DNA of 55,695 nucleotides from Planctomycetaceae bacterium (GTDB taxonomy: Bacteria > Planctomycetota > Phycisphaerae > SM23-33): positions 1 through 55,695 of the forward strand of contig JBDKTA010000070.1 in the NCBI GenBank assembly GCA_039680605.1, given 5' to 3'. The translations under genes were made by a program, and so were the position numbers. The notes beneath the pieces are model-generated. The model did not search any database. It saw only the letters and a program-made list of their open reading frames with translations, and had not been told where the DNA came from. Positions within the stretch are counted from its first letter, which is position 1. Each line of letters opens with the position of its first letter. Positions 1-55,695 of this stretch are shown here, in pieces.

Positions 1-127
1 AACAAAAAGCGCCGCCGTGCCAACGCACGACAGCGCCTATGCGGTTTGTCAAGCCCCCTTGTGCCTTTTGCACACATAATTCCCATGCCTAGAGTATAGC
101 ATACCGCCGGCCCGCTGTCAATAGGTT
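1..127. repeat. Left copy of the 127-bp terminal direct repeat (circular contig overlap)
   Basis: Bases 1-127 are identical to 55569-55695. A perfect repeat of exactly 127 bp at contig ends is what a de Bruijn assembler with k=127 leaves when it closes a circle, so the unique genome is 55,568 bp. It contains the leftward late promoter and the leader terminator, listed separately. Confidence 0.93.
4..36 (-). terminator. Intrinsic terminator in the leader of the late operon
   Basis: Read on the minus strand, positions 36-25 and 20-9 form a 12-bp stem (two G-T wobbles) with loop GTTG, followed at once by TTTTT (8-4). It lies between the leftward promoter at 93-121 and the first late gene (start 55542 across the circle joint), about 60-80 bases into the transcript. 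Placed there it would stop late transcription unless bypassed, so it is an attenuator or antitermination target. The same hairpin appears at 55577-55604 in the right repeat copy. Confidence 0.75.
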
Positions 128-138
128 TTGCGCCCAAT
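93..138 (-). promoter_or_regulatory. Leftward sigma70-type promoter of the late operon, with upstream ATTGG box
   Basis: On the minus strand TTGACA (121-116), a 17-base spacer and TATACT (98-93) make a near-consensus promoter. ATTGG (138-134) lies exactly 12 bases upstream of TTGACA, as in the promoters at 204-249 and 13299-13344. It fires toward position 1 and, across the joint, into the genes from 55542 downward. The core is duplicated at 55661-55689. Confidence 0.8.
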
Positions 139-203
139 AGCGTGTAATGTTCTTTGATTTCCTGCTACAGGATTTCAACAAGTGTATCGAAAACTGGCCC
201 GAA

Positions 204-249
204 ATTGGCCGTTATGTATATTGACAATTCGCTGAAAATAAATTATAAT
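204..249 (+). promoter_or_regulatory. Rightward early promoter with upstream ATTGG box
   Basis: TTGACA (221-226), a 17-base spacer and TATAAT (244-249) match the sigma70 consensus perfectly. ATTGG (204-208) lies 12 bases upstream of the -35. It is divergent from the late promoter at 93-138, with about 70 bases between the two boxes that could hold shared operator sites. It serves the early operon beginning with the ribbon-helix-helix gene at 289. Confidence 0.88.
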
Positions 250-288
250 AGCAGTACACTTAGATGGGGGGGATAAGATGAACAACAG

Positions 289-489
289 ATGAACAACAAA
301 GAGACTGGAAATCCGTACCGCAACCAAGAAGGGGTAAAGCAGCTCACCCTGTACCTGTCGCCGGAATCTCAAGGCGACCTGGACGAAATCAAGGGCTATT
401 ACGGCATCAAGAATAACACTGAGGCGATGCGCTTCTTGATCCGCCAAGAGGCCCGCCGACTCCGCCCGCTCGTAGCGGAGTCGAAATGA
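289..489 (+). CDS. Small ribbon-helix-helix (CopG/Arc-like) DNA-binding protein
   Basis: The 66-residue product has the pattern of a ribbon-helix-helix protein: a short beta strand (KQLTLYLS, about residues 17-24) and two helices ending in a basic tail. Such proteins dimerise and bind operator DNA. It is the first gene after the strong early promoter at 221-249, so it may autoregulate the divergent promoter region. The best ribosome site, a G-run at 265-272, actually serves an upstream AUG at 278 that opens a 4-codon ORF (MNNR) whose TGA overlaps this ATG, so translation may be by re-initiation. Fold assignment is by pattern only. Confidence 0.7.
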   Translation: MNNKETGNPYRNQEGVKQLTLYLSPESQGDLDEIKGYYGIKNNTEAMRFLIRQEARRLRPLVAESK

Positions 490-605
490 CCGCCATCATC
501 ATCCTGGGCATCGCCGCCATACTGAGCGCGCCGGCCATCATCTGGCTCAAGACCCGCCGCCGGCACTATGTCGAAATCAGACCAAAGACAAGGGGAGAGA
601 AATGA
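486..605 (+). CDS. Small single-span membrane protein
   Basis: This 39-residue ORF overlaps its neighbours by ATGA at both ends (start in the stop of the upstream gene, stop in the start of the Toprim gene), which is strong evidence that it is translated. Residues 3-20 are hydrophobic (IIILGIAAILSAPAIIW), followed by a basic stretch KTRRR, so it should be a membrane peptide with a basic C-terminal side. No function can be assigned. Confidence 0.7.
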   Translation: MTAIIILGIAAILSAPAIIWLKTRRRHYVEIRPKTRGEK

Positions 606-1528
606 AAGAGGCGTTTAAGTCTTTCAACTTTCGAGCTGACACACTGGAAACAATCGGGCAAGTCAACGGCATCCTGGTAGACTATGCCAAGCAGGGGTTT
701 GTCTTGACCGTCCGTCAACTCTATTATCAGCTTGTATCCCGTGGCTACATCCCCAACAACATCCGGTCCTACAAGCGGATCGTCGGGGTTGTGGGGGATG
801 GCCGGCTGGCCGGGATGATCGACTGGGCAATGATAGAGGACAGGGGCCGGGATGTTCTGTACCCGGCACACTGGGACACTGTAGCCGACATCGCCCACGC
901 AGCGGCAGCGCAATTCAGGATCGACCGCTGGCAAAACCAGGGCGTGCATATCGAGGTAATGATTGAGAAAGACGCCCTGGCCGGGGTGCTGCAACCAATC
1001 TGCCGGGAACTGGACATCAGGCTCTCGCCCAACCGGGGATATTCCTCACTGAGCGCCCTGTACGAGCACGCCCAACTCATGCAGCAAATGAGCCTGATCA
1101 ACGGCAAGGATGTACACCTGTTTTACCTGGGCGACCACGACCCGTCAGGGCTGGATATGGACCGGGACATCGCGGATCGACTGAGGATGTTCACCAGCGG
1201 CACGCGGATATACTTTGAGCGCCTGGCCTTGACCGAACCGCAGATCGAGGAATACGACCCACCCCCCAACCCCGCCAAGGAATCAGATAGCCGGTTCCTG
1301 GCCTACGTCGAGGAGCACGGAGACGAGTCTTGGGAGCTTGACGCCCTTGACCCGGTGCTGCTCAGGGATTTGGTCAAGGACGCCGTTCTGGAGTTGCGCG
1401 ACGAGGAAGCCTATCAGCGGGTAATGAGCCGCGAGGAGCCAATGAGGGCCGAGTTGGAAGATTTCGCCAATGACTGGGAAGCACGCAACGACGAGGGCGA
1501 GATCGAGTATATGCAAGTTGACCTTTAG
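602..1528 (+). CDS. Toprim-domain protein (Topo VI-A/Spo11-type Toprim)
   Basis: The 308-residue protein has the two hallmarks of a Toprim metal-binding fold: an acidic-Lys motif (VMIEKDAL, about 119-126) and a DxD motif in LGDHDPSGLDM (about 178-188). The N-terminal 100 residues (RQLYYQL) look like the winged-helix part seen in phage relatives of topoisomerase VI subunit A. Such proteins nick or cleave DNA through a metal-dependent tyrosine reaction, but I cannot place a catalytic tyrosine with confidence. RBS AGGGGAG (590-596) precedes the ATG. Its position upstream of the recombinase suggests a DNA-metabolism role. Confidence 0.72.
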   Translation: MKEAFKSFNFRADTLETIGQVNGILVDYAKQGFVLTVRQLYYQLVSRGYIPNNIRSYKRIVGVVGDGRLAGMIDWAMIEDRGRDVLYPAHWDTVADIAHAAAAQFRIDRWQNQGVHIEVMIEKDALAGVLQPICRELDIRLSPNRGYSSLSALYEHAQLMQQMSLINGKDVHLFYLGDHDPSGLDMDRDIADRLRMFTSGTRIYFERLALTEPQIEEYDPPPNPAKESDSRFLAYVEEHGDESWELDALDPVLLRDLVKDAVLELRDEEAYQRVMSREEPMRAELEDFANDWEARNDEGEIEYMQVDL

Positions 1529-1543
1529 GCGAAGGGGTGAGAA

Positions 1544-1744
1544 ATGACCGCATCAGAGCTTTTGAGTGAAGGATACCGACCAGGCGCGCCGACGCTAGAC
1601 GCAGAGGCGATTGACGAAGCGCAGACGCACGGAATGACCTGCCGCAAGTGTGGCGGGTTGGTGCGCTACGAGGGCTGGAGCAAGGTGGGCAGCTATCGCG
1701 CCCTTGCCGTCTGCTGCAAGTGCGGGCACGAAGAGGAGTTCTAG
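1544..1744 (+). CDS. Zinc-ribbon protein
   Basis: The 66-residue product has two CxxC pairs (CRKC near residue 33, CKCG near residue 58), which should bind one zinc. The N-terminal half is acidic. RBS AAGGGGTGAG precedes the ATG. It overlaps the GTG of the next small ORF by one base. One of several zinc-ribbon mini-proteins in this arm; partner unknown. Confidence 0.65.
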   Translation: MTASELLSEGYRPGAPTLDAEAIDEAQTHGMTCRKCGGLVRYEGWSKVGSYRALAVCCKCGHEEEF

Positions 1745-1863
1745 TGAGCAAGCATAGCCTGTACCTGGCGCTGTTTGCCCTGAGAAGCAAGGGGAGGATC
1801 AGCCGGGCCGCGTTTCTGAAAGCGTGTGCCAGGCTAGACGAAATCAAGGAGAGAGAACGATGA
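1744..1863 (+). CDS. Small basic protein (GTG start)
   Basis: A 39-residue ORF begins with GTG directly at the stop of the zinc-ribbon gene and ends in an ATGA overlap with the Bet/RecT gene. It is basic and helical (RSKGRISRAAFLKACARLDEI). The tight overlaps argue that it is a real translated cistron bridging the two larger genes. Function unknown. Confidence 0.6.
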   Translation: MSKHSLYLALFALRSKGRISRAAFLKACARLDEIKERER

Positions 1864-2867
1864 GCGACGAAAAAGCACTGACCACGACAAGTCAAGCAAG
1901 CGCCCTGGACGTGTACGGCAGCGGCACGGACATCAAGACCCTGGCAGAGCGGATCAAGCTGTGCCTGCCAAACGGAAACAAGCTCCAGGCCAATGAGGCG
2001 CTTGCCCTGGCGCAGTTGGCCGTTGCCTACGAGCTGAACCCGTTTAATGGCGAGGTCTGGTACATCCCCGGTCGCGGCACAATGGTCGGCATCAAGGGGC
2101 TCCGCAAGGCCGCCCGCAAGCAGGGCAACTATTGGCCGGCCTTTGACATCATAGGCGAGCAGGAAAAGGCGCAGCTCGGCATCCCCAAGGAGGCGGTCGC
2201 CTATCGGTGCAAAATCTACCAAACCGACCTGCTCCGCAAGGCCGCCGAGGCGATCGACCTGCTGACCAGGTCCGGCATGAAAGACGCCTTCGAGGTGTAC
2301 GCTTACCGGCCGGCCGAGGGCATCGGTTACGGGATACCAAGCGAGGATTCCCGCATGAAGTTGGACCAGCGCGCGCGCAAGCGGGCCGAGGCTGATGCGC
2401 TCAAGGTCGCATTCGATCTGCCGTTCGCCTCCGAGGTCGGCAACGGAGATCGGGTCGGCTACGTCGACGCCGAGTGGACGGATGTATCGGACCAACAGCA
2501 ACCGGGCCAATCCGGTCCCAAGTGGACGCCCGAAGTCGTCAACGCCGGCGAAGAGCCGCCCGCCAAGCCAGAGCCGCCCAGGCCGTCGGCATTCCCGTCC
2601 GGCCCGATCCCCTGCGAGCCGTCAAAATTCTTTGCCGCCGTCAACAAGGAAACCAACTTTTACTACCGGAACCTGTCGCACCTGGCCAACGCGCTCAAGG
2701 GCGACATCGGCCGCACGGCATGGCCGGCGACGAAAGACGTAGACGCATGGGGCGAGTGCTGGGCCGCTGCCGTCAAGCACGCGGAGAGCAAGCGCCAGGA
2801 AAGCGAACCGCCCACCGAACAGCCGCCGCTCGTCGACGACAACGGCGACCTGCTGCCGCCGCTTTAG
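1860..2867 (+). CDS. Bet/RecT-family single-strand annealing protein
   Basis: The 335-residue protein carries the phage Bet/RecT pattern: a helical N-terminus, then LALAQLAVAYELNPFNGEV (about 49-67) and the strand-turn IPGRGTMVGIKGLRKAAR (about 71-88). Members bind single-stranded DNA and anneal complementary strands in phage recombination and concatemer formation. The C-terminal third is Pro/Glu-rich and probably disordered. The ATG at 1860 is chosen because it overlaps the upstream stop (ATGA). No cognate exonuclease is adjacent; the nuclease-like proteins at 6982 or 8320 could be partners. Confidence 0.78.
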   Translation: MSDEKALTTTSQASALDVYGSGTDIKTLAERIKLCLPNGNKLQANEALALAQLAVAYELNPFNGEVWYIPGRGTMVGIKGLRKAARKQGNYWPAFDIIGEQEKAQLGIPKEAVAYRCKIYQTDLLRKAAEAIDLLTRSGMKDAFEVYAYRPAEGIGYGIPSEDSRMKLDQRARKRAEADALKVAFDLPFASEVGNGDRVGYVDAEWTDVSDQQQPGQSGPKWTPEVVNAGEEPPAKPEPPRPSAFPSGPIPCEPSKFFAAVNKETNFYYRNLSHLANALKGDIGRTAWPATKDVDAWGECWAAAVKHAESKRQESEPPTEQPPLVDDNGDLLPPL

Positions 2868-2882
2868 GAAAGGGGAGAAACG

Positions 2883-3326
2883 ATGGACCTAAACGATTCT
2901 GTCAAGTATCTGGCCCAAGCCAGAAAAGAGGCCGCTGACGTAAGGGCGGAGGTTGAGGCCGCCCAGGCCGCACTTGAAGCGACCACGGAATGGACCACGC
3001 TGCAAACCGAAAAGGCGCGGCTGGCGCGATACGCACTCGCTGAATCTGAGGCCGATGCCAACCTACGCGAGCTGGCCCGCAGTGTCTATGAAAACAGCGA
3101 CGGCAATAAGCATCCTCACCCGGCCGTCACCGTCAAGCTATTTGACGTGCTGGTATATGATCCGGGGCAAGCCAAATCCTACGCCATCGCCCATCTGCCC
3201 AACGCGCTCAAGCTGGACGCCAGGGCATTTGAGAAGGCGGCCAGGGTGCTCGGCCTTGATTTCGTGACTATCGTTACGGATGCGCGGGCGACCATTGCCA
3301 CGGACCTTTCGGAGTGGGTAGCATAG
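2883..3326 (+). CDS. Phage protein with N-terminal coiled coil, unknown function
   Basis: Of 147 residues the first 65 are a charged heptad-like helix (ARKEAADVRAEVEAAQAALE), followed by a globular part with KHPHPAVTVKLFDVLVYDPGQAKSYA wording that recurs in phage recombination-region proteins I know by pattern only. RBS GGGGAGAAACG precedes the ATG. Its place after the annealing protein suggests a recombination accessory. An intrinsic terminator follows at once (3334-3384). Confidence 0.6.
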   Translation: MDLNDSVKYLAQARKEAADVRAEVEAAQAALEATTEWTTLQTEKARLARYALAESEADANLRELARSVYENSDGNKHPHPAVTVKLFDVLVYDPGQAKSYAIAHLPNALKLDARAFEKAARVLGLDFVTIVTDARATIATDLSEWVA

Positions 3327-3333
3327 GACCATC

Positions 3334-3384
3334 ACCGGGCGGGCGGCTCGGCTTGGCGGCTGGTAGCTGCCCCGCCCGGTTTTG
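3334..3384 (+). terminator. Probable intrinsic terminator
   Basis: ACCGGGCGGG (3334-3343) pairs perfectly with CCCGCCCGGT (3371-3380), followed by TTTGG with one stem T, giving a T-run of four. The loop is long (27 bases) and itself GC-rich. It divides the recombination genes from the next block and may cause partial termination. Confidence 0.6.
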
Positions 3385-3397
3385 GTAAAGGTGACAC

Positions 3398-3748
3398 ATG
3401 GCAAACAGAAATCCGGCAGGTGTATGGCACAATCCCGACTGGCTCACAGAGCAGCGCGTGGTGCGCGGCTTGACCACCTACGAGATCGCGGATCTGGCCG
3501 GTTGCAGCCGGGCATCGGTGGAGCGCGAATTGCACCGCATTGGCCTGTTGCCCGACCGCGAGCGCAAAGAGCCGCCGCCGGTGGTTGCTGTTCCGGTTGT
3601 GGACGATGAGCCGGACGATGAGCCCGAGCCGCCGATGGTGGATTGCCTGGATTGCGACCGGCCCGAAGGCAGCGGCTGCGACGGGTGTGCGCTGGCGTAT
3701 GAGATGCAGGGCGAGTTGTGGGTGGACGTGCGGGCGGTGCGAGGATAA
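3398..3748 (+). CDS. Helix-turn-helix protein with Cys-rich C-terminus
   Basis: Residues about 24-50 (GLTTYEIADLAGCSRASVERELHRIGL) form a clear helix-turn-helix. An acidic Pro-rich linker (VVDDEPDDEPEPP) leads to a Cys cluster (CLDCDRPEGSGCDGC, about 85-99) that probably binds zinc. The product is likely a DNA-binding regulator or small replication factor. It follows directly after the terminator hairpin. Confidence 0.6.
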   Translation: MANRNPAGVWHNPDWLTEQRVVRGLTTYEIADLAGCSRASVERELHRIGLLPDRERKEPPPVVAVPVVDDEPDDEPEPPMVDCLDCDRPEGSGCDGCALAYEMQGELWVDVRAVRG

Positions 3749-3750
3749 CT

Positions 3751-4191
3751 GTGGTTATGGGTGCTAAAACGCTCACGCTTGACGAGCGGGCGCGGCGACG
3801 CGCCAAGCGCAAAAGCAATCAGGTCAAGAGCAAGTATCCTCTCTTGGCGCAGGCCGGCGTAGTAGAGGACTGGATGACTACCACCGACGAAGCCAGAGAA
3901 CAGATCGAGCGGTTTGACCAAGCGGCAGCGGAATGGGCCGCGCAACGTGCCAAGAATAGGGAGGATGCCTTACAGTTGGCGGCGGAGCTTCGTGCCCAGG
4001 TGGCACAACGGGTGGACGCTGACACGCTGGCCCTATACGACGAACATCTAGCCAGGGTCTACCCGCCAGATTACGAGGTTGGATTCTGGCAGAGAGTACT
4101 AGATGGCAAGTTTGACATTCACGACTGGTTAGCTTGCATAGAGAACATCCGGGCATTGGGCAAATCTCATCAAGGGAGCGAATGGAAATGA
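3751..4191 (+). CDS. Hypothetical protein, basic and helical
   Basis: The 146-residue product begins with a basic segment (DERARRRAKRKSNQVKSK) and continues as acidic amphipathic helix, then a short globular end (YPPDYEVGFWQRVLDG). GTG 3751 is preferred because GAGG (3741-3744) lies six bases ahead; ATG 3757 is the alternative. It overlaps the ASCH gene by 10 bases. No family recognised. Confidence 0.55.
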   Translation: MVMGAKTLTLDERARRRAKRKSNQVKSKYPLLAQAGVVEDWMTTTDEAREQIERFDQAAAEWAAQRAKNREDALQLAAELRAQVAQRVDADTLALYDEHLARVYPPDYEVGFWQRVLDGKFDIHDWLACIENIRALGKSHQGSEWK

Positions 4192-4610
4192 AAGCTCTGA
4201 CACTCTGGCAGCCGTGGGCGTCAATGGTCGCCCTGGGCTACAAGACAATCGAAACGCGGTCGTGGGCCACAGATCATCGTGGGCCACTGGCAATCCACGC
4301 GGCCAAGGTTATGCCACATGAGGCGGAGTTGGCCTGTTATGAGAACGAGACAATCTACAACATCCTACAGCGCAACGGGCTGACGGTCTGCAACCTGCCA
4401 CGCGGCTTTGTCATCGCTATCGTAAGGCTGCACACCATCCAGAAAACGGAGGACGCCTTGGCGCTAGGGTTGGTCAACGACGTTAATCTGGCGCTTGGCG
4501 ACTTTGCGCCCGGTCGCTATGCCTGGACGCTGAACAATATAACGGCAGTAGAGCCGGTGCGGTCCATCGGCGGTCAGCGAATATGGAACTTTGTTGAGCC
4601 TGGCGATTAG
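4182..4610 (+). CDS. ASCH-domain protein
   Basis: The 142-residue protein opens with KALTLWQPWASMVALGYKTIETRSW and then GPLAIHAAK, the signature of the ASCH fold (a PUA-like barrel that binds RNA or modified nucleosides). Family members include amidohydrolases acting on N4-acetylcytidine and putative RNA-binding regulators. Two in-frame ATGs (4182, 4188) are possible; GGGAG at 4173-4177 fits the first. It is the last gene before the HNH element. Confidence 0.8.
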   Translation: MEMKALTLWQPWASMVALGYKTIETRSWATDHRGPLAIHAAKVMPHEAELACYENETIYNILQRNGLTVCNLPRGFVIAIVRLHTIQKTEDALALGLVNDVNLALGDFAPGRYAWTLNNITAVEPVRSIGGQRIWNFVEPGD

Positions 4611-4669
4611 CACTCATAATCATCATTAACCAGGCGAGAGAGATGACCACAACACAGCCGATCCGATAT

Positions 4670-4698
4670 TTGACAACGTGCGCGAGGTATGCTAGAAT
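4670..4698 (+). promoter_or_regulatory. Own promoter of HNH gene 1
   Basis: TTGACA (4670-4675), a 17-base spacer and TAGAAT (4693-4698). The core GATATTTGACAACG (4665-4678) is identical over 14 bases to that of the HNH promoter at 39588 and shares GATATTTGAC with the one at 16817-16845. A transcript would start near 4705, at the first base of the leader stem. Confidence 0.82.
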
Positions 4699-4703
4699 GT
4701 ACC

Positions 4704-4809
4704 TGTCAGGGGCGAGCGGTTGTTTCTTTTCCAACAGAATACAATGGGCATCAGCCCCGTACCGAATGGCCGCCGCTCCTGACAAGCGAAGGTTTCTCGG
4801 TGCGGGGCT
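4704..4809 (+). ncRNA. Pseudoknotted 5' leader RNA of HNH gene 1
   Basis: Arm A (4704-4719) pairs with A' (4770-4784) over 15 bp, with one wobble and one bulged A. Arm B (4753-4763) pairs with B' (4799-4809) over 11 bp with one wobble. The order A-B-A'-B' is an H-type pseudoknot. It starts at the predicted transcription start and ends 10 bases before the GGAGGG ribosome site. The HNH2 leader (16657-16810) has the same topology. A control of HNH translation or a catalytic or mobility RNA are the options. Confidence 0.6.
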
Positions 4810-4831
4810 TGCTATTTCTGGAGGGTGGACG

Positions 4832-5095
4832 TTGGCGCACAAACAGACACGCAACGCAAAAAGTCAGGAGTTGGCACGCAAGCGAATTATAAAGGCGCGA
4901 GGCGAGAGCTGTGAAGATTGCGGCAGAGATGGCCCCATTGAACTACACCATAAGCAACGAGCAGTCGATGGTGGCACCTTTGCCGATGATAACCTTATTC
5001 TATTGTGCTCCTCTTGCCACTTGAAGGCGCATGGACAACAACGACATAGGCGATGGTACGACGACGATCCACGCCTAGCAAGGATGTTAGGCTAA
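4832..5095 (+). CDS. HNH homing endonuclease 1 (free-standing)
   Basis: The 87-residue protein is little more than an HNH nuclease: CEDCG, IELHHKQRAVDGG, NLILLCSSCHLKAH give the two Cys pairs that bind structural zinc plus the catalytic His-Asn-His set. TTG 4832 is preferred because GGAGGG (4820-4825) is six bases upstream and because transcription starts near 4705. The frame is open back to an ATG at 4643, but that stretch encodes the promoter and structured leader. It sits between the ASCH and replication genes with its own promoter, as a mobile endonuclease would. Confidence 0.8.
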   Translation: MAHKQTRNAKSQELARKRIIKARGESCEDCGRDGPIELHHKQRAVDGGTFADDNLILLCSSCHLKAHGQQRHRRWYDDDPRLARMLG

Positions 5096-5096
5096 C

Positions 5097-5852
5097 ATGA
5101 GAACCTGGATCAAACTTTACACCGAGATCCTACGAGACCCAAAGATGGGCAGGCTGACCGATCGGCAAGGATGGACATTCACCCGCTTGCTATTGCTTGC
5201 CGGGACCGTTGATGGTGGCACACTTGGCAGCCTTGAAGATATTGCTTGGAGCCTCCGCATACAGCCCGTCGATCTTTCCGACGATCTCGCCGTTTTGTCA
5301 GAGTTGGGCATGGTGGAACAAAGCCAAATCGGAGATTGGACCGTTGTGAACTTTGAGAAACGACAAGCCCGGCCACCCAGCGCAGAGCCCGAAGCTGTTA
5401 CCGAGCGAGTGAAACGGCACCGGGAGAACATGAAACGAGAATGTAACGAGGATGTAACGACCCTGCAACGAGGCGTAACGCCCTCAGATCCAGAAGCAGA
5501 TCAGATCCAGAGCAGAAGCAGACAAGATACAGAGGCAGAAGCAGACACAGATCAAGCGCCGACCAAAAGCCAGAATCTGCCTGCTGATGCTGCCCTTCGG
5601 GCATTGCTTGCCTTGCCTGACATGGATGAGGCCGTCGCCCAAGAGCTGCTAGAACAGCACGAGCCCGGGTACTGCCTGGCCTGGGCGCAATATGCCGCGA
5701 GCCAGGGCAAGCTGGAAAACCCGGCCGGGTACTGCGTCAAGGGCATCCGATCCAAGCGTGAGCCGCCGGCGCCCCGCCAGAAATCGCCGCCGAAAAACAA
5801 ATGGCTGGCACAGATCACGACCGGCCAGTATGCCGACATAATCAGGCATTGA
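5097..5852 (+). CDS. Replisome-organizer-like protein (DnaD-type N-terminal domain)
   Basis: The 251-residue protein starts with RTWIKLYTEILRDPKMGRLTDRQGWTFTRLL, then a winged-helix segment (LGSLEDIAWSLRI), as in phage replisome organizers that bind the origin and recruit helicase loaders. The middle (about 100-160) is charged and repetitive, and the C-terminal region has an NPAGYCVKGIR motif seen in primosomal proteins. No helicase or polymerase is encoded nearby, so host enzymes are presumably recruited. Confidence 0.7.
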   Translation: MRTWIKLYTEILRDPKMGRLTDRQGWTFTRLLLLAGTVDGGTLGSLEDIAWSLRIQPVDLSDDLAVLSELGMVEQSQIGDWTVVNFEKRQARPPSAEPEAVTERVKRHRENMKRECNEDVTTLQRGVTPSDPEADQIQSRSRQDTEAEADTDQAPTKSQNLPADAALRALLALPDMDEAVAQELLEQHEPGYCLAWAQYAASQGKLENPAGYCVKGIRSKREPPAPRQKSPPKNKWLAQITTGQYADIIRH

Positions 5853-5881
5853 GAGATCATAAATCCTGAAAGGAGATCGAA

Positions 5882-6055
5882 ATGGCACAAGGTCAATTCA
5901 CAAAAGAGGAAGCACGGGAAACCAAAAAGGCAGTTGAGGAAATGTTCGATGCCCTGCCCAAGAGCAAGCGGTTTGACTTTATCGGGCACCTCAACGACGT
6001 GATGCTCTTCCTGGGTGCGGCTGAAAAGGCCGCGCCAGGCGAGATGGTCCAATAA
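5882..6055 (+). CDS. Small acidic/helical protein
   Basis: A 57-residue ORF with a very good ribosome site (AAAGGAG, 5869-5875). The sequence is helical (TKEEARETKKAVEEMFDALPKS) and ends APGEMVQ. It follows the replisome organizer by 29 bases. No family recognised. Confidence 0.65.
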   Translation: MAQGQFTKEEARETKKAVEEMFDALPKSKRFDFIGHLNDVMLFLGAAEKAAPGEMVQ

Positions 6056-6059
6056 CACA

Positions 6060-6257
6060 ATGACCGCCGCCCTGTCCGCCCTGCTCAAAGCCCAAGCGCG
6101 CCTATGGCTGCTCACCGAGCAGCTTGACCCGGCGACCGACCCGGCGACGCTGGAACGGCTGGCCGCAGACGTGCGGCAGATCGTGGCCGAGTCCGAAGGG
6201 CTACAGGCGGCAGCGGAAGAGCAGCCGCGATTGTTTCCGAGGGAGTGGGTGGGATGA
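6060..6257 (+). CDS. Small helical protein
   Basis: The 65-residue product is a nearly continuous amphipathic helix (ALSALLKAQARLWLLTEQ, then LERLAADVRQIVAESEG). The start ATG 6060 lies 4 bases after the previous stop and the gene ends in an ATGA overlap with the PAPS-reductase-like gene. Function unknown. Confidence 0.6.
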   Translation: MTAALSALLKAQARLWLLTEQLDPATDPATLERLAADVRQIVAESEGLQAAAEEQPRLFPREWVG

Positions 6258-6979
6258 CCGAGATGATCAGCTTTGGAGCGGGCGTCAATTCTGTCGCCAT
6301 GACAATAATGCTGATAGAGCAGGGCTGGCGCGGGCCGGTGGTGTTCGCTGATACTGGCGGAGAGCACCCGGACACCTACTGCTACCTTGAGTATTTCGAG
6401 CGCGACTATCTCAAGCCGCGAGGGATGGAGATCACCCGCCTGGCACCTGGCAGTGAATGGCACGAACCGCGCCAGAATTGCAGCCTGTATCAGTTCTGTT
6501 TTGACCGGGGCATCATCCCACTGGCTATGACGAAATGGTGTTCTGTAGAATGGAAACAGGAACCGCAACGGCGCTGGCTTGAGGCGCATGGCATAACGAC
6601 CAGGCTGATCGGTTTTGCCCTGGACGAAAGCAACCGGGTTAAGGACTATCCCGGCCTTAGTTATCCGCTGATCGACGCTGGCATCACTCGCGCCGAATGT
6701 GGGCGCATCATTCAGCGGGCAGGGCTGCTTGCGCCCAAGAAATCGGGCTGTTTCTACTGCCCTTCTCAGAGCGTGGCGGCGTGGCGGGCGCTTCATTACG
6801 AATACCCGGACCTGTACGAGCAAGCGATCGCGCTTGAGGAAAACGCCACAGCTCGCGCCGGGCAAGTCGTGACATTGGACGCTCACGGTATCAGTTTGCG
6901 GCAACACCTAGAACGCCGCTGGCAAGGGCAGATGGAAATGGACCTGTCCGACTGGCTGCCCTGCGCGTGTAGGCTATAG
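6254..6979 (+). CDS. PAPS-reductase/adenine nucleotide alpha-hydrolase family protein
   Basis: The 241-residue protein has the PP-loop SFGAGVNS (residues 6-13; family norm SxGxxS), then VFADTGGEHPDTY (about 34-46) and a conserved Cys region (KWCSVEW, CFYCPSQS). Enzymes of this fold activate sulfate or a carboxylate by adenylation. In phages they are linked to DNA or tRNA thio-modification (as in DndC) or cysteine metabolism. Two Cys clusters could hold an Fe-S cluster. ATGA overlap with the upstream gene; a nuclease-like gene follows 2 bases later. Confidence 0.75.
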   Translation: MTEMISFGAGVNSVAMTIMLIEQGWRGPVVFADTGGEHPDTYCYLEYFERDYLKPRGMEITRLAPGSEWHEPRQNCSLYQFCFDRGIIPLAMTKWCSVEWKQEPQRRWLEAHGITTRLIGFALDESNRVKDYPGLSYPLIDAGITRAECGRIIQRAGLLAPKKSGCFYCPSQSVAAWRALHYEYPDLYEQAIALEENATARAGQVVTLDAHGISLRQHLERRWQGQMEMDLSDWLPCACRL

Positions 6980-6981
6980 CC

Positions 6982-7257
6982 ATGACGCCCTACTGCCTAC
7001 GCGATTTTGTGCCAGAATACCGATTCGACCTGACCCGGCGCTGGAGATTCGACTTCGCTGACGTTCGGCGCAAAATAGCGGTCGAGCTGGAGGGTGGAGT
7101 CTGGGTGCAGGGCCGCCATGTTCGCGGCAAGGGCTACGAAAACGATTGCCGCAAGTACAACGCCGCGGCGCTGCAAGGCTGGACGGTGCTGCGGTTTACA
7201 AGCGGCATGGTGAAGGACGGGACGCTGGAAAAGACGATTGCGGAGGCGCTGAGATGA
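6982..7257 (+). CDS. Vsr/DUF559-like PD-(D/E)XK endonuclease
   Basis: The 91-residue protein shows the compact restriction-like core: RWRFDFADVRRKIAVELEGG (D and E x E of the metal site), then GRHVRGKGYENDCRKYNAAALQGWTVLRFT. This is the pattern of small Vsr/DUF559-type nucleases found beside phage replication genes, where they may resolve junctions or nick DNA. It is followed by an ATGA overlap with a zinc-ribbon gene. Confidence 0.75.
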   Translation: MTPYCLRDFVPEYRFDLTRRWRFDFADVRRKIAVELEGGVWVQGRHVRGKGYENDCRKYNAAALQGWTVLRFTSGMVKDGTLEKTIAEALR

Positions 7258-7421
7258 CCCATCGCGGCTTTTGCGCTCACTGTGGCATTTGGAGCGACCG
7301 CCTTGACCGGGCCGGCTGGTGCCCGGAGTGCCAGCGCGAATTGGCAGACGGCAAGCGGCGCTGGTACTGGGATGCGCTGCCGATGTTAACGGCGAGGTTG
7401 ACGAAAGGGGAGGGAGCATGA
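7254..7421 (+). CDS. Zinc-ribbon mini-protein
   Basis: 55 residues with CAHC (near residue 7) and CPEC (near residue 22), one predicted zinc site, and a basic/aromatic tail. The start is fixed by ATGA overlap with the nuclease gene. Function unknown; it resembles other zinc ribbons in this arm only in metal ligands. Confidence 0.6.
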   Translation: MTHRGFCAHCGIWSDRLDRAGWCPECQRELADGKRRWYWDALPMLTARLTKGEGA

Positions 7422-7657
7422 AAACCACGAAAGCGGAACGCGACGAAATCAGGCGCCAGATTGCCGAGGCCGACAACGCCGGCAACGGCTTGGAGCTGCC
7501 GCCGGGTGGGGGGATTCTAGCCGAGGCATTGGATGATCTGGACGAAGCGACAGCAGCACTGCGCGGGCTCTATGGCACCGTCTCAGTCAAGCCGACATGG
7601 GAGCGCCAATGGCCGCATATCGCCGCGCTGGTCAAGGCAGTATTGGAGGCAGAATGA
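7418..7657 (+). CDS. Hypothetical small acidic protein
   Basis: 79 residues, helical and acidic (KAERDEIRRQIAEADNAG, then LAEALDDLDEATAALRGL). GGGGAGGGAGC lies just before ATG 7418, which overlaps the upstream stop. No family recognised. Confidence 0.55.
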   Translation: MKTTKAERDEIRRQIAEADNAGNGLELPPGGGILAEALDDLDEATAALRGLYGTVSVKPTWERQWPHIAALVKAVLEAE

Positions 7658-7839
7658 AAACACGTTCAGTGAGAATGTCCCTGGTTAACGCTTGCGAGGT
7701 TGGAAGTGACTTTGTATATGACTGGCTGTGCTCCCTGTCATACATCGCACTGTATGCCGTCACGAGCATCCTGGTTGCACCAGTCAACGCGGCATACCTG
7801 GTATTCAAGCGGCATAAAAGCCTGTGGCTGAAAGAATGA
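7654..7839 (+). CDS. Small membrane protein
   Basis: 61 residues. Residues about 22-48 (YDWLCSLSYIALYAVTSILVAPVNAAYLV) form one hydrophobic segment followed by basic residues (KRHKS). Start and stop overlap neighbours by ATGA. Probably an inner-membrane peptide; function unknown. Confidence 0.55.
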   Translation: MKTRSVRMSLVNACEVGSDFVYDWLCSLSYIALYAVTSILVAPVNAAYLVFKRHKSLWLKE

Positions 7840-7965
7840 CCAGCCTCGACTACCTCAAGCCGCTGTTGATTCAAGCCCTGCGCCACGCCCGCTATTGGAT
7901 GCGAAAGCATGACGCCGGCACAGCGGCGGGCGGTGTGGCGGATGATGATGGAGGGGGAACGGTGA
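7836..7965 (+). pseudogene. Frameshifted paralog of the 51-residue gene at 10056
   Basis: From ATG 7836 the frame encodes LIQALRHARYWMRK, matching VLQALKHARSWMR of the intact gene 10056-10211. The match then continues only in the +1 frame as TPAQRRAVWRMMMEGER with stop 7963-7965 (TAEQRRAVWKMMMEGER in the paralog). Skipping one base (7908) joins the two halves. The stop then overlaps GTG 7962 of the next gene by the usual 4 bases, which supports the joined reading. It may be an indel, a sequencing error or a programmed +1 shift. Confidence 0.7.
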
Positions 7966-8105
7966 ACACACTACAGATTTGCGGGCTGGCTGTCTCAGTG
8001 GCGATCTTTGCCGCAATCGGCCTCGCGTTTATCTTTGGCTCTTGCCGGTTGTCGGGCGATGCCGATGATGAGGCGGATCGGCAGTTGGAGGAGATGCGGA
8101 AATGA
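7962..8105 (+). CDS. Small single-span membrane protein (GTG start)
   Basis: The 47-residue product begins VNTLQICGLAVSVAIFAAIG, one transmembrane segment ending in FGSC, with an acidic cytoplasmic-type tail (DADDEADRQLEEM). GTG 7962 is chosen because GGAGGGGGA (7950-7958) precedes it and because it overlaps the stop of the frameshifted upstream gene. The frame is open back to 7836. Confidence 0.55.
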   Translation: MNTLQICGLAVSVAIFAAIGLAFIFGSCRLSGDADDEADRQLEEMRK

Positions 8106-8323
8106 GCGACGCAATCACCACGACAGCAACCAGGGAGTTAGAAAACCTATGCCCGTCATGCCTGCATTTTCGCGGCGGGATAGTTTGCGCCGCAAATTGC
8201 CTGATAGTCTATGCCGGCGAAGTGGTAAAAAGGTGCGGGTGGTATCAGCGGGCGGTGTTCACCTGTCCAAAGTGCGGGACGCCGATACAGTTGAAGCTAG
8301 ACATGAAAGGCGGGCAGGAATGA
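8102..8323 (+). CDS. Zinc-ribbon mini-protein with two Cys clusters
   Basis: 73 residues with CPSCLHF (near 17), CAANC (near 29) and CPKCG (near 55). These could build one or two zinc sites. ATGA overlaps at both ends. No function assigned. Confidence 0.55.
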   Translation: MSDAITTTATRELENLCPSCLHFRGGIVCAANCLIVYAGEVVKRCGWYQRAVFTCPKCGTPIQLKLDMKGGQE

Positions 8324-8865
8324 TGATACCGACTAATGAGCAAGGGGTTGTTGCGCTATTCTCAGAATATGCGGGCGAGCTTGGCTACATCTTCAAGCGT
8401 ATCCAGGCCGGATGCCCGGATGCCATAATGGAAAAGGACGGAAGCGAAGTCAGGATCGAGTTTGAGTTCAACGCCTTAAACTTCAAGAAACACGGTCACG
8501 ATCAGGCAAAAGTTGACATGATCGTCTGCTGGAACGATGACTGGCCAGGTAGTCCGATCCCGGTCTTGTCTTTACAGATGTACCTTACCCTTTATCGGGG
8601 CAGGGCGCCAAAAGAACCGGCCTGGCTGCGGTTTCTGAATTGGCTACAACTGGTCAAGACTGCAAGGATGGCAAACCTCGTTGCCCTGCAACTTGCTTGT
8701 CCTGTTTGCAGTACCGCTATGGCACCACGGACAAAATACGCTGACTGGACATGGGAACACGCAAACGGCGACATACTCCGCAACGGCATCATTTTCCGCA
8801 CTTGCCCCAAGTGCGGATATACCGAATCCGAGGCGACATTCAGGGAGGATTTAGGCGATGACTAA
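8320..8865 (+). CDS. Putative restriction-like (PD-(D/E)XK) nuclease with zinc ribbon
   Basis: The 181-residue protein has FKRIQAGCPDAIMEKDGSEVRIEFEFNALNFKKHGHD, with D, E x E spaced as in PD-(D/E)XK sites, followed by VDMIVCWNDDWP. The C-terminal part (CPVCS, CPKCGY, about 126-165) is a zinc ribbon. A DNA-end processing or homing-type role is possible. The start overlaps the upstream stop; ATG 8323 is an alternative. Confidence 0.55.
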   Translation: MMIPTNEQGVVALFSEYAGELGYIFKRIQAGCPDAIMEKDGSEVRIEFEFNALNFKKHGHDQAKVDMIVCWNDDWPGSPIPVLSLQMYLTLYRGRAPKEPAWLRFLNWLQLVKTARMANLVALQLACPVCSTAMAPRTKYADWTWEHANGDILRNGIIFRTCPKCGYTESEATFREDLGDD

Positions 8866-9622
8866 GGCCAAGTGGTCAACTGTTGCCCTGTGGGGCGTCT
8901 ATGTCGCCTTACTCCTGGTCCTATTGCCGCACACGGCCTGGGCGTTCAGCCTATTTGAGCCGAAAACCACATTCGGTCAAGTCGTCGGCTGGTTCGCTGC
9001 CGTCTCTTTTGAGTTCGCTATCCTGGTCCTGACCCACAAGCTGGCAAGGCATCTTGAGACCGTGCCGAACCGGGGCGACGCCAAGCGCAAGTTTCAGCGG
9101 CGATACCTGAACGCCTATGCGGCCGGCCTGGCGGTCGCCATCTCCGTATCGGCCTTTGCCAACGTCGCTCATGCAGTCGAGTTCGGCGGGAAAATGGCGA
9201 TATTCGCCGGCTGGCCCTGGGGGTTCGTCGTCTATGTCGCTGCCTTCGGTGGTATCCTGCCGCTAACCTCGCTCCTGTTCGCCCGCGTCCTGTCCAACGT
9301 CGCAGATACCGAACAGGAAACAGACCCGGAGGTGCTAGACCTTCGGGCCAAACTGAAAGAGGCGAAAGAGACGTTGACAGAGGCTGGGCGCAAAGTGCAA
9401 GAGATCGAGCGCCGGGCGCAAAAGGCCGAAACAGAGCTGGCTATCACCGGACGGCTGTTCACTGGCGACAAGCGGGATCGGATCGTCGCCGCACTGGAAA
9501 CATGGCCAGCCCTGCCATCTTCGGCGGTTGCGATTATCACCAGATCGTCTGCCTCTTATGTTTCGGAGGTTGTCAACGGCAACGGGCACGAGCGGGTGCA
9601 AGTACAGGAGGCGCAAGAATGA
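8858..9622 (+). CDS. Four-span membrane protein with coiled coil and wHTH-like end
   Basis: 254 residues with about four hydrophobic segments (about 8-28, 40-60, 85-107, 115-145), then a coiled coil (LRAKLKEAKETLTEAGRKVQEIERRAQKAE) and a C-terminal segment resembling a winged helix (DKRDRIVAALETWPALPSSAVAIITRSSASYVSEVV). This layout resembles membrane-anchored DNA-binding or Spd/DUF2637-type proteins of actinobacterial mobile elements. Its relation to the FtsK-like protein downstream is open. Confidence 0.55.
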   Translation: MTKAKWSTVALWGVYVALLLVLLPHTAWAFSLFEPKTTFGQVVGWFAAVSFEFAILVLTHKLARHLETVPNRGDAKRKFQRRYLNAYAAGLAVAISVSAFANVAHAVEFGGKMAIFAGWPWGFVVYVAAFGGILPLTSLLFARVLSNVADTEQETDPEVLDLRAKLKEAKETLTEAGRKVQEIERRAQKAETELAITGRLFTGDKRDRIVAALETWPALPSSAVAIITRSSASYVSEVVNGNGHERVQVQEAQE

Positions 9623-9885
9623 ACGAAGCGTTGCCGCTGCTATGCTCACAGCTTTACGAACGATGGCAAAACCAAATGGTGGAGGCATACCGGCTGGCTG
9701 ACATCCTACAAGTGGATCGAGATCGGCTCTATACCGACATCATGGCCTGGGTGCAAAGGAACCCGTTTGACTTTGACACCGGACTGCGGATAGTGAAGGC
9801 ATTTGGACCGCAAGTATTCAGTAAGCAGTATGACAGCATAACGGCCCGCGCATTGGCGGCACAGGAGGCGCAAGGTGCCAATTAG
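9619..9885 (+). CDS. Hypothetical protein
   Basis: 88 residues starting in an ATGA overlap with the membrane-protein gene. The middle (AYRLADILQVDRDRLYTDIMAW) looks like a short helix-turn-helix. No family recognised; it overlaps the next GTG start by 11 bases. Confidence 0.5.
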   Translation: MNEALPLLCSQLYERWQNQMVEAYRLADILQVDRDRLYTDIMAWVQRNPFDFDTGLRIVKAFGPQVFSKQYDSITARALAAQEAQGAN

Positions 9886-10063
9886 TGTAGCCCTGGTTAT
9901 CAGATGCGACAAGTGCCAAGCATTCGTCCTGTCGTATGCCAAGAACACGAGGTCAGCGGTAAAGGACGCGCAGCGAGAAGGATGGGAAATCCGCGGGCTA
10001 GTATGTCATTGCCCGGAGTGCATATTGAAAGTGCAAGGCATAATGGAGGCGCAAGATGCCTAG
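9875..10063 (+). CDS. Zinc-binding mini-protein (GTG start)
   Basis: 62 residues with CDKC (near 10) and CHCPEC (near 44), forming one zinc ribbon with WEIRGLVC between them. GGAGG (9863-9867) lies 7 bases ahead of GTG 9875. Function unknown. Confidence 0.55.
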   Translation: MPISVALVIRCDKCQAFVLSYAKNTRSAVKDAQREGWEIRGLVCHCPECILKVQGIMEAQDA

Positions 10064-10211
10064 CCACACCGCAACCGAAAAGGAAACGCCGACCTATCAG
10101 GCGCTTGTGTTGCAGGCGCTCAAGCACGCCAGATCGTGGATGCGCTACCTAGGGCTGACAGCGGAGCAGCGCCGGGCGGTGTGGAAGATGATGATGGAGG
10201 GGGAGAGATAA
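10056..10211 (+). CDS. Small helical protein, intact paralog of the broken gene at 7836
   Basis: 51 residues, two helices: YQALVLQALKHARSWMRY and LTAEQRRAVWKMMMEGER. The paralog at 7836-7965 keeps both halves but in different frames. Start overlaps the upstream gene by 8 bases; stop TAA overlaps the next ATG (TAATG). Such a duplicated small gene suggests a useful but unknown role. Confidence 0.65.
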   Translation: MPSHTATEKETPTYQALVLQALKHARSWMRYLGLTAEQRRAVWKMMMEGER

Positions 10212-10426
10212 TGTATCTATCGGGTGGATCGGGAATAGACCATTACAGGACGCTAACCTGTGCCAAGTGTCCATATTACTACAGATTTCAGGACGAACAA
10301 AGAGGCTGGACAGTATGGCGGCACATTTGCGAAAAAGACCCAGACCGCAAGCGACAGATTTGCGCCAACGCCATGCGCCGCGCACCCGATAGGCCGAATT
10401 GGTGCCCAAGAGAGGCGCAACCGTGA
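10211..10426 (+). CDS. Cys-rich mini-protein
   Basis: 71 residues with CAKCPYYY (17-24), HICE and CANAMRR ... WCPRE, giving a Cys4/His set for zinc or a small Fe-S cluster. It begins in TAATG overlap and ends in GTGA overlap with the next gene. Function unknown. Confidence 0.55.
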   Translation: MYLSGGSGIDHYRTLTCAKCPYYYRFQDEQRGWTVWRHICEKDPDRKRQICANAMRRAPDRPNWCPREAQP

Positions 10427-10611
10427 CCCGCGACGATTGGCCCGACGGCGCTGACTGGCGACTACCGTATCTGTCATGGAACCTGCCGAAAGACGATGAC
10501 GAGGCCGCCGCGGAGTTCGAGCGGCTGCACGGCAAGCCGCCCGAGTTCGTGTGGGCCACGAAACACGGCGGCGGGGTATTGCGGGCTGGGCCGGTGAAGG
10601 TGGTAGAATGA
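10423..10611 (+). CDS. Small acidic protein (GTG start)
   Basis: 62 residues beginning VTRDDWPDGADW, acidic, then EFERLHGKPPEFVW. GTG 10423 is chosen for its 4-base overlap with the upstream TGA; TTG 10399 is less likely. No family recognised. Confidence 0.5.
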   Translation: MTRDDWPDGADWRLPYLSWNLPKDDDEAAAEFERLHGKPPEFVWATKHGGGVLRAGPVKVVE

Positions 10612-10832
10612 GCGAACAGGGCAAGGTTGCTTGTAGGGAGTGCGGGCTGATCGTGGATGCCAGCGACCGCAAATACTGTCCAGATTGCCGCGCCAGGGGC
10701 TATTCCAGAAATATACTAATGAGCCTCAAGGAATTGAATGAATCCATTATGAGAAACGAGGCGTGGGGATTTCTTGACTATGCCGACAAGGTGCGTAGCG
10801 TAAGGGACAAACTGGCGAAGGCGCAACCGTGA
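10608..10832 (+). CDS. Zinc-ribbon mini-protein with helical tail
   Basis: 74 residues with CRECG (near 9) and YCPDCRARG (near 24), a zinc ribbon, then a helix (LMSLKELNESIMR and KVRSVRDKLAKA). ATGA overlap upstream and GTGA overlap downstream. Function unknown. Confidence 0.55.
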   Translation: MSEQGKVACRECGLIVDASDRKYCPDCRARGYSRNILMSLKELNESIMRNEAWGFLDYADKVRSVRDKLAKAQP

Positions 10833-10975
10833 TCCGCGTCAAGAGCGGCAACCGGGTTCGGTACGTGAGCCGCCGGCCCTGGCGCGCTAGGCTCGGCTGG
10901 CTCATGGCCGCGCTGATACCGCTTGGCGTGGTGGTGGTTGTGGCGTTGACGAAAGAAGGGAACTATGGACGGTAG
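10829..10975 (+). CDS. Small single-span membrane protein (GTG start)
   Basis: 48 residues: a very basic N-terminus (VIRVKSGNRVRYVSRRPWRARLG) then a hydrophobic segment (LMAALIPLGVVVVVAL) and a short tail. GTG 10829 overlaps the upstream stop. It overlaps the FtsK-like gene by 11 bases, so the two are coupled. Confidence 0.6.
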   Translation: MIRVKSGNRVRYVSRRPWRARLGWLMAALIPLGVVVVVALTKEGNYGR

Positions 10976-12278
10976 GGATACACTCTTGAGAACTTGGGCG
11001 CAATCGGTAGCCCAAGCCGCCGGGCAGGGAGCGTTGACCGGCAAGCAGATTCAGATCAGCAACGTTGACTACATCGCCGGGCCTCGGGCCGGCGCCATCC
11101 TGCTGTATGCCGGCCTGGACGCTGACAAACTGCTTGACGTAATGCTCAAGTCTGAAATGGCAAAACTGCGCCAGCTCGTGCCGTGGGATTTCCCCGGCGA
11201 CCCCCAAGCATACATGGCCGGGCGGGCCGTGCGACTTGAGGCGGGCTGGCCGAAAGGGTACGCTGAAACGATGGTCCGCTTGTCGCAGCTTGGGCAGCAC
11301 GTCAAGCACGTCGATCAGGATGGGCGCTGGATTGTTGGCAAAGACGAATATGGCCGGACGGTTGTCGCCGGCCTATCCGATGCCTCGCCTCACTTCCTGA
11401 TAGCCGGTCAGTCAGGCAGCGGTAAAAGCGTTGCCCTGCGCGGCGCGGTGACACAGCTTGCCCGCGACCCACTCAACCGCGTCATTCTGTGCGATGGAAA
11501 GCACGGCGAAGGGTTGTCGGCACTCTCTCGCTTGTCCGTCGCTCCTGTAGCCGACGATGGCGCAACCATCCGATCCGCGCTCAGTTGGGCCTGTACCGAG
11601 ATGCGCCACCGGTACGAGGCGGGCGGGCACGAGGGCCGGATCGTCGTGGTCTTTGACGAGTTCCAAGAGTTCGCCAAAGACGCCGCCATATCTGGGCTGA
11701 TGGCACGCATAGCTGCCCAGGGTCGAGCCGCCGGCGTCCACCTCCTGGCCGCCACACAGCACCCGTCAGTTGACAGCTTTGGCGACAAGGGCACTAGGAG
11801 AAACCTGTCGGGCAGAATGGCCTTGAGAGTAGGCGATGCAGAGGCGAGCCGGGTCGCTGTTGGTGGGTCGAATCCTCGCGCCGATCGGCTGTTCGGCTGC
11901 GGCGACTGTTACGCCGTCGGGCCGCAGAATATCAACCGTGTCCAGGTCGCCTATGTGGACGCAGATGACATAAACAGGGAGCCTGGAAGAGAACCGGAGT
12001 TCGTCGAATGGCCGGTCTTTACGCCGGAAGAGATCGGGCAAGACATCCCAGGACCGGGCCGGCCGGTATCGGTATTCACCAACGACCAGATCGCCGTCGC
12101 GCTCATATCGGCGGCGATGGGCGAAGGGCGCGGCAAGTTCGAGGGCAGGTTGAGAAAAGCGGGATTGCAGGTGCCGGGAACCGACAACTTGCGGCGGTTG
12201 TTGGAGGATGGAAAAGCCATTCGCAACCGGCTTGACTCGCTGGTAGAATGGGAAATATCGGGAGAGGTGACTGACTGA
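10965..12278 (+). CDS. FtsK/SpoIIIE-HerA-type DNA-pumping ATPase
   Basis: The 437-residue soluble protein has Walker A GQSGSGKS (148-155), Walker B RIVVVFDE (225-232) and the sensor-like AATQHPSVDSFG typical of FtsK/SpoIIIE/Tra ATPases (about 262-273). These form hexamers that move double-stranded DNA. No membrane span is present; the upstream membrane proteins (8858, 10829) could anchor it. In a siphovirus that already has a terminase its role is unclear: replication, segregation or transfer. A 16-bp inverted repeat straddles its stop codon. Confidence 0.82.
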   Translation: MDGRDTLLRTWAQSVAQAAGQGALTGKQIQISNVDYIAGPRAGAILLYAGLDADKLLDVMLKSEMAKLRQLVPWDFPGDPQAYMAGRAVRLEAGWPKGYAETMVRLSQLGQHVKHVDQDGRWIVGKDEYGRTVVAGLSDASPHFLIAGQSGSGKSVALRGAVTQLARDPLNRVILCDGKHGEGLSALSRLSVAPVADDGATIRSALSWACTEMRHRYEAGGHEGRIVVVFDEFQEFAKDAAISGLMARIAAQGRAAGVHLLAATQHPSVDSFGDKGTRRNLSGRMALRVGDAEASRVAVGGSNPRADRLFGCGDCYAVGPQNINRVQVAYVDADDINREPGREPEFVEWPVFTPEEIGQDIPGPGRPVSVFTNDQIAVALISAAMGEGRGKFEGRLRKAGLQVPGTDNLRRLLEDGKAIRNRLDSLVEWEISGEVTD

Positions 12279-12359
12279 CCGGAAATCCAAACACACACCC
12301 GCGCCGGGCCTGATACGCTCGATCTGGCGGTGAGTGTGTCAAATCCGGTCAGTCAGTCA
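12268..12359. repeat. 16-bp perfect inverted repeat around the end of the FtsK-like gene
   Basis: TGACTGACTGACCGGA (12268-12283) is the exact reverse complement of 12344-12359, separated by 60 bases. The inner flanks also pair partly (ACACAC at 12291 with GTGTGT at 12334). No T-run follows, so it is not a standard terminator. It contains the stop codon of the ATPase gene. It could be a protein-binding or loading site, or an mRNA-end structure. Confidence 0.75.
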
Positions 12360-12372
12360 GGAAAGGAGCATG

Positions 12373-12765
12373 ATGGATTGGAAATCGACGGCAATCAAAG
12401 TCACGAGTGGCATATCCTTTCTGATTGGCGTTGTGGGCCTGGCCTGGCTCGGCATGGAAAAGGTTAGCCCGGACGCCGCCCGGTTCTGGGCGCTGTTGTC
12501 AACGGTCCTGCTCATAGCCGGCGCGCCGTTGGCGTTCCTGGCCGGTGTGCGATACGGGCACGCTGAATCGAAGGGCGCAATCACCGGCCTGGATATGGGC
12601 GTGTCCAGGGTACAGCAGGCGGCGGCTCAGGCGGCGAGCCTGGGCCTGTCTAACATAAGAACGACCCGCGAGATCGTCCGAGAGACGCCGCAATCCGTGT
12701 TTGTCCTGCCGCCGATAAGCGCGGCCCGGCAAATAGGCAGCGGGCAAGAGATCGTAGAGGTATAG
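12373..12765 (+). CDS. Two-span membrane protein
   Basis: 130 residues; hydrophobic segments at about 10-27 (VTSGISFLIGVVGLAWLG) and 38-58 (FWALLSTVLLIAGAPLAFLAGV), then a soluble Ala/Gln-rich helix. ATG 12373 fits AAAGGAG (12362-12368) better than ATG 12370. Function unknown. Confidence 0.6.
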   Translation: MDWKSTAIKVTSGISFLIGVVGLAWLGMEKVSPDAARFWALLSTVLLIAGAPLAFLAGVRYGHAESKGAITGLDMGVSRVQQAAAQAASLGLSNIRTTREIVRETPQSVFVLPPISAARQIGSGQEIVEV

Positions 12766-12791
12766 CCGGTCAACCCGGCGAAAGGAGAGCG

Positions 12792-13010
12792 ATGATCGTT
12801 ATCAGTGGTAGAACCTATCGAATCTGGTCTGCGCTGACCATCACCCTGGCCGTGGTGCTGACGGCGCTGATCCTGGGTGGGGTGCTGCGGCTGTGCGGGG
12901 TGGACTCGCGGCCGCTGGCGGTCGGGATTGGCTGCGCGCTGCTGGCGTGGCTCGTTACCGTGCCGGTGTTTCTCGTGCTATTGGAAGATGTGGAGCGGCG
13001 GAGGGGGTGA
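12792..13010 (+). CDS. Two-span membrane protein
   Basis: 72 residues with two hydrophobic helices (about 14-36 and 44-64) and a short basic end (EDVERRRG). AAAGGAG (12781-12787) precedes ATG 12792. A small holin-like topology, but its place in the early arm gives no support for lysis. Confidence 0.6.
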   Translation: MIVISGRTYRIWSALTITLAVVLTALILGGVLRLCGVDSRPLAVGIGCALLAWLVTVPVFLVLLEDVERRRG

Positions 13011-13012
13011 GC

Positions 13013-13219
13013 ATGGCGCTTGACCTGTGGTTTAAGGACCAACTGAAACGGACGATCGATAGCAAGGCGCAGGCGGTCGCTAGGCTGCCGGTCAATGACT
13101 ATCGGCTGGGCTACGAGGATGCGCTGGACGACTTCCGTAAAGAGTTTGGCTTGGACGACATAGACGCCCGCCTAGCGCATTGGCAGGTAGTCAACGCAGT
13201 GCCGATAGAGGGGAGGTGA
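13013..13219 (+). CDS. Hypothetical protein, last gene of the early operon
   Basis: 68 residues, charged and helical (DLWFKDQLKRTIDSKAQ, then EDALDDFRKEFGLDD). GGAGGGGGTGAGC precedes ATG 13013. An intrinsic terminator lies 18 bases after its stop. No family recognised. Confidence 0.6.
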   Translation: MALDLWFKDQLKRTIDSKAQAVARLPVNDYRLGYEDALDDFRKEFGLDDIDARLAHWQVVNAVPIEGR

Positions 13220-13237
13220 TAATTGCAGGCTTGGCGC

Positions 13238-13264
13238 GGGCCGGGAGCAATCCCGGCCCTTTTT
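13238..13264 (+). terminator. Intrinsic terminator of the early operon
   Basis: GGGCCGGGA (13238-13246), loop GCAA, TCCCGGCCC (13251-13259), then TTTTT: a perfect 9-bp GC stem with a T-run. It closes the transcription unit that starts at position 221. Confidence 0.93.
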
Positions 13265-13298
13265 GTTGCCAATGTTAAAACTTTCGATTTGGGGCAAA

Positions 13299-13344
13299 AT
13301 TGGTCCGTTTACCTATTGACAAATCATACATTGTATGCTATTAT
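13299..13344 (+). promoter_or_regulatory. Promoter of the 13.4-14.4 kb cassette, with ATTGG box
   Basis: TTGACA (13316-13321), 17-base spacer, TATTAT (13339-13344). ATTGG (13299-13303) lies 12 bases upstream of the -35, as in the two promoters near position 100-250; ACCTATTGACA is shared with the late promoter. The same regulator probably controls all three. Confidence 0.85.
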
Positions 13345-13374
13345 ATAGTCAACAAATAGAGACAGGAGAGCAAG

Positions 13375-13584
13375 ATGGAAAACAGATTTCAGACCAGAGT
13401 TAGCAAAATAGAGGACTTTTCAACAGCCAAGCCGGTTTTTACCGAAGCTGATTTGACCGCTAATGGAAAGCCAACCGGGCTTTTCGTGTACTACCAGGAT
13501 GGCGGGCTTTACATCGTAGCGGCGGCAACGCTGGCCCGCCTTCTCAGGAAATCCGGCTTCACCGTTGACAACCGGCTGGTATAG
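13375..13584 (+). CDS. Hypothetical protein, first gene of the cassette
   Basis: 69 residues, alternating strands (TRVSKIEDF, PVFTEADL, GLFVYYQDGGLYIVAAATLARLL). GACAGGAGAGC (13361-13371) is a good ribosome site. First product of the promoter at 13316. No family recognised; a 59-base gap follows. Confidence 0.6.
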   Translation: MENRFQTRVSKIEDFSTAKPVFTEADLTANGKPTGLFVYYQDGGLYIVAAATLARLLRKSGFTVDNRLV

Positions 13585-13643
13585 CACCACCAAACACCGC
13601 GCAGGCCCGGCAGGCGCGGGGAAGGGGCCAACAGGGGGAGAGG

Positions 13644-13949
13644 ATGGCACACACGACAGGGCCGTTTACAATTGAAGCGACGCATTACGGCAAGCAAAAC
13701 CAAGTCAAACTTGAGATAATGAGCCCGTATGGGCCAGTGGCACATATCTACAATGGCGGACTGTGGGACCGGGCGCGCTATGTTATGCCGGCAGCAGATA
13801 ACGCCCACCTGTTCGCCGCCGCGCTCGATCTACTGGAAGTCGCTAAAATGCTGGCATCGCTAGAATCCGCTGACGGCGGTCGCACGTTCCCGACAAAAGA
13901 AATGTGCGCCGCTGCCCGCGCCGCTATCGCCAAGGCGGTGCCCCAATGA
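13644..13949 (+). CDS. Hypothetical phage protein
   Basis: 101 residues. The end (NAHLFAAALDLLEVAKMLASLESADGG ... FPTKEMCAAARAAIAKA) is a motif often seen in small phage proteins of unknown role. GGGGGAGAGG precedes the ATG. It overlaps the next start by ATGA. Confidence 0.6.
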   Translation: MAHTTGPFTIEATHYGKQNQVKLEIMSPYGPVAHIYNGGLWDRARYVMPAADNAHLFAAALDLLEVAKMLASLESADGGRTFPTKEMCAAARAAIAKAVPQ

Positions 13950-14134
13950 CCAAGCACATCCAGAACGCTAGCAGGGTGGGCATCCTGCTAGACGGTGAGG
14001 ACAAGGCCAACGCGGCGCTTATCGCCAAGGTGTACCGGACCTCGAACAGCGGCGCGGTACGGATCGCGCTGGCAGAGGTGGCGGAGAGGTTGCGATTGCA
14101 TAGCGACTACGTGCGGCCATATGTGGAGGAATGA
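13946..14134 (+). CDS. Ribbon-helix-helix-like small protein
   Basis: 62 residues: VGILLDGEDKANAALIAKVYRTSNSGAVRIALAEVAERL fits a strand followed by two helices, as in Arc/MetJ-type DNA-binding proteins. It could regulate this cassette or the ATTGG promoters. Start by ATGA overlap. Confidence 0.55.
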   Translation: MTKHIQNASRVGILLDGEDKANAALIAKVYRTSNSGAVRIALAEVAERLRLHSDYVRPYVEE

Positions 14135-14170
14135 TGGACATAACGCGGATTATGAGTTCAGGAGGACGCT

Positions 14171-14419
14171 ATGAGATGCCAGTTTGTTTTTACCCCGGTA
14201 GAGAAACAGAGCCTAATACGTGTCTGTGAGTTGCATTTTCTACCAGGCACCCAGGAAAGCCTGAAGGTAGACGGGTCTACAGTGCTTGATCCAGGCGATG
14301 CAATAGTTTTGGCTGGCTATGCGCTACCCTACTACCATTTCTTGTCAGATCGGCTTATCCATCATCCGGCGGTTCAGGACGCGCTATTCAATGGCCCGCA
14401 CGCACGGCAGGATCAATAA
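14171..14419 (+). CDS. Hypothetical protein
   Basis: 82 residues; strand-rich start (CQFVFTPVEKQSLIRVCELHFLPG), then LVLDPGDAIVLAGYALPYY-like wording. AGGAGGACGCT precedes the ATG. Last gene before the terminator at 14446. No family recognised. Confidence 0.55.
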   Translation: MRCQFVFTPVEKQSLIRVCELHFLPGTQESLKVDGSTVLDPGDAIVLAGYALPYYHFLSDRLIHHPAVQDALFNGPHARQDQ

Positions 14420-14445
14420 GAAAGGTTCTGGCCCCTAGACAGTCA

Positions 14446-14470
14446 AGCCCCCTGGCAGCAGGGGGCTTTT
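14446..14470 (+). terminator. Intrinsic terminator of the cassette
   Basis: AGCCCCCTG (14446-14454), loop GCAG, CAGGGGGCT (14459-14467) and a T-run of four. It ends the unit that starts at 13316. The gene at 14487 lies beyond it. Confidence 0.88.
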
Positions 14471-14486
14471 GTGAGAGGAGTACGAA

Positions 14487-14969
14487 GTGAGCGACAATTA
14501 CACCGATGAGATGAAGCAATCAACTGGCATCCTATGGGGTGGGCACGTTGCAGAAATCCCCTTACCGCATATTCGTAAGTGGCCCGGTCATAGTACTAAG
14601 CGCCCGGTCAGTGTAGCTATCCAGGTCTATGCAGTCGGAATCCATTACTCTGCTGATGTAAAGGAAGAGGATAATCCAGTCTGGAACCCTCTAACCCAAG
14701 CTCAAGCAAACCCAACCTGGAAGGAAATCCAGGGACCGGAATCAGAGTACGGCAAGCAGATAGTTGGTTGGCAGTCATCCTGGGATGATGTAGAGGGGAA
14801 GGGCAAGCAGTTCTTCTCTGACCGTTGCCTGAGTCGGCATTGGGTTATCAGGTGGCTTGAGGAAATACTGGCAAAGCACTTCAGCCCAGAAACCCATGAG
14901 ATCCATGGGTGGAGTAGCAATTTGCTGAAAGAAATCCGTTGGGGCGGATATTTGAAGGAAGGTGACTAA
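14487..14969 (+). CDS. Hypothetical protein, last rightward gene (GTG start)
   Basis: 160 residues with many Trp and His (KQFFSDRCLSRHWVIRWLEEILAKHF). GAGAGGAG (14473-14480) fits GTG 14487. It lies between two terminators with no clear promoter of its own, so it depends on read-through. No family recognised. Confidence 0.6.
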   Translation: MSDNYTDEMKQSTGILWGGHVAEIPLPHIRKWPGHSTKRPVSVAIQVYAVGIHYSADVKEEDNPVWNPLTQAQANPTWKEIQGPESEYGKQIVGWQSSWDDVEGKGKQFFSDRCLSRHWVIRWLEEILAKHFSPETHEIHGWSSNLLKEIRWGGYLKEGD

Positions 14970-15042
14970 GTGCCGGGTTGGGTGCCCTGCTCTTACCATG
15001 TGTGCAGAATGTGACAATTCCTTGATGGTTTTGTACAACTGC

Positions 15043-15085
15043 TAAGAAAAAGAGACAGCCCCCTGGTAACGAATCGCCAGGGGGC
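15043..15085 (-). terminator. Terminator at the end of the late operon
   Basis: Read leftward, GCCCCCTGG (15085-15077) pairs with CCAGGGGGC (15066-15058), followed by TGTCTCTTTTTCTT. A second perfect hairpin of 10 bp (15110-15119 with 15124-15133) lies upstream and could act in either direction. The stretch 14970-15214 holds only these structures, where the two arms of the genome converge. Confidence 0.75.
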
Positions 15086-15109
15086 AAAACCCTTATATTC
15101 CATGCAAGG

Positions 15110-15133
15110 AAACTACCCTCTGTAGGGTAGTTT
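15110..15133. terminator. Hairpin between converging operons
   Basis: AAACTACCCT (15110-15119), loop CTGT, AGGGTAGTTT (15124-15133): a perfect 10-bp stem flanked by A- and T-rich ends on both strands, so it can terminate transcripts from either side. Confidence 0.65.
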
Positions 15134-15214
15134 CTCGACACAGAATGTAATGCACAAGTCGCCGGTTTCAGTCCCGGCGACTCGCGATCTCCTCCCACTC
15201 GTGGCGGGTGAGGC

Positions 15215-15958
15215 TCACGGTACGCGGATTACCCACATCCGCCGTCCGCCGATCTCTTGCTGATAGACGACCGCCCCGGTCGAATATCCCCGATCGGCGT
15301 CAACGGCTTTCCCGTCCACCGTCCACACGGAGTTTAGATGTTGGTGGTCGGTGCCGCCCAGCATCCCCAGGCCCGACAAGCACGACGGCCCGCCTGCGAC
15401 AAACATGAGGTGAGGCCCGCCCGCAGGTGGGAAGTAGTACGACCCCGGCCCCAGCCCGAACCCGATGTCGCCGCCGCTGTTCGTCGGCCCGAACACCCCC
15501 CGGTCCACCCCGCACTGTTGCAGCTCCGGAGGCAGAAACGGCGCATCCGGCCAGTACAAGACAACCGTCGCGTTTTCGACCGGTTGCCCGTTTATGTCAA
15601 CGACGTGAGCGACCAACACAGACGGGCCGATAGAACAGCGCAGCTCGAGCAGGTTGCCCTCACTCCACGTCACCGCGCCAAAAGTGGTAGTTAGCCATAA
15701 GGTATTTGTAATCCCGCCGTCGCAGTCGTAGATCGTGACCGGCCCCGGTGTTGGTGTGGGCCCTGGCGTCGGGGTCGGTGGGACGCAGGTGCAAGGGCAG
15801 CCGCGTTCGACGTAGGGCAGGAAAGCGGCGGCGGTTGGGGTCATGGCCAGGCCGGGCAGGTCCGCCGGCGTTGGCAGCAGCAATGGCGAGGTGGTCAGAG
15901 TTGGCACCGTGCAGGCAGCCAGGGCAAACAGGATTAGGATAAACGTAATGGTCCTCAT
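15215..15958 (-). CDS. Secreted lipoprotein with Thr/Pro linker
   Basis: 247 residues: signal peptide (TITFILILFALAAC) with a lipobox LAAC at 12-15, so Cys15 should be lipidated. A linker (about 60-75) of PTPTPGPTPTPGP type follows, then a beta-rich domain with several Cys. Such linkers are common in Chloroflexota surface proteins. As the last late gene it may act on the host surface, for example in superinfection exclusion or lysis, or belong to the tail tip. Function not known. Confidence 0.7.
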   Translation of the reverse strand: MRTITFILILFALAACTVPTLTTSPLLLPTPADLPGLAMTPTAAAFLPYVERGCPCTCVPPTPTPGPTPTPGPVTIYDCDGGITNTLWLTTTFGAVTWSEGNLLELRCSIGPSVLVAHVVDINGQPVENATVVLYWPDAPFLPPELQQCGVDRGVFGPTNSGGDIGFGLGPGSYYFPPAGGPHLMFVAGGPSCLSGLGMLGGTDHQHLNSVWTVDGKAVDADRGYSTGAVVYQQEIGGRRMWVIRVP

Positions 15959-15986
15959 TCTCTATGATCCCCTTATCAGAAGCGGC

Positions 15987-16115
15987 TTAGATTGCCCCTG
16001 GCGGGTCTGGTATGCCCAGGGTTGCATACCTGTAAACGTGCGGAGGCAGCTTGGACAGGTCGCACCCCTCGCGGCGTTGCAAATCCAAGACATTGCCAAT
16101 CAAATATGCTTCCAT
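15987..16115 (-). pseudogene. Stranded original C-terminus of the lysozyme gene
   Basis: The segment 15987-16100 encodes 37 residues plus stop that align without gaps to the last 37 residues of the lysozyme (20 of 37 identical: LD.Q, GCDL, LP, GIP.PP.A). It lies directly after the HNH gene, whose stop codon ends at 16100. The lysozyme with its own C-terminus lies on the other side of the HNH unit. This is therefore the displaced 3' end of the interrupted gene. An in-frame ATG exists at 16115, so a 42-residue peptide could be made. Confidence 0.78.
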
Positions 16116-16651
16116 GCCCTGCGGTTGATTATGCGATTTATATGCCCGGTACTAACTCCGAACATGGCTGATAGTGCAGCCTGGACTATCCCTTTTGCAG
16201 ACAATTCTCTAATCTCTCTCACTTTACGTTCTGTCAATTTTGCTTCGGCATGATCCTCCCCGCATATAGGGCGTGAGTGCACTCTTCTAACTCCCAGGAC
16301 CCTAGAAGAATGTATCAGATTTTCTGACCGAGTGACATATTCAAGATTTTCAATCTGGTTGTCGCGTTTATTTCCATTCTTATGGTTAACCTCTTTTCCC
16401 GCCGGGCAAGGTCCAACAAACACAGACAGCACAAGGCGGTGAACAAGAAATACGGTCTGGTCCCCGGCCATGTATAGATGGACTTGAAGATAGCCGTCTC
16501 TCGTATTACCATAACGCAAAATCTGGCCCTTGTGTTTCCTTGTTTTTCCACCGTGTTCGATAACTGTGAAATCTACACTTCTCACCCGGCCCGCATTAGA
16601 AACCTGATAGTGGTCGCCAAATCCCGGTATGCTTTTCCATATTTCGTCCAT
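16100..16651 (-). CDS. NUMOD4-HNH homing endonuclease 2
   Basis: 183 residues: an N-terminal NUMOD4 DNA-contact motif (DEIWKSIPGFGDHYQVSNAGRVRS), an HNH core (LVHRLVLSVFV, KEVNHKNGNKRDNQIENLEYVTRSEN) and a C-terminal helix-turn-helix (IVQAALSAMFGVSTGHINRIINR). This is the layout of free-standing phage homing endonucleases. ATG 16651 is chosen because GGAGGG (16666-16661) precedes it and the protein family starts here. The frame is open to 16852 through the leader. It has its own promoter and sits between two copies of the lysozyme C-terminus. Confidence 0.88.
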   Translation of the reverse strand: MDEIWKSIPGFGDHYQVSNAGRVRSVDFTVIEHGGKTRKHKGQILRYGNTRDGYLQVHLYMAGDQTVFLVHRLVLSVFVGPCPAGKEVNHKNGNKRDNQIENLEYVTRSENLIHSSRVLGVRRVHSRPICGEDHAEAKLTERKVREIRELSAKGIVQAALSAMFGVSTGHINRIINRRAWKHI

Positions 16652-16656
16652 AGCAA

Positions 16657-16810
16657 AGCGCCCTCCACAAGATTTGCCACCGTTGCTTGGACGAATGGCG
16701 GGACGTTTGTCCTCTTGCGAAGGGCGCTCTGCCCACAACTGATATTCAGTTATGAATGATCTCGATGGCTCTTTAGATGCAAAGCGCCCCGTTAATCCAT
16801 TCGTCCAAGC
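16657..16810 (-). ncRNA. Pseudoknotted 5' leader RNA of HNH gene 2
   Basis: In the leftward transcript arm A (16810-16797) pairs perfectly with A' (16698-16685), 14 bp. Arm B (AGCGCCCT, 16728-16721) pairs with B' (AGGGCGCT, 16664-16657), which overlaps the GGAGGG ribosome site. The order A-B-A'-B' is a pseudoknot, as in the HNH1 leader. B can instead pair with GGGGCGCT (16788-16781), giving a possible on/off switch for translation. The A arm starts at the predicted transcription start. Confidence 0.6.
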
Positions 16811-16816
16811 ATTCAT

Positions 16817-16850
16817 AGTATAAACCATCTTGTGGGCAACGTCAAATATC
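16817..16850 (-). promoter_or_regulatory. Own promoter of HNH gene 2
   Basis: TTGACG (16845-16840), 17-base spacer, TATACT (16822-16817) on the minus strand. The extended core GATATTTGAC (16850-16841) matches the promoters of HNH1 and HNH4. The TGA stop of the lysozyme gene lies within this core. Confidence 0.8.
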
Positions 16851-17229
16851 AATTCGCATTAGGCGGCTCTGGTATTCCTATCACGACATACCAATAGATA
16901 CGATCTGGCAACATCCTTAGATCGCAACCGTATTCACGCTGAAAATCAAGCAGCCATCCGATCCCTGCGTTATAGGCCGCCAATCCCCAAGCGGTGGACG
17001 GCTCGCACATCTGCCGGCCCTTGAGGTTTTCCAGGTAGCCCATAGCGCAGGCCGCCGAATCCTTCCACTTGAGCGGGTCGCCCTCGCAGCCCCGGCCCTC
17101 CCACACGGACGGGTGGATCTGAAAAGGCCCAAGCTCACCCCGTGCCCCAACGCCGCAAACCATATCCGGGCCGCACTCCTGAACGGACCAGGATTCCAGA
17201 AACGAGAGCGCCAGCAGCACAGCGGTCAT
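16849..17229 (-). CDS. Lysozyme/SLT-type transglycosylase with replaced C-terminus
   Basis: 126 residues with the lysozyme-like set: a Glu after the first helix (FLESW, residue 11-12) and GELGPFQIHPSVW (about 31-43), then AAYNAG (about 83-88), the usual last motif of soluble lytic transglycosylases. It should cut peptidoglycan. Lying among tail genes, it may be a tail-tip enzyme or the endolysin. Its last 37 codons are probably supplied by the adjacent HNH unit (see 15987-16115). Start by ATGA overlap. Confidence 0.75.
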   Translation of the reverse strand: MTAVLLALSFLESWSVQECGPDMVCGVGARGELGPFQIHPSVWEGRGCEGDPLKWKDSAACAMGYLENLKGRQMCEPSTAWGLAAYNAGIGWLLDFQREYGCDLRMLPDRIYWYVVIGIPEPPNAN

Positions 17230-17993
17230 GCGCCTAGCCACGCATCGTCGTTGTCGATGTCCACCCAGTCTACAATGTGATTCCAGCCGTTGCCATCGTC
17301 TATCGTGTTGTCAAATACCAGGCCGCAGCGCCTCGGCGCAAAGCCGCCGCCCGACAGCGTGGCGGCCTGCTTGGTCATTGTCCCGGTGATGCCAAACGGT
17401 GTATGCAGGTAGCTGTCAACGTCCCAGCTTATGAACGGAGCGCCTACGAGGTGCATGTGCAGTACCATTGCCGTGGGTATGGTCATGGCGTCGCCGTCGT
17501 TGACCACGACCACGCCGCCGCCGGTCCTATGCCGCCGCCGGACGATCCATTGTGTCGGGCTGGCTTGCGATACGCACAAGACCAACTCGACATAGTTGTT
17601 GTCTGTGGCGTCGTCAATCCGCAAGCCGCAATAAACGTCAACAGCATTGGCATACAACGCCACAGACGCCAGCTTGCAGCCGGCCGGAACGGTGCCGATG
17701 TTGTAGTACAAAAACGACCGTTGGCCCGCGGATGTCCTGACCTTGAGCAGCGAATCTTCCAACGTCACCGCGGCCGCGGCGGCGAATGGCGCGCCGGCCC
17801 ACGTCCAGTAATCGGTGAGCGTCGCGGCGGCATAGCGGAAATGGTCGGTGATACTGTGCCGGCCGCCATAGTGCAAGCAGGTGAGCTGATCCCAGTAATC
17901 GAGCGCGCTGGTACAGCGCATCCCATGTTTTTGCAGCATGACCGCCACGTCGCGGGCATCTCTTGTCGCGTTGCGCTTGCCGAGTTGTCTCAT
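17226..17993 (-). CDS. Putative tail-tip protein with beta-sandwich domain
   Basis: 255 residues. The N-terminal 35 residues (DARDVAVMLQKHG) are helical. The rest is beta-rich with GTVPAGCKLASVALYANAVDVYCGLRIDDATDNNYVEL, like a carbohydrate-binding jelly roll or receptor-binding domain. ATGA overlaps with both neighbours. Likely part of the distal tail; receptor unknown. Confidence 0.55.
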   Translation of the reverse strand: MRQLGKRNATRDARDVAVMLQKHGMRCTSALDYWDQLTCLHYGGRHSITDHFRYAAATLTDYWTWAGAPFAAAAAVTLEDSLLKVRTSAGQRSFLYYNIGTVPAGCKLASVALYANAVDVYCGLRIDDATDNNYVELVLCVSQASPTQWIVRRRHRTGGGVVVVNDGDAMTIPTAMVLHMHLVGAPFISWDVDSYLHTPFGITGTMTKQAATLSGGGFAPRRCGLVFDNTIDDGNGWNHIVDWVDIDNDDAWLGA

Positions 17994-19744
17994 GGCCTGG
18001 CCCCCGGATCTTGGATTGGCGGGAATGGCGACGCCGGCCCTTCCGGCTCCATCAGCGACAGGTCAAGCTGTGCTTTCAGTATTTCGCTTTCGTCAAGCAG
18101 CACCGTCTTTAGCGCCGCCCGGCTCCAACCATCGGCCATCTCTACCTCTTCGACGTAAAGGTCTTTATTGGTCGGCAGGAACGACCCCGGCTCGTTGAAC
18201 CCGCTGCGGTAGGTCATATCGCGCACCACGCCCGGAACCATGCGCCAGGGGTTGGACGGGTTGACGCCGGACATGGTATCGAATATGCCGTCATTGCGCA
18301 GGAAGTAGCGCGGGTCCGTGCTGACCTGGGCATAGTGCAGCAGGCGATTGGCGGCAACCGCGACGTGCCACTGGTTGTGGCTTTGGTCGCCAAGGTTGAC
18401 CAGCTCCATAATCCGGTCGAAGGGCCGCTCTTCCAGACTGACCGCCTGGACGACGGCCAGGGCGTTGGTCCCGAACGGGTCGATGCTGCCGGCCTTGAGG
18501 AATTGGCAATCGCCGGCGCCGGCCACCGATCCGCCGTGCGACTCACTCAAGCCGAACTCTGAGCCGACGATGGCTGAGATCCAGTCGCCGATTTTGTGCG
18601 ACTGGCCGTCGCCTTCTGTCAAGTACAGCCAATTCGCGGTGAAAACGTAGCCACACACCTGGACATCCAGCGTCGCCTCGCCGGGCGGCTGGGCTGATAC
18701 CGGGCGCATCCACGGCCAGGCGTTGCGCTTCCAGTAGGTGCCGCGAAACTCGATCGACGTGTCGTGGCTGTATTCGTCCAGGTGGACGATCTCCTCTTTG
18801 CGGCCATAGGTGTCCATCGGGTAAGGCGGCGAGTAGGCCGGCGGCGGCGCGGCGTTGACCTCGCCGATCTGCCAGTCGGTCTCGTAGACGCCGGGCAGGT
18901 ATTCGTACATCTCGATATAGTCAAAGTCGGCGCGTGGGTAGACGTAGCCGCCGGGCAAGTCAAGCCGCAGCGGGGCAAGAATGAAAATCTGAATATCACC
19001 CTCAGACGGGCCAATAAACTCAATGCCGCGCTGCGTCCAGGTATTCAGCTTGACGCCGGTCGATTGCGGGTACACCACCCAATCGTCGACGCCGCTGCCG
19101 ATATTCGGGTCGTTGATGCCGATCCGGCCGGGGTAGCCGTCGGGCGATTTCGTCCAGTAGGTCAGTTTGTACTTGTTGCCCGGCGTGATCGGGATATTCT
19201 GCCGGACGTAGGTCATCCCTTCCGGGTCGTCGTCCTGATCGGCGGTGAGCCGGACAAAGCGCAGGTTATCCACCGCGCCGCCGGGTGTGACACTGGCGAT
19301 CGCGCCTCCGGTGCCCAGGTTCTCATACCAGCCGGCGAACACGTCCGAGCCGCCGTTGCCCAGCGTCTCGAATGAGAAGTTGCCGACGTGGTTGTCGCCG
19401 CTGTACTCTTCCTTGGTGTAGGTGGTCTTGACCGCGTTGGCCATCAGGTCCAACGAGCGCCGCCGCCGGACGCCGTTGACGGTCAGGTCCATCTCGCAGA
19501 TCAGCCCTTCCCAGGTCGTGACCCCGCCGCTCGTTTCCTGGACGTGATAGCCCAACCACCGCTCAAACGCCGCCTGCAACCCTTTGGCGTCGCCGGTCTG
19601 GCGAAACGAGCCGAGCCAGTAGCCGCCATTGGCCCGGATCGACCGTCTCCAGTTGACATTGTAGCGGGTCAGGTCCATCTGGAACTTTGACCCGTTGGGG
19701 TCGATCACGCTGGAAAAGACGCGGAGATTGAACGGCTTGGGCAT
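17990..19744 (-). CDS. Minor tail/baseplate protein with carbohydrate-binding-like domain
   Basis: 584 residues. The N-terminus (VFSSVIDPNGSKFQMDLTRYNVNWRRS) looks like a baseplate hub. The region about 120-280 (NFSFETLGNGGSDVFAGWYENLGTGG ... FVRLTADQ) has the NxSFE opening of CBM-type jelly rolls. Its place after the distal tail gene suggests the tail-associated hub. No catalytic motif seen. Confidence 0.6.
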   Translation of the reverse strand: MPKPFNLRVFSSVIDPNGSKFQMDLTRYNVNWRRSIRANGGYWLGSFRQTGDAKGLQAAFERWLGYHVQETSGGVTTWEGLICEMDLTVNGVRRRRSLDLMANAVKTTYTKEEYSGDNHVGNFSFETLGNGGSDVFAGWYENLGTGGAIASVTPGGAVDNLRFVRLTADQDDDPEGMTYVRQNIPITPGNKYKLTYWTKSPDGYPGRIGINDPNIGSGVDDWVVYPQSTGVKLNTWTQRGIEFIGPSEGDIQIFILAPLRLDLPGGYVYPRADFDYIEMYEYLPGVYETDWQIGEVNAAPPPAYSPPYPMDTYGRKEEIVHLDEYSHDTSIEFRGTYWKRNAWPWMRPVSAQPPGEATLDVQVCGYVFTANWLYLTEGDGQSHKIGDWISAIVGSEFGLSESHGGSVAGAGDCQFLKAGSIDPFGTNALAVVQAVSLEERPFDRIMELVNLGDQSHNQWHVAVAANRLLHYAQVSTDPRYFLRNDGIFDTMSGVNPSNPWRMVPGVVRDMTYRSGFNEPGSFLPTNKDLYVEEVEMADGWSRAALKTVLLDESEILKAQLDLSLMEPEGPASPFPPIQDPGARP

Positions 19745-19747
19745 CTA

Positions 19748-20050
19748 TCACCTACACGTCACATATTTTGTCACGTTAAACACTTGGCACTCGCCCGGTT
19801 CGTCTGTCATGTAGCCATCTAGGCGCATGGGCCGTTCTGGCGTGCCTGGAACATGCTCGGGCCATCTAATCCACACCAAGCATCCCCGGCACGGCTCAAA
19901 ATAGTTGGACAGGTTGTCGCATGGCCTCGTGCCATACCACAGCTCAACCTGGGTCCAGACTGAAAACACGTCCGGCTGTTTCTTGGCGCTTGCCGCCACC
20001 GTGCCCAGGATGACGGCGGTCAGCAGTAGGGCAATCAATAGCTTTTTCAT
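19748..20050 (-). CDS. Small secreted protein with signal peptide
   Basis: 100 residues starting KKLLIALLLTAVILGTVAASA, a clear signal peptide with an AxA cleavage site near residue 22. The mature part has four to six Cys (CDNLSNYFEPCRGC) that probably form disulfides. AAAGGA precedes the ATG. An exported protein among tail genes may act in the envelope. Confidence 0.65.
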   Translation of the reverse strand: MKKLLIALLLTAVILGTVAASAKKQPDVFSVWTQVELWYGTRPCDNLSNYFEPCRGCLVWIRWPEHVPGTPERPMRLDGYMTDEPGECQVFNVTKYVTCR

Positions 20051-20063
20051 TTCGATCCTTTCG

Positions 20064-21509
20064 TTATGTCTGTTCGTCGTACCGATACGACAGCCATCGC
20101 GGGTAGTAGGTCATGGCCAGATGATAGCTGTCGGCGTGATTGTGTTGCGTCTGGCTCTGGCCCGCCATAACAACCGCGCCGCCCTCCTGCGGGATGTACC
20201 ACACTAGCGGGATGATCGACAGCGCGTCGTTTACGGCATCCGGCGTGGCTCTGGTGTAGCCAATGGCGAACATGGTATCATTTGCCGATGTATAGATCAC
20301 ATCGCGCATTGTGTGCAGGGCATCGTAGTCGATAACAGACCCACTGACGTGTAAGAAGTGCTCCGACGGGATCAGGATAAACAAATCGCAATCCAGGCTG
20401 CCGGTGCCGGCTAACCGTTCGGCATACATGCTCAACATGAAAGATCTGATCCAGTTGCCATAATTCATGCCTGATTGACTTGCCGGCGGCAACTCGATCT
20501 CGCCTAGCTCGTACAGAAACCAGGACGTGCTGCTCATGTAAATCTCTTCATGGATGATCTGGTCACTATAGCCGCTTCTTAGTTGAATCCCGACAGTTGT
20601 TCCGGCAACCGTCGTCTTGGCCCGAACTAACACAAGGTAACGCCCGACGTAATCCTGTTCATTCCCGGCGGTGGTTGCTACGTCCTGGGTCTGGATATGG
20701 AACCGCTTTATCAGCGATGCGTCGGTAGCAAAGTCCGTCTGCTGCTTGGCGCTATTGCTGGCCGTGCCGTCGATGATGGCGGATGTATCGGCTACGTCGT
20801 CAATCGTTCCATTCTCGCATTGCCACTCCCCGTCAAAATTCGCCACGCCGTTGTGATAGGGCCGGATGCCGATCCAATACTCGTGCAATGGCGTGCCGAT
20901 TAGCGACGTATCCAGGTAGACCTCCAGATTTGCGATACGGGCCGGCGCAGTGCCTTCGATATTGGTGATAACCCACTTATCAAAGGCCGGCAGAAGCTGA
21001 ACGCCCTGGATTGTGTCGCTGATAGACGTGCTAACGTCGTTTTCCCACAGCGGGTGCCGGACCAACGTAAACTTGACGACGATGGTCAGACATTCGATCA
21101 TCGGCGATATGCCGACCAGGGAGGGGTATTCCATCTGCCCGGTGTAAAGCAGCGCCCGCCGCTCCTCCTCGCCGTCGACGTGCCACTCAAGCCACCATTG
21201 CGCCGCCGCGGGCTTTAGGTCGTGGTACTGGCGCACCTCGTCTAGCACATCCTCCAGGCGCTTTAGCTCGTACAGCAGATTGGGAACCGTGTCCGTGGCA
21301 ATCACGGAAAACGACTCGATCACATAGTCGTAATACTGAAAGCTAGGCTGATGCCCGAACGATGTGCGGTCGTACTTAACCGACGGCTTGCACGTCTCGG
21401 TTGACCACGAGCGGTCGATCAGCTTCCAGGGCGACGTGATCAGATCAATGGTCTCCGTTGGTACTACGTTGGTCGATTCGCACTTTGCCAGTCTAAAGCG
21501 GTGTGCCAT
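20064..21509 (-). CDS. Putative distal tail / tail-tip protein
   Basis: 481 residues directly after the tape measure, the usual place of Dit. The first 160 residues (DYVIESFSVIATDTVPNLLYELKRLEDVLDE) are followed by beta-rich regions with jelly-roll wording. ATG 21509 is 1 base after the tape-measure stop. Assignment rests mainly on order. Confidence 0.55.
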   Translation of the reverse strand: MAHRFRLAKCESTNVVPTETIDLITSPWKLIDRSWSTETCKPSVKYDRTSFGHQPSFQYYDYVIESFSVIATDTVPNLLYELKRLEDVLDEVRQYHDLKPAAAQWWLEWHVDGEEERRALLYTGQMEYPSLVGISPMIECLTIVVKFTLVRHPLWENDVSTSISDTIQGVQLLPAFDKWVITNIEGTAPARIANLEVYLDTSLIGTPLHEYWIGIRPYHNGVANFDGEWQCENGTIDDVADTSAIIDGTASNSAKQQTDFATDASLIKRFHIQTQDVATTAGNEQDYVGRYLVLVRAKTTVAGTTVGIQLRSGYSDQIIHEEIYMSSTSWFLYELGEIELPPASQSGMNYGNWIRSFMLSMYAERLAGTGSLDCDLFILIPSEHFLHVSGSVIDYDALHTMRDVIYTSANDTMFAIGYTRATPDAVNDALSIIPLVWYIPQEGGAVVMAGQSQTQHNHADSYHLAMTYYPRWLSYRYDEQT

Positions 21510-21510
21510 G

Positions 21511-24456
21511 CTATCCCCCCATGCCGGCGGCCAGTCGCTGCTGTTGCCGGCCTCGCACGTTGGACAGCAGGGTAGCCGCCGCCAGCCGGTCGGTGACGGT
21601 GACATAGTAGGTGTCGCCGGTGACGGTCAGGTTGCCCGGTATCGGCGCCCCGTTCGAGGTTGCCCCTCCGCCGCCGGTTGCCCCGCCGGTTGCCCCGCTT
21701 GCCGATCCGCCGGTGAGCATCCCGGCCAATAGGGCTTGAATCAGGGCAACGATCTTGTTAGAGACCCACGCCGAAAAGCTGGCCCAGTTCTCTTCAATGC
21801 CAGCTTGGATACCGTCTAGCATAGAGCCGCCAACCTTTTTCATGTTGGTTTCCATGTTGCCGAACGCACCGATGATGTCCCGCGATAGCCCCTCGGCGGC
21901 CTTGACCGTTTCGTCGCCCTTGGACTCTACCGAGTTTTTGATATTTTTCATGGCGGTATCGACAACGCCCTCGGCCTCGCCCATGGTATCATCCATGACG
22001 TACTTGGTATTAGCCGCCGTGTTTTCGACCTCAGTCAGCGCCGCTTTCGTGCCGGTTTCCGTTTCCGTTTGCACGCCGGCCACGATGCCCGCCAGCTCTG
22101 CGTTTGTCTCTTGCGCCTGGCTTGCCGTGGTATCGAGCATCGTGGTCAGGTTGCTGGTATAGCCTCCGATGATGCCGGTCAAGCCTTCGTCCAGGCCCAT
22201 CATACCCGACTGCAACAGCGCCCACACCTCATCGGCAGTATCAGCCACCCCGGACAGCGCGCCCATGCGCTGGGTAGCCCACTGCGCCAACAGGCCAGAC
22301 TCTTCCGCGACCTGTAGGGCCATCTGGACAATCGCGTCTTGCCGGGCCTGCTGTTGGGCGGCAAGCTCTGCGGCGCGCTCCGCCTCAAGCGCGGCTCGGC
22401 GGTTGCCTATCTCGGCATTTACCGCCGCCGTTTCGTCGGCCTGTGCGGCGGCGACCTGATCGGCGTGCTCTTGCCATGCTGCCGTGCCGGTGTTGATCAG
22501 CCCCGGCAGCTCGCCCTCGTAGAAATCGGCCTTGAGTTGCGCCGCCCATTCTTTGACCCCCACGTCCGGCGGCTTGGCGTAGCCCATCGCGGTCAGGGCA
22601 GCATACCAGGGCGATTCGACGCCATTCTGAATGATGTCTTGCAGGCGCAAGCCCCATTCGTCCCAAGCGTCGGCAGCCATGCCCATGCGCTCGGCAACTG
22701 TCGTGGCATCGGGCAGGCTGGCCTTGAACTTGTCGGCAATGCCGCCATACGCTGCGCTGGCATCGGCTTCTAGCTGGGCCAGGGCATCAGCGTAATTCTC
22801 TGCCGATTGGCTGGCCTCCCGGTCCATGTTGCGCAGCTCGATAATGCTATTGGCGACCGTCCCGGTTATGGCGAGTTGGATGTCCTTTGCCTTTTGGGCG
22901 GCGTTGTTGTATATCTCAACAGCCTTGCTCGCTATGTCAACCGCGCGGGCATAAGCCACCATTGCGCCGGTTGCGCCGTCCGTGGCTTGCATGGCCTCGG
23001 TGAGCACCCGTGCCCGTGTTTGCTCGAATGAGGCGTAATTTTCAGCCTCACGCCGGCCGTTGTACTCTGCCCGCGTCAGGTTGATGATCTTGTCGGTCAA
23101 GAACTTGGCTTCGTCGGCGCTGTAGCCCATGGCCTGCGCCCACTTGGAAACGGTCGCCTTGTTTTGCAGCGCGGTCAGTGTCATGTCGTCCAGGCCGTCG
23201 ACCATCTCGGCAATCGCTCGCTCCGACTCCGCGATCAGCTCTGGCGCGCCTTCCAGCGCCCAGGCAAAGCCCTCGCCAAACGCCTGGTCAACCTTGTCCA
23301 GAAAGTAGTCCATCTCTTTCTGGGAGTCTTTCAGGCTCTTGACGAACGCATCGTCGGTTGCGCCGGCTTGCGCTTTTGCCAGATCGTACAGCCCCTCTGA
23401 CAACTCGTAGGCTTTCAGGTTGGCCGCCTCAAGCCTGCCGATATACTCAACATAAGAGCTAGAAGATTCTAGGACGGCGATTGCTTCGTCTTGGTGCGCT
23501 TTTTCGTTGTTCTTGATCGCCATGACCAACGCGGCCAGGCCGCCGATGACAATGGCCCCGCCGGCGACGATCGGGTTTGCGGCTATCAGGCCCAGCGCCG
23601 TGCTGATACCGCCGATCGCCGTCGTTACCGGGCCGGCCAGGGCGGCTATCCCGGCGATAGCCATAACGGTTTTCATGACCGGATCGGGTAGGGCGGTGAA
23701 CTTGCCAACTAGATCGCCAACAACCCCGATAAGTTGGGTAGCGATTGGCAATAGCCGTTGCCCGAGCATGGCCGCCGCGTTTTCAAGCTCCGCCTTGGCG
23801 ATGCGCGTAGAGTTTGCCAGGCCGTCAGACGTGCGGGCAAAGTCACCCTGTGCGTTTTTCGTCTGTTGCAGGATCAGGCTGTAACGGGCCTGGACAGCTA
23901 TCTGCGCCGACATCTCCTGTCCGGCCTTGATTAGCCCCAAGCGCAGCGCCTCAGCCTGCACGACGGCTTGATTGATGTTGACGCCAAGGGTGCGCAGTGG
24001 CTCGACTTCGCCAACCAGGCCAGATCGCAGCTTTTCCAGGGCAAGGCCGGGATCGATGTTGTTGAACGATGCCAGGTCGCCGGCAAGCTCTACTAACCCC
24101 TTGCTCATCTTGGCCGATTCTTCTTGGGCCATGCCCATCGAGGTAAACAGGTTGCCGAACGTGCCCGCCGCCTCAAGCGCCTGGCGGCTGCTCTGGCCAA
24201 ACGCCTGCGCCGATGCCTTGGCCCACGACTGGACAGAATCGGCGGCGTCGCCGAAAACAACGTCCACCTTATTCATGCTCTCGGACAGGTCCGACGCCAT
24301 TTTGACCGATGCCGTGCCAAGTGCGACGATCGGCAAGGTGACGGCGGCGGTTAGCTTTGTGCCAACCTCCGTCATTTTCTTGCCGACAGCAGTCAGCACC
24401 TTCGACGCCTTGTCGGATGCCGTTATTTCGATTTGGATCGTGTTTCTAGTCGGCAT
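21511..24456 (-). CDS. Tape measure protein
   Basis: 981 residues, Ala/Gln-rich and mostly helical, with a hydrophobic central stretch (about 240-310, VMKTVMAIAGIAALAGPVTTAIGG) and phage tail-tape repeats of the MKMASDLSESMNKV type near residue 50. At about 1.5 angstrom per residue it predicts a tail near 150 nm. Starts at TAATG overlap with the frameshifted chaperone. It sets tail length and helps DNA ejection. Confidence 0.9.
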   Translation of the reverse strand: MPTRNTIQIEITASDKASKVLTAVGKKMTEVGTKLTAAVTLPIVALGTASVKMASDLSESMNKVDVVFGDAADSVQSWAKASAQAFGQSSRQALEAAGTFGNLFTSMGMAQEESAKMSKGLVELAGDLASFNNIDPGLALEKLRSGLVGEVEPLRTLGVNINQAVVQAEALRLGLIKAGQEMSAQIAVQARYSLILQQTKNAQGDFARTSDGLANSTRIAKAELENAAAMLGQRLLPIATQLIGVVGDLVGKFTALPDPVMKTVMAIAGIAALAGPVTTAIGGISTALGLIAANPIVAGGAIVIGGLAALVMAIKNNEKAHQDEAIAVLESSSSYVEYIGRLEAANLKAYELSEGLYDLAKAQAGATDDAFVKSLKDSQKEMDYFLDKVDQAFGEGFAWALEGAPELIAESERAIAEMVDGLDDMTLTALQNKATVSKWAQAMGYSADEAKFLTDKIINLTRAEYNGRREAENYASFEQTRARVLTEAMQATDGATGAMVAYARAVDIASKAVEIYNNAAQKAKDIQLAITGTVANSIIELRNMDREASQSAENYADALAQLEADASAAYGGIADKFKASLPDATTVAERMGMAADAWDEWGLRLQDIIQNGVESPWYAALTAMGYAKPPDVGVKEWAAQLKADFYEGELPGLINTGTAAWQEHADQVAAAQADETAAVNAEIGNRRAALEAERAAELAAQQQARQDAIVQMALQVAEESGLLAQWATQRMGALSGVADTADEVWALLQSGMMGLDEGLTGIIGGYTSNLTTMLDTTASQAQETNAELAGIVAGVQTETETGTKAALTEVENTAANTKYVMDDTMGEAEGVVDTAMKNIKNSVESKGDETVKAAEGLSRDIIGAFGNMETNMKKVGGSMLDGIQAGIEENWASFSAWVSNKIVALIQALLAGMLTGGSASGATGGATGGGGATSNGAPIPGNLTVTGDTYYVTVTDRLAAATLLSNVRGRQQQRLAAGMGG

Positions 24457-24916
24457 TATCTACGTCCAGCCTCGTTCTCTTTCGCCATGCACTCCAGGTG
24501 CGCCTGGATACGGCTCCAGTCCTCTTCGTCGAGCTGGGAGGGCAGGCAGTGATACACGTCACGGCACAGCCTATATTCCACATACTCCCACGGCGGCTGG
24601 CCGACGCCTGTCCATAGGTATTCGGCCAGCCGCTGCTTTAGTTTTTTGTGGTGCCTGTCAGCGCGTCATTGATGAAGGTGATCTCGTCTGCGGTCAGCAG
24701 CTCAAAGACGCCCGGATCGTCCTTTGGTTGTGGCAATGGGCTACCTTCGTCGTCAACCCAGTTCCAACCCAGGACGATGCGGGCCAGCGACTCATTGCCG
24801 CCGATGCCTGCCATCTCTCGCGCTTCCTTGACCGTCGGCTTGCGGACCTCAACCCAGGAGTCATCGCCCTGGATCGCCGCGCTAACCAAGCGCTTGACAT
24901 TTTGCCGCTTTGGCAT
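24456..24916 (-). CDS. Tail assembly chaperone, -1 frameshift product (G-T)
   Basis: Ribosomes that slip -1 at A AAA AAC (24647-24641) continue from the G protein into the overlapping T frame and end at 24456-24458, giving about 153 residues. The T part adds 61 residues (LKQRLAEYLWTGVGQPPWEYV and on). Long-tailed phages use the G:GT ratio to coat the tape measure during tail assembly. The T frame has no start codon of its own at the right place and ends in TAATG with the tape measure gene. Confidence 0.85.
24638..24916 (-). CDS. Tail assembly chaperone G
   Basis: 92 residues (PKRQNVKRLVSAAIQGDDSWVEVRKPTVKEAREMAG ...). It lies between the major tail protein and the tape measure, where G is expected. 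It stops at TAA immediately after the slippery heptamer. RBS GGAAAGGAACGC precedes the ATG. Confidence 0.82.
   Translation of the reverse strand: MPKRQNVKRLVSAAIQGDDSWVEVRKPTVKEAREMAGIGGNESLARIVLGWNWVDDEGSPLPQPKDDPGVFELLTADEITFINDALTGTTKN
24641..24647 (-). other. -1 ribosomal frameshift site A AAA AAC
   Basis: The heptamer fits X XXY YYZ in the zero frame (ACA AAA AAC TAA). Slipping opens a 61-codon frame that reaches exactly the tape measure start. A GC-rich region follows (GCAGCGGCTGGCC ... GGCCAGCCGCC, about 24634-24597) that can form a stem. Confidence 0.88.
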
Positions 24917-24937
24917 GTGCGTTCCTTTCCCGCTGCC

Positions 24938-25393
24938 TTACGTGGTCAGCGTCTTGTGGGTGATCGTGCCGTACACGGTGAACCCGCCCATGATCGGGCC
25001 GGCTTCGCCCGCGTTGCCCGGCGGATACTTGAACGTCTTGAGCACGCCGTCAACGGTGTACTCTTCGTCGCCCACGTCGCCGCCGCCCGGACTCCAGGCC
25101 ACACAGATGTCCGCACCACAGCCCACCGACTCAAAGATCGCCTGTGCCTGCTCATAGGCTTCGGTGTTCTGCTCGGTGTAGACGATGTTGAACGCCACGT
25201 TGGACGGCTGAATCTTGCCGGCCTTGACGATGGCCCGCAGGCCGTCGAACGTGTACGTTTCGCCGGTCATCCGTTCGGTATCGCCCGGATCGACGGCGTT
25301 GGTCGAGCCGCTGATGTTCGTCCAGGTCAGGCAGTCGGTTGACACCCGGACCCGCAGGCAGCTCATGGGCAGAGCATTGTTAGTTTGTGCCAT
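24938..25393 (-). CDS. Major tail protein (tail tube)
   Basis: 151 residues, beta-rich, with WTNISGSTNAVDPGDTERMTGETYTFDG wording typical of siphoviral tube proteins (ISG...G.R...). It sits immediately upstream of the G/T chaperones, its usual place. Forms the hexameric rings of the tail tube. Assignment is by size, pattern and order. Confidence 0.72.
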   Translation of the reverse strand: MAQTNNALPMSCLRVRVSTDCLTWTNISGSTNAVDPGDTERMTGETYTFDGLRAIVKAGKIQPSNVAFNIVYTEQNTEAYEQAQAIFESVGCGADICVAWSPGGGDVGDEEYTVDGVLKTFKYPPGNAGEAGPIMGGFTVYGTITHKTLTT

Positions 25394-25796
25394 CTTTTAC
25401 CTCCGTAACTTTGGCTTTCCGTGCCCTTGATTTCTTTTTCTTGTCGCACCCGTCGCAGTCCTCTTTCACTTTGTACGGGTCTTTCAGATACCAGCCCTCG
25501 GGGGCCGGGTATTGCAGCAGGTCTTTCGCTTCTTTCTGCCACTGTTGGACCTGTTCGGGAAACTCGTATGCCGCCGGGTCCACCTCCGCCGCGTCTGCCA
25601 GCGTCTCGACCCCCAGGATCGGCTGGCGGTCATTCCAGACCGGCAGATCGCGCAATGGCGGCGCGGCGACCTCGGCGATCTTGCCCAGCTTCAGTAGGAT
25701 CGGGATCGCCTTTTGGCTGATGCGATGCCCCGGAAACAGCTCGCCCCGCCTGATCCCAATGTCCAGATCCGATAACGCCCGGTACAGCATGGGCAT
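25380..25796 (-). CDS. Hypothetical protein between tail terminator and tube
   Basis: 138 residues: N-terminal PMLYRALSDLDIGIRRGELFPGHRISQKAI, Trp/Pro-rich middle, and a basic end with CDGCDKKKKSRARKAKV. GAGGGGGTGG precedes ATG 25796. Its place suggests a head-tail joining role; no family recognised. Confidence 0.5.
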   Translation of the reverse strand: MPMLYRALSDLDIGIRRGELFPGHRISQKAIPILLKLGKIAEVAAPPLRDLPVWNDRQPILGVETLADAAEVDPAAYEFPEQVQQWQKEAKDLLQYPAPEGWYLKDPYKVKEDCDGCDKKKKSRARKAKVTEVKDGTN

Positions 25797-25809
25797 GACC
25801 ACCCCCTCT

Positions 25810-26295
25810 CTAAAAGACCACCAAATTGAGCGTGAACCGCGCGCCCATGTAACCGACGCCGCCATAGTCGAATATCACCCGCTGCCACGACCAACGGAAG
25901 GAGCGGATCGGCCCTTTCGTCGCCCCGGCCACGGTCAGGCCGAACAGCGGGCAATCCAGCGTCTCCAGAATGTCCTCGATCTGGTCAATCGCCGTCACCA
26001 GCCGGGCCATGTCCTCGCCGATGTTTGACCGCTGATTGGCGTACACGTCGGCCAGAATCGTGTATTCCTTCTGGCGGTGCTTGACGTTGCCCGTCGCCAG
26101 GTCGGTGAATGCCGTCCGGTCGGTTGCCTGGCCCCGGTCGGTGCCGGTGTTGGCATCGGGATAGACTTGCAGCATCGGCGTATCATGGATGCCCTCTGTC
26201 AACTCGTCAAAGGTCTGCGAGCGAACCAGGCTGGCCGCCGCGCTCAGTGTCGTCTCTACCGCGTCAACGATCTGATGGACTGTTACCGTTGCCAT
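25810..26295 (-). CDS. Putative tail terminator/neck protein
   Basis: 161 residues (VHQIVDAVETTLSAAASLVR ... QKEYTILADVYANQRSNIGEDMARLVTAIDQIEDIL), the pattern of gpU-like or tail-completion proteins. It starts in TAATG overlap with the connector gene. It would cap the tube and join it to the neck. Confidence 0.6.
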   Translation of the reverse strand: MATVTVHQIVDAVETTLSAAASLVRSQTFDELTEGIHDTPMLQVYPDANTGTDRGQATDRTAFTDLATGNVKHRQKEYTILADVYANQRSNIGEDMARLVTAIDQIEDILETLDCPLFGLTVAGATKGPIRSFRWSWQRVIFDYGGVGYMGARFTLNLVVF

Positions 26296-26924
26296 TATCG
26301 CCGCCCCACCGACGGCCGGATCAGCCGCCCTTCGATCAGGATTAGTTTGACCTCGGGGTCCATCGCCGCCCGGTATAGCAGCATCCCCAGCTCGCCGCTT
26401 GCCAGCACGTCAGACCACGCCGATTGCCCGCGCTTGTAGGCTCTGGCCGCAAGGACAATGGTTGCTTCGCGGACCATAGCCGGCACGGTGACGGCGTTGC
26501 CCCACTTGGCGGTCACTTCGACATTGGGGTAGCCGCCGGCATAGTACCAGGTCGAATAATCGCCGTTTTCGTCCATCCGCAGGGCGGTGTAGGGCGTGAC
26601 GTTGTACTCGGGCCGCCGCCTGTCGCCGGTCGCTTTGAGATAGTCGGCCGCGGCCAGTGTGGCATAGGTGTCGGTCGCCGATGTCTTGAGCCGGACCTGT
26701 GTCACCTCTACACACTCATCGATCCGCTGCCACTCCGAGCCACTTCCGGGGTAGATGCGCGCCGAGGCGATGGTATCGGCGACAAAGCCGTCAGGCCGCT
26801 GGCATACGGCGTCTATCACCTCTGAGGCGGCGTCGATGATGAATTGGATCGCGGGATCGTCCAGGGTTGACGTTTTGTCTATCGCCGCCCTGAATGTTGC
26901 AACATCGACATAGCTACTTGACAT
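26295..26924 (-). CDS. Head-tail connector (gp6-like)
   Basis: 209 residues opening SSSYVDVATFRAAIDKTSTLDDPAIQFIIDAASEVIDAVCQR, the helical start of phage gp6/gp15-type adaptor proteins, then a beta region. GGAG (26939-26936) fits ATG 26924. It is split from the upstream structural genes by the inserted endonuclease gene at 26969. Confidence 0.72.
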   Translation of the reverse strand: MSSSYVDVATFRAAIDKTSTLDDPAIQFIIDAASEVIDAVCQRPDGFVADTIASARIYPGSGSEWQRIDECVEVTQVRLKTSATDTYATLAAADYLKATGDRRRPEYNVTPYTALRMDENGDYSTWYYAGGYPNVEVTAKWGNAVTVPAMVREATIVLAARAYKRGQSAWSDVLASGELGMLLYRAAMDPEVKLILIEGRLIRPSVGRR

Positions 26925-26950
26925 TACACACTCTCCGTGTTGTACTGCCA
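26922..26950 (+). promoter_or_regulatory. Weak candidate promoter of endonuclease gene 3
   Basis: TTGACA (26922-26927), 17 bases, TGTACT (26945-26950, 4 of 6 matches). It overlaps the start of the connector gene on the other strand. The predicted start (about 26957) would fall in the AGGAG ribosome site, leaving almost no leader, so this promoter is doubtful. Confidence 0.4.
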
Positions 26951-26968
26951 ATCTATAGGAGAACTAAC

Positions 26969-27916
26969 ATGAGCCGCACCGCGACGACAGCTATTTGTGA
27001 ATATTGCCATCAGCCATACAGTCTTCCCCAATGCAAGGTTGGCAAGCAACGATATTGCTCCCAGTCTTGCCGTGCCAAAGGGAGCCCCCCTCCCGGTATC
27101 CCCCAACCTAAAGAGAAGATTGCCAAGACTTGCCAATATTGCGGCAAGGAGTTTTTTGTCCATCAATACCGCGCTGATACAGCTAAGTATTGCAGCCGTT
27201 CGTGTCAACGGAGATCGCATCCGACGTACAACAGGACCCCGGATGCCATTCGCGCCGAGATTATTATTGCATATCGGGCGGGCGCTAATTCCCCGCAACT
27301 TGCGACTCAATACAATTGCGCGATAACCACAGTGTGCCAGATATTGAAACAGGCAGGCGTGAAATGCAGGCCCCAGATGGGAGGCTCTCTCCATACGCCA
27401 AAGGCCCGTGAAAGACAGCGACAGAACATGCCACGCGGCAAGGATCATCCCAACCACAAGGAGGTGCCAATTGGGGAGATTGTCACCAAATATTTGGCGG
27501 GAGTATCTACCCCCAAGATAGCCAGTGATTACGGCGTATCCGCCATATTTGTGGCGCGCAGGCTGGAAGCTGCCGGCATAGAACGCAGGCGCCCCGGCTA
27601 TCCCCATTGGTGTACCTGTCAAGATGGGCACGTTGCCCAATCCCACCTTGAACAAGCCATTGATGATTGGCTTTCCGGTTGCGGCATTGCCCATGAACTG
27701 CATCCCCTGTGCCCCTGGCCCGGCAAGAATCGCGCTGATTTCCTGGTCAATGGCACGTACATTGAAGTCTGGGGCCTGGAAGGCAATAAGCGTTATGATG
27801 CCAACCGCCTCAAGAAACTTGCAAAGTATCGAGAACACAACGCGCCGCTGATTCAAATCTTTCCTCATCATATTCTTGACGGTGATCTATCAACCGTCCT
27901 ACAGACTCTCCTATAA
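26969..27916 (+). CDS. Zinc-finger/Vsr-type homing endonuclease 3
   Basis: 315 residues: two treble-clef zinc fingers (CEYCHQPYS ... CSQSC and CQYCGKEFF ... CSRSC), a helix-turn-helix region with repeats (QLATQYNCAITTVCQIL; KIASDYGVSAIFVARRL), and a C-terminal Vsr-like nuclease (SHLEQAIDDWLSG ... NRADFLVNGTYIEVWG). The E-D-x-E set fits the EDxHD/PD-(D/E)XK homing type. It lies on the plus strand inside the leftward late operon, as a mobile insertion would. AGGAG lies 8 bases before ATG 26969. Confidence 0.8.
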   Translation: MSRTATTAICEYCHQPYSLPQCKVGKQRYCSQSCRAKGSPPPGIPQPKEKIAKTCQYCGKEFFVHQYRADTAKYCSRSCQRRSHPTYNRTPDAIRAEIIIAYRAGANSPQLATQYNCAITTVCQILKQAGVKCRPQMGGSLHTPKARERQRQNMPRGKDHPNHKEVPIGEIVTKYLAGVSTPKIASDYGVSAIFVARRLEAAGIERRRPGYPHWCTCQDGHVAQSHLEQAIDDWLSGCGIAHELHPLCPWPGKNRADFLVNGTYIEVWGLEGNKRYDANRLKKLAKYREHNAPLIQIFPHHILDGDLSTVLQTLL

Positions 27917-27984
27917 ACAAAAATGCCGCCTCCCGGCAGGCTCTAGGCTCTGCCAGTTGGCGGCGTTCCTCTCGGACTGCCGTT
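27917..27984 (-). terminator. Hairpin-terminator module 1 (shared with 47141-47204)
   Basis: Leftward RNA: AACGGCAGTCC-GAGA-GGAACGCC (27984-27962) forms a stem with a 2x2 inner loop. It is followed by GCCGCC...CTGGCAG...CTGCC...GGCGGC (27964-27925) and ATTTTTGTTT, an intrinsic terminator. The first stem's 3' arm shares three bases with the terminator's 5' arm. Identical 11- and 8-base blocks with a 4-base gap occur at 47204-47182. It follows the stop of the gene at 27993. Confidence 0.72.
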
Positions 27985-27992
27985 GTTGTCGG

Positions 27993-29027
27993 TTACGCCG
28001 TGATGCGCGTCACCGTCTGCCCTAGATTGAACTCGCCTTCGCTCACTACCGTATCGGCCCCGGCGGCGATGCCCGTTTTCACCTGCCACACCCGCCCGGC
28101 CCGAGGCGGGATTCCGGTCTGCGACTTGTTGACCACAATGGTGATGTTGCCCGCTACTGCATCGGTGACGGTCAGCGTCGCGTTGACCCCGACGCCCACC
28201 GCGCCGTTAATGTACTGCAAGCCGGCGGTCTCTTCGACCTGCAAGAATGACGCGGTATCGGCCTCCGTCGCCGGGTCGTCTTTCACGCCGAACCATAGCG
28301 ACGTGCGGCCTACCAGCGAGCCCAGGCCGCTGATATTGATCGTCCAGGTCGTATAGGGCCGGACGGTGATCCGCCCGCCGGCAATGACAGATACCACCGT
28401 GATCGTCGTGGCCGCACTCAACCAGTTGCGCAGCGCCTCAAGGCTGTCGGTCGTGTTGTTGTAGGTCGCGCCCGCCGTCGTGGCGTTGATCTCTGCCAGC
28501 GTCGCGGCGTCTGTCGTCATGCCCGCCAGCGCGCCCAGCCAATCGGCAAGCGAGGTGATCCCGGCAAAATAGGCGTTGGCTACGATGGCCGCCACGATCT
28601 CGTTTACGGCACTGAGAGCCAATTCGTCGGCGCCTATGGCATCGGTCGCGATGGCGTTGTTGGTGATGACACTGTTGTTGATCGCCGATACCGTGCAGGC
28701 CGCGTCAATTTCGGCGGCGTGGACAAACACCAGGGCAAAGCCGCTGCACCATTGCCCGCCTAGCGCATCCTCCCATTTGACCATGATGCGCCCGCCCGCC
28801 GCCGCTGCCGTCGTTTCAGCCGCAGACAGCACGACTTCGACCTGCGCCCCGGCAGCCGGGCTGACCGTCGGCAGGTTATCACAGTTTGCCCAGCCGCCGC
28901 CGTTGATCGACCGCTGAAAATCGCCAAGCGCCAGGGTTGGCGGCGTTTGCAGCAGTTTTGTGTCCGCTATCTGGTACAGGCAAACGCCAAAGGTGAAGGT
29001 TGACCCGGCAATCGCAACAGTTGACAT
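27993..29027 (-). CDS. Structural protein, fibre/baseplate-like
   Basis: 344 residues. N-terminal part (STVAIAGSTFTFGVCLYQIADTK) is followed by low-complexity Ala/Thr/Ile helices (NNSVITNNAIATDAIGADELALSAVNEIVAAI), as in trimeric fibres, and an Ig-like domain (WTINISGLGSLVGRTSLWFGVKDD). Probably a virion surface or fibre protein. ATG 29027 has a nearby GGAG-poor site; assignment by pattern. Confidence 0.55.
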   Translation of the reverse strand: MSTVAIAGSTFTFGVCLYQIADTKLLQTPPTLALGDFQRSINGGGWANCDNLPTVSPAAGAQVEVVLSAAETTAAAAGGRIMVKWEDALGGQWCSGFALVFVHAAEIDAACTVSAINNSVITNNAIATDAIGADELALSAVNEIVAAIVANAYFAGITSLADWLGALAGMTTDAATLAEINATTAGATYNNTTDSLEALRNWLSAATTITVVSVIAGGRITVRPYTTWTINISGLGSLVGRTSLWFGVKDDPATEADTASFLQVEETAGLQYINGAVGVGVNATLTVTDAVAGNITIVVNKSQTGIPPRAGRVWQVKTGIAAGADTVVSEGEFNLGQTVTRITA

Positions 29028-29031
29028 GGCT

Positions 29032-29304
29032 CTACACAAACGCCCCAATCAGCTTGTAGATTGCATTGCGGCTTGACGTGGTGACGACGCTATCAGGCAG
29101 CGCGGCCAAGACAGCACACAGCGCCTCAAAGTCGGCCTGGGTGTAGCCTTCCGGCCACTCGAAACCGGCCAGCGCCGCAACGCCCAGCGCCCCGAACCGC
29201 TCGCCCACGCGGTCGATCAGGTCGTGGATCTCCGCCAGGTCCTCTTTGATCCGGTTGACATCGTTGACCGTCTGATAGACCAGATACGTTCCTTGTACGC
29301 TCAT
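29032..29304 (-). CDS. Small structural-operon protein
   Basis: 90 residues with a helical middle (DVNRIKEDLAEIHDLIDRVGERFG). AGGAGGTAACGA is a strong ribosome site. The stop is 4 bases from the next start. Function unknown; could be a fibre chaperone or trimerisation partner. Confidence 0.5.
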   Translation of the reverse strand: MSVQGTYLVYQTVNDVNRIKEDLAEIHDLIDRVGERFGALGVAALAGFEWPEGYTQADFEALCAVLAALPDSVVTTSSRNAIYKLIGAFV

Positions 29305-29314
29305 TCGTTACCTC

Positions 29315-30049
29315 CTAAACGTCCGACCATCCAGCCGGCCCGCCTACTATCATCTGCCCGCCCCAGGTCGGCTCACCGGCCCCTTTGAACGTGCCATCAT
29401 TGCCCCCCGCCGATTCGTCGTCCAGGGCAACCCCCGCGCCGCCCTCGGTGCGGCCATTCCAACAGGCAACCGTCCAGGTGGCGGCGCTCAGTGGTTTGTG
29501 AAACGTGCCGGCGGCGTACAGGGCCGCCACGTTGATGATGCCCGGCGCTATCCCTATCGCCGCCAGTTGCCCATTCCAGCAGTACGCGTCGCTGTTGCCA
29601 CGCCCGATTTGGTTATAGACTAGATTGCCGACGGCAACACCAAGCGGAGCCGCCGTCACGTCTACTCCGTTTCTAAACACTGTCATCGTCGCCGGACCAA
29701 CCGGACAGACGGCGGCAAGGTGAGTCCAGGTCAGCGCCGCGCTGGCATTCGATTGAGCAGCACCGCCGAACGCATTGTAAATCAGGTTGCCGGCAGACAT
29801 CGCCAGTATAGGTCCGGCCGCTCCGTTTTTCCCAATCACCACGTCCCAGTTCCAGGCAGCGGTCCGTTTTGTCCAGGCCACGATGGTAAACGGCGGCGCG
29901 ATGGTGATACCGGCCAGCGAGATATAGTCATTTGCGCCGTCGAATGTCAGGTAGTAGCAGGGAAGAACAGGCGCCGCCCCGCCATACGCCCCGCTGATTT
30001 CCAGGTCAGAGCCGAACACGAGCGGCTGAGTGTGGCGCAAGATGATCAT
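29315..30049 (-). CDS. LamG/concanavalin-like adhesin
   Basis: 244 residues. The core (YLTFDGANDYISLAGITIAPPFTIVAWTKR ... WTHLAAVC ... MTVFRNGVDVTAAP ... NQIGRG ... FWNGQLAAIGI-like) is a laminin-G/concanavalin fold that binds glycans. It begins in ATGA overlap with the glycosyltransferase at 30046, tying a sugar-binding virion protein to the glycan block. Likely a decoration or receptor-binding protein. Confidence 0.75.
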   Translation of the reverse strand: MIILRHTQPLVFGSDLEISGAYGGAAPVLPCYYLTFDGANDYISLAGITIAPPFTIVAWTKRTAAWNWDVVIGKNGAAGPILAMSAGNLIYNAFGGAAQSNASAALTWTHLAAVCPVGPATMTVFRNGVDVTAAPLGVAVGNLVYNQIGRGNSDAYCWNGQLAAIGIAPGIINVAALYAAGTFHKPLSAATWTVACWNGRTEGGAGVALDDESAGGNDGTFKGAGEPTWGGQMIVGGPAGWSDV

Positions 30050-30681
30050 GCCCCATGCTCCCGGCACACAAACCACGGATGCGACCGACGCCGCCAGCCC
30101 ATGCCGCCGTTAATCGGGTTGACGCGCACCTTGTCGCCCATGAGCCAGCGCACATAATCGAAGCTCAGTTGGTCCCTGGCGCTGCCCTTGACGATCTCCG
30201 CCCACCATAGCGCCATGAACTCACGGACGGCGGGCGTGTCCCGTTTCGCCATGATGCACGTTTCGCCTAGCCCGAAATGGGCCGGGAATCCATCGGCCCT
30301 GTACCGCTCCATCTGCGCGTCTACGACCTCCGCCGCATCCTTGCCCTTCTTGACCACCCGCCGCGCCTCGCCATAGATGCAGTCGCCCGCCGGGTGTTTG
30401 AACAGCGCCAGATCGTAGCCGTCGAGCCACGCGCCAAGCACCTCCGCCACCGGAACAGCAAGCGCGATGTTACCGTCGATCCACAACGACTCCGCCGCCG
30501 GGAATGACAGCAGCTTGAACTGCCGTGCCGTGCGCCGCCGGTCTGTCTGCGGTATGGATGTCCATACCTCCCAGCCCTCGCACATCTGCCCGCCGGTGTA
30601 GGCGACGAACCGGCCCGGTACGGTCGGTGTTTGCAGTTTGTCGTAGCCGCCAAAGATAGCGGTGTAGGCTGCTTGATCCAT
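30046..30681 (-). CDS. Glycosyltransferase (DUF616/TOD1-like, GT-A)
   Basis: 211 residues: IFGGYDKLQTP at the start and RQFKLLSFPAAESLWIDGNIAL (DxN/DxD-like metal motif near residue 71) match DUF616 proteins, which resemble GT-A transferases; HFGLGETCIMAKRDT and FMALWWAEI follow as in that family. ATG 30681 is used; GTG 30687 is possible. The TACAAT box lies only 7 bases ahead, so the transcript may be nearly leaderless. Confidence 0.7.
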   Translation of the reverse strand: MDQAAYTAIFGGYDKLQTPTVPGRFVAYTGGQMCEGWEVWTSIPQTDRRRTARQFKLLSFPAAESLWIDGNIALAVPVAEVLGAWLDGYDLALFKHPAGDCIYGEARRVVKKGKDAAEVVDAQMERYRADGFPAHFGLGETCIMAKRDTPAVREFMALWWAEIVKGSARDQLSFDYVRWLMGDKVRVNPINGGMGWRRRSHPWFVCREHGA

Positions 30682-30687
30682 GCTCAC

Positions 30688-30722
30688 ATTGTACCTTGTC
30701 TAGCGGTTGCCCCTTTGCCGTT
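30688..30722 (-). promoter_or_regulatory. Late repeat-type promoter, copy 1
   Basis: Minus-strand AACGGCAAAGGGGCAACCGC (30722-30703), 9 bases, then TACAAT (30693-30688). The 20-mer is identical in three places (also 47218-47252 and 54662-54696), with the same 9-base spacing to a TATAAT-like box. No normal -35 is present. It lies between the sulfotransferase and glycosyltransferase genes. Confidence 0.7.
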
Positions 30723-30723
30723 G

Positions 30724-31407
30724 TCAGCCATTGTGATTCATGTCGCACCGGCAGAATTGGACGGCCCGGTCGATCTGCTTGTCGCTGGCAGGCATGACCG
30801 CCGTGCCGTCGCGTGCAAAAGCGTTCAGCGCCCGCACCCAGGCCATCGGCTCTTTCAGCAGCGGCCGGTAGCTGACCTCCAATGTCGGACCGTCAAATAC
30901 CGCGATCTGCCGCTCCATCGCCTCGCGCCAGGTGGACAAGATCGCCCGCGCGTGCGGTGGGTCCATGCGCAACGCGCCTCCGTAACTGACGATGCTGTGC
31001 TTGACCAGGCTGGCCACCGACGCCTCGAAATCGCGCCGGACGATGACCAGCCGGGCGTCCTTGAGGTAGGGCGTGATCCAATGCAGCGTGAAGCATAGCC
31101 GCGGGCACTTCATCCCCCACAACGGCTTGCGCTGGCATTCGTCGGCAAGCTCTTTGTAGGCCAGGCGTTGCTCACCGCCGATGTCGTTGGGCTGGCTCGT
31201 GCCGTAACGGATGCCGGTGATGCGCTTATGCAGCGCCTGCCAGCGGAGATCCTCAAAGTATCCGAGCTTGTTGTTGGCGTCCGACGGCTGAAGGTGCCCA
31301 TCGCCCATGTCGACGCCCAGGGTGTGCAGGATGCCGGCGACAAGCGACGTACCCGAGCGCGGGATGCCCAAGACGACAACGCAGCGACTAGGCAAGGAAT
31401 CCTCCAT
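30724..31407 (-). CDS. Sulfotransferase-family protein
   Basis: 227 residues with the PAPS 5'-phosphosulfate loop GIPRSGTSLVAGIL (14-27) and a later ARLVIVRRDFEASVASLVKH (about 124-143), the 3'-phosphate region of sulfotransferases. They move sulfate from PAPS to sugars or proteins. GGAGG lies 8 bases before ATG 31407. In the glycan block it would sulfate the sugar. Confidence 0.8.
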   Translation of the reverse strand: MEDSLPSRCVVVLGIPRSGTSLVAGILHTLGVDMGDGHLQPSDANNKLGYFEDLRWQALHKRITGIRYGTSQPNDIGGEQRLAYKELADECQRKPLWGMKCPRLCFTLHWITPYLKDARLVIVRRDFEASVASLVKHSIVSYGGALRMDPPHARAILSTWREAMERQIAVFDGPTLEVSYRPLLKEPMAWVRALNAFARDGTAVMPASDKQIDRAVQFCRCDMNHNG

Positions 31408-31594
31408 GCTCTTTACCTCCAACGGTCAGAATCAGCCCGGCCAATCGCCATGATACCCACGCGCTGACCAACCGCCCGTTGTACTGGCGCAACACGTGAT
31501 AGTGTGAGCGCCACACCTTCGGGAAGTTGCGACACCGCCTTAGAAACGAGGCCCGATGAAGGCCGACCGTTATGGTACAAGGCGCGCTAGGCAT
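31388..31594 (-). CDS. Hypothetical small basic protein
   Basis: 68 residues, basic, with HRASFLRRCRNFPKVWRSHYHVLRQYNGRLVSAWVSWRLAGLIL. It overlaps the aminotransferase end by 8 bases and the sulfotransferase start by 20. The C-terminal half is hydrophobic. No family recognised. Confidence 0.45.
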   Translation of the reverse strand: MPSAPCTITVGLHRASFLRRCRNFPKVWRSHYHVLRQYNGRLVSAWVSWRLAGLILTVGGKEHGGFLA

Positions 31595-32699
31595 AGAACC
31601 CCCTAATCGTCGTGGTGATCTTGTCAACCTCCTCGCCCGTCAGGTTTTGGTGTAGCGGGATGCACAGGGTGTGCTCGTTGGCCCACTCCGCCTCACTCAA
31701 GCTATTGCCGGTGTTGTAGGCCAGGTGAAGCGGCAGGTAGCGGAATGTGACGTAGATGCCATTCTCGATCATGTGGTGGGCCAATTCGTCGCGGCGGTCG
31801 GTTTGCACCCAGTACAGGTAGTAGCTTGACGTGCAGCCCGGCAGCGGCTCGGGCGGCAAGGTCAAATCACCGACGCCGTACAGCATGGCCTGGTAGGTGT
31901 CCCATATCTCGCCCCGCGCGGCGACGAACGCCGGCACCTTGCGCAGTTGCTCCCGGCCTATGGCGGCCAGGATGTCATTCGACCCGCACCGGCTTGACGG
32001 CTCGGACACGGTGAACTCCCACCACCGGCTGGCCTTGCCCACCTTGTCTGAGCCATAGTTGCTGTCTAGGCCCAGGTTGCGCAGCCGCTTGCCCCGCTCA
32101 TAGTCTGCGTCGCTCCGCAGCCACAGCGCCCCGCCATCGCCCATGACCAGGATTTTCATGCTGTCAAATGACCACGCGCCGGCTTGCCCGAACGTGCCGA
32201 CGGCTTGCCCGTGGTAGGTCGAGGCGACGGCGCAAGCGGCATCCTCCAAGAGCCACAGGCCATGCTCCCGGCATAGCTCCACGATCGGGTCCATGTCGCA
32301 CGGATGGCCGCCATAATGCAGCAGCGATACCCCCACCGTCCGCGAGGTGATGTGCTTCTCGATCTCATCGGCGGTGACGTTCAGGGTGTGGCGATCTACG
32401 TCGCAGAATACGCACTGGCCGCCCTGTTCCATGACCGCGTTTGCCGATGCCACAAAGCTGACCGACGGCATGATCACCTGTTGCCCCGGCTGTAGCCCCA
32501 GGATGCGCGGCGCGAGGTACAGCCCCGACGTGCAACAGTTCAAGAGCAGCACATTCTTGACGCCCCACGTTTCGGCAAGCTCTTTTTCCAGCCGTTCACA
32601 CTGCTTGCCGGTGCCAAGCCAGCGCGAGGCAAAGACGCGAGCGACTGCTTCCCACTCCGATTCGCCCATCGTGTTGCTGAAAATCTCGATCCTGCTCAT
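31587..32699 (-). CDS. DegT/DnrJ/EryC1-type sugar aminotransferase
   Basis: 370 residues. PLP enzyme of the sugar aminotransferase family: Lys182 in SFDSMKILVMGDGG forms the internal aldimine, and LLEDAACA (150-157) holds the PLP Asp. Enzymes of this family aminate NDP-keto-sugars at C3 or C4, as in perosamine or Fuc3N synthesis. No dehydratase or isomerase is encoded here, so the keto sugar would come from the host. ATGA overlap with the upstream gene. Length is normal. Confidence 0.9.
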   Translation of the reverse strand: MSRIEIFSNTMGESEWEAVARVFASRWLGTGKQCERLEKELAETWGVKNVLLLNCCTSGLYLAPRILGLQPGQQVIMPSVSFVASANAVMEQGGQCVFCDVDRHTLNVTADEIEKHITSRTVGVSLLHYGGHPCDMDPIVELCREHGLWLLEDAACAVASTYHGQAVGTFGQAGAWSFDSMKILVMGDGGALWLRSDADYERGKRLRNLGLDSNYGSDKVGKASRWWEFTVSEPSSRCGSNDILAAIGREQLRKVPAFVAARGEIWDTYQAMLYGVGDLTLPPEPLPGCTSSYYLYWVQTDRRDELAHHMIENGIYVTFRYLPLHLAYNTGNSLSEAEWANEHTLCIPLHQNLTGEEVDKITTTIRGFYA

Positions 32700-33313
32700 C
32701 CTTTCCCCCATTTCTGCTTGAACCGTGCCCGGTCCTTGTCGTACCACTCGCCCCACGTCTGGCCCATGGCGTGGTTAATCCACACATCCTGGACATACAC
32801 CGACCGCCAGCCCTTTTCACGCATCCTCATTTCCAGATCGGTATCGTCGCAGTAGTGCTGATAGCCTTCGTCCATGAATCCAACGGCCCGGAACACGTCC
32901 GTCTTGACCGCTGCCACGACCCAGGCCGCCGGGTGTTGCAGCTCGATCACGGCTTGCGGCAGCCCCGGCTTGCCCTTGCCCTGCGGCGTGCTATGGCACG
33001 GCGCGCCCGTCACAGCAACCCCGATTTCCGGCCTGCTGTCAAGCACGTCCACCAGCCGCTTGCACCAGCCGTCCGGGAACTGCGAGCAGTCGTCGTTGAC
33101 GAACACGGCGACGCGAGCGCCCCAATCCATCGCGGCGCGCCATAGCACATTCGACACAACCAGGCCGCCGCGCCGGGCATAGTCTGAAATCAGCAGCGCG
33201 CCCACGTCCAGCCCGGCGGTGTCTTTCGCTTCAGCCAACGTCTGCGCGCCGCGCAATATGTCAAGCGTTGGGCAGACAAGCACGATCTCGGACGTGCGCG
33301 GTTCTATCCCCAT
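32696..33313 (-). CDS. Family 2-like glycosyltransferase
   Basis: 205 residues: EIVLVCPTLDI at the start, VAVFVNDDCSQFPDGW (metal-binding D-D, about 71-86), PAAWVVAAVKTDVFRAVGFMDEGYQHYCDDTDLEMRMREKGW (about 127-170). The last segment is the typical GT2 acceptor/ED motif. It is shorter than usual (about 250-300). Starts 9 bases inside the methyltransferase gene. Confidence 0.85.
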   Translation of the reverse strand: MGIEPRTSEIVLVCPTLDILRGAQTLAEAKDTAGLDVGALLISDYARRGGLVVSNVLWRAAMDWGARVAVFVNDDCSQFPDGWCKRLVDVLDSRPEIGVAVTGAPCHSTPQGKGKPGLPQAVIELQHPAAWVVAAVKTDVFRAVGFMDEGYQHYCDDTDLEMRMREKGWRSVYVQDVWINHAMGQTWGEWYDKDRARFKQKWGKG

Positions 33314-33918
33314 GTCACCACCACCAACCGCGACTTGTCGCCTTCGCCCGGTCCCGGGTCTTGCACGTAGTTGGTCACGGCAAGCTCTTGGAATTGCCAC
33401 GGTGTCACGGTCAGCACCGAGCGCAGGCTGTAGTTTGCCAGCCACGCCGTTACCCTGTCTGGCAGGCTCTCTTCGCCATTATGCAGCCCGGCGTCTTTCC
33501 AGCCCCGGTAGGTGTTGAGCATCATGGTCACGGCGAGGCAATCGGGCGGCGGGCTGTCAACCAGCGCCTGCAATGCCACGCGGTACAATTCGACGCCGGT
33601 TGCTTTCGCCTCTGCTTGGCCGGGAATGTCCAGGCTCAGATCGACGCCATAGCAGGGCACGTCCAGCGCATCCTTGAGCGCCTTGAGCACCAGCGCGTCA
33701 CCGCAGCAAATGTCCAGTACGTTGACCGGCTTGACCTCTCGCAGCGCCTTGATGATCCGCGCCGGCCTTGACGCCGGGTTGCTGACATCGCGGTCGCCGG
33801 CCCCCACCCGCTCGCGGATGCGGCCCTGGATATTCAGCAGCGGCGTGCTGGGCCATAGCAGCAGATCGGCGTCTAGTTCTGCCGTCTTGCGCTCCAAGTC
33901 CTCAAGCCAGTGTTTCAT
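33304..33918 (-). CDS. SAM-dependent methyltransferase
   Basis: 204 residues with the class I motif VNVLDICCGDALVLKAL (about 65-81) and CYGVDLSLDI (motif II). Later motifs (CLAVTMMLNTYRGW) fit a small-molecule methyltransferase. ATGA overlap with the asparagine-synthetase-like gene. Substrate presumed a sugar, from the context. Confidence 0.7.
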   Translation of the reverse strand: MKHWLEDLERKTAELDADLLLWPSTPLLNIQGRIRERVGAGDRDVSNPASRPARIIKALREVKPVNVLDICCGDALVLKALKDALDVPCYGVDLSLDIPGQAEAKATGVELYRVALQALVDSPPPDCLAVTMMLNTYRGWKDAGLHNGEESLPDRVTAWLANYSLRSVLTVTPWQFQELAVTNYVQDPGPGEGDKSRLVVVTWG

Positions 33919-35084
33919 TTGAGCGTGTACCCATCCTTTCGCAAGGCTTCGCAGTAACAGGCCGCCGTCCAGTGTGACCACCACTCCGACCGCTCAAGGT
34001 GCCCCGCGCCGCTTGACCACATGGCCTTCGTCGCCGGCACAGCTTCGGGCGCGCAGTTCTGGCCGTACCATGATTCGTGGTACTGGCACAGCATCCGGGT
34101 CACGATCTCGGGCGGGAACAGCGGCCATTCGTCGGCAAGCCGCGGGAACGCCGCCAGCATCGGATCAAGCCAGGCGCACATCCGCTGCCGCAGGTCAAAC
34201 GCCTCCCTGACCGACGATTCGACCGCGACGCGCAGCACGTCGTAACTCAGCCAGGGCAACACCTCACCGGGCAGGCTTGGCGGGATGCTGGTTGCCACGC
34301 CATAATGCTTGACGGCCCACCTGTGCAGCCGGTTCTTGCCCGCGCCCATAAGCCAGTAGTCAGATCCAAACCCGCTCACCGCTTGCAGATCGGGCAGGCT
34401 CATTTCCGCGCCGCTGCCAATGAGCGACGATGAGCCATAGCCGCTGATGGACTGCCAGCGGTCGCGGTTCTTGGGCAGACATAGCGCCTTTTGGAAAGCG
34501 TGTAGCAGCCAGAAGCGCGATACTGGAATGGTCGGGTGCGCGCCGTTCAGGTATTGGCCGCAGCCGATGTCCAGAATGGGCCAGAGCCACAGCGCCGGGT
34601 CTTTGACGGTCACGATCTGCTCTTCGGCCCAGCCCTCGAATAGCATAATCTGACGGGCGATCTGCGCTTCCGGCCCAAACGAAAAGCAGACGACCGGATC
34701 GGTATAATGCTGGCGGTCTATCACCCGCTTGAGCGCCATGCCCATGATGCGACTGTCCCAGCCGGACGAATGCAGCAGAACATGCACCTTGCCGGGCAGC
34801 CACGACTCTTCCAGGTGGTAGCAAATGGCGTCAAACAGGCGGCCAAAGAACTGTGCTTCTGTCTCTTGCCGGGTCGCCGGCGGCAGGGCAAACAGCGCCA
34901 ATTCATCGGTGTTGGCCCGGTATGGCGCGATGCCCACGTCGATAAAGACGGTGTTTGGCCCTTCGCTGTAAACCGGCTGGACAAAGTTCTTGCGCACCCT
35001 CGCGGTCTTGGGCAGCACGTCGCGGATTAGGTGCGATTGCTTGCCGCCACACTCAAAGACACGGCCCCGGTTGAATTGTCTCAT
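33915..35084 (-). CDS. Asparagine-synthetase-like PP-loop protein
   Basis: 389 residues. VHVLLHSSGWDSRIMGMAL (about 101-119) resembles the PP-loop SGGxDS of asparagine synthetase and related amidotransferases; the second Gly is replaced by Trp. VCFSFGPEAQIARQI and ISGYGSSSLIG fit the later nucleotide and substrate regions of that fold. No N-terminal glutaminase Cys is present. In glycan clusters such proteins amidate uronic acids. ATGA overlap places ATG at 35084. Confidence 0.65.
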   Translation of the reverse strand: MRQFNRGRVFECGGKQSHLIRDVLPKTARVRKNFVQPVYSEGPNTVFIDVGIAPYRANTDELALFALPPATRQETEAQFFGRLFDAICYHLEESWLPGKVHVLLHSSGWDSRIMGMALKRVIDRQHYTDPVVCFSFGPEAQIARQIMLFEGWAEEQIVTVKDPALWLWPILDIGCGQYLNGAHPTIPVSRFWLLHAFQKALCLPKNRDRWQSISGYGSSSLIGSGAEMSLPDLQAVSGFGSDYWLMGAGKNRLHRWAVKHYGVATSIPPSLPGEVLPWLSYDVLRVAVESSVREAFDLRQRMCAWLDPMLAAFPRLADEWPLFPPEIVTRMLCQYHESWYGQNCAPEAVPATKAMWSSGAGHLERSEWWSHWTAACYCEALRKDGYTLK

Positions 35085-36070
35085 GTGTACGCCCATTGCT
35101 CACCAACCTTCCTTCTCAGGTGCGGAAAACAATCGCACAGTATCCCACGCAATTCCCACGACCGCCGCTCCCAGGTGTGGCAGGCGAGGGTGTAGGCTTT
35201 GGCATTGGCCGCTATCGGCTCCCAAAAGCCATGCCCGATCAAGTCGTCAAGCGCGATCTCTACGCCCTCCATCTCTTTGTCGCTGAAAGGCCCTCGCGGC
35301 TTGCCGTCCAAGACATAACTGTCTGCCGGCTTGTCGAATGTCAGGTAATGGACGCCGGGCATCCAACACTCGCCGATAACCGGCGGCATGGGGTTAGACA
35401 GGAACGCCGCGCCCGCCGCCGCACAGTCGAATATCCGCGCCGGTCGCGTGTTGGCCGTGCGGTTCAGGTGAACGACAACCTTTGTCCTTGCCAACAGGCT
35501 GGCGTATTCCTGATTCACGCTTTGCCCGCCGGTGTGCCAGTACACCCAGCCGCGCTTTTTGCAGTAGCCCTCAAGCCACGCGCTGAAAGCGGGCCGGGCC
35601 GGTGAGTGCTGCCACACACAGTAGAACCCCACGTCAATGTCACGTCTCAGCCCCCGATCCCGGTAGTACCGCTCGTTGACGGCGTAGGGGAGCTGCCTTA
35701 CCTGGAAATCGGAGCTGTACCAGTTCTCAGGCTTGTCATGGTCTAACAGCACGAGATCGGCCAGCCGTTCAGCAATGCGCCGCTTCGTTTCGTGGATCGA
35801 CTCGCCCAACGTAGGCCACAGCACGCGGTAGACGACCGGGCTGATCCGGTTGCCCTTGTGCGGCTCGATTGACGGTGCGGAATATTTGCCGTCGTCAAGC
35901 CAGATCGCGTCTACGTCTTTCCAGGCTTTCACGTCCAGGCAAAAGTCACGCTCTACGTCGTGATGCTCCCAGGTCAGGCCCGGCACGTCGTAGGCGAAAT
36001 GACCGTCGATGCGCGGCGCCTGGTTGTACCAATGGCCCCGGTGCAGTAGGGCGAGGTGTAGGGGGATCAT
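35081..36070 (-). CDS. GT-B-type glycosyltransferase (CgeB-like)
   Basis: 329 residues. The C-terminal half (YASLLARTKVVVHLNRTANTRPARIFDCAAAGAAFLSNPMP ... GVHYLTFDKPADS) is the NDP-sugar domain of family-1/CgeB-like transferases. The N-terminal half has WEHHDVERDFCLD and VDAIWLDDGKY. Starts 1 base before the stop of the membrane peptide at 36072. Transfers a sugar to an unknown acceptor. Confidence 0.75.
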   Translation of the reverse strand: MIPLHLALLHRGHWYNQAPRIDGHFAYDVPGLTWEHHDVERDFCLDVKAWKDVDAIWLDDGKYSAPSIEPHKGNRISPVVYRVLWPTLGESIHETKRRIAERLADLVLLDHDKPENWYSSDFQVRQLPYAVNERYYRDRGLRRDIDVGFYCVWQHSPARPAFSAWLEGYCKKRGWVYWHTGGQSVNQEYASLLARTKVVVHLNRTANTRPARIFDCAAAGAAFLSNPMPPVIGECWMPGVHYLTFDKPADSYVLDGKPRGPFSDKEMEGVEIALDDLIGHGFWEPIAANAKAYTLACHTWERRSWELRGILCDCFPHLRRKVGEQWAYT

Positions 36071-36071
36071 A

Positions 36072-36209
36072 CTAAAACGCCCACCACGGCAACCCAGCCC
36101 GATACAGCAACCAACGGGCGCCAATGCCGACCGCGATGCCAAGCGCGATGATAAGCAGGCATATGACAAAGACGACCGGTTTACTCTGTCTCTCTATCCA
36201 GTTAAACAT
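36072..36209 (-). CDS. Small single-span membrane protein
   Basis: 45 residues: NWIERQSK then a hydrophobic helix (VVFVICLLIIALGIAVGIGA, about 12-31) and RWLLYRAGLPWWAF. It overlaps the upstream gene by 16 bases and the next start by none. It could anchor glycan enzymes to the membrane. Confidence 0.6.
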   Translation of the reverse strand: MFNWIERQSKPVVFVICLLIIALGIAVGIGARWLLYRAGLPWWAF

Positions 36210-36979
36210 CCCACCATCTCCAATTCTGCCAGCACTTGCCGGCTCACAAATCCGCTCGTGTCCAGGTCAAACGGCAGCGGGCGGTCACTCCGGTGCTTGC
36301 GGCTGTACTTGTCGGTGAAGTACTTTTTCCAGTCAGACCAGACGAACTCTGCCCGCCGCTTGGGCACGAGGTCATGGTAGCAGCGGATAAAATTCATGCG
36401 CCTGGCGTAATCTGACAGCGGCAATTCCAGCGGCAAGTCGATCACGGCTACACTGTCCATCTCGGGCCAATGCCCGGCGATCCACGGCGTCGGCTTGCCG
36501 TCGTAGGTGATGCCGTCCAGGCCGAATTGTACGTCAGAATCAGCCCGCAGGATGTAGGGCCACATCTTGTCGGCGTGAAACACCACGCCGCTTAGACTAT
36601 CGCAGCGGTGGACATAGCCCAGGCCGTCGACCGGCTGGCGCAGGTAGGCCGCCGCGTCGGGCGTGACGTAGCAGTTGCAGAACATAAAGACGATTTGATC
36701 CGCGCCGCCATGCCGGGCCTCGTGCCAGCCGACATCGGTACTCGTGGCGACCATCTGTGGTACGTAGTAGGATTGGCCGCCAATCTCCGGAAACCACGTC
36801 CGGCGGTCGCTGATAAGGTGCGCATTGTCGGGCAGCCAATCGAACCACCCAGCGTCCTTGCGCGTGGTCAGCGGCAGGTACACGGCGTCAAACTCAGCAC
36901 AGATGCGCTCAAGGCACAGGCGCAGGGTGGCGCGGTAGCCGTCCACGAAACCGACCGGCACAACGGCGGCGGTTATCAT
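36194..36979 (-). CDS. Putative glycosyltransferase-like protein
   Basis: 261 residues. The start (TAAVVPVGFVDGYRATLRLCLERICAEFD) and DQIVFMFCNCYVTPDAAAYL recall GT-A folds, and RADSDVQFGLDG supplies acidic residues, but no clear DxD is present. Surrounded by glycan genes. Could also be a hydrolase. Starts at ATGA overlap. Confidence 0.5.
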   Translation of the reverse strand: MITAAVVPVGFVDGYRATLRLCLERICAEFDAVYLPLTTRKDAGWFDWLPDNAHLISDRRTWFPEIGGQSYYVPQMVATSTDVGWHEARHGGADQIVFMFCNCYVTPDAAAYLRQPVDGLGYVHRCDSLSGVVFHADKMWPYILRADSDVQFGLDGITYDGKPTPWIAGHWPEMDSVAVIDLPLELPLSDYARRMNFIRCYHDLVPKRRAEFVWSDWKKYFTDKYSRKHRSDRPLPFDLDTSGFVSRQVLAELEMVGCLTG

Positions 36980-37191
36980 CCTTGGGCCTCTTTACTGAGC
37001 ACCCTCATTTCTTCAATGACGGCCTCTAGATCGTCGATGGTAAATTCACCGTCCAGAACGGCAATTCCTCCTGGCTGAAATCCGAAATAATCTATATTCG
37101 GCCTTTTGGCCTGGAGGCGCTGAATAGCCGCCGCCTCGATTCTGTCCCAGTCTTTAGTCTCTTGCGAGCGCAGATCAAGGACCTCCATCAT
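36976..37191 (-). CDS. Small protein between acyltransferase and glycosyltransferase genes
   Basis: 71 residues, helical and acidic (DWDRIEAAAIQRLQAKRP ... TIDDLEAVIEEMRVLSKEAQG). ATGA overlaps at both ends show it is translated with its neighbours. No function recognised. Confidence 0.55.
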   Translation of the reverse strand: MMEVLDLRSQETKDWDRIEAAAIQRLQAKRPNIDYFGFQPGGIAVLDGEFTIDDLEAVIEEMRVLSKEAQG

Positions 37192-37751
37192 TTGATTCCC
37201 TTCCTTTCGTTCTCTTCCTGCCACGCCAGAAACTCACGCTCTAGCACCTCGATCTCTTTGCGCGGCCTGTCCCGGTGTGGCCTGGCCGGCGTGCCATAAC
37301 ACAGCGTCCAGGGCGGCAGGTCTTTGGTCACGAGCGACATAGCGCCCACTGCTACCCCGTCGCCGATGGTCACGCCGGGCAAGACAACCGTGCCCGCGCC
37401 GATCACTGTTTGGCGTCCGATGCGCACAAACGAGCGGATCGGCCTGCGAAACGGCGGCATGATGGCCGGGCCTAGCAGCGTGACGCCGGTGTAATCATCC
37501 GAGCCGGTCAGGATCTGCGCGCCCATCGCTATCCCTGAGAATGGGCCGATCTCGCACACCCCGCCGCCCATAATCAGCGCCTGGACGGCAATGTGAACGT
37601 AATCGCCCAGTGTCACACCCTGCCCGCCGTGGATGAACGTAAAGTCGTCGATGATGCAGTGGTCGCCGATGCTCACCATCTCCGGGTAGACGATGCGCGC
37701 CAGCGGGTAGATGATCGTGTTTTCGCCGTGGTGTCTCAGACCTGGAACCAT
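37188..37751 (-). CDS. Hexapeptide (left-handed beta-helix) acyltransferase
   Basis: 187 residues. Repeated hexads (IIDDFTFIHGGQGVTLGDYVHIAVQALIMGG, then VRIGRQTVIGAGTVVLPGVTIGDGVAVGAMSLV) and the end TLCYGTPARP are the WbbJ/NeuD-type O- or N-acetyltransferase pattern. Such enzymes commonly pair with DegT aminotransferases to acylate amino sugars, as in Fuc3NAc pathways. The aminotransferase is at 31587 in the same block. Confidence 0.9.
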   Translation of the reverse strand: MVPGLRHHGENTIIYPLARIVYPEMVSIGDHCIIDDFTFIHGGQGVTLGDYVHIAVQALIMGGGVCEIGPFSGIAMGAQILTGSDDYTGVTLLGPAIMPPFRRPIRSFVRIGRQTVIGAGTVVLPGVTIGDGVAVGAMSLVTKDLPPWTLCYGTPARPHRDRPRKEIEVLEREFLAWQEENERKGIK

Positions 37752-38317
37752 ATCGCCGTCCCGTCCATTTCGTTGATCTTGACGTTCAATTCGTCAACCG
37801 CGGCCCTGCAGCCGGGCCAGTGGTGGTAGTCGTCTACGATGACCAGGCCGCCCTTCGACATAACGGGCAAGAACCGCTCTAGACATGCCCTGGTGGGCGC
37901 ATACCAATCTACGTCGATATGCAGCAGTGCGACCTTGACTACCACGACATTTGCCAGCGTTGTTAGCACGTCGCCGCCGATGATCCGCACCCTGTCAGGC
38001 GATACCTCTAGCTTGTCAAGAACGGCGGTCACGTCTTGCAATGATGCCCGGCACCAGTCGGGCGTCCACTTGGACGCGGCCCTTTCACCGTCGATCTTGT
38101 CCGGCTTGGGCATCCCGATAAAGCGGTCGAATAGCCACAGATCGCGCATTGTTGCCCACGACAGCAGCGCCCCCGAGCCGCCGCGATAGACGCCACACTG
38201 GACGATACAGCCGGGCGGCAGGCGACGGCGGCACAAGGCCAGCATCATCTTGAGCCGGTCAGGCGGGATGCACGAGTAGAGCGCGGCGGTGATAATGGCA
38301 TCGTCGTCTTGGATCAT
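37736..38317 (-). CDS. TylF/MycF-type O-methyltransferase
   Basis: 193 residues: IVQCGVYRGGSGALL (SAM motif, about 38-52), DLWLFDRFIGMPKP, and LLHIDVDWYAPTRACLERF and LVIVDDYHHWPGC, the metal-site Asp residues of TylF macrocin O-methyltransferases. These methylate sugar hydroxyls. ATGA overlap with the next methyltransferase gene. Confidence 0.85.
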   Translation of the reverse strand: MIQDDDAIITAALYSCIPPDRLKMMLALCRRRLPPGCIVQCGVYRGGSGALLSWATMRDLWLFDRFIGMPKPDKIDGERAASKWTPDWCRASLQDVTAVLDKLEVSPDRVRIIGGDVLTTLANVVVVKVALLHIDVDWYAPTRACLERFLPVMSKGGLVIVDDYHHWPGCRAAVDELNVKINEMDGTAIWFQV

Positions 38318-39006
38318 GGCACACCCGGAATCCAGTTGCGGCAGGCTTCGTCGTACTTCCACGAGTAGCGCGCTTCGTCCAGGGCCGGTAGCGTTTCGCC
38401 CTGCTTGCGATACCAGCCGACGAACCCCTGGCCGGCGTCGGTGATGACCTTCACGTCAAAGTCACGGAACGCATCTTTCACCGCCGTTAAGGTCTCGTAC
38501 ACCGGCTGGCAGCCCCTCGTTGCCCGCTTGGGGCTGTAGTCGTGAAACACCATCAGCCCGCCGGCTTTGAGCCATTGCCACCAGGGCAAGTCCCAAACCA
38601 CCATGCCGTGATAGCCGTCGACGAACACGAGATCCAACAGCGGCCCGCTGTAGATTGACAGATAATCCCAGGAGCGCAGCTTGAGCGGCCTCACGTTGGG
38701 CCAATATCTGAGCGCCTGTTCGGCATACGAGAAGTGTTTGGCGCTTGGCGTCAGCGTCGTGATGTTCGCTTTGGGCGCGGCCTCCGCCATGACCGCCGCG
38801 CTGTAGCCGTAACAGGTGCCCAGCTCCAAAATGTGCGACTCGTAGCCGTCGCACTTGGCGGCAAGCACGAACAGCGCCGCCGCCTCGTGCCGGTCGATCT
38901 GGTTCTTGGTCGGCTCGATAGTAGAGCCCACAGCGTCCAGGGCGCGCTTGACCTTGCCATCTTGCAGTGTGGCCAGGATTTCGGCGGGCGTGCCGGTCAG
39001 GTTCAT
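38314..39006 (-). CDS. Class I SAM methyltransferase
   Basis: 230 residues with ILELGTCYGYSAAVMAEA (about 59-76), LLDLVFVDGYHGMVVWDLPWWQWLKAGGLMVFHDYSP (motifs IV-V). This is the catechol-type or class-24 methyltransferase fold. Third methyltransferase in the block. ATGA overlap with the structural-like gene at 39003. Confidence 0.82.
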   Translation of the reverse strand: MNLTGTPAEILATLQDGKVKRALDAVGSTIEPTKNQIDRHEAAALFVLAAKCDGYESHILELGTCYGYSAAVMAEAAPKANITTLTPSAKHFSYAEQALRYWPNVRPLKLRSWDYLSIYSGPLLDLVFVDGYHGMVVWDLPWWQWLKAGGLMVFHDYSPKRATRGCQPVYETLTAVKDAFRDFDVKVITDAGQGFVGWYRKQGETLPALDEARYSWKYDEACRNWIPGVP

Positions 39007-39542
39007 GCGTTGCTGACCGTCCTGACTTTTACCTGGATAGCCACAACCACGTTGTCAAGCGGATCGATGTTCTTGTTGTCGAATACGACGAACCGCTGTT
39101 GCCGCCGTCCCGTCGTCTCGGTGGGCAGCGGCGTAGTCAGGCAGTTGGTGTCGCGGAACGCGGTCAGATCGGCCAGGCCCGGCGCAAAGGTGTAGTAGCG
39201 GGTCAGGCTGGCCGCTTGCGTCGTGCCGGCTGTAGCCAGGACGCCAAGCAAAACGCCGTCATCCCGATAAGCCGCGATCTGAATCTGCCGGGTGCCAACC
39301 GTCGCCGTGGTGGTCACGGTCACACCGGCCCACAGCACTTGCCCCTCGTAATCATCGGGCACGATGTAGGTTTTGCGGTTCTTGACGCCTACATCGGTTG
39401 CAGCGGCAAGGTAGATTTCTTGCACCCGCCAGACCTCATTGGTCGCCACAACCTCGCCGTGGCACTCGTGGCCCACCTCCTGGTACATGGTCCGCATCCC
39501 GTCGGGGATGATTTCGTCTCGCTCTCGGTAGTAATCTGCCAT
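39003..39542 (-). CDS. Putative virion surface protein in the glycan block
   Basis: 179 residues, beta-rich: YIVPDDYEGQVLWAGVTVTTTATVGTRQIQIAAYRDDGVLLG. The wording is like phage decoration or fibre domains rather than enzymes. It may be the acceptor or part of the capsid that is glycosylated. RBS AGGAGGTTGAC precedes the ATG. The HNH4 unit is inserted directly upstream. Confidence 0.5.
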   Translation of the reverse strand: MADYYRERDEIIPDGMRTMYQEVGHECHGEVVATNEVWRVQEIYLAAATDVGVKNRKTYIVPDDYEGQVLWAGVTVTTTATVGTRQIQIAAYRDDGVLLGVLATAGTTQAASLTRYYTFAPGLADLTAFRDTNCLTTPLPTETTGRRQQRFVVFDNKNIDPLDNVVVAIQVKVRTVSNA

Positions 39543-39587
39543 TCTGTCAACCTCCTATTTCTTGCGCTGTCATAGGACAGCAGATAT

Positions 39588-39616
39588 TTGACAACGCGCC
39601 AATCCTATGATAGCAT
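39588..39616 (+). promoter_or_regulatory. Own promoter of HNH gene 4
   Basis: TTGACA (39588-39593), 17-base spacer, TAGCAT (39611-39616). The GATATTTGACAACG core (39583-39596) is identical to that of HNH1. It lies on the strand opposite to the late operon. Confidence 0.8.
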
Positions 39617-39648
39617 GTAACCCTACCAACAACTGGAGGCGCGTAACG

Positions 39649-40203
39649 ATGGAAGATGTTAGGGTATGCAAAAATCCAGATTGCCAATCTGGCGGAAAGC
39701 CGCAGCCGTTGTCTGCATTTCGCAAGAGCGGTAACAAGTATCGTGGGAAGTGTAAGGCGTGCGAGACAGAATATCAGCGCCAATACCGCACAACGGATGC
39801 GGGAAAGAAGGTATATACCGGCTGGAACAATAGCGATAAGGGCAAGGCGTCTATTCGCCGCTTCGACAAGAGCGAAAAGCGCCGCGATTCCCGCTTGCGC
39901 TATCGTACCGAATACCCAGATCGTTGGAAAGAGCAGTATCATCGTAACAATACCAGCGAACGGGCAAGAAAATACAGCAAGGAACGTCAAGCTAAAAAGG
40001 AATATCAGATCATAGTGGCCGCATCTGCCATAGTTGATGCAGCTATCCTGCGGGGCGAAATACCGACGCCAAAAAACTTGGCGTGCCTTGATTGTGGCAA
40101 GCGGGCGCGAGAATATCATCATCATAATGGCTACGATGATGCCCACGTGCTTGACGTTATTCCGCTCTGCCGTTCGTGCCATGCCCGCCGTCATGTTCGA
40201 TAG
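39649..40203 (+). CDS. HNH homing endonuclease 4
   Basis: 184 residues: an N-terminal Cys cluster (CKNPDC, CKACETEYQR), a basic middle, and a C-terminal HNH core (CLDCGKRAREYHHHNGYDDAHVLDVIPLCRSCHARRH). GGAGG (39635-39639) precedes ATG 39649. It is on the plus strand inside the minus-strand operon and overlaps the end of the glycosyltransferase at 40191 by 13 bases. The leader is short, unlike HNH1 and HNH2. Confidence 0.85.
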   Translation: MEDVRVCKNPDCQSGGKPQPLSAFRKSGNKYRGKCKACETEYQRQYRTTDAGKKVYTGWNNSDKGKASIRRFDKSEKRRDSRLRYRTEYPDRWKEQYHRNNTSERARKYSKERQAKKEYQIIVAASAIVDAAILRGEIPTPKNLACLDCGKRAREYHHHNGYDDAHVLDVIPLCRSCHARRHVR

Positions 40204-41840
40204 CCGTGCTCTTTTTCCCATTGTTCTACCACCGCCCATGCTGCCCTACTGTCTGAGCGGTCTATTACCTTACCTCTCCATCGCCTACTGGTCATGGGAA
40301 AATGTTTGAGCACCGCCGTTTTCTCTGCGTCGGGAATGCCCTCCATGCCGGCATACCTGACGATCAGGTTGTAAGGCCAATTCCCCAAGACGTACAGCTT
40401 GACCGGGTTGGCATACAGCGCCCGCAGCAGCGCCCCTTGATCGCGCTTGCCCCAGGCTTTCCATTCCTCGTGCCAGGCGTGAAAGAAGGCCGCCGTCCTG
40501 GCGTTGCGCTGGAAGGTAAAGACGCCCCCATTCAGTTGGATCAGCTCGCCACAGCCGATGGTGTTGAAGGTATGGTCGCACTCATCGGCGTTGTCTGACC
40601 GGCGCATCTCCCACGCGACGTGGTATTTGGCCGGGTTTTTGCAGATGACCATATCCCAACCGTCCATCAGGGCTTGCCACAGGAACGACGGGTCTTGCTG
40701 TAGCTCGGTGTCGCTGTCCATGTAGCCGATGTATTCCCACTCTGCCGGCGCCAGGTCATAGATCAGCGTCTTGGCGTGCCTGCCGCCAATGTCAACGTCC
40801 GGGCATTGGATGAACACATCCTCGCCCGCGTCAAGCGGCTCTGTGCCGATGACCGCGACCTCGATCCCCTTGGCGTGCTGCTTGAACGATGCAATCGCCG
40901 CTTTTGCGCACTCCCTGGACGGACCGCCATAGGCGACATAGACGACGCCGCGCCGGCCATGGCGGTCGCTCTCGATATGCTGTTCAAGGCTCATTTGGGC
41001 CAGGGCGATCTGGTGGTCGTTGGCCCACGAGTCGGCGGTATAGCCTTCGACGGCATGGCGCAGCGCCCCCCGGTCGCTGTCCGTTTTCAGCGCCTCTTTC
41101 AGCGCCCGGCACATGTCGCCGTAATCGCCGGCCTCGTAGCGGTGGACGCCGGGCATGTCGGGCAGGTCGTCAAGCATCCCGACGCCCTTGGGGATGACAA
41201 CGGGCACGCCGCAGGCCAGCGCCTCAAGCGGCGGCATGGGCACGCCTTCGACGGTGCTGGTACACAGAAACACGTCCAGGCTGTTGTACCAGGCCGGCAG
41301 CGCCTCCCATTCCAGCGTCTCGGTATCGACCGGCCAGCCCTTGCCGATGGCCTTGACGGCCCACTTGCCGGACCTGTCGCCGGCCAATTTCGCCACGAGC
41401 TTTTCGCCCTTGCGCCCGCCGGGGTGGACGTAGCCGGCAACGCCGATCACTGGCTTGTCGTTCTTGGCGCGCTCCGTAATCACGAACTGCGGGTCAATCG
41501 GCGGCTTGGGGCACAACGCGACCGGGCCATACTCTGACAACTCGGCCAGGTACTGGCGGGCAGCGGTGATGCGCATGTCCACATTATTGCAGGCCAGCTC
41601 CCACCAAAAGTGCTTCCACGGGACGTGCGTCTCGTGGTGAGTGAACCAGGCCGCGACCGGGGTCACGTGCCAATCGCTGAACTTTTCGGCAAATTCGACG
41701 TAGCAGATAAAGTAGGTGATGTCGGCTTGCCCATTCGGCGTGCGGGTGTATGTCCAGCCGGTCGTATCGGCCAGGATGCGCGCCAGCCGGTCAAGGACCG
41801 TGCCCTTGCCGATGCCAGAGTAGACGATGTTGGCGTTCAA
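40191..41840 (-). CDS. Two-domain glycosyltransferase (GT-B plus GT-A)
   Basis: 549 residues. The first 310 form a GT4-like GT-B domain (PVIGVAGYVHPGGRKGEKL, LDVFLCTSTVEGVPMPPLEALACGVPVV). The remainder is a GT-A domain with YIGYMDSDTELQQD (DSD metal motif), QLNGGVFTFQRN and RDQGALLRALYANPVKL. TTG 41840 is chosen because of GGAG seven bases ahead and the 4-base overlap with the upstream stop. Fused transferases of this kind add two sugars in sequence. Confidence 0.82.
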   Translation of the reverse strand: MNANIVYSGIGKGTVLDRLARILADTTGWTYTRTPNGQADITYFICYVEFAEKFSDWHVTPVAAWFTHHETHVPWKHFWWELACNNVDMRITAARQYLAELSEYGPVALCPKPPIDPQFVITERAKNDKPVIGVAGYVHPGGRKGEKLVAKLAGDRSGKWAVKAIGKGWPVDTETLEWEALPAWYNSLDVFLCTSTVEGVPMPPLEALACGVPVVIPKGVGMLDDLPDMPGVHRYEAGDYGDMCRALKEALKTDSDRGALRHAVEGYTADSWANDHQIALAQMSLEQHIESDRHGRRGVVYVAYGGPSRECAKAAIASFKQHAKGIEVAVIGTEPLDAGEDVFIQCPDVDIGGRHAKTLIYDLAPAEWEYIGYMDSDTELQQDPSFLWQALMDGWDMVICKNPAKYHVAWEMRRSDNADECDHTFNTIGCGELIQLNGGVFTFQRNARTAAFFHAWHEEWKAWGKRDQGALLRALYANPVKLYVLGNWPYNLIVRYAGMEGIPDAEKTAVLKHFPMTSRRWRGKVIDRSDSRAAWAVVEQWEKEHGYRT

Positions 41841-42154
41841 GATGTCGCTCCAATCGCTCGCTGATTGCGTCGGGCCTTCGCCTCTGCAAATCGCGCCTGA
41901 TAATCCTTGACCATCATGGAAATCGCATCTTCTATGCTCGCGCCAGTCCATGACCCGTCAGTCGATACCCCCATCCGCCCCATCTCTCGAAACTCTCCGA
42001 CGGTGAAAGCCCTTAATGGCGCATAATCCCGCGCCTCTGGGTGTCGCTCAAGAATCTTAAGCAGCTTTTCACGGGCAAGCTCACCCTCTGGTTTTCCGGC
42101 TTGGTCCTCCGCCAGCCTTGCGAGTGCCAGCGCCTTTCTCTTCCAGGCGTTCAT
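41837..42154 (-). CDS. Hypothetical helical protein
   Basis: 105 residues, helical (KRKALALARLAEDQAGKPEGELAREKLLKIL), ending with AEAKARRNQR. Start by ATGA overlap with the next gene. No family recognised. Confidence 0.5.
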   Translation of the reverse strand: MNAWKRKALALARLAEDQAGKPEGELAREKLLKILERHPEARDYAPLRAFTVGEFREMGRMGVSTDGSWTGASIEDAISMMVKDYQARFAEAKARRNQRAIGATS

Positions 42155-42339
42155 TTCTCCCCTTTCGTATCCTGCAACTTCTTGCATTGTTCACAAGTAA
42201 CGTTGTCTGGATCAGTGGTTGCCTGCAATGCGTATTTGCCACAGAGACAAAGAGGGTCAAATATGCCGTTAACATAATGAACCGGCCAGTCGGCATCAAA
42301 CTTGAACGCCTTGGTAGTGGTAAGGGTTATTGTCGCCAT
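42151..42339 (-). CDS. Zinc-binding mini-protein
   Basis: 62 residues with CLCG (near 33) and CEQC (near 50), one predicted zinc site. GGGGAGA precedes ATG 42339. Its end overlaps the next start. Function unknown. Confidence 0.5.
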   Translation of the reverse strand: MATITLTTTKAFKFDADWPVHYVNGIFDPLCLCGKYALQATTDPDNVTCEQCKKLQDTKGEK

Positions 42340-42349
42340 CTCTCCCCTT

Positions 42350-42979
42350 TCATGCTTTCGCCGCGCCGAATCGGTGTGTCACCAACTCGCCGCCATTGTA
42401 CGCCCGCCCGAGCAGCCACGTTCTCACCGGCTCGCGGCCCAGCGCCCGAATCAGCGCGCCTTGATCCATCGTGCCGAACCGCGCCCACTCTTCACGCCAT
42501 GCCTGAAAGAATGCGCGGGTCTGGTCTGTTTTGCGTGCGAAAAAGACGCCGCCCTGTAGCTGCAACGGCCTGGGGTTGTCCATCAGGGTCAGCTCGCGGT
42601 CAGCGTCTGAGACGTGCCACAGCAGGCGGGTTTCCTGGTTGTCGCTTGGGGTGATGACCAAATCCCAGCCATCGGCCAGGATGTCGAATCCGGCCATGAG
42701 CGGGCCGTTGACGCGGGTGTCGGCGTCGAGGTACAGAAAGCGATCCCACGGCGATAACTGGTCAACGTGCAGCTTTGCCCGCCGCGCTCCCCAGCCCTCG
42801 TCGCCGCCAAAGCGCATGATGTGATCCGCGCCTTTCATGGCCCGGGCGTCGGTGATGCACAGGACCGGCAGCCGCTTGTTGTGCCGCTTCAGGCTGGCTA
42901 TGCTTGCGGCGGCTTCGGCCTGGGCTGCCGTGCCATAGGCGATGTACACTACGCCGTGATCCACCGTATCAATCGCCAC
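42350..42979 (-). CDS. GT-A glycosyltransferase
   Basis: 209 residues: VVYIAYGTAAQAEAAASIASLKRHNKRLPVLCI, then WDRFLYLDADTRVNGPL (DxD, DAD) and LQLQGGVFFARKTDQTRAFFQAWREEW with MDQGALIRALGREPV. This matches the C-terminal domain of the enzyme at 40191. GTG 42979 is chosen; it overlaps the upstream stop. The ribosome site is weak, so the start is uncertain. Confidence 0.72.
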   Translation of the reverse strand: MAIDTVDHGVVYIAYGTAAQAEAAASIASLKRHNKRLPVLCITDARAMKGADHIMRFGGDEGWGARRAKLHVDQLSPWDRFLYLDADTRVNGPLMAGFDILADGWDLVITPSDNQETRLLWHVSDADRELTLMDNPRPLQLQGGVFFARKTDQTRAFFQAWREEWARFGTMDQGALIRALGREPVRTWLLGRAYNGGELVTHRFGAAKA

Positions 42980-43283
42980 CAGTCCTGTACTGCGCCCGGA
43001 ATGTGGGCGTGATGATCGGAGGCTCTGAATAGGGCACGATCTCGGGCCAGTCAGGGTGCTCAAATATCAGGGCGATGACTTGCCTGATATAGTCATAATA
43101 GGCAGTAATGAACCGTGTACCCTCTGGCAATCCGTTGACGCATTCCATGGCCCTATCTTTGCCAACATGCCATCCGGTTGTCAACATGCCTTGTAGCAGT
43201 TCTGGCGATACAAGTACTATCTTTCGCCGTGTAGGTTGCGATATGTCTAGTCGCCACGGGAGCATTTTCCACGTCTTGTCCAT
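42969..43283 (-). CDS. Hypothetical protein
   Basis: 104 residues (RRKIVLVSPELLQGMLTTGWHVGKDRAMECVNGLPEGTRFITAYYD). Soluble, mixed fold, no motif recognised. GAAAGGGCC precedes the ATG. Overlaps the transferase start by 11 bases. Confidence 0.5.
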   Translation of the reverse strand: MDKTWKMLPWRLDISQPTRRKIVLVSPELLQGMLTTGWHVGKDRAMECVNGLPEGTRFITAYYDYIRQVIALIFEHPDWPEIVPYSEPPIITPTFRAQYRTGGD

Positions 43284-43294
43284 GATGGCCCTTT

Positions 43295-43630
43295 CTATGC
43301 CGTGATCTGAGTCGGGCACGGTATCCACCCATTGCGGAACAGGACATCTACCAGGGCCAAGGCCAATAGATCCAATTCGTCTTCATGTTCACTGCCGGTC
43401 AGCGCCTTCAGTTTTAGTGCGCTGGCAATACCGTGCAAAACCTCGTGCATGATGGTATGCCACAGATCTTCATTTCCGCGCCCGTTGTCATAAATACGGA
43501 TAGTGCGTGTCCAGAAATCGATTTGGCCCCACAGTGATTCGCGCCTGAAGAGGTCTACATCGGAGGGCTTGTCTACATATTCAACTCCATAAACAAGGCC
43601 CAAGATGTTGATAGCTTGTGGTTTTTCCAT
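43295..43630 (-). CDS. Putative HExxH zinc metallopeptidase
   Basis: 111 residues with WHTIMHEVLHGIASAL (HEVLH, about 57-61), a gluzincin-type active site, and EDELDLLALALVDVLFRNGWIP after it. The pattern fits short SprT/ImmA-like phage peptidases. Target unknown; could process a virion or host protein. AAAGG precedes ATG 43630. Confidence 0.65.
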   Translation of the reverse strand: MEKPQAINILGLVYGVEYVDKPSDVDLFRRESLWGQIDFWTRTIRIYDNGRGNEDLWHTIMHEVLHGIASALKLKALTGSEHEDELDLLALALVDVLFRNGWIPCPTQITA

Positions 43631-43641
43631 CGCTTTCCTTT

Positions 43642-44283
43642 CTACGCTGTGGTCGGCGCCCATTGGCCTGTCCAGGTCACCGGCAGGGCCAGCGTCAGCG
43701 GCTTGACCCGGTACAACGCCCGCAGGAATGATAGCCGGTCCATCTTGCCGTTCGACTCGCCGTCCCAAATCTCAAGCAGCGTCCTTGTCTCAGGGCACCT
43801 GCGCATGAATACCAGCCGGGTGTCGTACATTGGCACGCGCAGGTCACGGATGATCGACTTGGTGCGCTCGCGCTCTTCGTCGGTGCCCTCGTTCATGGCC
43901 AGCTCACGGTAATCCCACAACGGCGCGGCGACCTGCCATTTGTTCAAGAATGAGAAGCCGGCCCCTAGCAGGTGGCGAGGGGTGGCGGCGCGGGTATCCC
44001 AGAAGCAGGTTTTCTCCCAGCGCAGCTCATACTTGCCGGGGTTGGCCCATTCGACCTTGACCTCTTCGTAGCTGGCCGATCCCCAAAAGACCATAACGCC
44101 CGCCGTGCCCGCCGGCTCTTCGGCTTGCATCGCTTGGGGGTAGGGCACGACGGCAGAGCCTTCGGCGATCCATGCTTGGGCGGTTTGCTTGCCGACCTGG
44201 ACCCAATCGCCGGGCCAGCGGTCAATCGACTGGCCGCCGGCGCTGATCCTTTTCGGCTTGGTGAGTTGTAACCAGACTGGCAC
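43642..44283 (-). CDS. Hypothetical protein with a glycosyltransferase-like C-terminus
   Basis: 213 residues. The end (TRLVFMRRCPETRTLLEIW ... KMDRLSFLRALYRVKPLTLAL) lines up with the ends of the GT-A domains at 40191 and 42350. The DxD motif is missing, so it is probably inactive or a scaffold. GTG 44283 fits AAAGGAG five bases ahead. ATG 44298 is an alternative. Confidence 0.6.
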   Translation of the reverse strand: MPVWLQLTKPKRISAGGQSIDRWPGDWVQVGKQTAQAWIAEGSAVVPYPQAMQAEEPAGTAGVMVFWGSASYEEVKVEWANPGKYELRWEKTCFWDTRAATPRHLLGAGFSFLNKWQVAAPLWDYRELAMNEGTDEERERTKSIIRDLRVPMYDTRLVFMRRCPETRTLLEIWDGESNGKMDRLSFLRALYRVKPLTLALPVTWTGQWAPTTA

Positions 44284-44300
44284 GGTTGCTCCTTTCATGT

Positions 44301-44335
44301 GGGGGGCCGGGTGAAAGGAGAAGCCCCGGCCCCCC
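44301..44335. other. 11-bp GC hairpin after the capsid genes
   Basis: GGGGGGCCGGG (44301-44311) pairs perfectly with CCCGGCCCCCC (44325-44335); loop 13 bases. No T-run follows leftward. It lies after the gene at 44363 and before the glycan block, where it could protect or cut the capsid mRNA or lower read-through. Confidence 0.7.
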
Positions 44336-44362
44336 ATTGCCAACGCGATCCGCGCTTTGGCC

Positions 44363-44797
44363 TTAGTGGACGATTTCGTCCCACTCCGTTATACCGACGG
44401 GCAGGTAGCGCCCGACGATGCCATAGACGACGACGCTGTAGACGTTGCCGCCCGCGCCGCCGTTGGTGGTCTGGACGCGGATGAAGTCAAAGCCACCATC
44501 CACGTCAAGCTCTTCGGTGCGCAGCTCGATCCCAACGGCGTTGCTGTCGTCGCCGCCGTTCAGTTGGGTGATCGCCTTGCCGGTGACGAACTTTGCGCCG
44601 GTGCCGGCCACATCGGTTGCTTGCCAGATCGCCACGTCGAGGGGGTTGACCATGTTGCCGGTCAGGATCTCGACGAACACCCGATGGTAGGTCGCCACCG
44701 ACACCCACGGCGTCGAGATGACGCCGGCCTTGGCGATCGGGTAAAGGGTTGCCAGTTTTTCGTGAACTTCCGAGAACTCTTCGGTATATGCAGGCAT
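44363..44797 (-). CDS. Putative head decoration/structural protein
   Basis: 144 residues, beta-rich (VDGGFDFIRVQTTNGGAGGNVYSVVVYGIVGRYLPVGITEWDEIVH). It follows the major capsid gene, where decoration proteins lie. AGGAGGATAAC precedes ATG 44797. Assignment by position. Confidence 0.55.
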   Translation of the reverse strand: MPAYTEEFSEVHEKLATLYPIAKAGVISTPWVSVATYHRVFVEILTGNMVNPLDVAIWQATDVAGTGAKFVTGKAITQLNGGDDSNAVGIELRTEELDVDGGFDFIRVQTTNGGAGGNVYSVVVYGIVGRYLPVGITEWDEIVH

Positions 44798-44806
44798 GTT
44801 ATCCTC

Positions 44807-46105
44807 CTAGCTGCCCGTCGCGGCGTCAAGGATGACGAACGGCGAGATTTGCGTGGTTCCGTCGCTCAACCGGAGCGGCTGGGACAGCCATTCCTGCCCG
44901 TCGACGCGATGTACCGCCCGCCAGGTGGTCAGGTCATAGCGGAACTTGTAGTGCTTCGAGGCGTCGATGGTCGTTGCCTGGCGGTCGCCGACGAGGTAGT
45001 ACCGGCAATCGGCCAGGATGATGTCGCCGCGGTTGCCCAGCAGCGGGCAGTGCTCGTTGTAGAACACCGGATAGCCGAACAGCGTGCCAGGCATACCGTC
45101 GCGGGCGTTCGGGATGAACACATAGGACGGGTTGCCGGCCGGGCCGTTCAGTTGGAGCAGGGACGGCAGCGCCGACTTGGTGATGAACCAAACCGGGTTT
45201 CCGTAGCTGTGTTCCAGCATGTTGATGATGTCGACCAGGCCGATAGCGCCCACAACGGCCCTGCCCTGGGCGAACGTACCGGGCGCGCCAATGATGCCCA
45301 TCGGTTGGCCGGCGCCGGTGCCGTTGATGAACGCCTCTTCCTCGTACCAGGAGATCGAGCCGGTGAAGAGCTGCGACAGCAGCGCCTCCAAGGATACGGC
45401 GGAATCCTCAAGCAGCTCGTCTGACGCTTCGGTCAGGCACACCAGCTTGTGGGCCACGAGGTTGATCTGGCGGAACTGCGGATCGGATTCGTCCTTGTAG
45501 GCCGCCTCTTCGGTCCAGTGGCCAAGGACGCCGCCGAACCATGCCGGGCGTCCGGCCGTGGTGTTGGTCTGGTCCAGGACGGGCCATTGAATCTGGCGCC
45601 GCCGCATCGGGACGATGGTTGCCCGCGGGCGGACCTGGAGATCGGGCGCGGGCAGCTTCAACAGCTCGGCCCGCTGCTCGACCGGGACCAGGAAGCCGCC
45701 GGACGCGCCGACGTTCTCTACCAGGTCCTTCGTTTCCTTGCTCTCCCAACCCTCTTTCATCTGGGTTGGCGGCTCGCTGTTGTCCTGAAACGAGGTCAGG
45801 CGCGGGTCGTAGCGGCCTTTGAATGAGGCCGCATGGACGCCGGTCAGCATCTCGCCGAGCGACTTCCAGGTCTTGGGACCCGGCGCGCTCTTGGTCTGGC
45901 CCATGGTCAACAGGTCTTGGCGGCTGCGCTCCAGATCGCCGATAGCGGCGGCCTTTTCGCGGAGTGCCTTGACCTCGACCACGAGGGCCAGGAATTTGGC
46001 GTTTTCCTCACCGCTCGCGTCCGTCTTGGCGGCCAGGGCTTCGGCCTCGGCCATCTTCAGACTTGCGGCGGCCAGGAGATCGGTCTGAGAAGTGCTCAGA
46101 TTCAT
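44807..46105 (-). CDS. HK97-type major capsid protein
   Basis: 432 residues. An N-terminal coiled-coil delta domain (LLAAASLKMAEAEALAAKTDASGEENAKFLALVVEVKALREKAAAI), removed by the protease in HK97-like phages, precedes the capsid fold (GGFLVPVEQRAELLKLPAPDLQVRPRATIVPM, ASDELLEDSAVSLEALL, GTGAGQPMGIIGAPGTF). ATG 46105 fits GGAGG seven bases ahead better than GTG 46111. Confidence 0.92.
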   Translation of the reverse strand: MNLSTSQTDLLAAASLKMAEAEALAAKTDASGEENAKFLALVVEVKALREKAAAIGDLERSRQDLLTMGQTKSAPGPKTWKSLGEMLTGVHAASFKGRYDPRLTSFQDNSEPPTQMKEGWESKETKDLVENVGASGGFLVPVEQRAELLKLPAPDLQVRPRATIVPMRRRQIQWPVLDQTNTTAGRPAWFGGVLGHWTEEAAYKDESDPQFRQINLVAHKLVCLTEASDELLEDSAVSLEALLSQLFTGSISWYEEEAFINGTGAGQPMGIIGAPGTFAQGRAVVGAIGLVDIINMLEHSYGNPVWFITKSALPSLLQLNGPAGNPSYVFIPNARDGMPGTLFGYPVFYNEHCPLLGNRGDIILADCRYYLVGDRQATTIDASKHYKFRYDLTTWRAVHRVDGQEWLSQPLRLSDGTTQISPFVILDAATGS

Positions 46106-46107
46106 AG

Positions 46108-47121
46108 TCACACCTCCGTTAGTTCTAGCTTCAATCGTTCGATCATCGCCTGCTTCTGCCGTGGGTGGAGGTCCGGCCCGGCGGCAGCCTTTGGCTTCTC
46201 TTCATCGCCCTCGTCGGGCGGTTCGGATTCTTCGTCGTAATCGGCCCATTTCAGGAAGGCGTCCAGCGTCGCCATTGCCGCCCGCGCCTCTTCGAGCTTT
46301 TCCTTGCGGACGCGGCGGCCGGCCTTGGCCTCTTCGGGCGGATCGGCGCTATCCAACACAACGGCATGGACCGCGCCTGTCCCGGCGGCCGGCAGCTTGC
46401 GCCGGCGTCGCTTGCGCTTCTCTTCGTCGTCGTCTTTGGTGCCCTCGGCGAACATGCCCACACACATGGCAACAGCCTGGTCTTGCTCGCGGCCCTCGTT
46501 GACCATGGCCGGGATGCAGCGGGCCATGAATGCCTCTTCGGTTTCGTCGTCGCCGGGCTTGACCTTGGCCTCGTCGGCAGCGGGCGCGGCGTCCTTGGCG
46601 GAGAGGTTAGCTGTAGCAGAATTCATACCCCAGATCACGTCACTCCACTCAAAAAGTTTCAGTTCTTTCAACTCCCTGATTGTCTTTTTCCCTTGTGCCG
46701 TGTCAACGCTTGAATACTCGGCAATGATCGGGTCGTAGCCAATCGAGGCTTCGTCAACCGCCCCCTCACGGATAAGGGTAAAGACTTCGCGCCCCGGCTG
46801 TGTGCCCAAGATGTATTGCGCCTTGACCCATAGGCCGCCAGTTGCGTCGGGATATTTCAGCAGCAGATCGGGTGGCAATTCAGCCCGGTTCAATTCGCGC
46901 ATTTCCAGCGTCTTGGCTACGACGTTGCGCACGCTCCTGCTATCGTGCTGATCGAGACCCTTTATCTTTAGGCCGCGTTCTTGGATGGTCTTGCTGAAAG
47001 CTCCATTCCAGATACGGTCATTTCCCTGGTCAATGTTGCCCATGACGGCGACGATCTTTTCAACGATGCCCTGCGCTTCGTCAATCGGCCCGATGTAGGA
47101 TGCAAATTGTTTGTGTTCCAT
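46108..47121 (-). CDS. HK97-type prohead protease with long acidic C-terminus
   Basis: 337 residues. His59 (LDQHDSR) and Ser126 (VDEASIGYDP) form the S78 peptidase catalytic pair, with GRIWNGAF-like wording before. The last 160 residues are charged and Lys/Arg/Glu-rich, possibly a scaffold. It cleaves the capsid delta domain during maturation. It is preceded by a hairpin-terminator leader (47141-47204). Confidence 0.9.
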   Translation of the reverse strand: MEHKQFASYIGPIDEAQGIVEKIVAVMGNIDQGNDRIWNGAFSKTIQERGLKIKGLDQHDSRSVRNVVAKTLEMRELNRAELPPDLLLKYPDATGGLWVKAQYILGTQPGREVFTLIREGAVDEASIGYDPIIAEYSSVDTAQGKKTIRELKELKLFEWSDVIWGMNSATANLSAKDAAPAADEAKVKPGDDETEEAFMARCIPAMVNEGREQDQAVAMCVGMFAEGTKDDDEEKRKRRRRKLPAAGTGAVHAVVLDSADPPEEAKAGRRVRKEKLEEARAAMATLDAFLKWADYDEESEPPDEGDEEKPKAAAGPDLHPRQKQAMIERLKLELTEV

Positions 47122-47128
47122 GCTTACC

Positions 47129-47204
47129 CCCTAAACGCAAAACGCCAGCCCTGGGCCGTCTTGCGACTGGCTCAAATGGCTGGCGTTCCGTGTGGACTGC
47201 CGTT
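47129..47204 (-). terminator. Hairpin-terminator module 2 in front of the protease gene
   Basis: Leftward RNA: AACGGCAGTCC-ACAC-GGAACGCC (47204-47182) forms one hairpin. AACGCCAGCC (47187-47178) pairs with GGCTGGCGTT (47150-47141), followed by TTGCGTTT, as the terminator. The two structures share AACGCC and exclude each other, as in attenuators. The module starts about 7 bases after the predicted transcription start of the promoter at 47218. Confidence 0.75.
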
Positions 47205-47217
47205 ATACGTCTAGTGT

Positions 47218-47252
47218 ATTATACTGTGCCGGGCGGTTGCCCCTTTGCCGTT
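47218..47252 (-). promoter_or_regulatory. Late repeat-type promoter, copy 2
   Basis: Minus strand: AACGGCAAAGGGGCAACCGC (47252-47233), 9 bases, TATAAT (47223-47218). The same 20-mer stands at 30703 and 54677. It encodes TAKGQPPGTV, the C-terminus of the small gene at 47219, whose stop lies in the TATAAT. It drives protease and capsid genes. Confidence 0.78.
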
Positions 47253-47362
47253 TTTCGCAGCTCCGCCGTCCGTGGCGATATGCCCAGCTCGCGCTCAAGT
47301 GCATCGACCAGCATGAGCAGCGCCTGGCGCACGGCAACCCAGAACTCGCGGCCTGGGGTCAT
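47219..47362 (-). CDS. Small protein ending in the late-promoter repeat
   Basis: 47 residues (PGREFWVAVRQALLMLVDALERELG ...). Its last residues TAKGQPPGTV are encoded by the repeated promoter element; the gene at 54663 ends the same way (TAKGQPPNVP). Start in ATGA overlap. Function unknown. Confidence 0.55.
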   Translation of the reverse strand: MTPGREFWVAVRQALLMLVDALERELGISPRTAELRKTAKGQPPGTV

Positions 47363-47577
47363 TTCCCTAGCTCCAAGATGGTCACGGTTGCGATGCTGCT
47401 GCCCTTGAATAGCTGTTCCCATTGCGCCTTGAGTTCTTGCAGCTCACCACACGACAACGGACCCTCTACCACAATCCCGGCCTCGCTGAAATCGCCTAGC
47501 GGGATAAAGTCACCGTCGGCATCTGGCGCGCCGGCCAGCGTGGTGAGCGTAATGTTGCCGGTAGATTGGATGGTCAT
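47359..47577 (-). CDS. Hypothetical small protein
   Basis: 72 residues, mixed (TIQSTGNITLTTLAGAPDADGDFIPLGDF ... FKGSSIATVTILEL). Both ends in ATGA overlap. Could be a small head protein; no family recognised. Confidence 0.5.
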   Translation of the reverse strand: MTIQSTGNITLTTLAGAPDADGDFIPLGDFSEAGIVVEGPLSCGELQELKAQWEQLFKGSSIATVTILELGK

Positions 47578-47738
47578 TTCGTCTCACTCGGCCCGACAAC
47601 CGGCCCCGACTTGACGTCGATCTCGACCGTGACCGGATGGCCGCACGTCCGGCAGTTGACGGTCGCGGTGTAGGTCTGGTAGCTCTGCGGCAGCAGAACG
47701 TCAACCCAGCCTTGACAATTCGGACAGCGGACTTTCAT
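47574..47738 (-). CDS. Zinc-ribbon mini-protein
   Basis: 54 residues with CPNCQGW (near 5) and CRTCG (near 29), one zinc site. ATGA overlaps at both ends. Function unknown. Confidence 0.55.
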   Translation of the reverse strand: MKVRCPNCQGWVDVLLPQSYQTYTATVNCRTCGHPVTVEIDVKSGPVVGPSETK

Positions 47739-48076
47739 GCCGGCGCTCCTTCTTGCCAACTGGCGGGCACCGATAGGCCCCGCCCATTCAAGAACTCAAC
47801 AATAAACGGGTCAGGGCCGGCGGTGCGCGCAAACCGTACTGCAAGCGTGTCGGTTTCAGGGCCATAGCCCAGGCCCCATATACCGGGCACGCCCGCCAGG
47901 AACGAAACGCCGATCTCTTCCGTTGTGTATTCTGTCGGCGGCGGGGTAGCTGTCCAGTCCATCTTTTCCATTAGCACGTTGTTTTGGTGAACTTGTATAA
48001 CCACCGTCTTGCGCGTTACCTTGAATCCAAGCACCCGCGCCAATGCCAGCACGCGGTTGTCTGTCCACGTTTTCAT
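47735..48076 (-). CDS. Hypothetical protein
   Basis: 113 residues (TWTDNRVLALARVLGFKVTRKTVVIQVHQ ... EEIGVSFLAGVPGIWGLGYGPETD). GAAAGGGGAGAAC precedes ATG 48076. No family recognised. Confidence 0.5.
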   Translation of the reverse strand: MKTWTDNRVLALARVLGFKVTRKTVVIQVHQNNVLMEKMDWTATPPPTEYTTEEIGVSFLAGVPGIWGLGYGPETDTLAVRFARTAGPDPFIVEFLNGRGLSVPASWQEGAPA

Positions 48077-48087
48077 GTTCTCCCCTT

Positions 48088-48207
48088 TCAATTCAGCGTA
48101 ATGGTTATCCACTCAGGCCACCACGGCGCCTTGACATATTGCACCGGCACCGGACCTTCGTTTGTGCGCAGCCCGAACCATTCTACAAGGCCATACCAGA
48201 CGTTCAT
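48088..48207 (-). CDS. Small Trp-rich peptide
   Basis: 39 residues (NVWYGLVEWFGLRTNEGPV, then KAPWWPEWITITLN) with six Trp. GAAAGGAGAGTCA precedes ATG 48207. It fills the gap between the gp10-like and the next gene. Could be membrane-active; function unknown. Confidence 0.55.
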   Translation of the reverse strand: MNVWYGLVEWFGLRTNEGPVPVQYVKAPWWPEWITITLN

Positions 48208-48218
48208 TGACTCTCCTT

Positions 48219-48698
48219 TCACTTTGCCACGATCTTGACCACGAAATCTTCTAGCTTGTCCTTGATCGCGCTTTCGTTCTTCTCAAAGGCCGGTTGCAGG
48301 TATGGCTGCGCCCGCGTGCCCTTGATGCCGATGGCCCACCAGACCTCGGCCTCGTTTGCGCCATGCCGGCGCGCCCAGCCCTCCAGCGCCCGGAACGGTG
48401 GCCAGTGTGGCTTCGATCCCGTCTCAACCGCAGCGGCATACTTCACATTCGAGCCGACGACGCCCTTGACGCCGCTGCCAATAACGCCCCTTTCGACCCG
48501 TGGTGTGATGCTGGCTCTCAGCCGCCCAGTGTCCACCGGGGCTAGAATCTTGGCGTCGCGCTCTACCATCAGCGTACAGGTGCGCATTGTCTCTACCAAC
48601 GGCGAGCCTTCCAAGTCGCGGGCTACTTGCTCCATCTTGGCTTGGGTTTCCTTTAGGCCCTTTATTTCTAGCCGGGTCGCTTCGTCAAGCCTGGGCAT
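48219..48698 (-). CDS. HK97 gp10-like protein
   Basis: 159 residues: TRLEIKGLKETQAKMEQVARDLEG at the start and ILAPVDTGRLRASITPRVE (about 51-69), then VGSNVKYAAAVETGSKPHWPPF. This is the gp10/tail-component pattern, normally next to the connector and tail terminator. Here it lies directly after the portal gene, far from the tail genes. It overlaps the portal by 14 bases. Confidence 0.82.
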   Translation of the reverse strand: MPRLDEATRLEIKGLKETQAKMEQVARDLEGSPLVETMRTCTLMVERDAKILAPVDTGRLRASITPRVERGVIGSGVKGVVGSNVKYAAAVETGSKPHWPPFRALEGWARRHGANEAEVWWAIGIKGTRAQPYLQPAFEKNESAIKDKLEDFVVKIVAK

Positions 48699-50943
48699 CG
48701 TCCATCACCGGCAGAATAGTACAGCGGCAATTGCACACCTCTTCAGCCGGTGCGTTCATGTCGCCTGGGTATTCCATGTCATAGCCGCCAACCCGAAACG
48801 GCTCGCCTACTTCGACGACCTGCCCATTGGCTGCGCCGTGGCTATCGCGTTGCCTGCCGTCTATCGCGGTTAGCCATTCTTTGCGCTTGACGCCCCAGCC
48901 CTTGTAGATGGCATTGCTGCCGTATGCTGAGCTGCGGATGGTTTCCGTTCGGGCGATCACCTCTCGTCTATAGGCCGGCATACGTTCTTTGTACCAGGCG
49001 AAATCTTCCGGCGATAGGCTGCCATTCATCCATTGCTCAAACATCTTGTCCAGGTTGTCGGTCATTTCGTCGATTGACCAGCCCTCGGTCATGCCCTGCT
49101 GTAGCATAGAGCGGACCGATCCTTCTGTCGTCTCGGCTATCTTTTGCGCGAACGGGATCAAGTAGGTGTCGAAAAATGCCTCAGAAAACAGATTACGCAC
49201 GTCAAACGATATGCCGAATGCGGCATTCAGCATTTGCCCTTGGTCGGTAACAATCGCCTCAATCAGCGGCCAAAACTGCTTGCGCCAGTTCTCTTGGCTA
49301 TCCCCGGCGATGTAGGCCAGGATCATGTCCAGCAGCTCGCCATAGTTCAGCGTCGCCTTGCGCGCCTTGCTCTTGCCCTTGGCGTCCGCGACCAGGGCCA
49401 GGATAGCGCGGCGGTCATCCTCGAAAGCCTGGACGGCCGCCTCGCTGAACTTGGGCTCCCAACGGCGGGCGATGTTGTCTTGCTGTTTCCAGAGTAGGGC
49501 TTTTTGGTCGGGGGTCAGGGTGGATTTGGTTTCGGCGGGCGCGGTCGCCTTCCCCTCCGCCTCTTCGCCCTCGCTCTCCGTTATCGTTTCTTGCCCGGTC
49601 GGCTCCGCCTCTTCGGCCTGGGTCGTGCGTGCCGGGATGGCGGCTTGGCGCTGTCCGGCACCTAGCAGCGACGTTACCGGCACGGAGTTGAAGGGCAAGA
49701 ACCCCACGTCATCACCGGGGAATCTGTCGGCCAATTCTACGCCAACCGTCTTGGCGGCGACTGTCCAGGGCATACCACGATCCCATGCTTCGCATATACT
49801 GGTCATCAGTTTCGGGGTGTCTTTGCGCAAGGCCGGCACATTGGCAAAGTCAAACTCCACAAACGAGCCGGCGACGGTGGGTAGCTTGCTCTGGTACTCT
49901 GTCTCGAATAGGCCCATTTCGGGAACCATCGTATCTTCCCAGAATGCCTTGCGCGCCTCTTCGTAGTTGCTGAACGTGCTGCGCTCCATGCCGTACCGGG
50001 TGCTAATCAGCACGGCCGGCACGCCGAACGGAGCGACCATGCGCGATTCGTCGCGGCTGTCGATGTTCTCAAAGCCCATCTCGTTGAACGCCAGGCCCAC
50101 CCGCTGGTACTTGCCGCCCTGGTCCAGCACGGCGGTATCTGACCAGTTCTCATAGCCGCCGTAAACCTCCATCCAACGCTCGCGGGCACTGGCCACTTCG
50201 TCGTTGGTCATGGGCACGTCAAACGACAGCACGCCGGGGATCATCGCGCCATGCTCAAAAAAGAGCTTGAGAAACTTGGTCGCGGCGTTGTCTACGTCGG
50301 CAGACCAGGCCATCGGGCTGATAGGCGACAGGCCCCAGCCCAGCCCTTCCAGCGGGTCGCCGGGGTTGGGCAAGCGGACGTGGATCATGTCTTGGGGCAG
50401 GATCGGGAAAGCGTCAACCCATGACTTGCCCTCGGGTGTGTAGAGGTAGCCCTTGAGCGTGTTGCGCGGCCCCGGCACAATGGCGACGCGATCCGGCCGT
50501 AGGGCATACAGCGACGTGGGCGCGCCGTCCTTGCGAACCTTGTTGTCGACGTAGACAAATGAGTTGCCGATCAGGTTCAGGAATACGGTGTTGAGCATCT
50601 GAAACTCTGACCAGGCCATGAACTCGTTTGGCTGCCGGCACAGCGCGGCGAGGGGTGCGGCATCGGGCAGCGTGATGTGTTCGTCACGGTTGCCAGCGTA
50701 GGCGCGCAGAGGTGCGACACAAGCGGCGCGGGCCTTATACATGATTGCGCTGTAGATGATCGCGTTTTGCTCAAAGCCTTCCTGTACATAGGCTTCGGCG
50801 TTGACGATCGACCACTGCGGTTGACCGGAACGCCACGACGGCCAGTAGAACGGCGCTTGCTTGCGCTCGATTGCCGGCCAGCCGTGGCGGTAGTAGGCGA
50901 CTGCCTTTCTCAGGCGCTCGATTGCTGATGGTTTGTTAGCCAA
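48685..50943 (-). CDS. Portal protein fused to a MuF-like head morphogenesis domain
   Basis: 752 residues. Residues 1-430 are a portal (WSEFQMLNTVFLNLIGNSFVY, VRLPNPGDPLEGLGWGLSPI, FFEHGAMIPGVL, ISTRYGMERSTFSNYEEARKAFWEDTMVPE). After an acidic linker, residues about 480-752 resemble the minor head/MuF family, ending in ARTETIRSSAYGSNAIYKGWGVKRKEW, DGRQRDSHGAANGQ and CNCRCTILPV. In most phages these are two genes. TTG 50943 follows GGGGGG by six bases. It forms the DNA channel of the capsid. Confidence 0.88.
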   Translation of the reverse strand: MANKPSAIERLRKAVAYYRHGWPAIERKQAPFYWPSWRSGQPQWSIVNAEAYVQEGFEQNAIIYSAIMYKARAACVAPLRAYAGNRDEHITLPDAAPLAALCRQPNEFMAWSEFQMLNTVFLNLIGNSFVYVDNKVRKDGAPTSLYALRPDRVAIVPGPRNTLKGYLYTPEGKSWVDAFPILPQDMIHVRLPNPGDPLEGLGWGLSPISPMAWSADVDNAATKFLKLFFEHGAMIPGVLSFDVPMTNDEVASARERWMEVYGGYENWSDTAVLDQGGKYQRVGLAFNEMGFENIDSRDESRMVAPFGVPAVLISTRYGMERSTFSNYEEARKAFWEDTMVPEMGLFETEYQSKLPTVAGSFVEFDFANVPALRKDTPKLMTSICEAWDRGMPWTVAAKTVGVELADRFPGDDVGFLPFNSVPVTSLLGAGQRQAAIPARTTQAEEAEPTGQETITESEGEEAEGKATAPAETKSTLTPDQKALLWKQQDNIARRWEPKFSEAAVQAFEDDRRAILALVADAKGKSKARKATLNYGELLDMILAYIAGDSQENWRKQFWPLIEAIVTDQGQMLNAAFGISFDVRNLFSEAFFDTYLIPFAQKIAETTEGSVRSMLQQGMTEGWSIDEMTDNLDKMFEQWMNGSLSPEDFAWYKERMPAYRREVIARTETIRSSAYGSNAIYKGWGVKRKEWLTAIDGRQRDSHGAANGQVVEVGEPFRVGGYDMEYPGDMNAPAEEVCNCRCTILPVMDDAQA

Positions 50944-52243
50944 CGAATACCCCCCTTGGCCCGTCCAGGTACATTACCGCATACCGCATAGCATCCATGC
51001 CGTGATCGTTCTCTTTGATTGGAGCCTCTTTCACTATGCGGCCCGACGGGTCTTTGGGCCAGACATAGCCGGTGAACTCATCTTCTGTGCAAGTCGGGCG
51101 CTTGTCGTGCTCTAGGTTTGGGTCGTATTCAACCGACGAACCGCGCATCAAGAACAAGCGCGGCTTGCCGTCATTTGCAATTTTCAGGCGCGATTGGACG
51201 GCCTGGATGCCCGGCGATACGTCCTTCTTTGCCGGCCTGGTTGTCACGCCGTACTTTTCCAATGTGGCCCTGTCCTCTGCGTCGTGATCTGCAACCGTCG
51301 CCTCGATCTTTTCCCCCTCGCTCAGCCTGACAATGTGCCGGGCGTGATCCTCTACCAGCTTGCGGGTGTGGTAAATCTCCCGGTAACGGTATGCCCGCCC
51401 GTCGCCGTCCATCGCCCACCACTGGCAGACAAAAGCGTTGGTGTACCCAAAATCTATCGCCCTGATTCGCCGCCATTCCGCCGGGATGTCAAACCTGTCA
51501 ACAACATGGATCGCCTGGTCGAATGTGTCATAGACCGCGCCCTCAGCTTGTATCCATTGGCCCAACGCCAGCCGCTTGTGCAAAACGCCGGTCAGCCCGG
51601 CCAATGTCTCGCTGTACGACGCCGGGTTGTGCCAGTTGTCGGTAGCGGAGCTGTAATAGACCTTCGCCCCGCCGCCGCTGATAAGCCGTTTGTAAATCCA
51701 ATGCGTCGGCGAGTCCGGGTTGGTGGTCAGCACGATCTGGAGCCACGGCGCCGCCTTGCCGCGCATACGGGTCAGGATTTCGTTATAGTCATCCTCAACA
51801 AAGCGGGTCGCCTCTTCCATCCATACGATGTCAAGCGCCCCGTCTTGCCCGATGCTCCTGATTTGCTCCCGCTGCTGTTCGTCGGCCATGCCGCCATAGG
51901 CCAGGATCGAGCCGTTGTCATACTCGAATCGGTGCTTGCTCGGGTAGTGCCGGACCTGCGGGTCGCGGCCTATCACCGCCCGGTCCATGAAAAGGACCGT
52001 GCTGTTGGTCATCGAGTCGCGGGTCTTGCGGAGCATCAGGCCCATCGCGCCGGGATAGCGTTTCATGTAGCCGTGCAGCTTCTCGGCCGCCAGCCGTGAT
52101 TTGCCGCCGCCCGCGCTGCCGGTAAACAGCACAACCGGCGAGGTGTCCCGCCACGGCTCGACCTGCCAGGACAGCGGGTTGAATCTGGCTATGATTTTGG
52201 TGTTAAGGTTCTGTCGGCCAATCGTCGGGCGAGATGCTAACAT
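50936..52243 (-). CDS. Terminase large subunit
   Basis: 435 residues: Walker A TGSAGGGKS (41-49), Walker B LDIVWMEEATRF (137-148), motif III VLTTNPDSPTHW, and the RNase H-like nuclease with AIDFGYTNAF, VADHDAEDRA and DHGMDAMRYA. It packages and cuts concatemeric DNA. ATG 52243 overlaps the small subunit by 41 bases. Confidence 0.95.
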   Translation of the reverse strand: MLASRPTIGRQNLNTKIIARFNPLSWQVEPWRDTSPVVLFTGSAGGGKSRLAAEKLHGYMKRYPGAMGLMLRKTRDSMTNSTVLFMDRAVIGRDPQVRHYPSKHRFEYDNGSILAYGGMADEQQREQIRSIGQDGALDIVWMEEATRFVEDDYNEILTRMRGKAAPWLQIVLTTNPDSPTHWIYKRLISGGGAKVYYSSATDNWHNPASYSETLAGLTGVLHKRLALGQWIQAEGAVYDTFDQAIHVVDRFDIPAEWRRIRAIDFGYTNAFVCQWWAMDGDGRAYRYREIYHTRKLVEDHARHIVRLSEGEKIEATVADHDAEDRATLEKYGVTTRPAKKDVSPGIQAVQSRLKIANDGKPRLFLMRGSSVEYDPNLEHDKRPTCTEDEFTGYVWPKDPSGRIVKEAPIKENDHGMDAMRYAVMYLDGPRGVFVG

Positions 52244-52532
52244 AGCCCTTGACCGCCATTTCTACCGGCCCGCCGTCCGGCCCGCTGATTTCCTTGCGCT
52301 CGATTGGCAAGCCGACAAGATAATTCAGGATCAGCTTTGCCCATGCCACGTCGCCGGATTGCGCCCTGGACAATCCGGTATTGAAGAGCTTATCTAGCTC
52401 TTCGTCTGTCATGATGTTTGCAAGGCGGGCGATGCACCGCTCTTCAACGGAACGCCGCGGGCGGCCGCCATTGTTGCCCTTGGCCGCCTGGTTGCCCTTA
52501 CCAAATCGCCCGTTTTGTTCCCGTTCGCTCAC
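52203..52532 (-). CDS. Terminase small subunit
   Basis: 109 residues (EREQNGRFGKGNQAAKGNNGGRPRRSVEERCIARLANIMTDEELDKLFNTGLSRAQSGD), the pattern of small terminase subunits that recognise pac/cos DNA. It starts at GTG 52532 and overlaps the large subunit. Assignment by pattern and place. Confidence 0.72.
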   Translation of the reverse strand: MSEREQNGRFGKGNQAAKGNNGGRPRRSVEERCIARLANIMTDEELDKLFNTGLSRAQSGDVAWAKLILNYLVGLPIERKEISGPDGGPVEMAVKGYVSISPDDWPTEP

Positions 52533-52565
52533 CGTGTTATTCCCGTGTTATCTCGGCTCCCCTCT

Positions 52566-52603
52566 GCCGGGCCGGATGCAGGAGAGAGAACACCCGGCCC
52601 GGC
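52566..52603. other. 10-bp GC hairpin upstream of the terminase genes
   Basis: GCCGGGCCGG (52566-52575) pairs perfectly with CCGGCCCGGC (52594-52603), loop 18. No T-run leftward. It lies in the only gap (52533-52643) of this region, next to the small terminase gene, so a packaging site or mRNA end are both possible. Confidence 0.6.
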
Positions 52604-52643
52604 TCTGAAAGGGAGGAACGATGCGCCGCCCCCGCTGCGGCCT

Positions 52644-52883
52644 TCATTCTGCGCTCGCGTTCGTCTGGTCAGCGCAGGTGATGGTTATTGTTGTGTCGTG
52701 TGGCGGCTGGCAGGTCGGCTCTCCGATCCACCATGTGCCACCGTAGGGCCACCACTGTTTGGCCTCCAATGCCGCTACCCGCTCTTCCAGCGCCTTGATG
52801 CGCTTGAGCAAGTACTTGACTTTGAGCTTCTTTTTCACGGCCTTACCCCCGACGATGTAGCAATCTGCCATGTCGCCTCTCAT
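52644..52883 (-). CDS. Small protein with basic coiled coil
   Basis: 79 residues. KKKLKVKYLLKRIKALEERVAALEAK (about 16-41) is a basic coiled coil, then a Trp/Gly segment (WWPYGGTWWIGEP). ATG 52883 overlaps the upstream stop. Function unknown. Confidence 0.5.
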   Translation of the reverse strand: MRGDMADCYIVGGKAVKKKLKVKYLLKRIKALEERVAALEAKQWWPYGGTWWIGEPTCQPPHDTTITITCADQTNASAE

Positions 52884-53152
52884 TTCGGCACCCAAAACGC
52901 CGTGGCTCTGCGCTTGGTCGTCGTATCCATCCGTTGGGCACATTCCAACTGTCCGGCCTTGACCATCTCAGCCAATAACCTCTCTGCAAAGTTGCGGCTC
53001 ACCCGCCGCCGCTCGGCAAACTGGGTGATGGTGAACTCGTGAGCGGCTATCGGCGGCGGGATGTCTGCCAGCCTGGCCGCCGCGTCAATCGCCTCTGCCC
53101 TGGCCAGCAAATCTTCGGCGGTCACATTGCCAAACGGCCTCACTTCGTCCAT
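52880..53152 (-). CDS. Winged-helix DNA-binding protein
   Basis: 90 residues. FTITQFAERRRVSRNFAERLLAEMVKAGQLE (about 40-70) is a helix-turn-helix with wing. It may regulate the late operon or act as a DNA-binding partner of the terminase. Start overlaps the phosphoesterase gene by 13 bases. Confidence 0.6.
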   Translation of the reverse strand: MDEVRPFGNVTAEDLLARAEAIDAAARLADIPPPIAAHEFTITQFAERRRVSRNFAERLLAEMVKAGQLECAQRMDTTTKRRATAFWVPK

Positions 53153-53964
53153 GCTACCCTGTTTCTCGGCCTGAAGCGCAGCTCGTATGGCGTCCAGGTC
53201 CCGTCCTTGCAAAACAGCCGCAGCCCGCCCGGCGGCTCGACCTTTGGCGTGTGCAGCTTGCCGTTGACCCACGCCGTCGGCAATTGCCAAGCTGGGCAGA
53301 AATGGCAATAAAGCGACTCAAAGAAGCCTCGTGCCCGGATGTGGACATGGTGAAAGATGGCGACGTGTGGCGGCGGAGTGCCTATCTTGGCATATTCGAT
53401 CCATAGGTATTCGGCCTCTCTGGCGGCCCCGCTGTCCACCTTCGACGGGATGCGGCTCACGGTGCCCGGCGCGTGCTTCTCCTGGATGCGAACCCCGTCT
53501 ATCTCGTCGGTCCAGATCCACCACGAGAACTGCTGCCCGTTGCGAACCACCGGCCAGCCCCGCTCTGCCAGCGTCTCGGCGTACCGTTCGTCTCCGTTGG
53601 AGGCCGGCCCGTCGTGCGCCGGCGTCCCTCGCAGAAACACCGCGCCGTCAAGCACCGGCCTGGCAACCGCCAATGCCTGGTACACCGCCCGATCCTGGTC
53701 GTGCTCGTTTTTGGCCCATAACTGCGTTGTGCCGTGGTGATCTCCGTCGCGCAGGTCGCCGCCGAATACGGCAAGCACGGGACAACCGAGCTTTTCCTTC
53801 AGTCGCGCAGTGTCTGCCCAGAACGCGCACCAGCACTCCCAGAACCACAGCATCTCTTTCGGCGGCTGATACGTGCCGCCATCGTCCAGGCGCACAATTG
53901 GCGGGCACAGGGCAAGCGTCGATCCGACGTGCAGATCGCCGACGTGTACGGTTAGCGTTGCCAT
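53140..53964 (-). CDS. Metallophosphoesterase (calcineurin-like)
   Basis: 274 residues with the metal-site motifs GDLHVGS (residues 8-14), FGGDLRDGDHHG (about 66-77), RGTPAHDG (about 110-117) and FHHVHI (about 218-223). They cleave phosphoester bonds in nucleotides, DNA ends or lipids. ATG 53964 begins the fold. A 113-base gap (53965-54077) upstream holds nothing I recognise. Confidence 0.82.
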   Translation of the reverse strand: MATLTVHVGDLHVGSTLALCPPIVRLDDGGTYQPPKEMLWFWECWCAFWADTARLKEKLGCPVLAVFGGDLRDGDHHGTTQLWAKNEHDQDRAVYQALAVARPVLDGAVFLRGTPAHDGPASNGDERYAETLAERGWPVVRNGQQFSWWIWTDEIDGVRIQEKHAPGTVSRIPSKVDSGAAREAEYLWIEYAKIGTPPPHVAIFHHVHIRARGFFESLYCHFCPAWQLPTAWVNGKLHTPKVEPPGGLRLFCKDGTWTPYELRFRPRNRVAWTK

Positions 53965-54077
53965 ATCGGCGCGGCCTGAATGCGGCGAGCTGTCATATTG
54001 CCCGATCTCCGGGCGTGCGTCTCGGCAACCCGGCACAAGGCCGGCTCAGGTCGCGCCGGTTGGTTTTCGCCATGCTG

Positions 54078-54356
54078 TTAAGGTGCGGCTGCCCTGCGTT
54101 GCTTTGCCATGATGCACGGCCGCCCGGCAACCTCTTTCTCGTGCTCTGTCATGGTCTCTTGCATAGACGCGAGCCGGGTATTGCCGTTGGTCTGTAGTTG
54201 CTCCATCCGCGCCAGAATCTTGGCTATCTCAAGCAGTGACCCGTTGACCTTTTCGGTCCACTTGTCGAGCTGCTTATTCCAGATGACAAGCAGGGCGATG
54301 ATCACGCCCGCGACGGGCATCTGGGTGAACAGCGCCTCCCACATCGCCTCGGTCAT
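54078..54356 (-). CDS. Single-span membrane protein, XhlA/holin-partner-like
   Basis: 92 residues: one hydrophobic segment (VAGVIIALLVIWN, about 15-27), then a coiled coil (LLEIAKILARMEQLQTNGNTRLASMQETM). This is the layout of holin-associated proteins. It overlaps the next membrane protein by ATGA. Confidence 0.6.
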   Translation of the reverse strand: MTEAMWEALFTQMPVAGVIIALLVIWNKQLDKWTEKVNGSLLEIAKILARMEQLQTNGNTRLASMQETMTEHEKEVAGRPCIMAKQRRAAAP

Positions 54357-54631
54357 GGTTCGTCCTTCTTGCAGCAATCGCCGCCGATAAATAGGGAATT
54401 AGCCGTGTCGATCTTGGCGATCATCTCCATGTTGGCTTTATCCTCGTAGGCAATGGCGGCGATGACCGTCACGAACACGGGCTGCGTCGCGGCCCACGTT
54501 GCCATAATGAGCTTTGCTGTGGCTTCGTCAACGAGCGTGCCGACCCACAGGCCCAGGATTGCGGCGATAGCGTCCAGAATGGCGAGCCAGAACTTGCGGC
54601 TACGGAGTAAGACTTTGAACGGATTTTCCAT
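54353..54631 (-). CDS. Holin-like membrane protein
   Basis: 92 residues with two hydrophobic segments (FWLAILDAIAAILGLWVGTLV, about 14-34; KLIMATWAATQPVFVTVIAAIAY, about 40-62), basic at the start and acidic/Lys at the end, a class II holin topology. GGGAGGGG precedes ATG 54631. It would permeabilise the membrane at lysis. Confidence 0.65.
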   Translation of the reverse strand: MENPFKVLLRSRKFWLAILDAIAAILGLWVGTLVDEATAKLIMATWAATQPVFVTVIAAIAYEDKANMEMIAKIDTANSLFIGGDCCKKDEP

Positions 54632-54661
54632 GATTATCCCCTCCCGTTTATGTTCTATCAC

Positions 54662-54696
54662 ATTATGGCACGTTGGGCGGTTGCCCCTTTGCCGTT
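54662..54696 (-). promoter_or_regulatory. Late repeat-type promoter, copy 3
   Basis: Minus strand: AACGGCAAAGGGGCAACCGC (54696-54677), 9 bases, CATAAT (54667-54662). Identical 20-mer and spacing to the copies at 30688 and 47218. It precedes the holin-like genes and terminase module. The element also encodes the last residues of the gene at 54663. Confidence 0.72.
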
Positions 54697-54893
54697 TGCG
54701 TGCAAATCGTCCATTTGCCGTCGTCGTCGCGGTATATCGGGACCATGCGCGATATTCTGTTGAGCATGTCCCGAGCCGAGCGGTCGGTTATGCCGACGAT
54801 GCGAGCGGCGTCTTGCGCCGTCACCCGCTTGCCGATGGTCAGTAGGTAGACCAGCACGGCAACTCTCTCGCTTGGGGTGCAGGGGTCTAACAT
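54663..54893 (-). CDS. Winged-helix regulatory protein
   Basis: 76 residues: SERVAVLVYLLTIGKRVTAQDAARIVGITDRSARDMLNRISR is a helix-turn-helix of the winged type, and the wing follows (VPIYRDDDGKWTI). It ends TAKGQPPNVP, encoded by the late-promoter repeat. ATG 54893 follows the upstream stop; ATG 54956 in frame is possible. A candidate regulator of late genes. Confidence 0.55.
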   Translation of the reverse strand: MLDPCTPSERVAVLVYLLTIGKRVTAQDAARIVGITDRSARDMLNRISRMVPIYRDDDGKWTICTQTAKGQPPNVP

Positions 54894-54897
54894 GGCG

Positions 54898-55542
54898 CTA
54901 GTCGCTGGGTGCGCTGTCTTTCTTGCCTGGTGCGGCGCATGATTCGATGCCTTCATACCATCGACCGTTAACCACCAACGCGGACGGGCACCATTTGCTC
55001 TCTATGAAGTTTCGGGCGGCCGTTTCGCTAGTCCCTTGCGCCATGAGCCACGCGACAAGCTCTTCACTTGTGGCGAATACCGGACTTATCGGCGAGCCTT
55101 CCGATACGGTTTCCCAGACCTGCCAGCCGTCGCCCTCTAGCGGCTCTGTCTTTTCCCAGGCATCGGCAAGCTCTTTGTACCCAGGGGCCAAGCCGCTGCC
55201 GTTGCACTCCGGGCACCTTTCCCAATCCTCTGGAAGATTGGCAAGCGTGGCGAGCTTATCGACCGCCGCCCACGCATCCATACTGTCATGGCCTAAACCG
55301 CTACGAAGCCCAGACCTGCCACACAGCCATTCGGTGAGCTTGGCATACTCTGGAAACTTGCGGAGGTTGTCGGTATCCCACAAGAGATGGTTGACGTGCT
55401 CAGATATGGCCCAATAGGCCCCAGACCACCCGGCCCGACATGCCGGGCATTTATGGCTATCATACTCACAGACGTAGCCATCCCATACCTTTCCAATCGG
55501 CCAATCGAAATCTAGCGGCACCCGTTTGATTTCCCTGCTCAT
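54898..55542 (-). CDS. Phage protein of unknown function, first late gene
   Basis: 214 residues. The start SREIKRVPLDFDWPIGKVWDGYV and the inner zinc motif (CPACRAGWSG; CPECNGSGLAPGYKEL, a DnaJ-type zinc finger) are common in a family of phage proteins of unknown role. ATG 55542 has GAAAGGAGAGAAC. It is the first gene after the leader terminator. Confidence 0.7.
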   Translation of the reverse strand: MSREIKRVPLDFDWPIGKVWDGYVCEYDSHKCPACRAGWSGAYWAISEHVNHLLWDTDNLRKFPEYAKLTEWLCGRSGLRSGLGHDSMDAWAAVDKLATLANLPEDWERCPECNGSGLAPGYKELADAWEKTEPLEGDGWQVWETVSEGSPISPVFATSEELVAWLMAQGTSETAARNFIESKWCPSALVVNGRWYEGIESCAAPGKKDSAPSD

Positions 55543-55568
55543 AGTTCTCTCCTTTCAATCGTTGCAAC

Positions 55569-55695
55569 AACAAAAAGCGCCGCCGTGCCAACGCACGACA
55601 GCGCCTATGCGGTTTGTCAAGCCCCCTTGTGCCTTTTGCACACATAATTCCCATGCCTAGAGTATAGCATACCGCCGGCCCGCTGTCAATAGGTT
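55569..55695. repeat. Right copy of the 127-bp terminal direct repeat
   Basis: Identical to 1-127. It contains the late promoter core (55661-55689) and the leader terminator (55572-55604) in genuine position relative to the first late gene at 55542. Confidence 0.93.

Follow-up and report, generated by a model that had tools for sequence, protein, structure and literature searches.

Paired hairpins and a terminator before the virion genes of an uncultivated phage and its relatives: a probable attenuator with a small phage protein as candidate switch

Two copies of a short RNA module, in which a conserved hairpin (HP1) shares an arm with an intrinsic terminator, were found in the phage genome analysed here (the window: all 55,695 nucleotides of contig JBDKTA010000070.1, assembly GCA_039680605.1), and on balance it is probable that this module is a transcription attenuator placed before virion genes and switched by a small phage-encoded RNA-binding protein. 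The reading draws on features which can be seen directly, namely the anatomy of the module, the exclusion on paper of one structure by the other, covariation, the repeat of the HP1 core in a second hairpin (HP2), the linkage of protein and RNA, and the placement before unrelated virion genes. We are evenly divided on the wider claim of an undescribed two-part phage system, in which a protein of 42-60 amino acids would alone recognise tandem hairpins in nascent RNA and antiterminate the virion genes, as a cassette spread across unrelated head genes in which protein and RNA core change together (L067, L132, L134 and L137).

The two ends of the window (1-127 and 55569-55695) are identical over 127 bases, and the contig is therefore probably a whole phage genome of ~55.6 kb, circular or circularly permuted, and not a fragment of a prophage. 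A search of the window for AACGGCAGTCC-N4-GGAACGCC, allowing up to three mismatches, returned two minus-strand copies, at 47182-47204 (copy A) and 27962-27984 (copy B), and none other, against a mean of 0.03 per window expected by shuffling; the twin copies described in the sequence-only reading are correct and beyond chance, and their loops are ACAC and GAGA as it had stated. In copy A the arm AACGCCAGCC (47178-47187) is perfectly paired with GGCTGGCGTT (47141-47150), forming a 10-bp stem followed by T's, and in copy B the partners are GCCGCC (27959-27964) and GGCGGC (27925-27930), after which comes ATTTTT. From these pairings it follows that hairpin and terminator share bases in both copies, as had been proposed, the right arm of HP1 being the left arm of the terminator. 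The attenuator anatomy is thereby recovered, with a GC-rich terminator stem and T tract lying in a leader or intergenic stretch, and the alternative hairpin that excludes the terminator is evident both in the sequence and in the covariation described below.

Copy A does precede the protease and capsid genes: HP1 starts 80 nt upstream of the protease ATG, the major capsid gene follows the protease, and the T tract is short and stands ~20 nt ahead of that ATG. The placement of copy B before connector and tail genes held in part, as the adaptor gene (26295-26951) does lie downstream but an HNH endonuclease gene on the opposite strand (26894-27916, plus strand) intervenes; the latter carries a homeodomain-like helix and sits as if inserted between the copy B module and the adaptor gene. 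A mobile repeat of the host was considered and rejected, as the 5.2 Mb assembly has no match at E 0.001 beyond the two in the window. The positions of all features are collected in Table 1.

Table 1. Features of the two module copies and their neighbouring genes in the window.
Feature	Positions	Strand	Details
Small linked protein gene, candidate RNA-binding antiterminator	47219..47362	-	47 aa from ATG 47362; family alignment
TATAAT, possible -10	47218..47223	-	16 nt before copy A HP1; overlaps small-gene stop codon; no good -35
HP1 copy A, putative antiterminator hairpin	47182..47201	-	GGC-AG-UCC-ACAC-GGA-AC-GCC
HP2 copy A, in terminator crown	47155..47171	-	GCC-A-GUC-GCAA-GAC-GGC; same core type, one bulged A
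Intrinsic terminator copy A	47139..47187	-	arms 47178-47187 and 47141-47150; T's 47139-47142; left arm common with HP1
Head maturation protease, first gene behind copy A	46108..47121	-	PHROGs phrog_80
Major capsid protein	44807..46111	-	PHROGs phrog_10
HP1 copy B	27962..27981	-	GGC-AG-UCC-GAGA-GGA-AC-GCC
HP2 copy B, crown hairpin	27933..27956	-	single bulged A
Intrinsic terminator copy B	27919..27969	-	27959-27964 with 27925-27930; T's 27919-27923; one basal C-A mismatch
HNH endonuclease gene, directly behind copy B	26894..27916	+	PHROGs phrog_1271
Head-tail adaptor (connector), next minus-strand virion gene behind copy B	26295..26951	-	PHROGs phrog_442

The conservation in relatives on which the proposal had been made to depend was found, the module recurring in 22 IMG/VR contigs. 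Homologues of the capsid gene occur at 15 viral loci, four of which (L009, L010, L012 and L020) have the module in the corresponding position. A first pattern, combining hairpin and terminator, picked out 17 viral contigs, and a second pattern with the four internal-loop letters left free also picked out 17, five of them new, giving the 22 contigs, all found by DNA pattern, that are referred to here as module-first. The true relatives were thus reached through the capsid gene and the wider patterns and not through the exact motif, whose matches in the viral contigs L001-L005 are due to chance, having no such terminator and unrelated surroundings; the protease, used as a scan query, found no viral relative. 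The pattern scan of genome_contigs produced no true match, its three matches (L051-L053) being judged chance and rejected as coding-like sequence in which the family's T tract and flanks are missing. The RNA model R1, run against 397 genomes, found G000 and a match in G241 (32.7 bits) that was likewise rejected as coding-like sequence, and no Rfam family reached its gathering score, copy A having no match up to E 10. Since R1 was built from sequences selected by pattern, the invariance of the core in the alignment of 15 modules is partly the result of selection, and the independent tests are the freed-letter scan and the protein-first scans. Several contigs are near copies (L037/L039/L049, L040/L045 and L009/L010) and others were grouped into clusters; the 15-module alignment accordingly omits L010 (near copy of L009), L039, L049 and L045.

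Across these 15 modules 96.3% of cells in the terminator stem are paired, with covariation above that of all 500 shuffles, whilst in HP1 every cell is paired and the closing pair is C-G in 12 and U-A in three. Of 39 modules in a wider set, 35 had an HP1 that could be parsed, and of these 33 have AG in the 5' side of the internal loop and 34 have AC in the 3' side; the length of the apical stem (2-5 bp), the size of the loop (3-5 nt) and the loop letters all vary, and stem pairs swap. When the core letters were freed in the search pattern, AG was still kept in 16 of 17 contigs and AC in 16 of 17. Stems and loops therefore drift with compensation and the AGU/AAC core stays. The core may be drawn as a 2x2 loop, with 96.7% of cells paired and a covariation score of 0.157, or as two staggered bulged adenines, which scores slightly better (97.1% and 0.174) and is the register favoured by L100, L069 and L120, so that AGU opposite AAC probably represents two bulged adenines; one HP1 alignment was limited to modules with a 20-nt HP1 (28 rows), leaving out L136 and others.

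The terminator crown often carries a second hairpin with the same core and other flanking letters (e.g., L093, L070, L090 and L094), and in most modules HP2 is found inside the terminator. Of 36 crowns, 19 contain the core (rows L010, L091 and L110 having been dropped from this count and from the promoter counts), compared with a mean of 3.3 and a maximum of 10 in 200 shuffles, and the parsing misses some cores visible by folding, namely in L050, L037, L085 and L067. In L067 a variant UC/AC core appears in both HP1 and the second hairpin, and L132 and L136 show, by eye, two such hairpins in succession with the terminator overlapping the second. By predicted folding energy the terminators (approximately -23 to -51 kcal/mol) are far more stable than HP1 alone (-4.5 to -11 kcal/mol; L110, which entered the parsing set by eye and not by model, is excluded), and the terminator should thus win unless something holds HP1.

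A conserved terminator or insulator and nothing more, separating transcription units and with a hairpin that serves RNA stability or processing and switches nothing, would account for the strong terminators with their T tracts and for the upstream promoters that some modules possess. We think this very unlikely, because a terminator has no need of HP1's left arm or of the AG/AC core, and yet these are the most conserved part. In L066, L068 and L070 AAC has been retained though the terminator arm no longer matches it. In L113 the outer stem differs (CGCU/GGCG) and the terminator arm changes along with it. The persistence of the HP1 left arm and core beyond the needs of the terminator, and their repetition in HP2, would be the mark of a binding site.

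A candidate for the factor that binds there is encoded next to the module. In an all-versus-all comparison of the ORFs of 20 module-bearing records, a tiny protein topped the list, occurring in 12 and level with the capsid cluster; it is 42-60 amino acids long, with the consensus xREFWMAxRQALLMxVDAIERxLxIxPRTAELRKxxK, and the window member would extend to 67 aa from an alternative upstream ATG at 47422. A profile search placed it upstream and on the same strand in 17 of the 22 module-first contigs, and full records add two more (L073 for L036 and L076 for L038), making 19 of 22. The exceptions L034 and L070 have merely 455 and 48 nt of upstream sequence, and L066, a tail-gene copy, has no small protein in the 2077 nt upstream of its module. 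Copy B resembles L066 in that no small-protein gene adjoins it, which counts against antitermination by a linked protein. Close relatives differ most often at the third position of codons (35, 21 and 60 differences at first, second and third positions in four pairs), which is the pattern of a coding gene, although the L132/L136 pair shows no third-position excess. The AlphaFold2 model has two helices, at residues 5-26 and 32-41 (mean pLDDT 86); no relative by sequence or fold was found in the PDB and no recognisable RNA-binding fold, and BFVD gave no match at E 0.001. Ten members matched no Pfam or PHROGs family at E 0.001 (best phrog_5843, E 0.0025, for L068), and no match above the Pfam cut-off appeared when Pfam was listed to E 10 for the same ten; tblastn with three small proteins found no match in named phages. 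In a search for prophage carriers the profile found G000 and one weak partial match among 298 genomes of the class, and among 392 genomes of the phylum G000 alone.

As the profile was made partly from module-bearing contigs, the reverse scan, starting from the protein only, provides an independent test. Protein-only scans of viral contigs gave 47 contigs in 33 clusters, repeats not counted, and an R1 match lies 6-791 nt behind the small gene on the same strand in 36 of the 47 contigs and 26 of the 33 clusters, or in 19 of 26 clusters when those used to build R1 are omitted. The remaining 11 contigs (seven clusters) lack an R1 match; in L110/L111 and L122 a terminator nonetheless lies directly behind the small gene, whereas no such hairpin and terminator was found within 2 kb in five of the seven clusters, or eight of the 11 contigs (L096/L097, L103, L104/L105, L109 and L114/L115). 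In L109, L114 and L115 the small gene's stop codon is followed immediately by TATAATCC, after which no terminator comes, and the switch may have been lost or be different in these phages. The small protein is also present, without an R1 match, in L011, for which there is little upstream sequence.

These eight protein-bearing contigs without a visible module are what might be expected if HP1 and HP2 acted on RNA polymerase directly, in the manner of HK022 put, or bound a host factor, with the small protein, a virion or other protein, merely co-located. The position of its gene among virion genes would agree with this, and two hairpins near a promoter do recall put as described in the accessible part of PMC9378689. 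We nevertheless regard a switch of this kind as unlikely, for the protein tracks the module across phages with differing capsids and portals, and among seven capsid-related loci with at least ~2.9 kb of upstream sequence three carry protein and module together and the other four carry neither.

An attenuator worked by the small protein would also suit the variety of genes that follow the module. PHROGs assigned proteases of phrog_80 (window, L009 and L020) and phrog_328 (L067 and L068), a portal of phrog_104 (L038), scaffolds (L042 and L070), a major tail protein (L066) and protease-capsid fusions (L043, L048 and L069), with a weak protease match in L050 and no family for the genes behind the module in L036, L037, L040, L041 and L047. 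As the downstream virion families are unrelated, the module is no operator dedicated to a single protein, and autoregulation by the downstream protein was rejected on the same ground. Attenuation by ribosome position was rejected because the distance to upstream stop codons varies widely.

An extended -10 element (TGnTAnRMT) was found within 75 nt upstream of HP1 in nine of 39 modules, eight of them ending 16-29 nt before HP1; the pattern was chosen after viewing the sequences and L132, L134 and L137 were added to the set, and the background was 96 of 9674 windows, with at most four matches in 500 shuffles. L048 has in addition TTGACA at a 17-nt spacing. A looser promoter score, reached by 16 of 36 modules, is weak alone because the reverse-strand control is also high (13 of 36), and no obvious promoter was found upstream of the copy B module. 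The presence of a -10 in some modules only suggests that some members of the family are leaders driven by a promoter of their own and that others are internal to an operon. The last 7 nt before HP1 are A/T-rich, with the consensus AATAAC/CATAAC, in 20 distinct modules (e.g., window 47202-47207, L009, L012 and L036), with or without a visible promoter, and in L020:1-303 a stretch resembling the 3' end of a tRNA is seen by eye just before the module.

That part of the family has its own promoter would also be compatible with the ~80-nt terminated RNA being itself the product, a small RNA of structural or regulatory function bound by the small protein, perhaps during head assembly or in a role akin to that of a packaging RNA; it is short, has two similar hairpins resembling protein sites and adjoins portal, protease and capsid genes. 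This we consider extremely unlikely, as the terminator ends close before the next gene start, the usual place of an attenuator (from the start of HP1 to the next start codon is usually 70-98 nt), and the window has two copies at two operon positions.

The attenuator model would operate as follows. By default the nascent RNA would fold into the long terminator and transcription would stop, at copy A ahead of the head genes and at copy B ahead of those for connector and tail. The protein of 42-60 amino acids, from the gene just upstream of copy A, would bind the conserved core of HP1 and likely also the matching HP2 in the terminator crown; with HP1 thus held shut the terminator could not form and RNA polymerase would continue. 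The small protein probably does grip the RNA and let transcription through, although its binding, the antiterminating direction of the effect and the timing are what we infer from the arrangement. It had been suggested earlier that a phage protein or host factor binding the first hairpin could turn transcription on, and the small protein beside the module is a concrete candidate for that factor. Because its gene lies upstream of the terminator it would be made regardless of the latter, and its accumulation could therefore time the expression of the virion genes; one small protein could serve both copies, reaching copy B in trans. Against the proposal count the on-signal that a terminator ahead of capsid genes would require, the protein-bearing contigs that lack the module, the absence of a recognisable RNA-binding fold in the protein and that of an obvious promoter at copy B.

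Antitermination through RNA binding is of a known kind, and the closest parallels differ in their parts. The gene for Q in lambdoid phages lies just upstream of its target, and the same gene order is seen here. Lambdoid late genes stand behind an early-acting stop that is released by a dedicated phage protein, and Q antiterminators use a DNA element and are larger proteins of PF06530, PF03589 or PF06323 (PMC7171158, accessible part). Thus both systems place a stop before late or virion genes and employ a dedicated phage protein, whereas here the conserved element is an RNA hairpin overlapping the terminator, and ten members of the small protein had no match to any of these three Pfam families. 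A DNA element bound by Q and a sigma-dependent pause at the late promoter also mark the lambdoid system; in our modules HP1 is immediately preceded by the conserved A/T-rich stretch. The put element of HK022 is an RNA of ~70 nt with two stem-loops behind a promoter which makes transcription ignore a terminator, and the accessible part of PMC9378689 describes neither a need for a dedicated protein nor an overlap with the terminator. Compared by description and not by sequence, the likeness lies in the two hairpins, with a strong promoter match in nine of 39 modules and HP2 mostly inside the terminator; unlike put, our module has a linked protein gene, HP1 shares an arm with the terminator, and it stands before virion genes rather than in early operons. 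The linkage to a protein gene argues against put-like action without a phage protein.

In the LoaP-dfn system a dedicated protein, a NusG paralogue, binds a leader RNA hairpin with a UNCG loop and promotes read-through of the leader terminator (PMC12691694, accessible part). The present case would share leader antitermination by an RNA-binding protein, whereas the loops of HP1 vary freely without consensus and Pfam gave no NusG match for ten small proteins. In RAT elements of the LicT/SacY type and in ANTAR-type systems a protein-bound hairpin excludes an overlapping terminator, and ANTAR sites use two hairpins. The same exclusion by a hairpin, here presumably protein-bound, is proposed for our module, in which by contrast the internal core is conserved and the loop is not, and the ten small proteins matched no PRD/CAT or ANTAR domain in Pfam. 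As the small proteins matched neither the Q nor the LoaP families and the RNA no Rfam family, the RNA family and the protein family are both new to the searched libraries. A literature search found neither the RNA module nor the small protein described, which is weak evidence of absence since subscription papers were little covered.

Classic late regulators have been worked out in few lineages, and to our knowledge it is not known how virion genes are switched on in most uncultivated phages. A cassette of a tiny protein and an RNA of ~80 nt would offer, for a wide range of environmental phages, an answer open to direct testing. If the proposal is true, few known factors dedicated to antitermination would be as small as this protein, and the pair of protein and RNA, compact and with variants in nature, would also lend itself to studies of recognition and to use as a genetic switch.

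Elsewhere in the window, a minus-strand block at 29000-43000 between the capsid and tail genes contains aminotransferase- and glycosyltransferase-like genes (31587-32756 and 40191-41951) amid ORFs without a family match, and is possibly cargo for surface or sugar modification. The early region, on the plus strand, includes a PAPS-reductase-like gene (6245-6979), as in phages with sulphur DNA modification or sulphur genes, and a gene for an FtsK/SpoIIIE-like ATPase (10965-12278).
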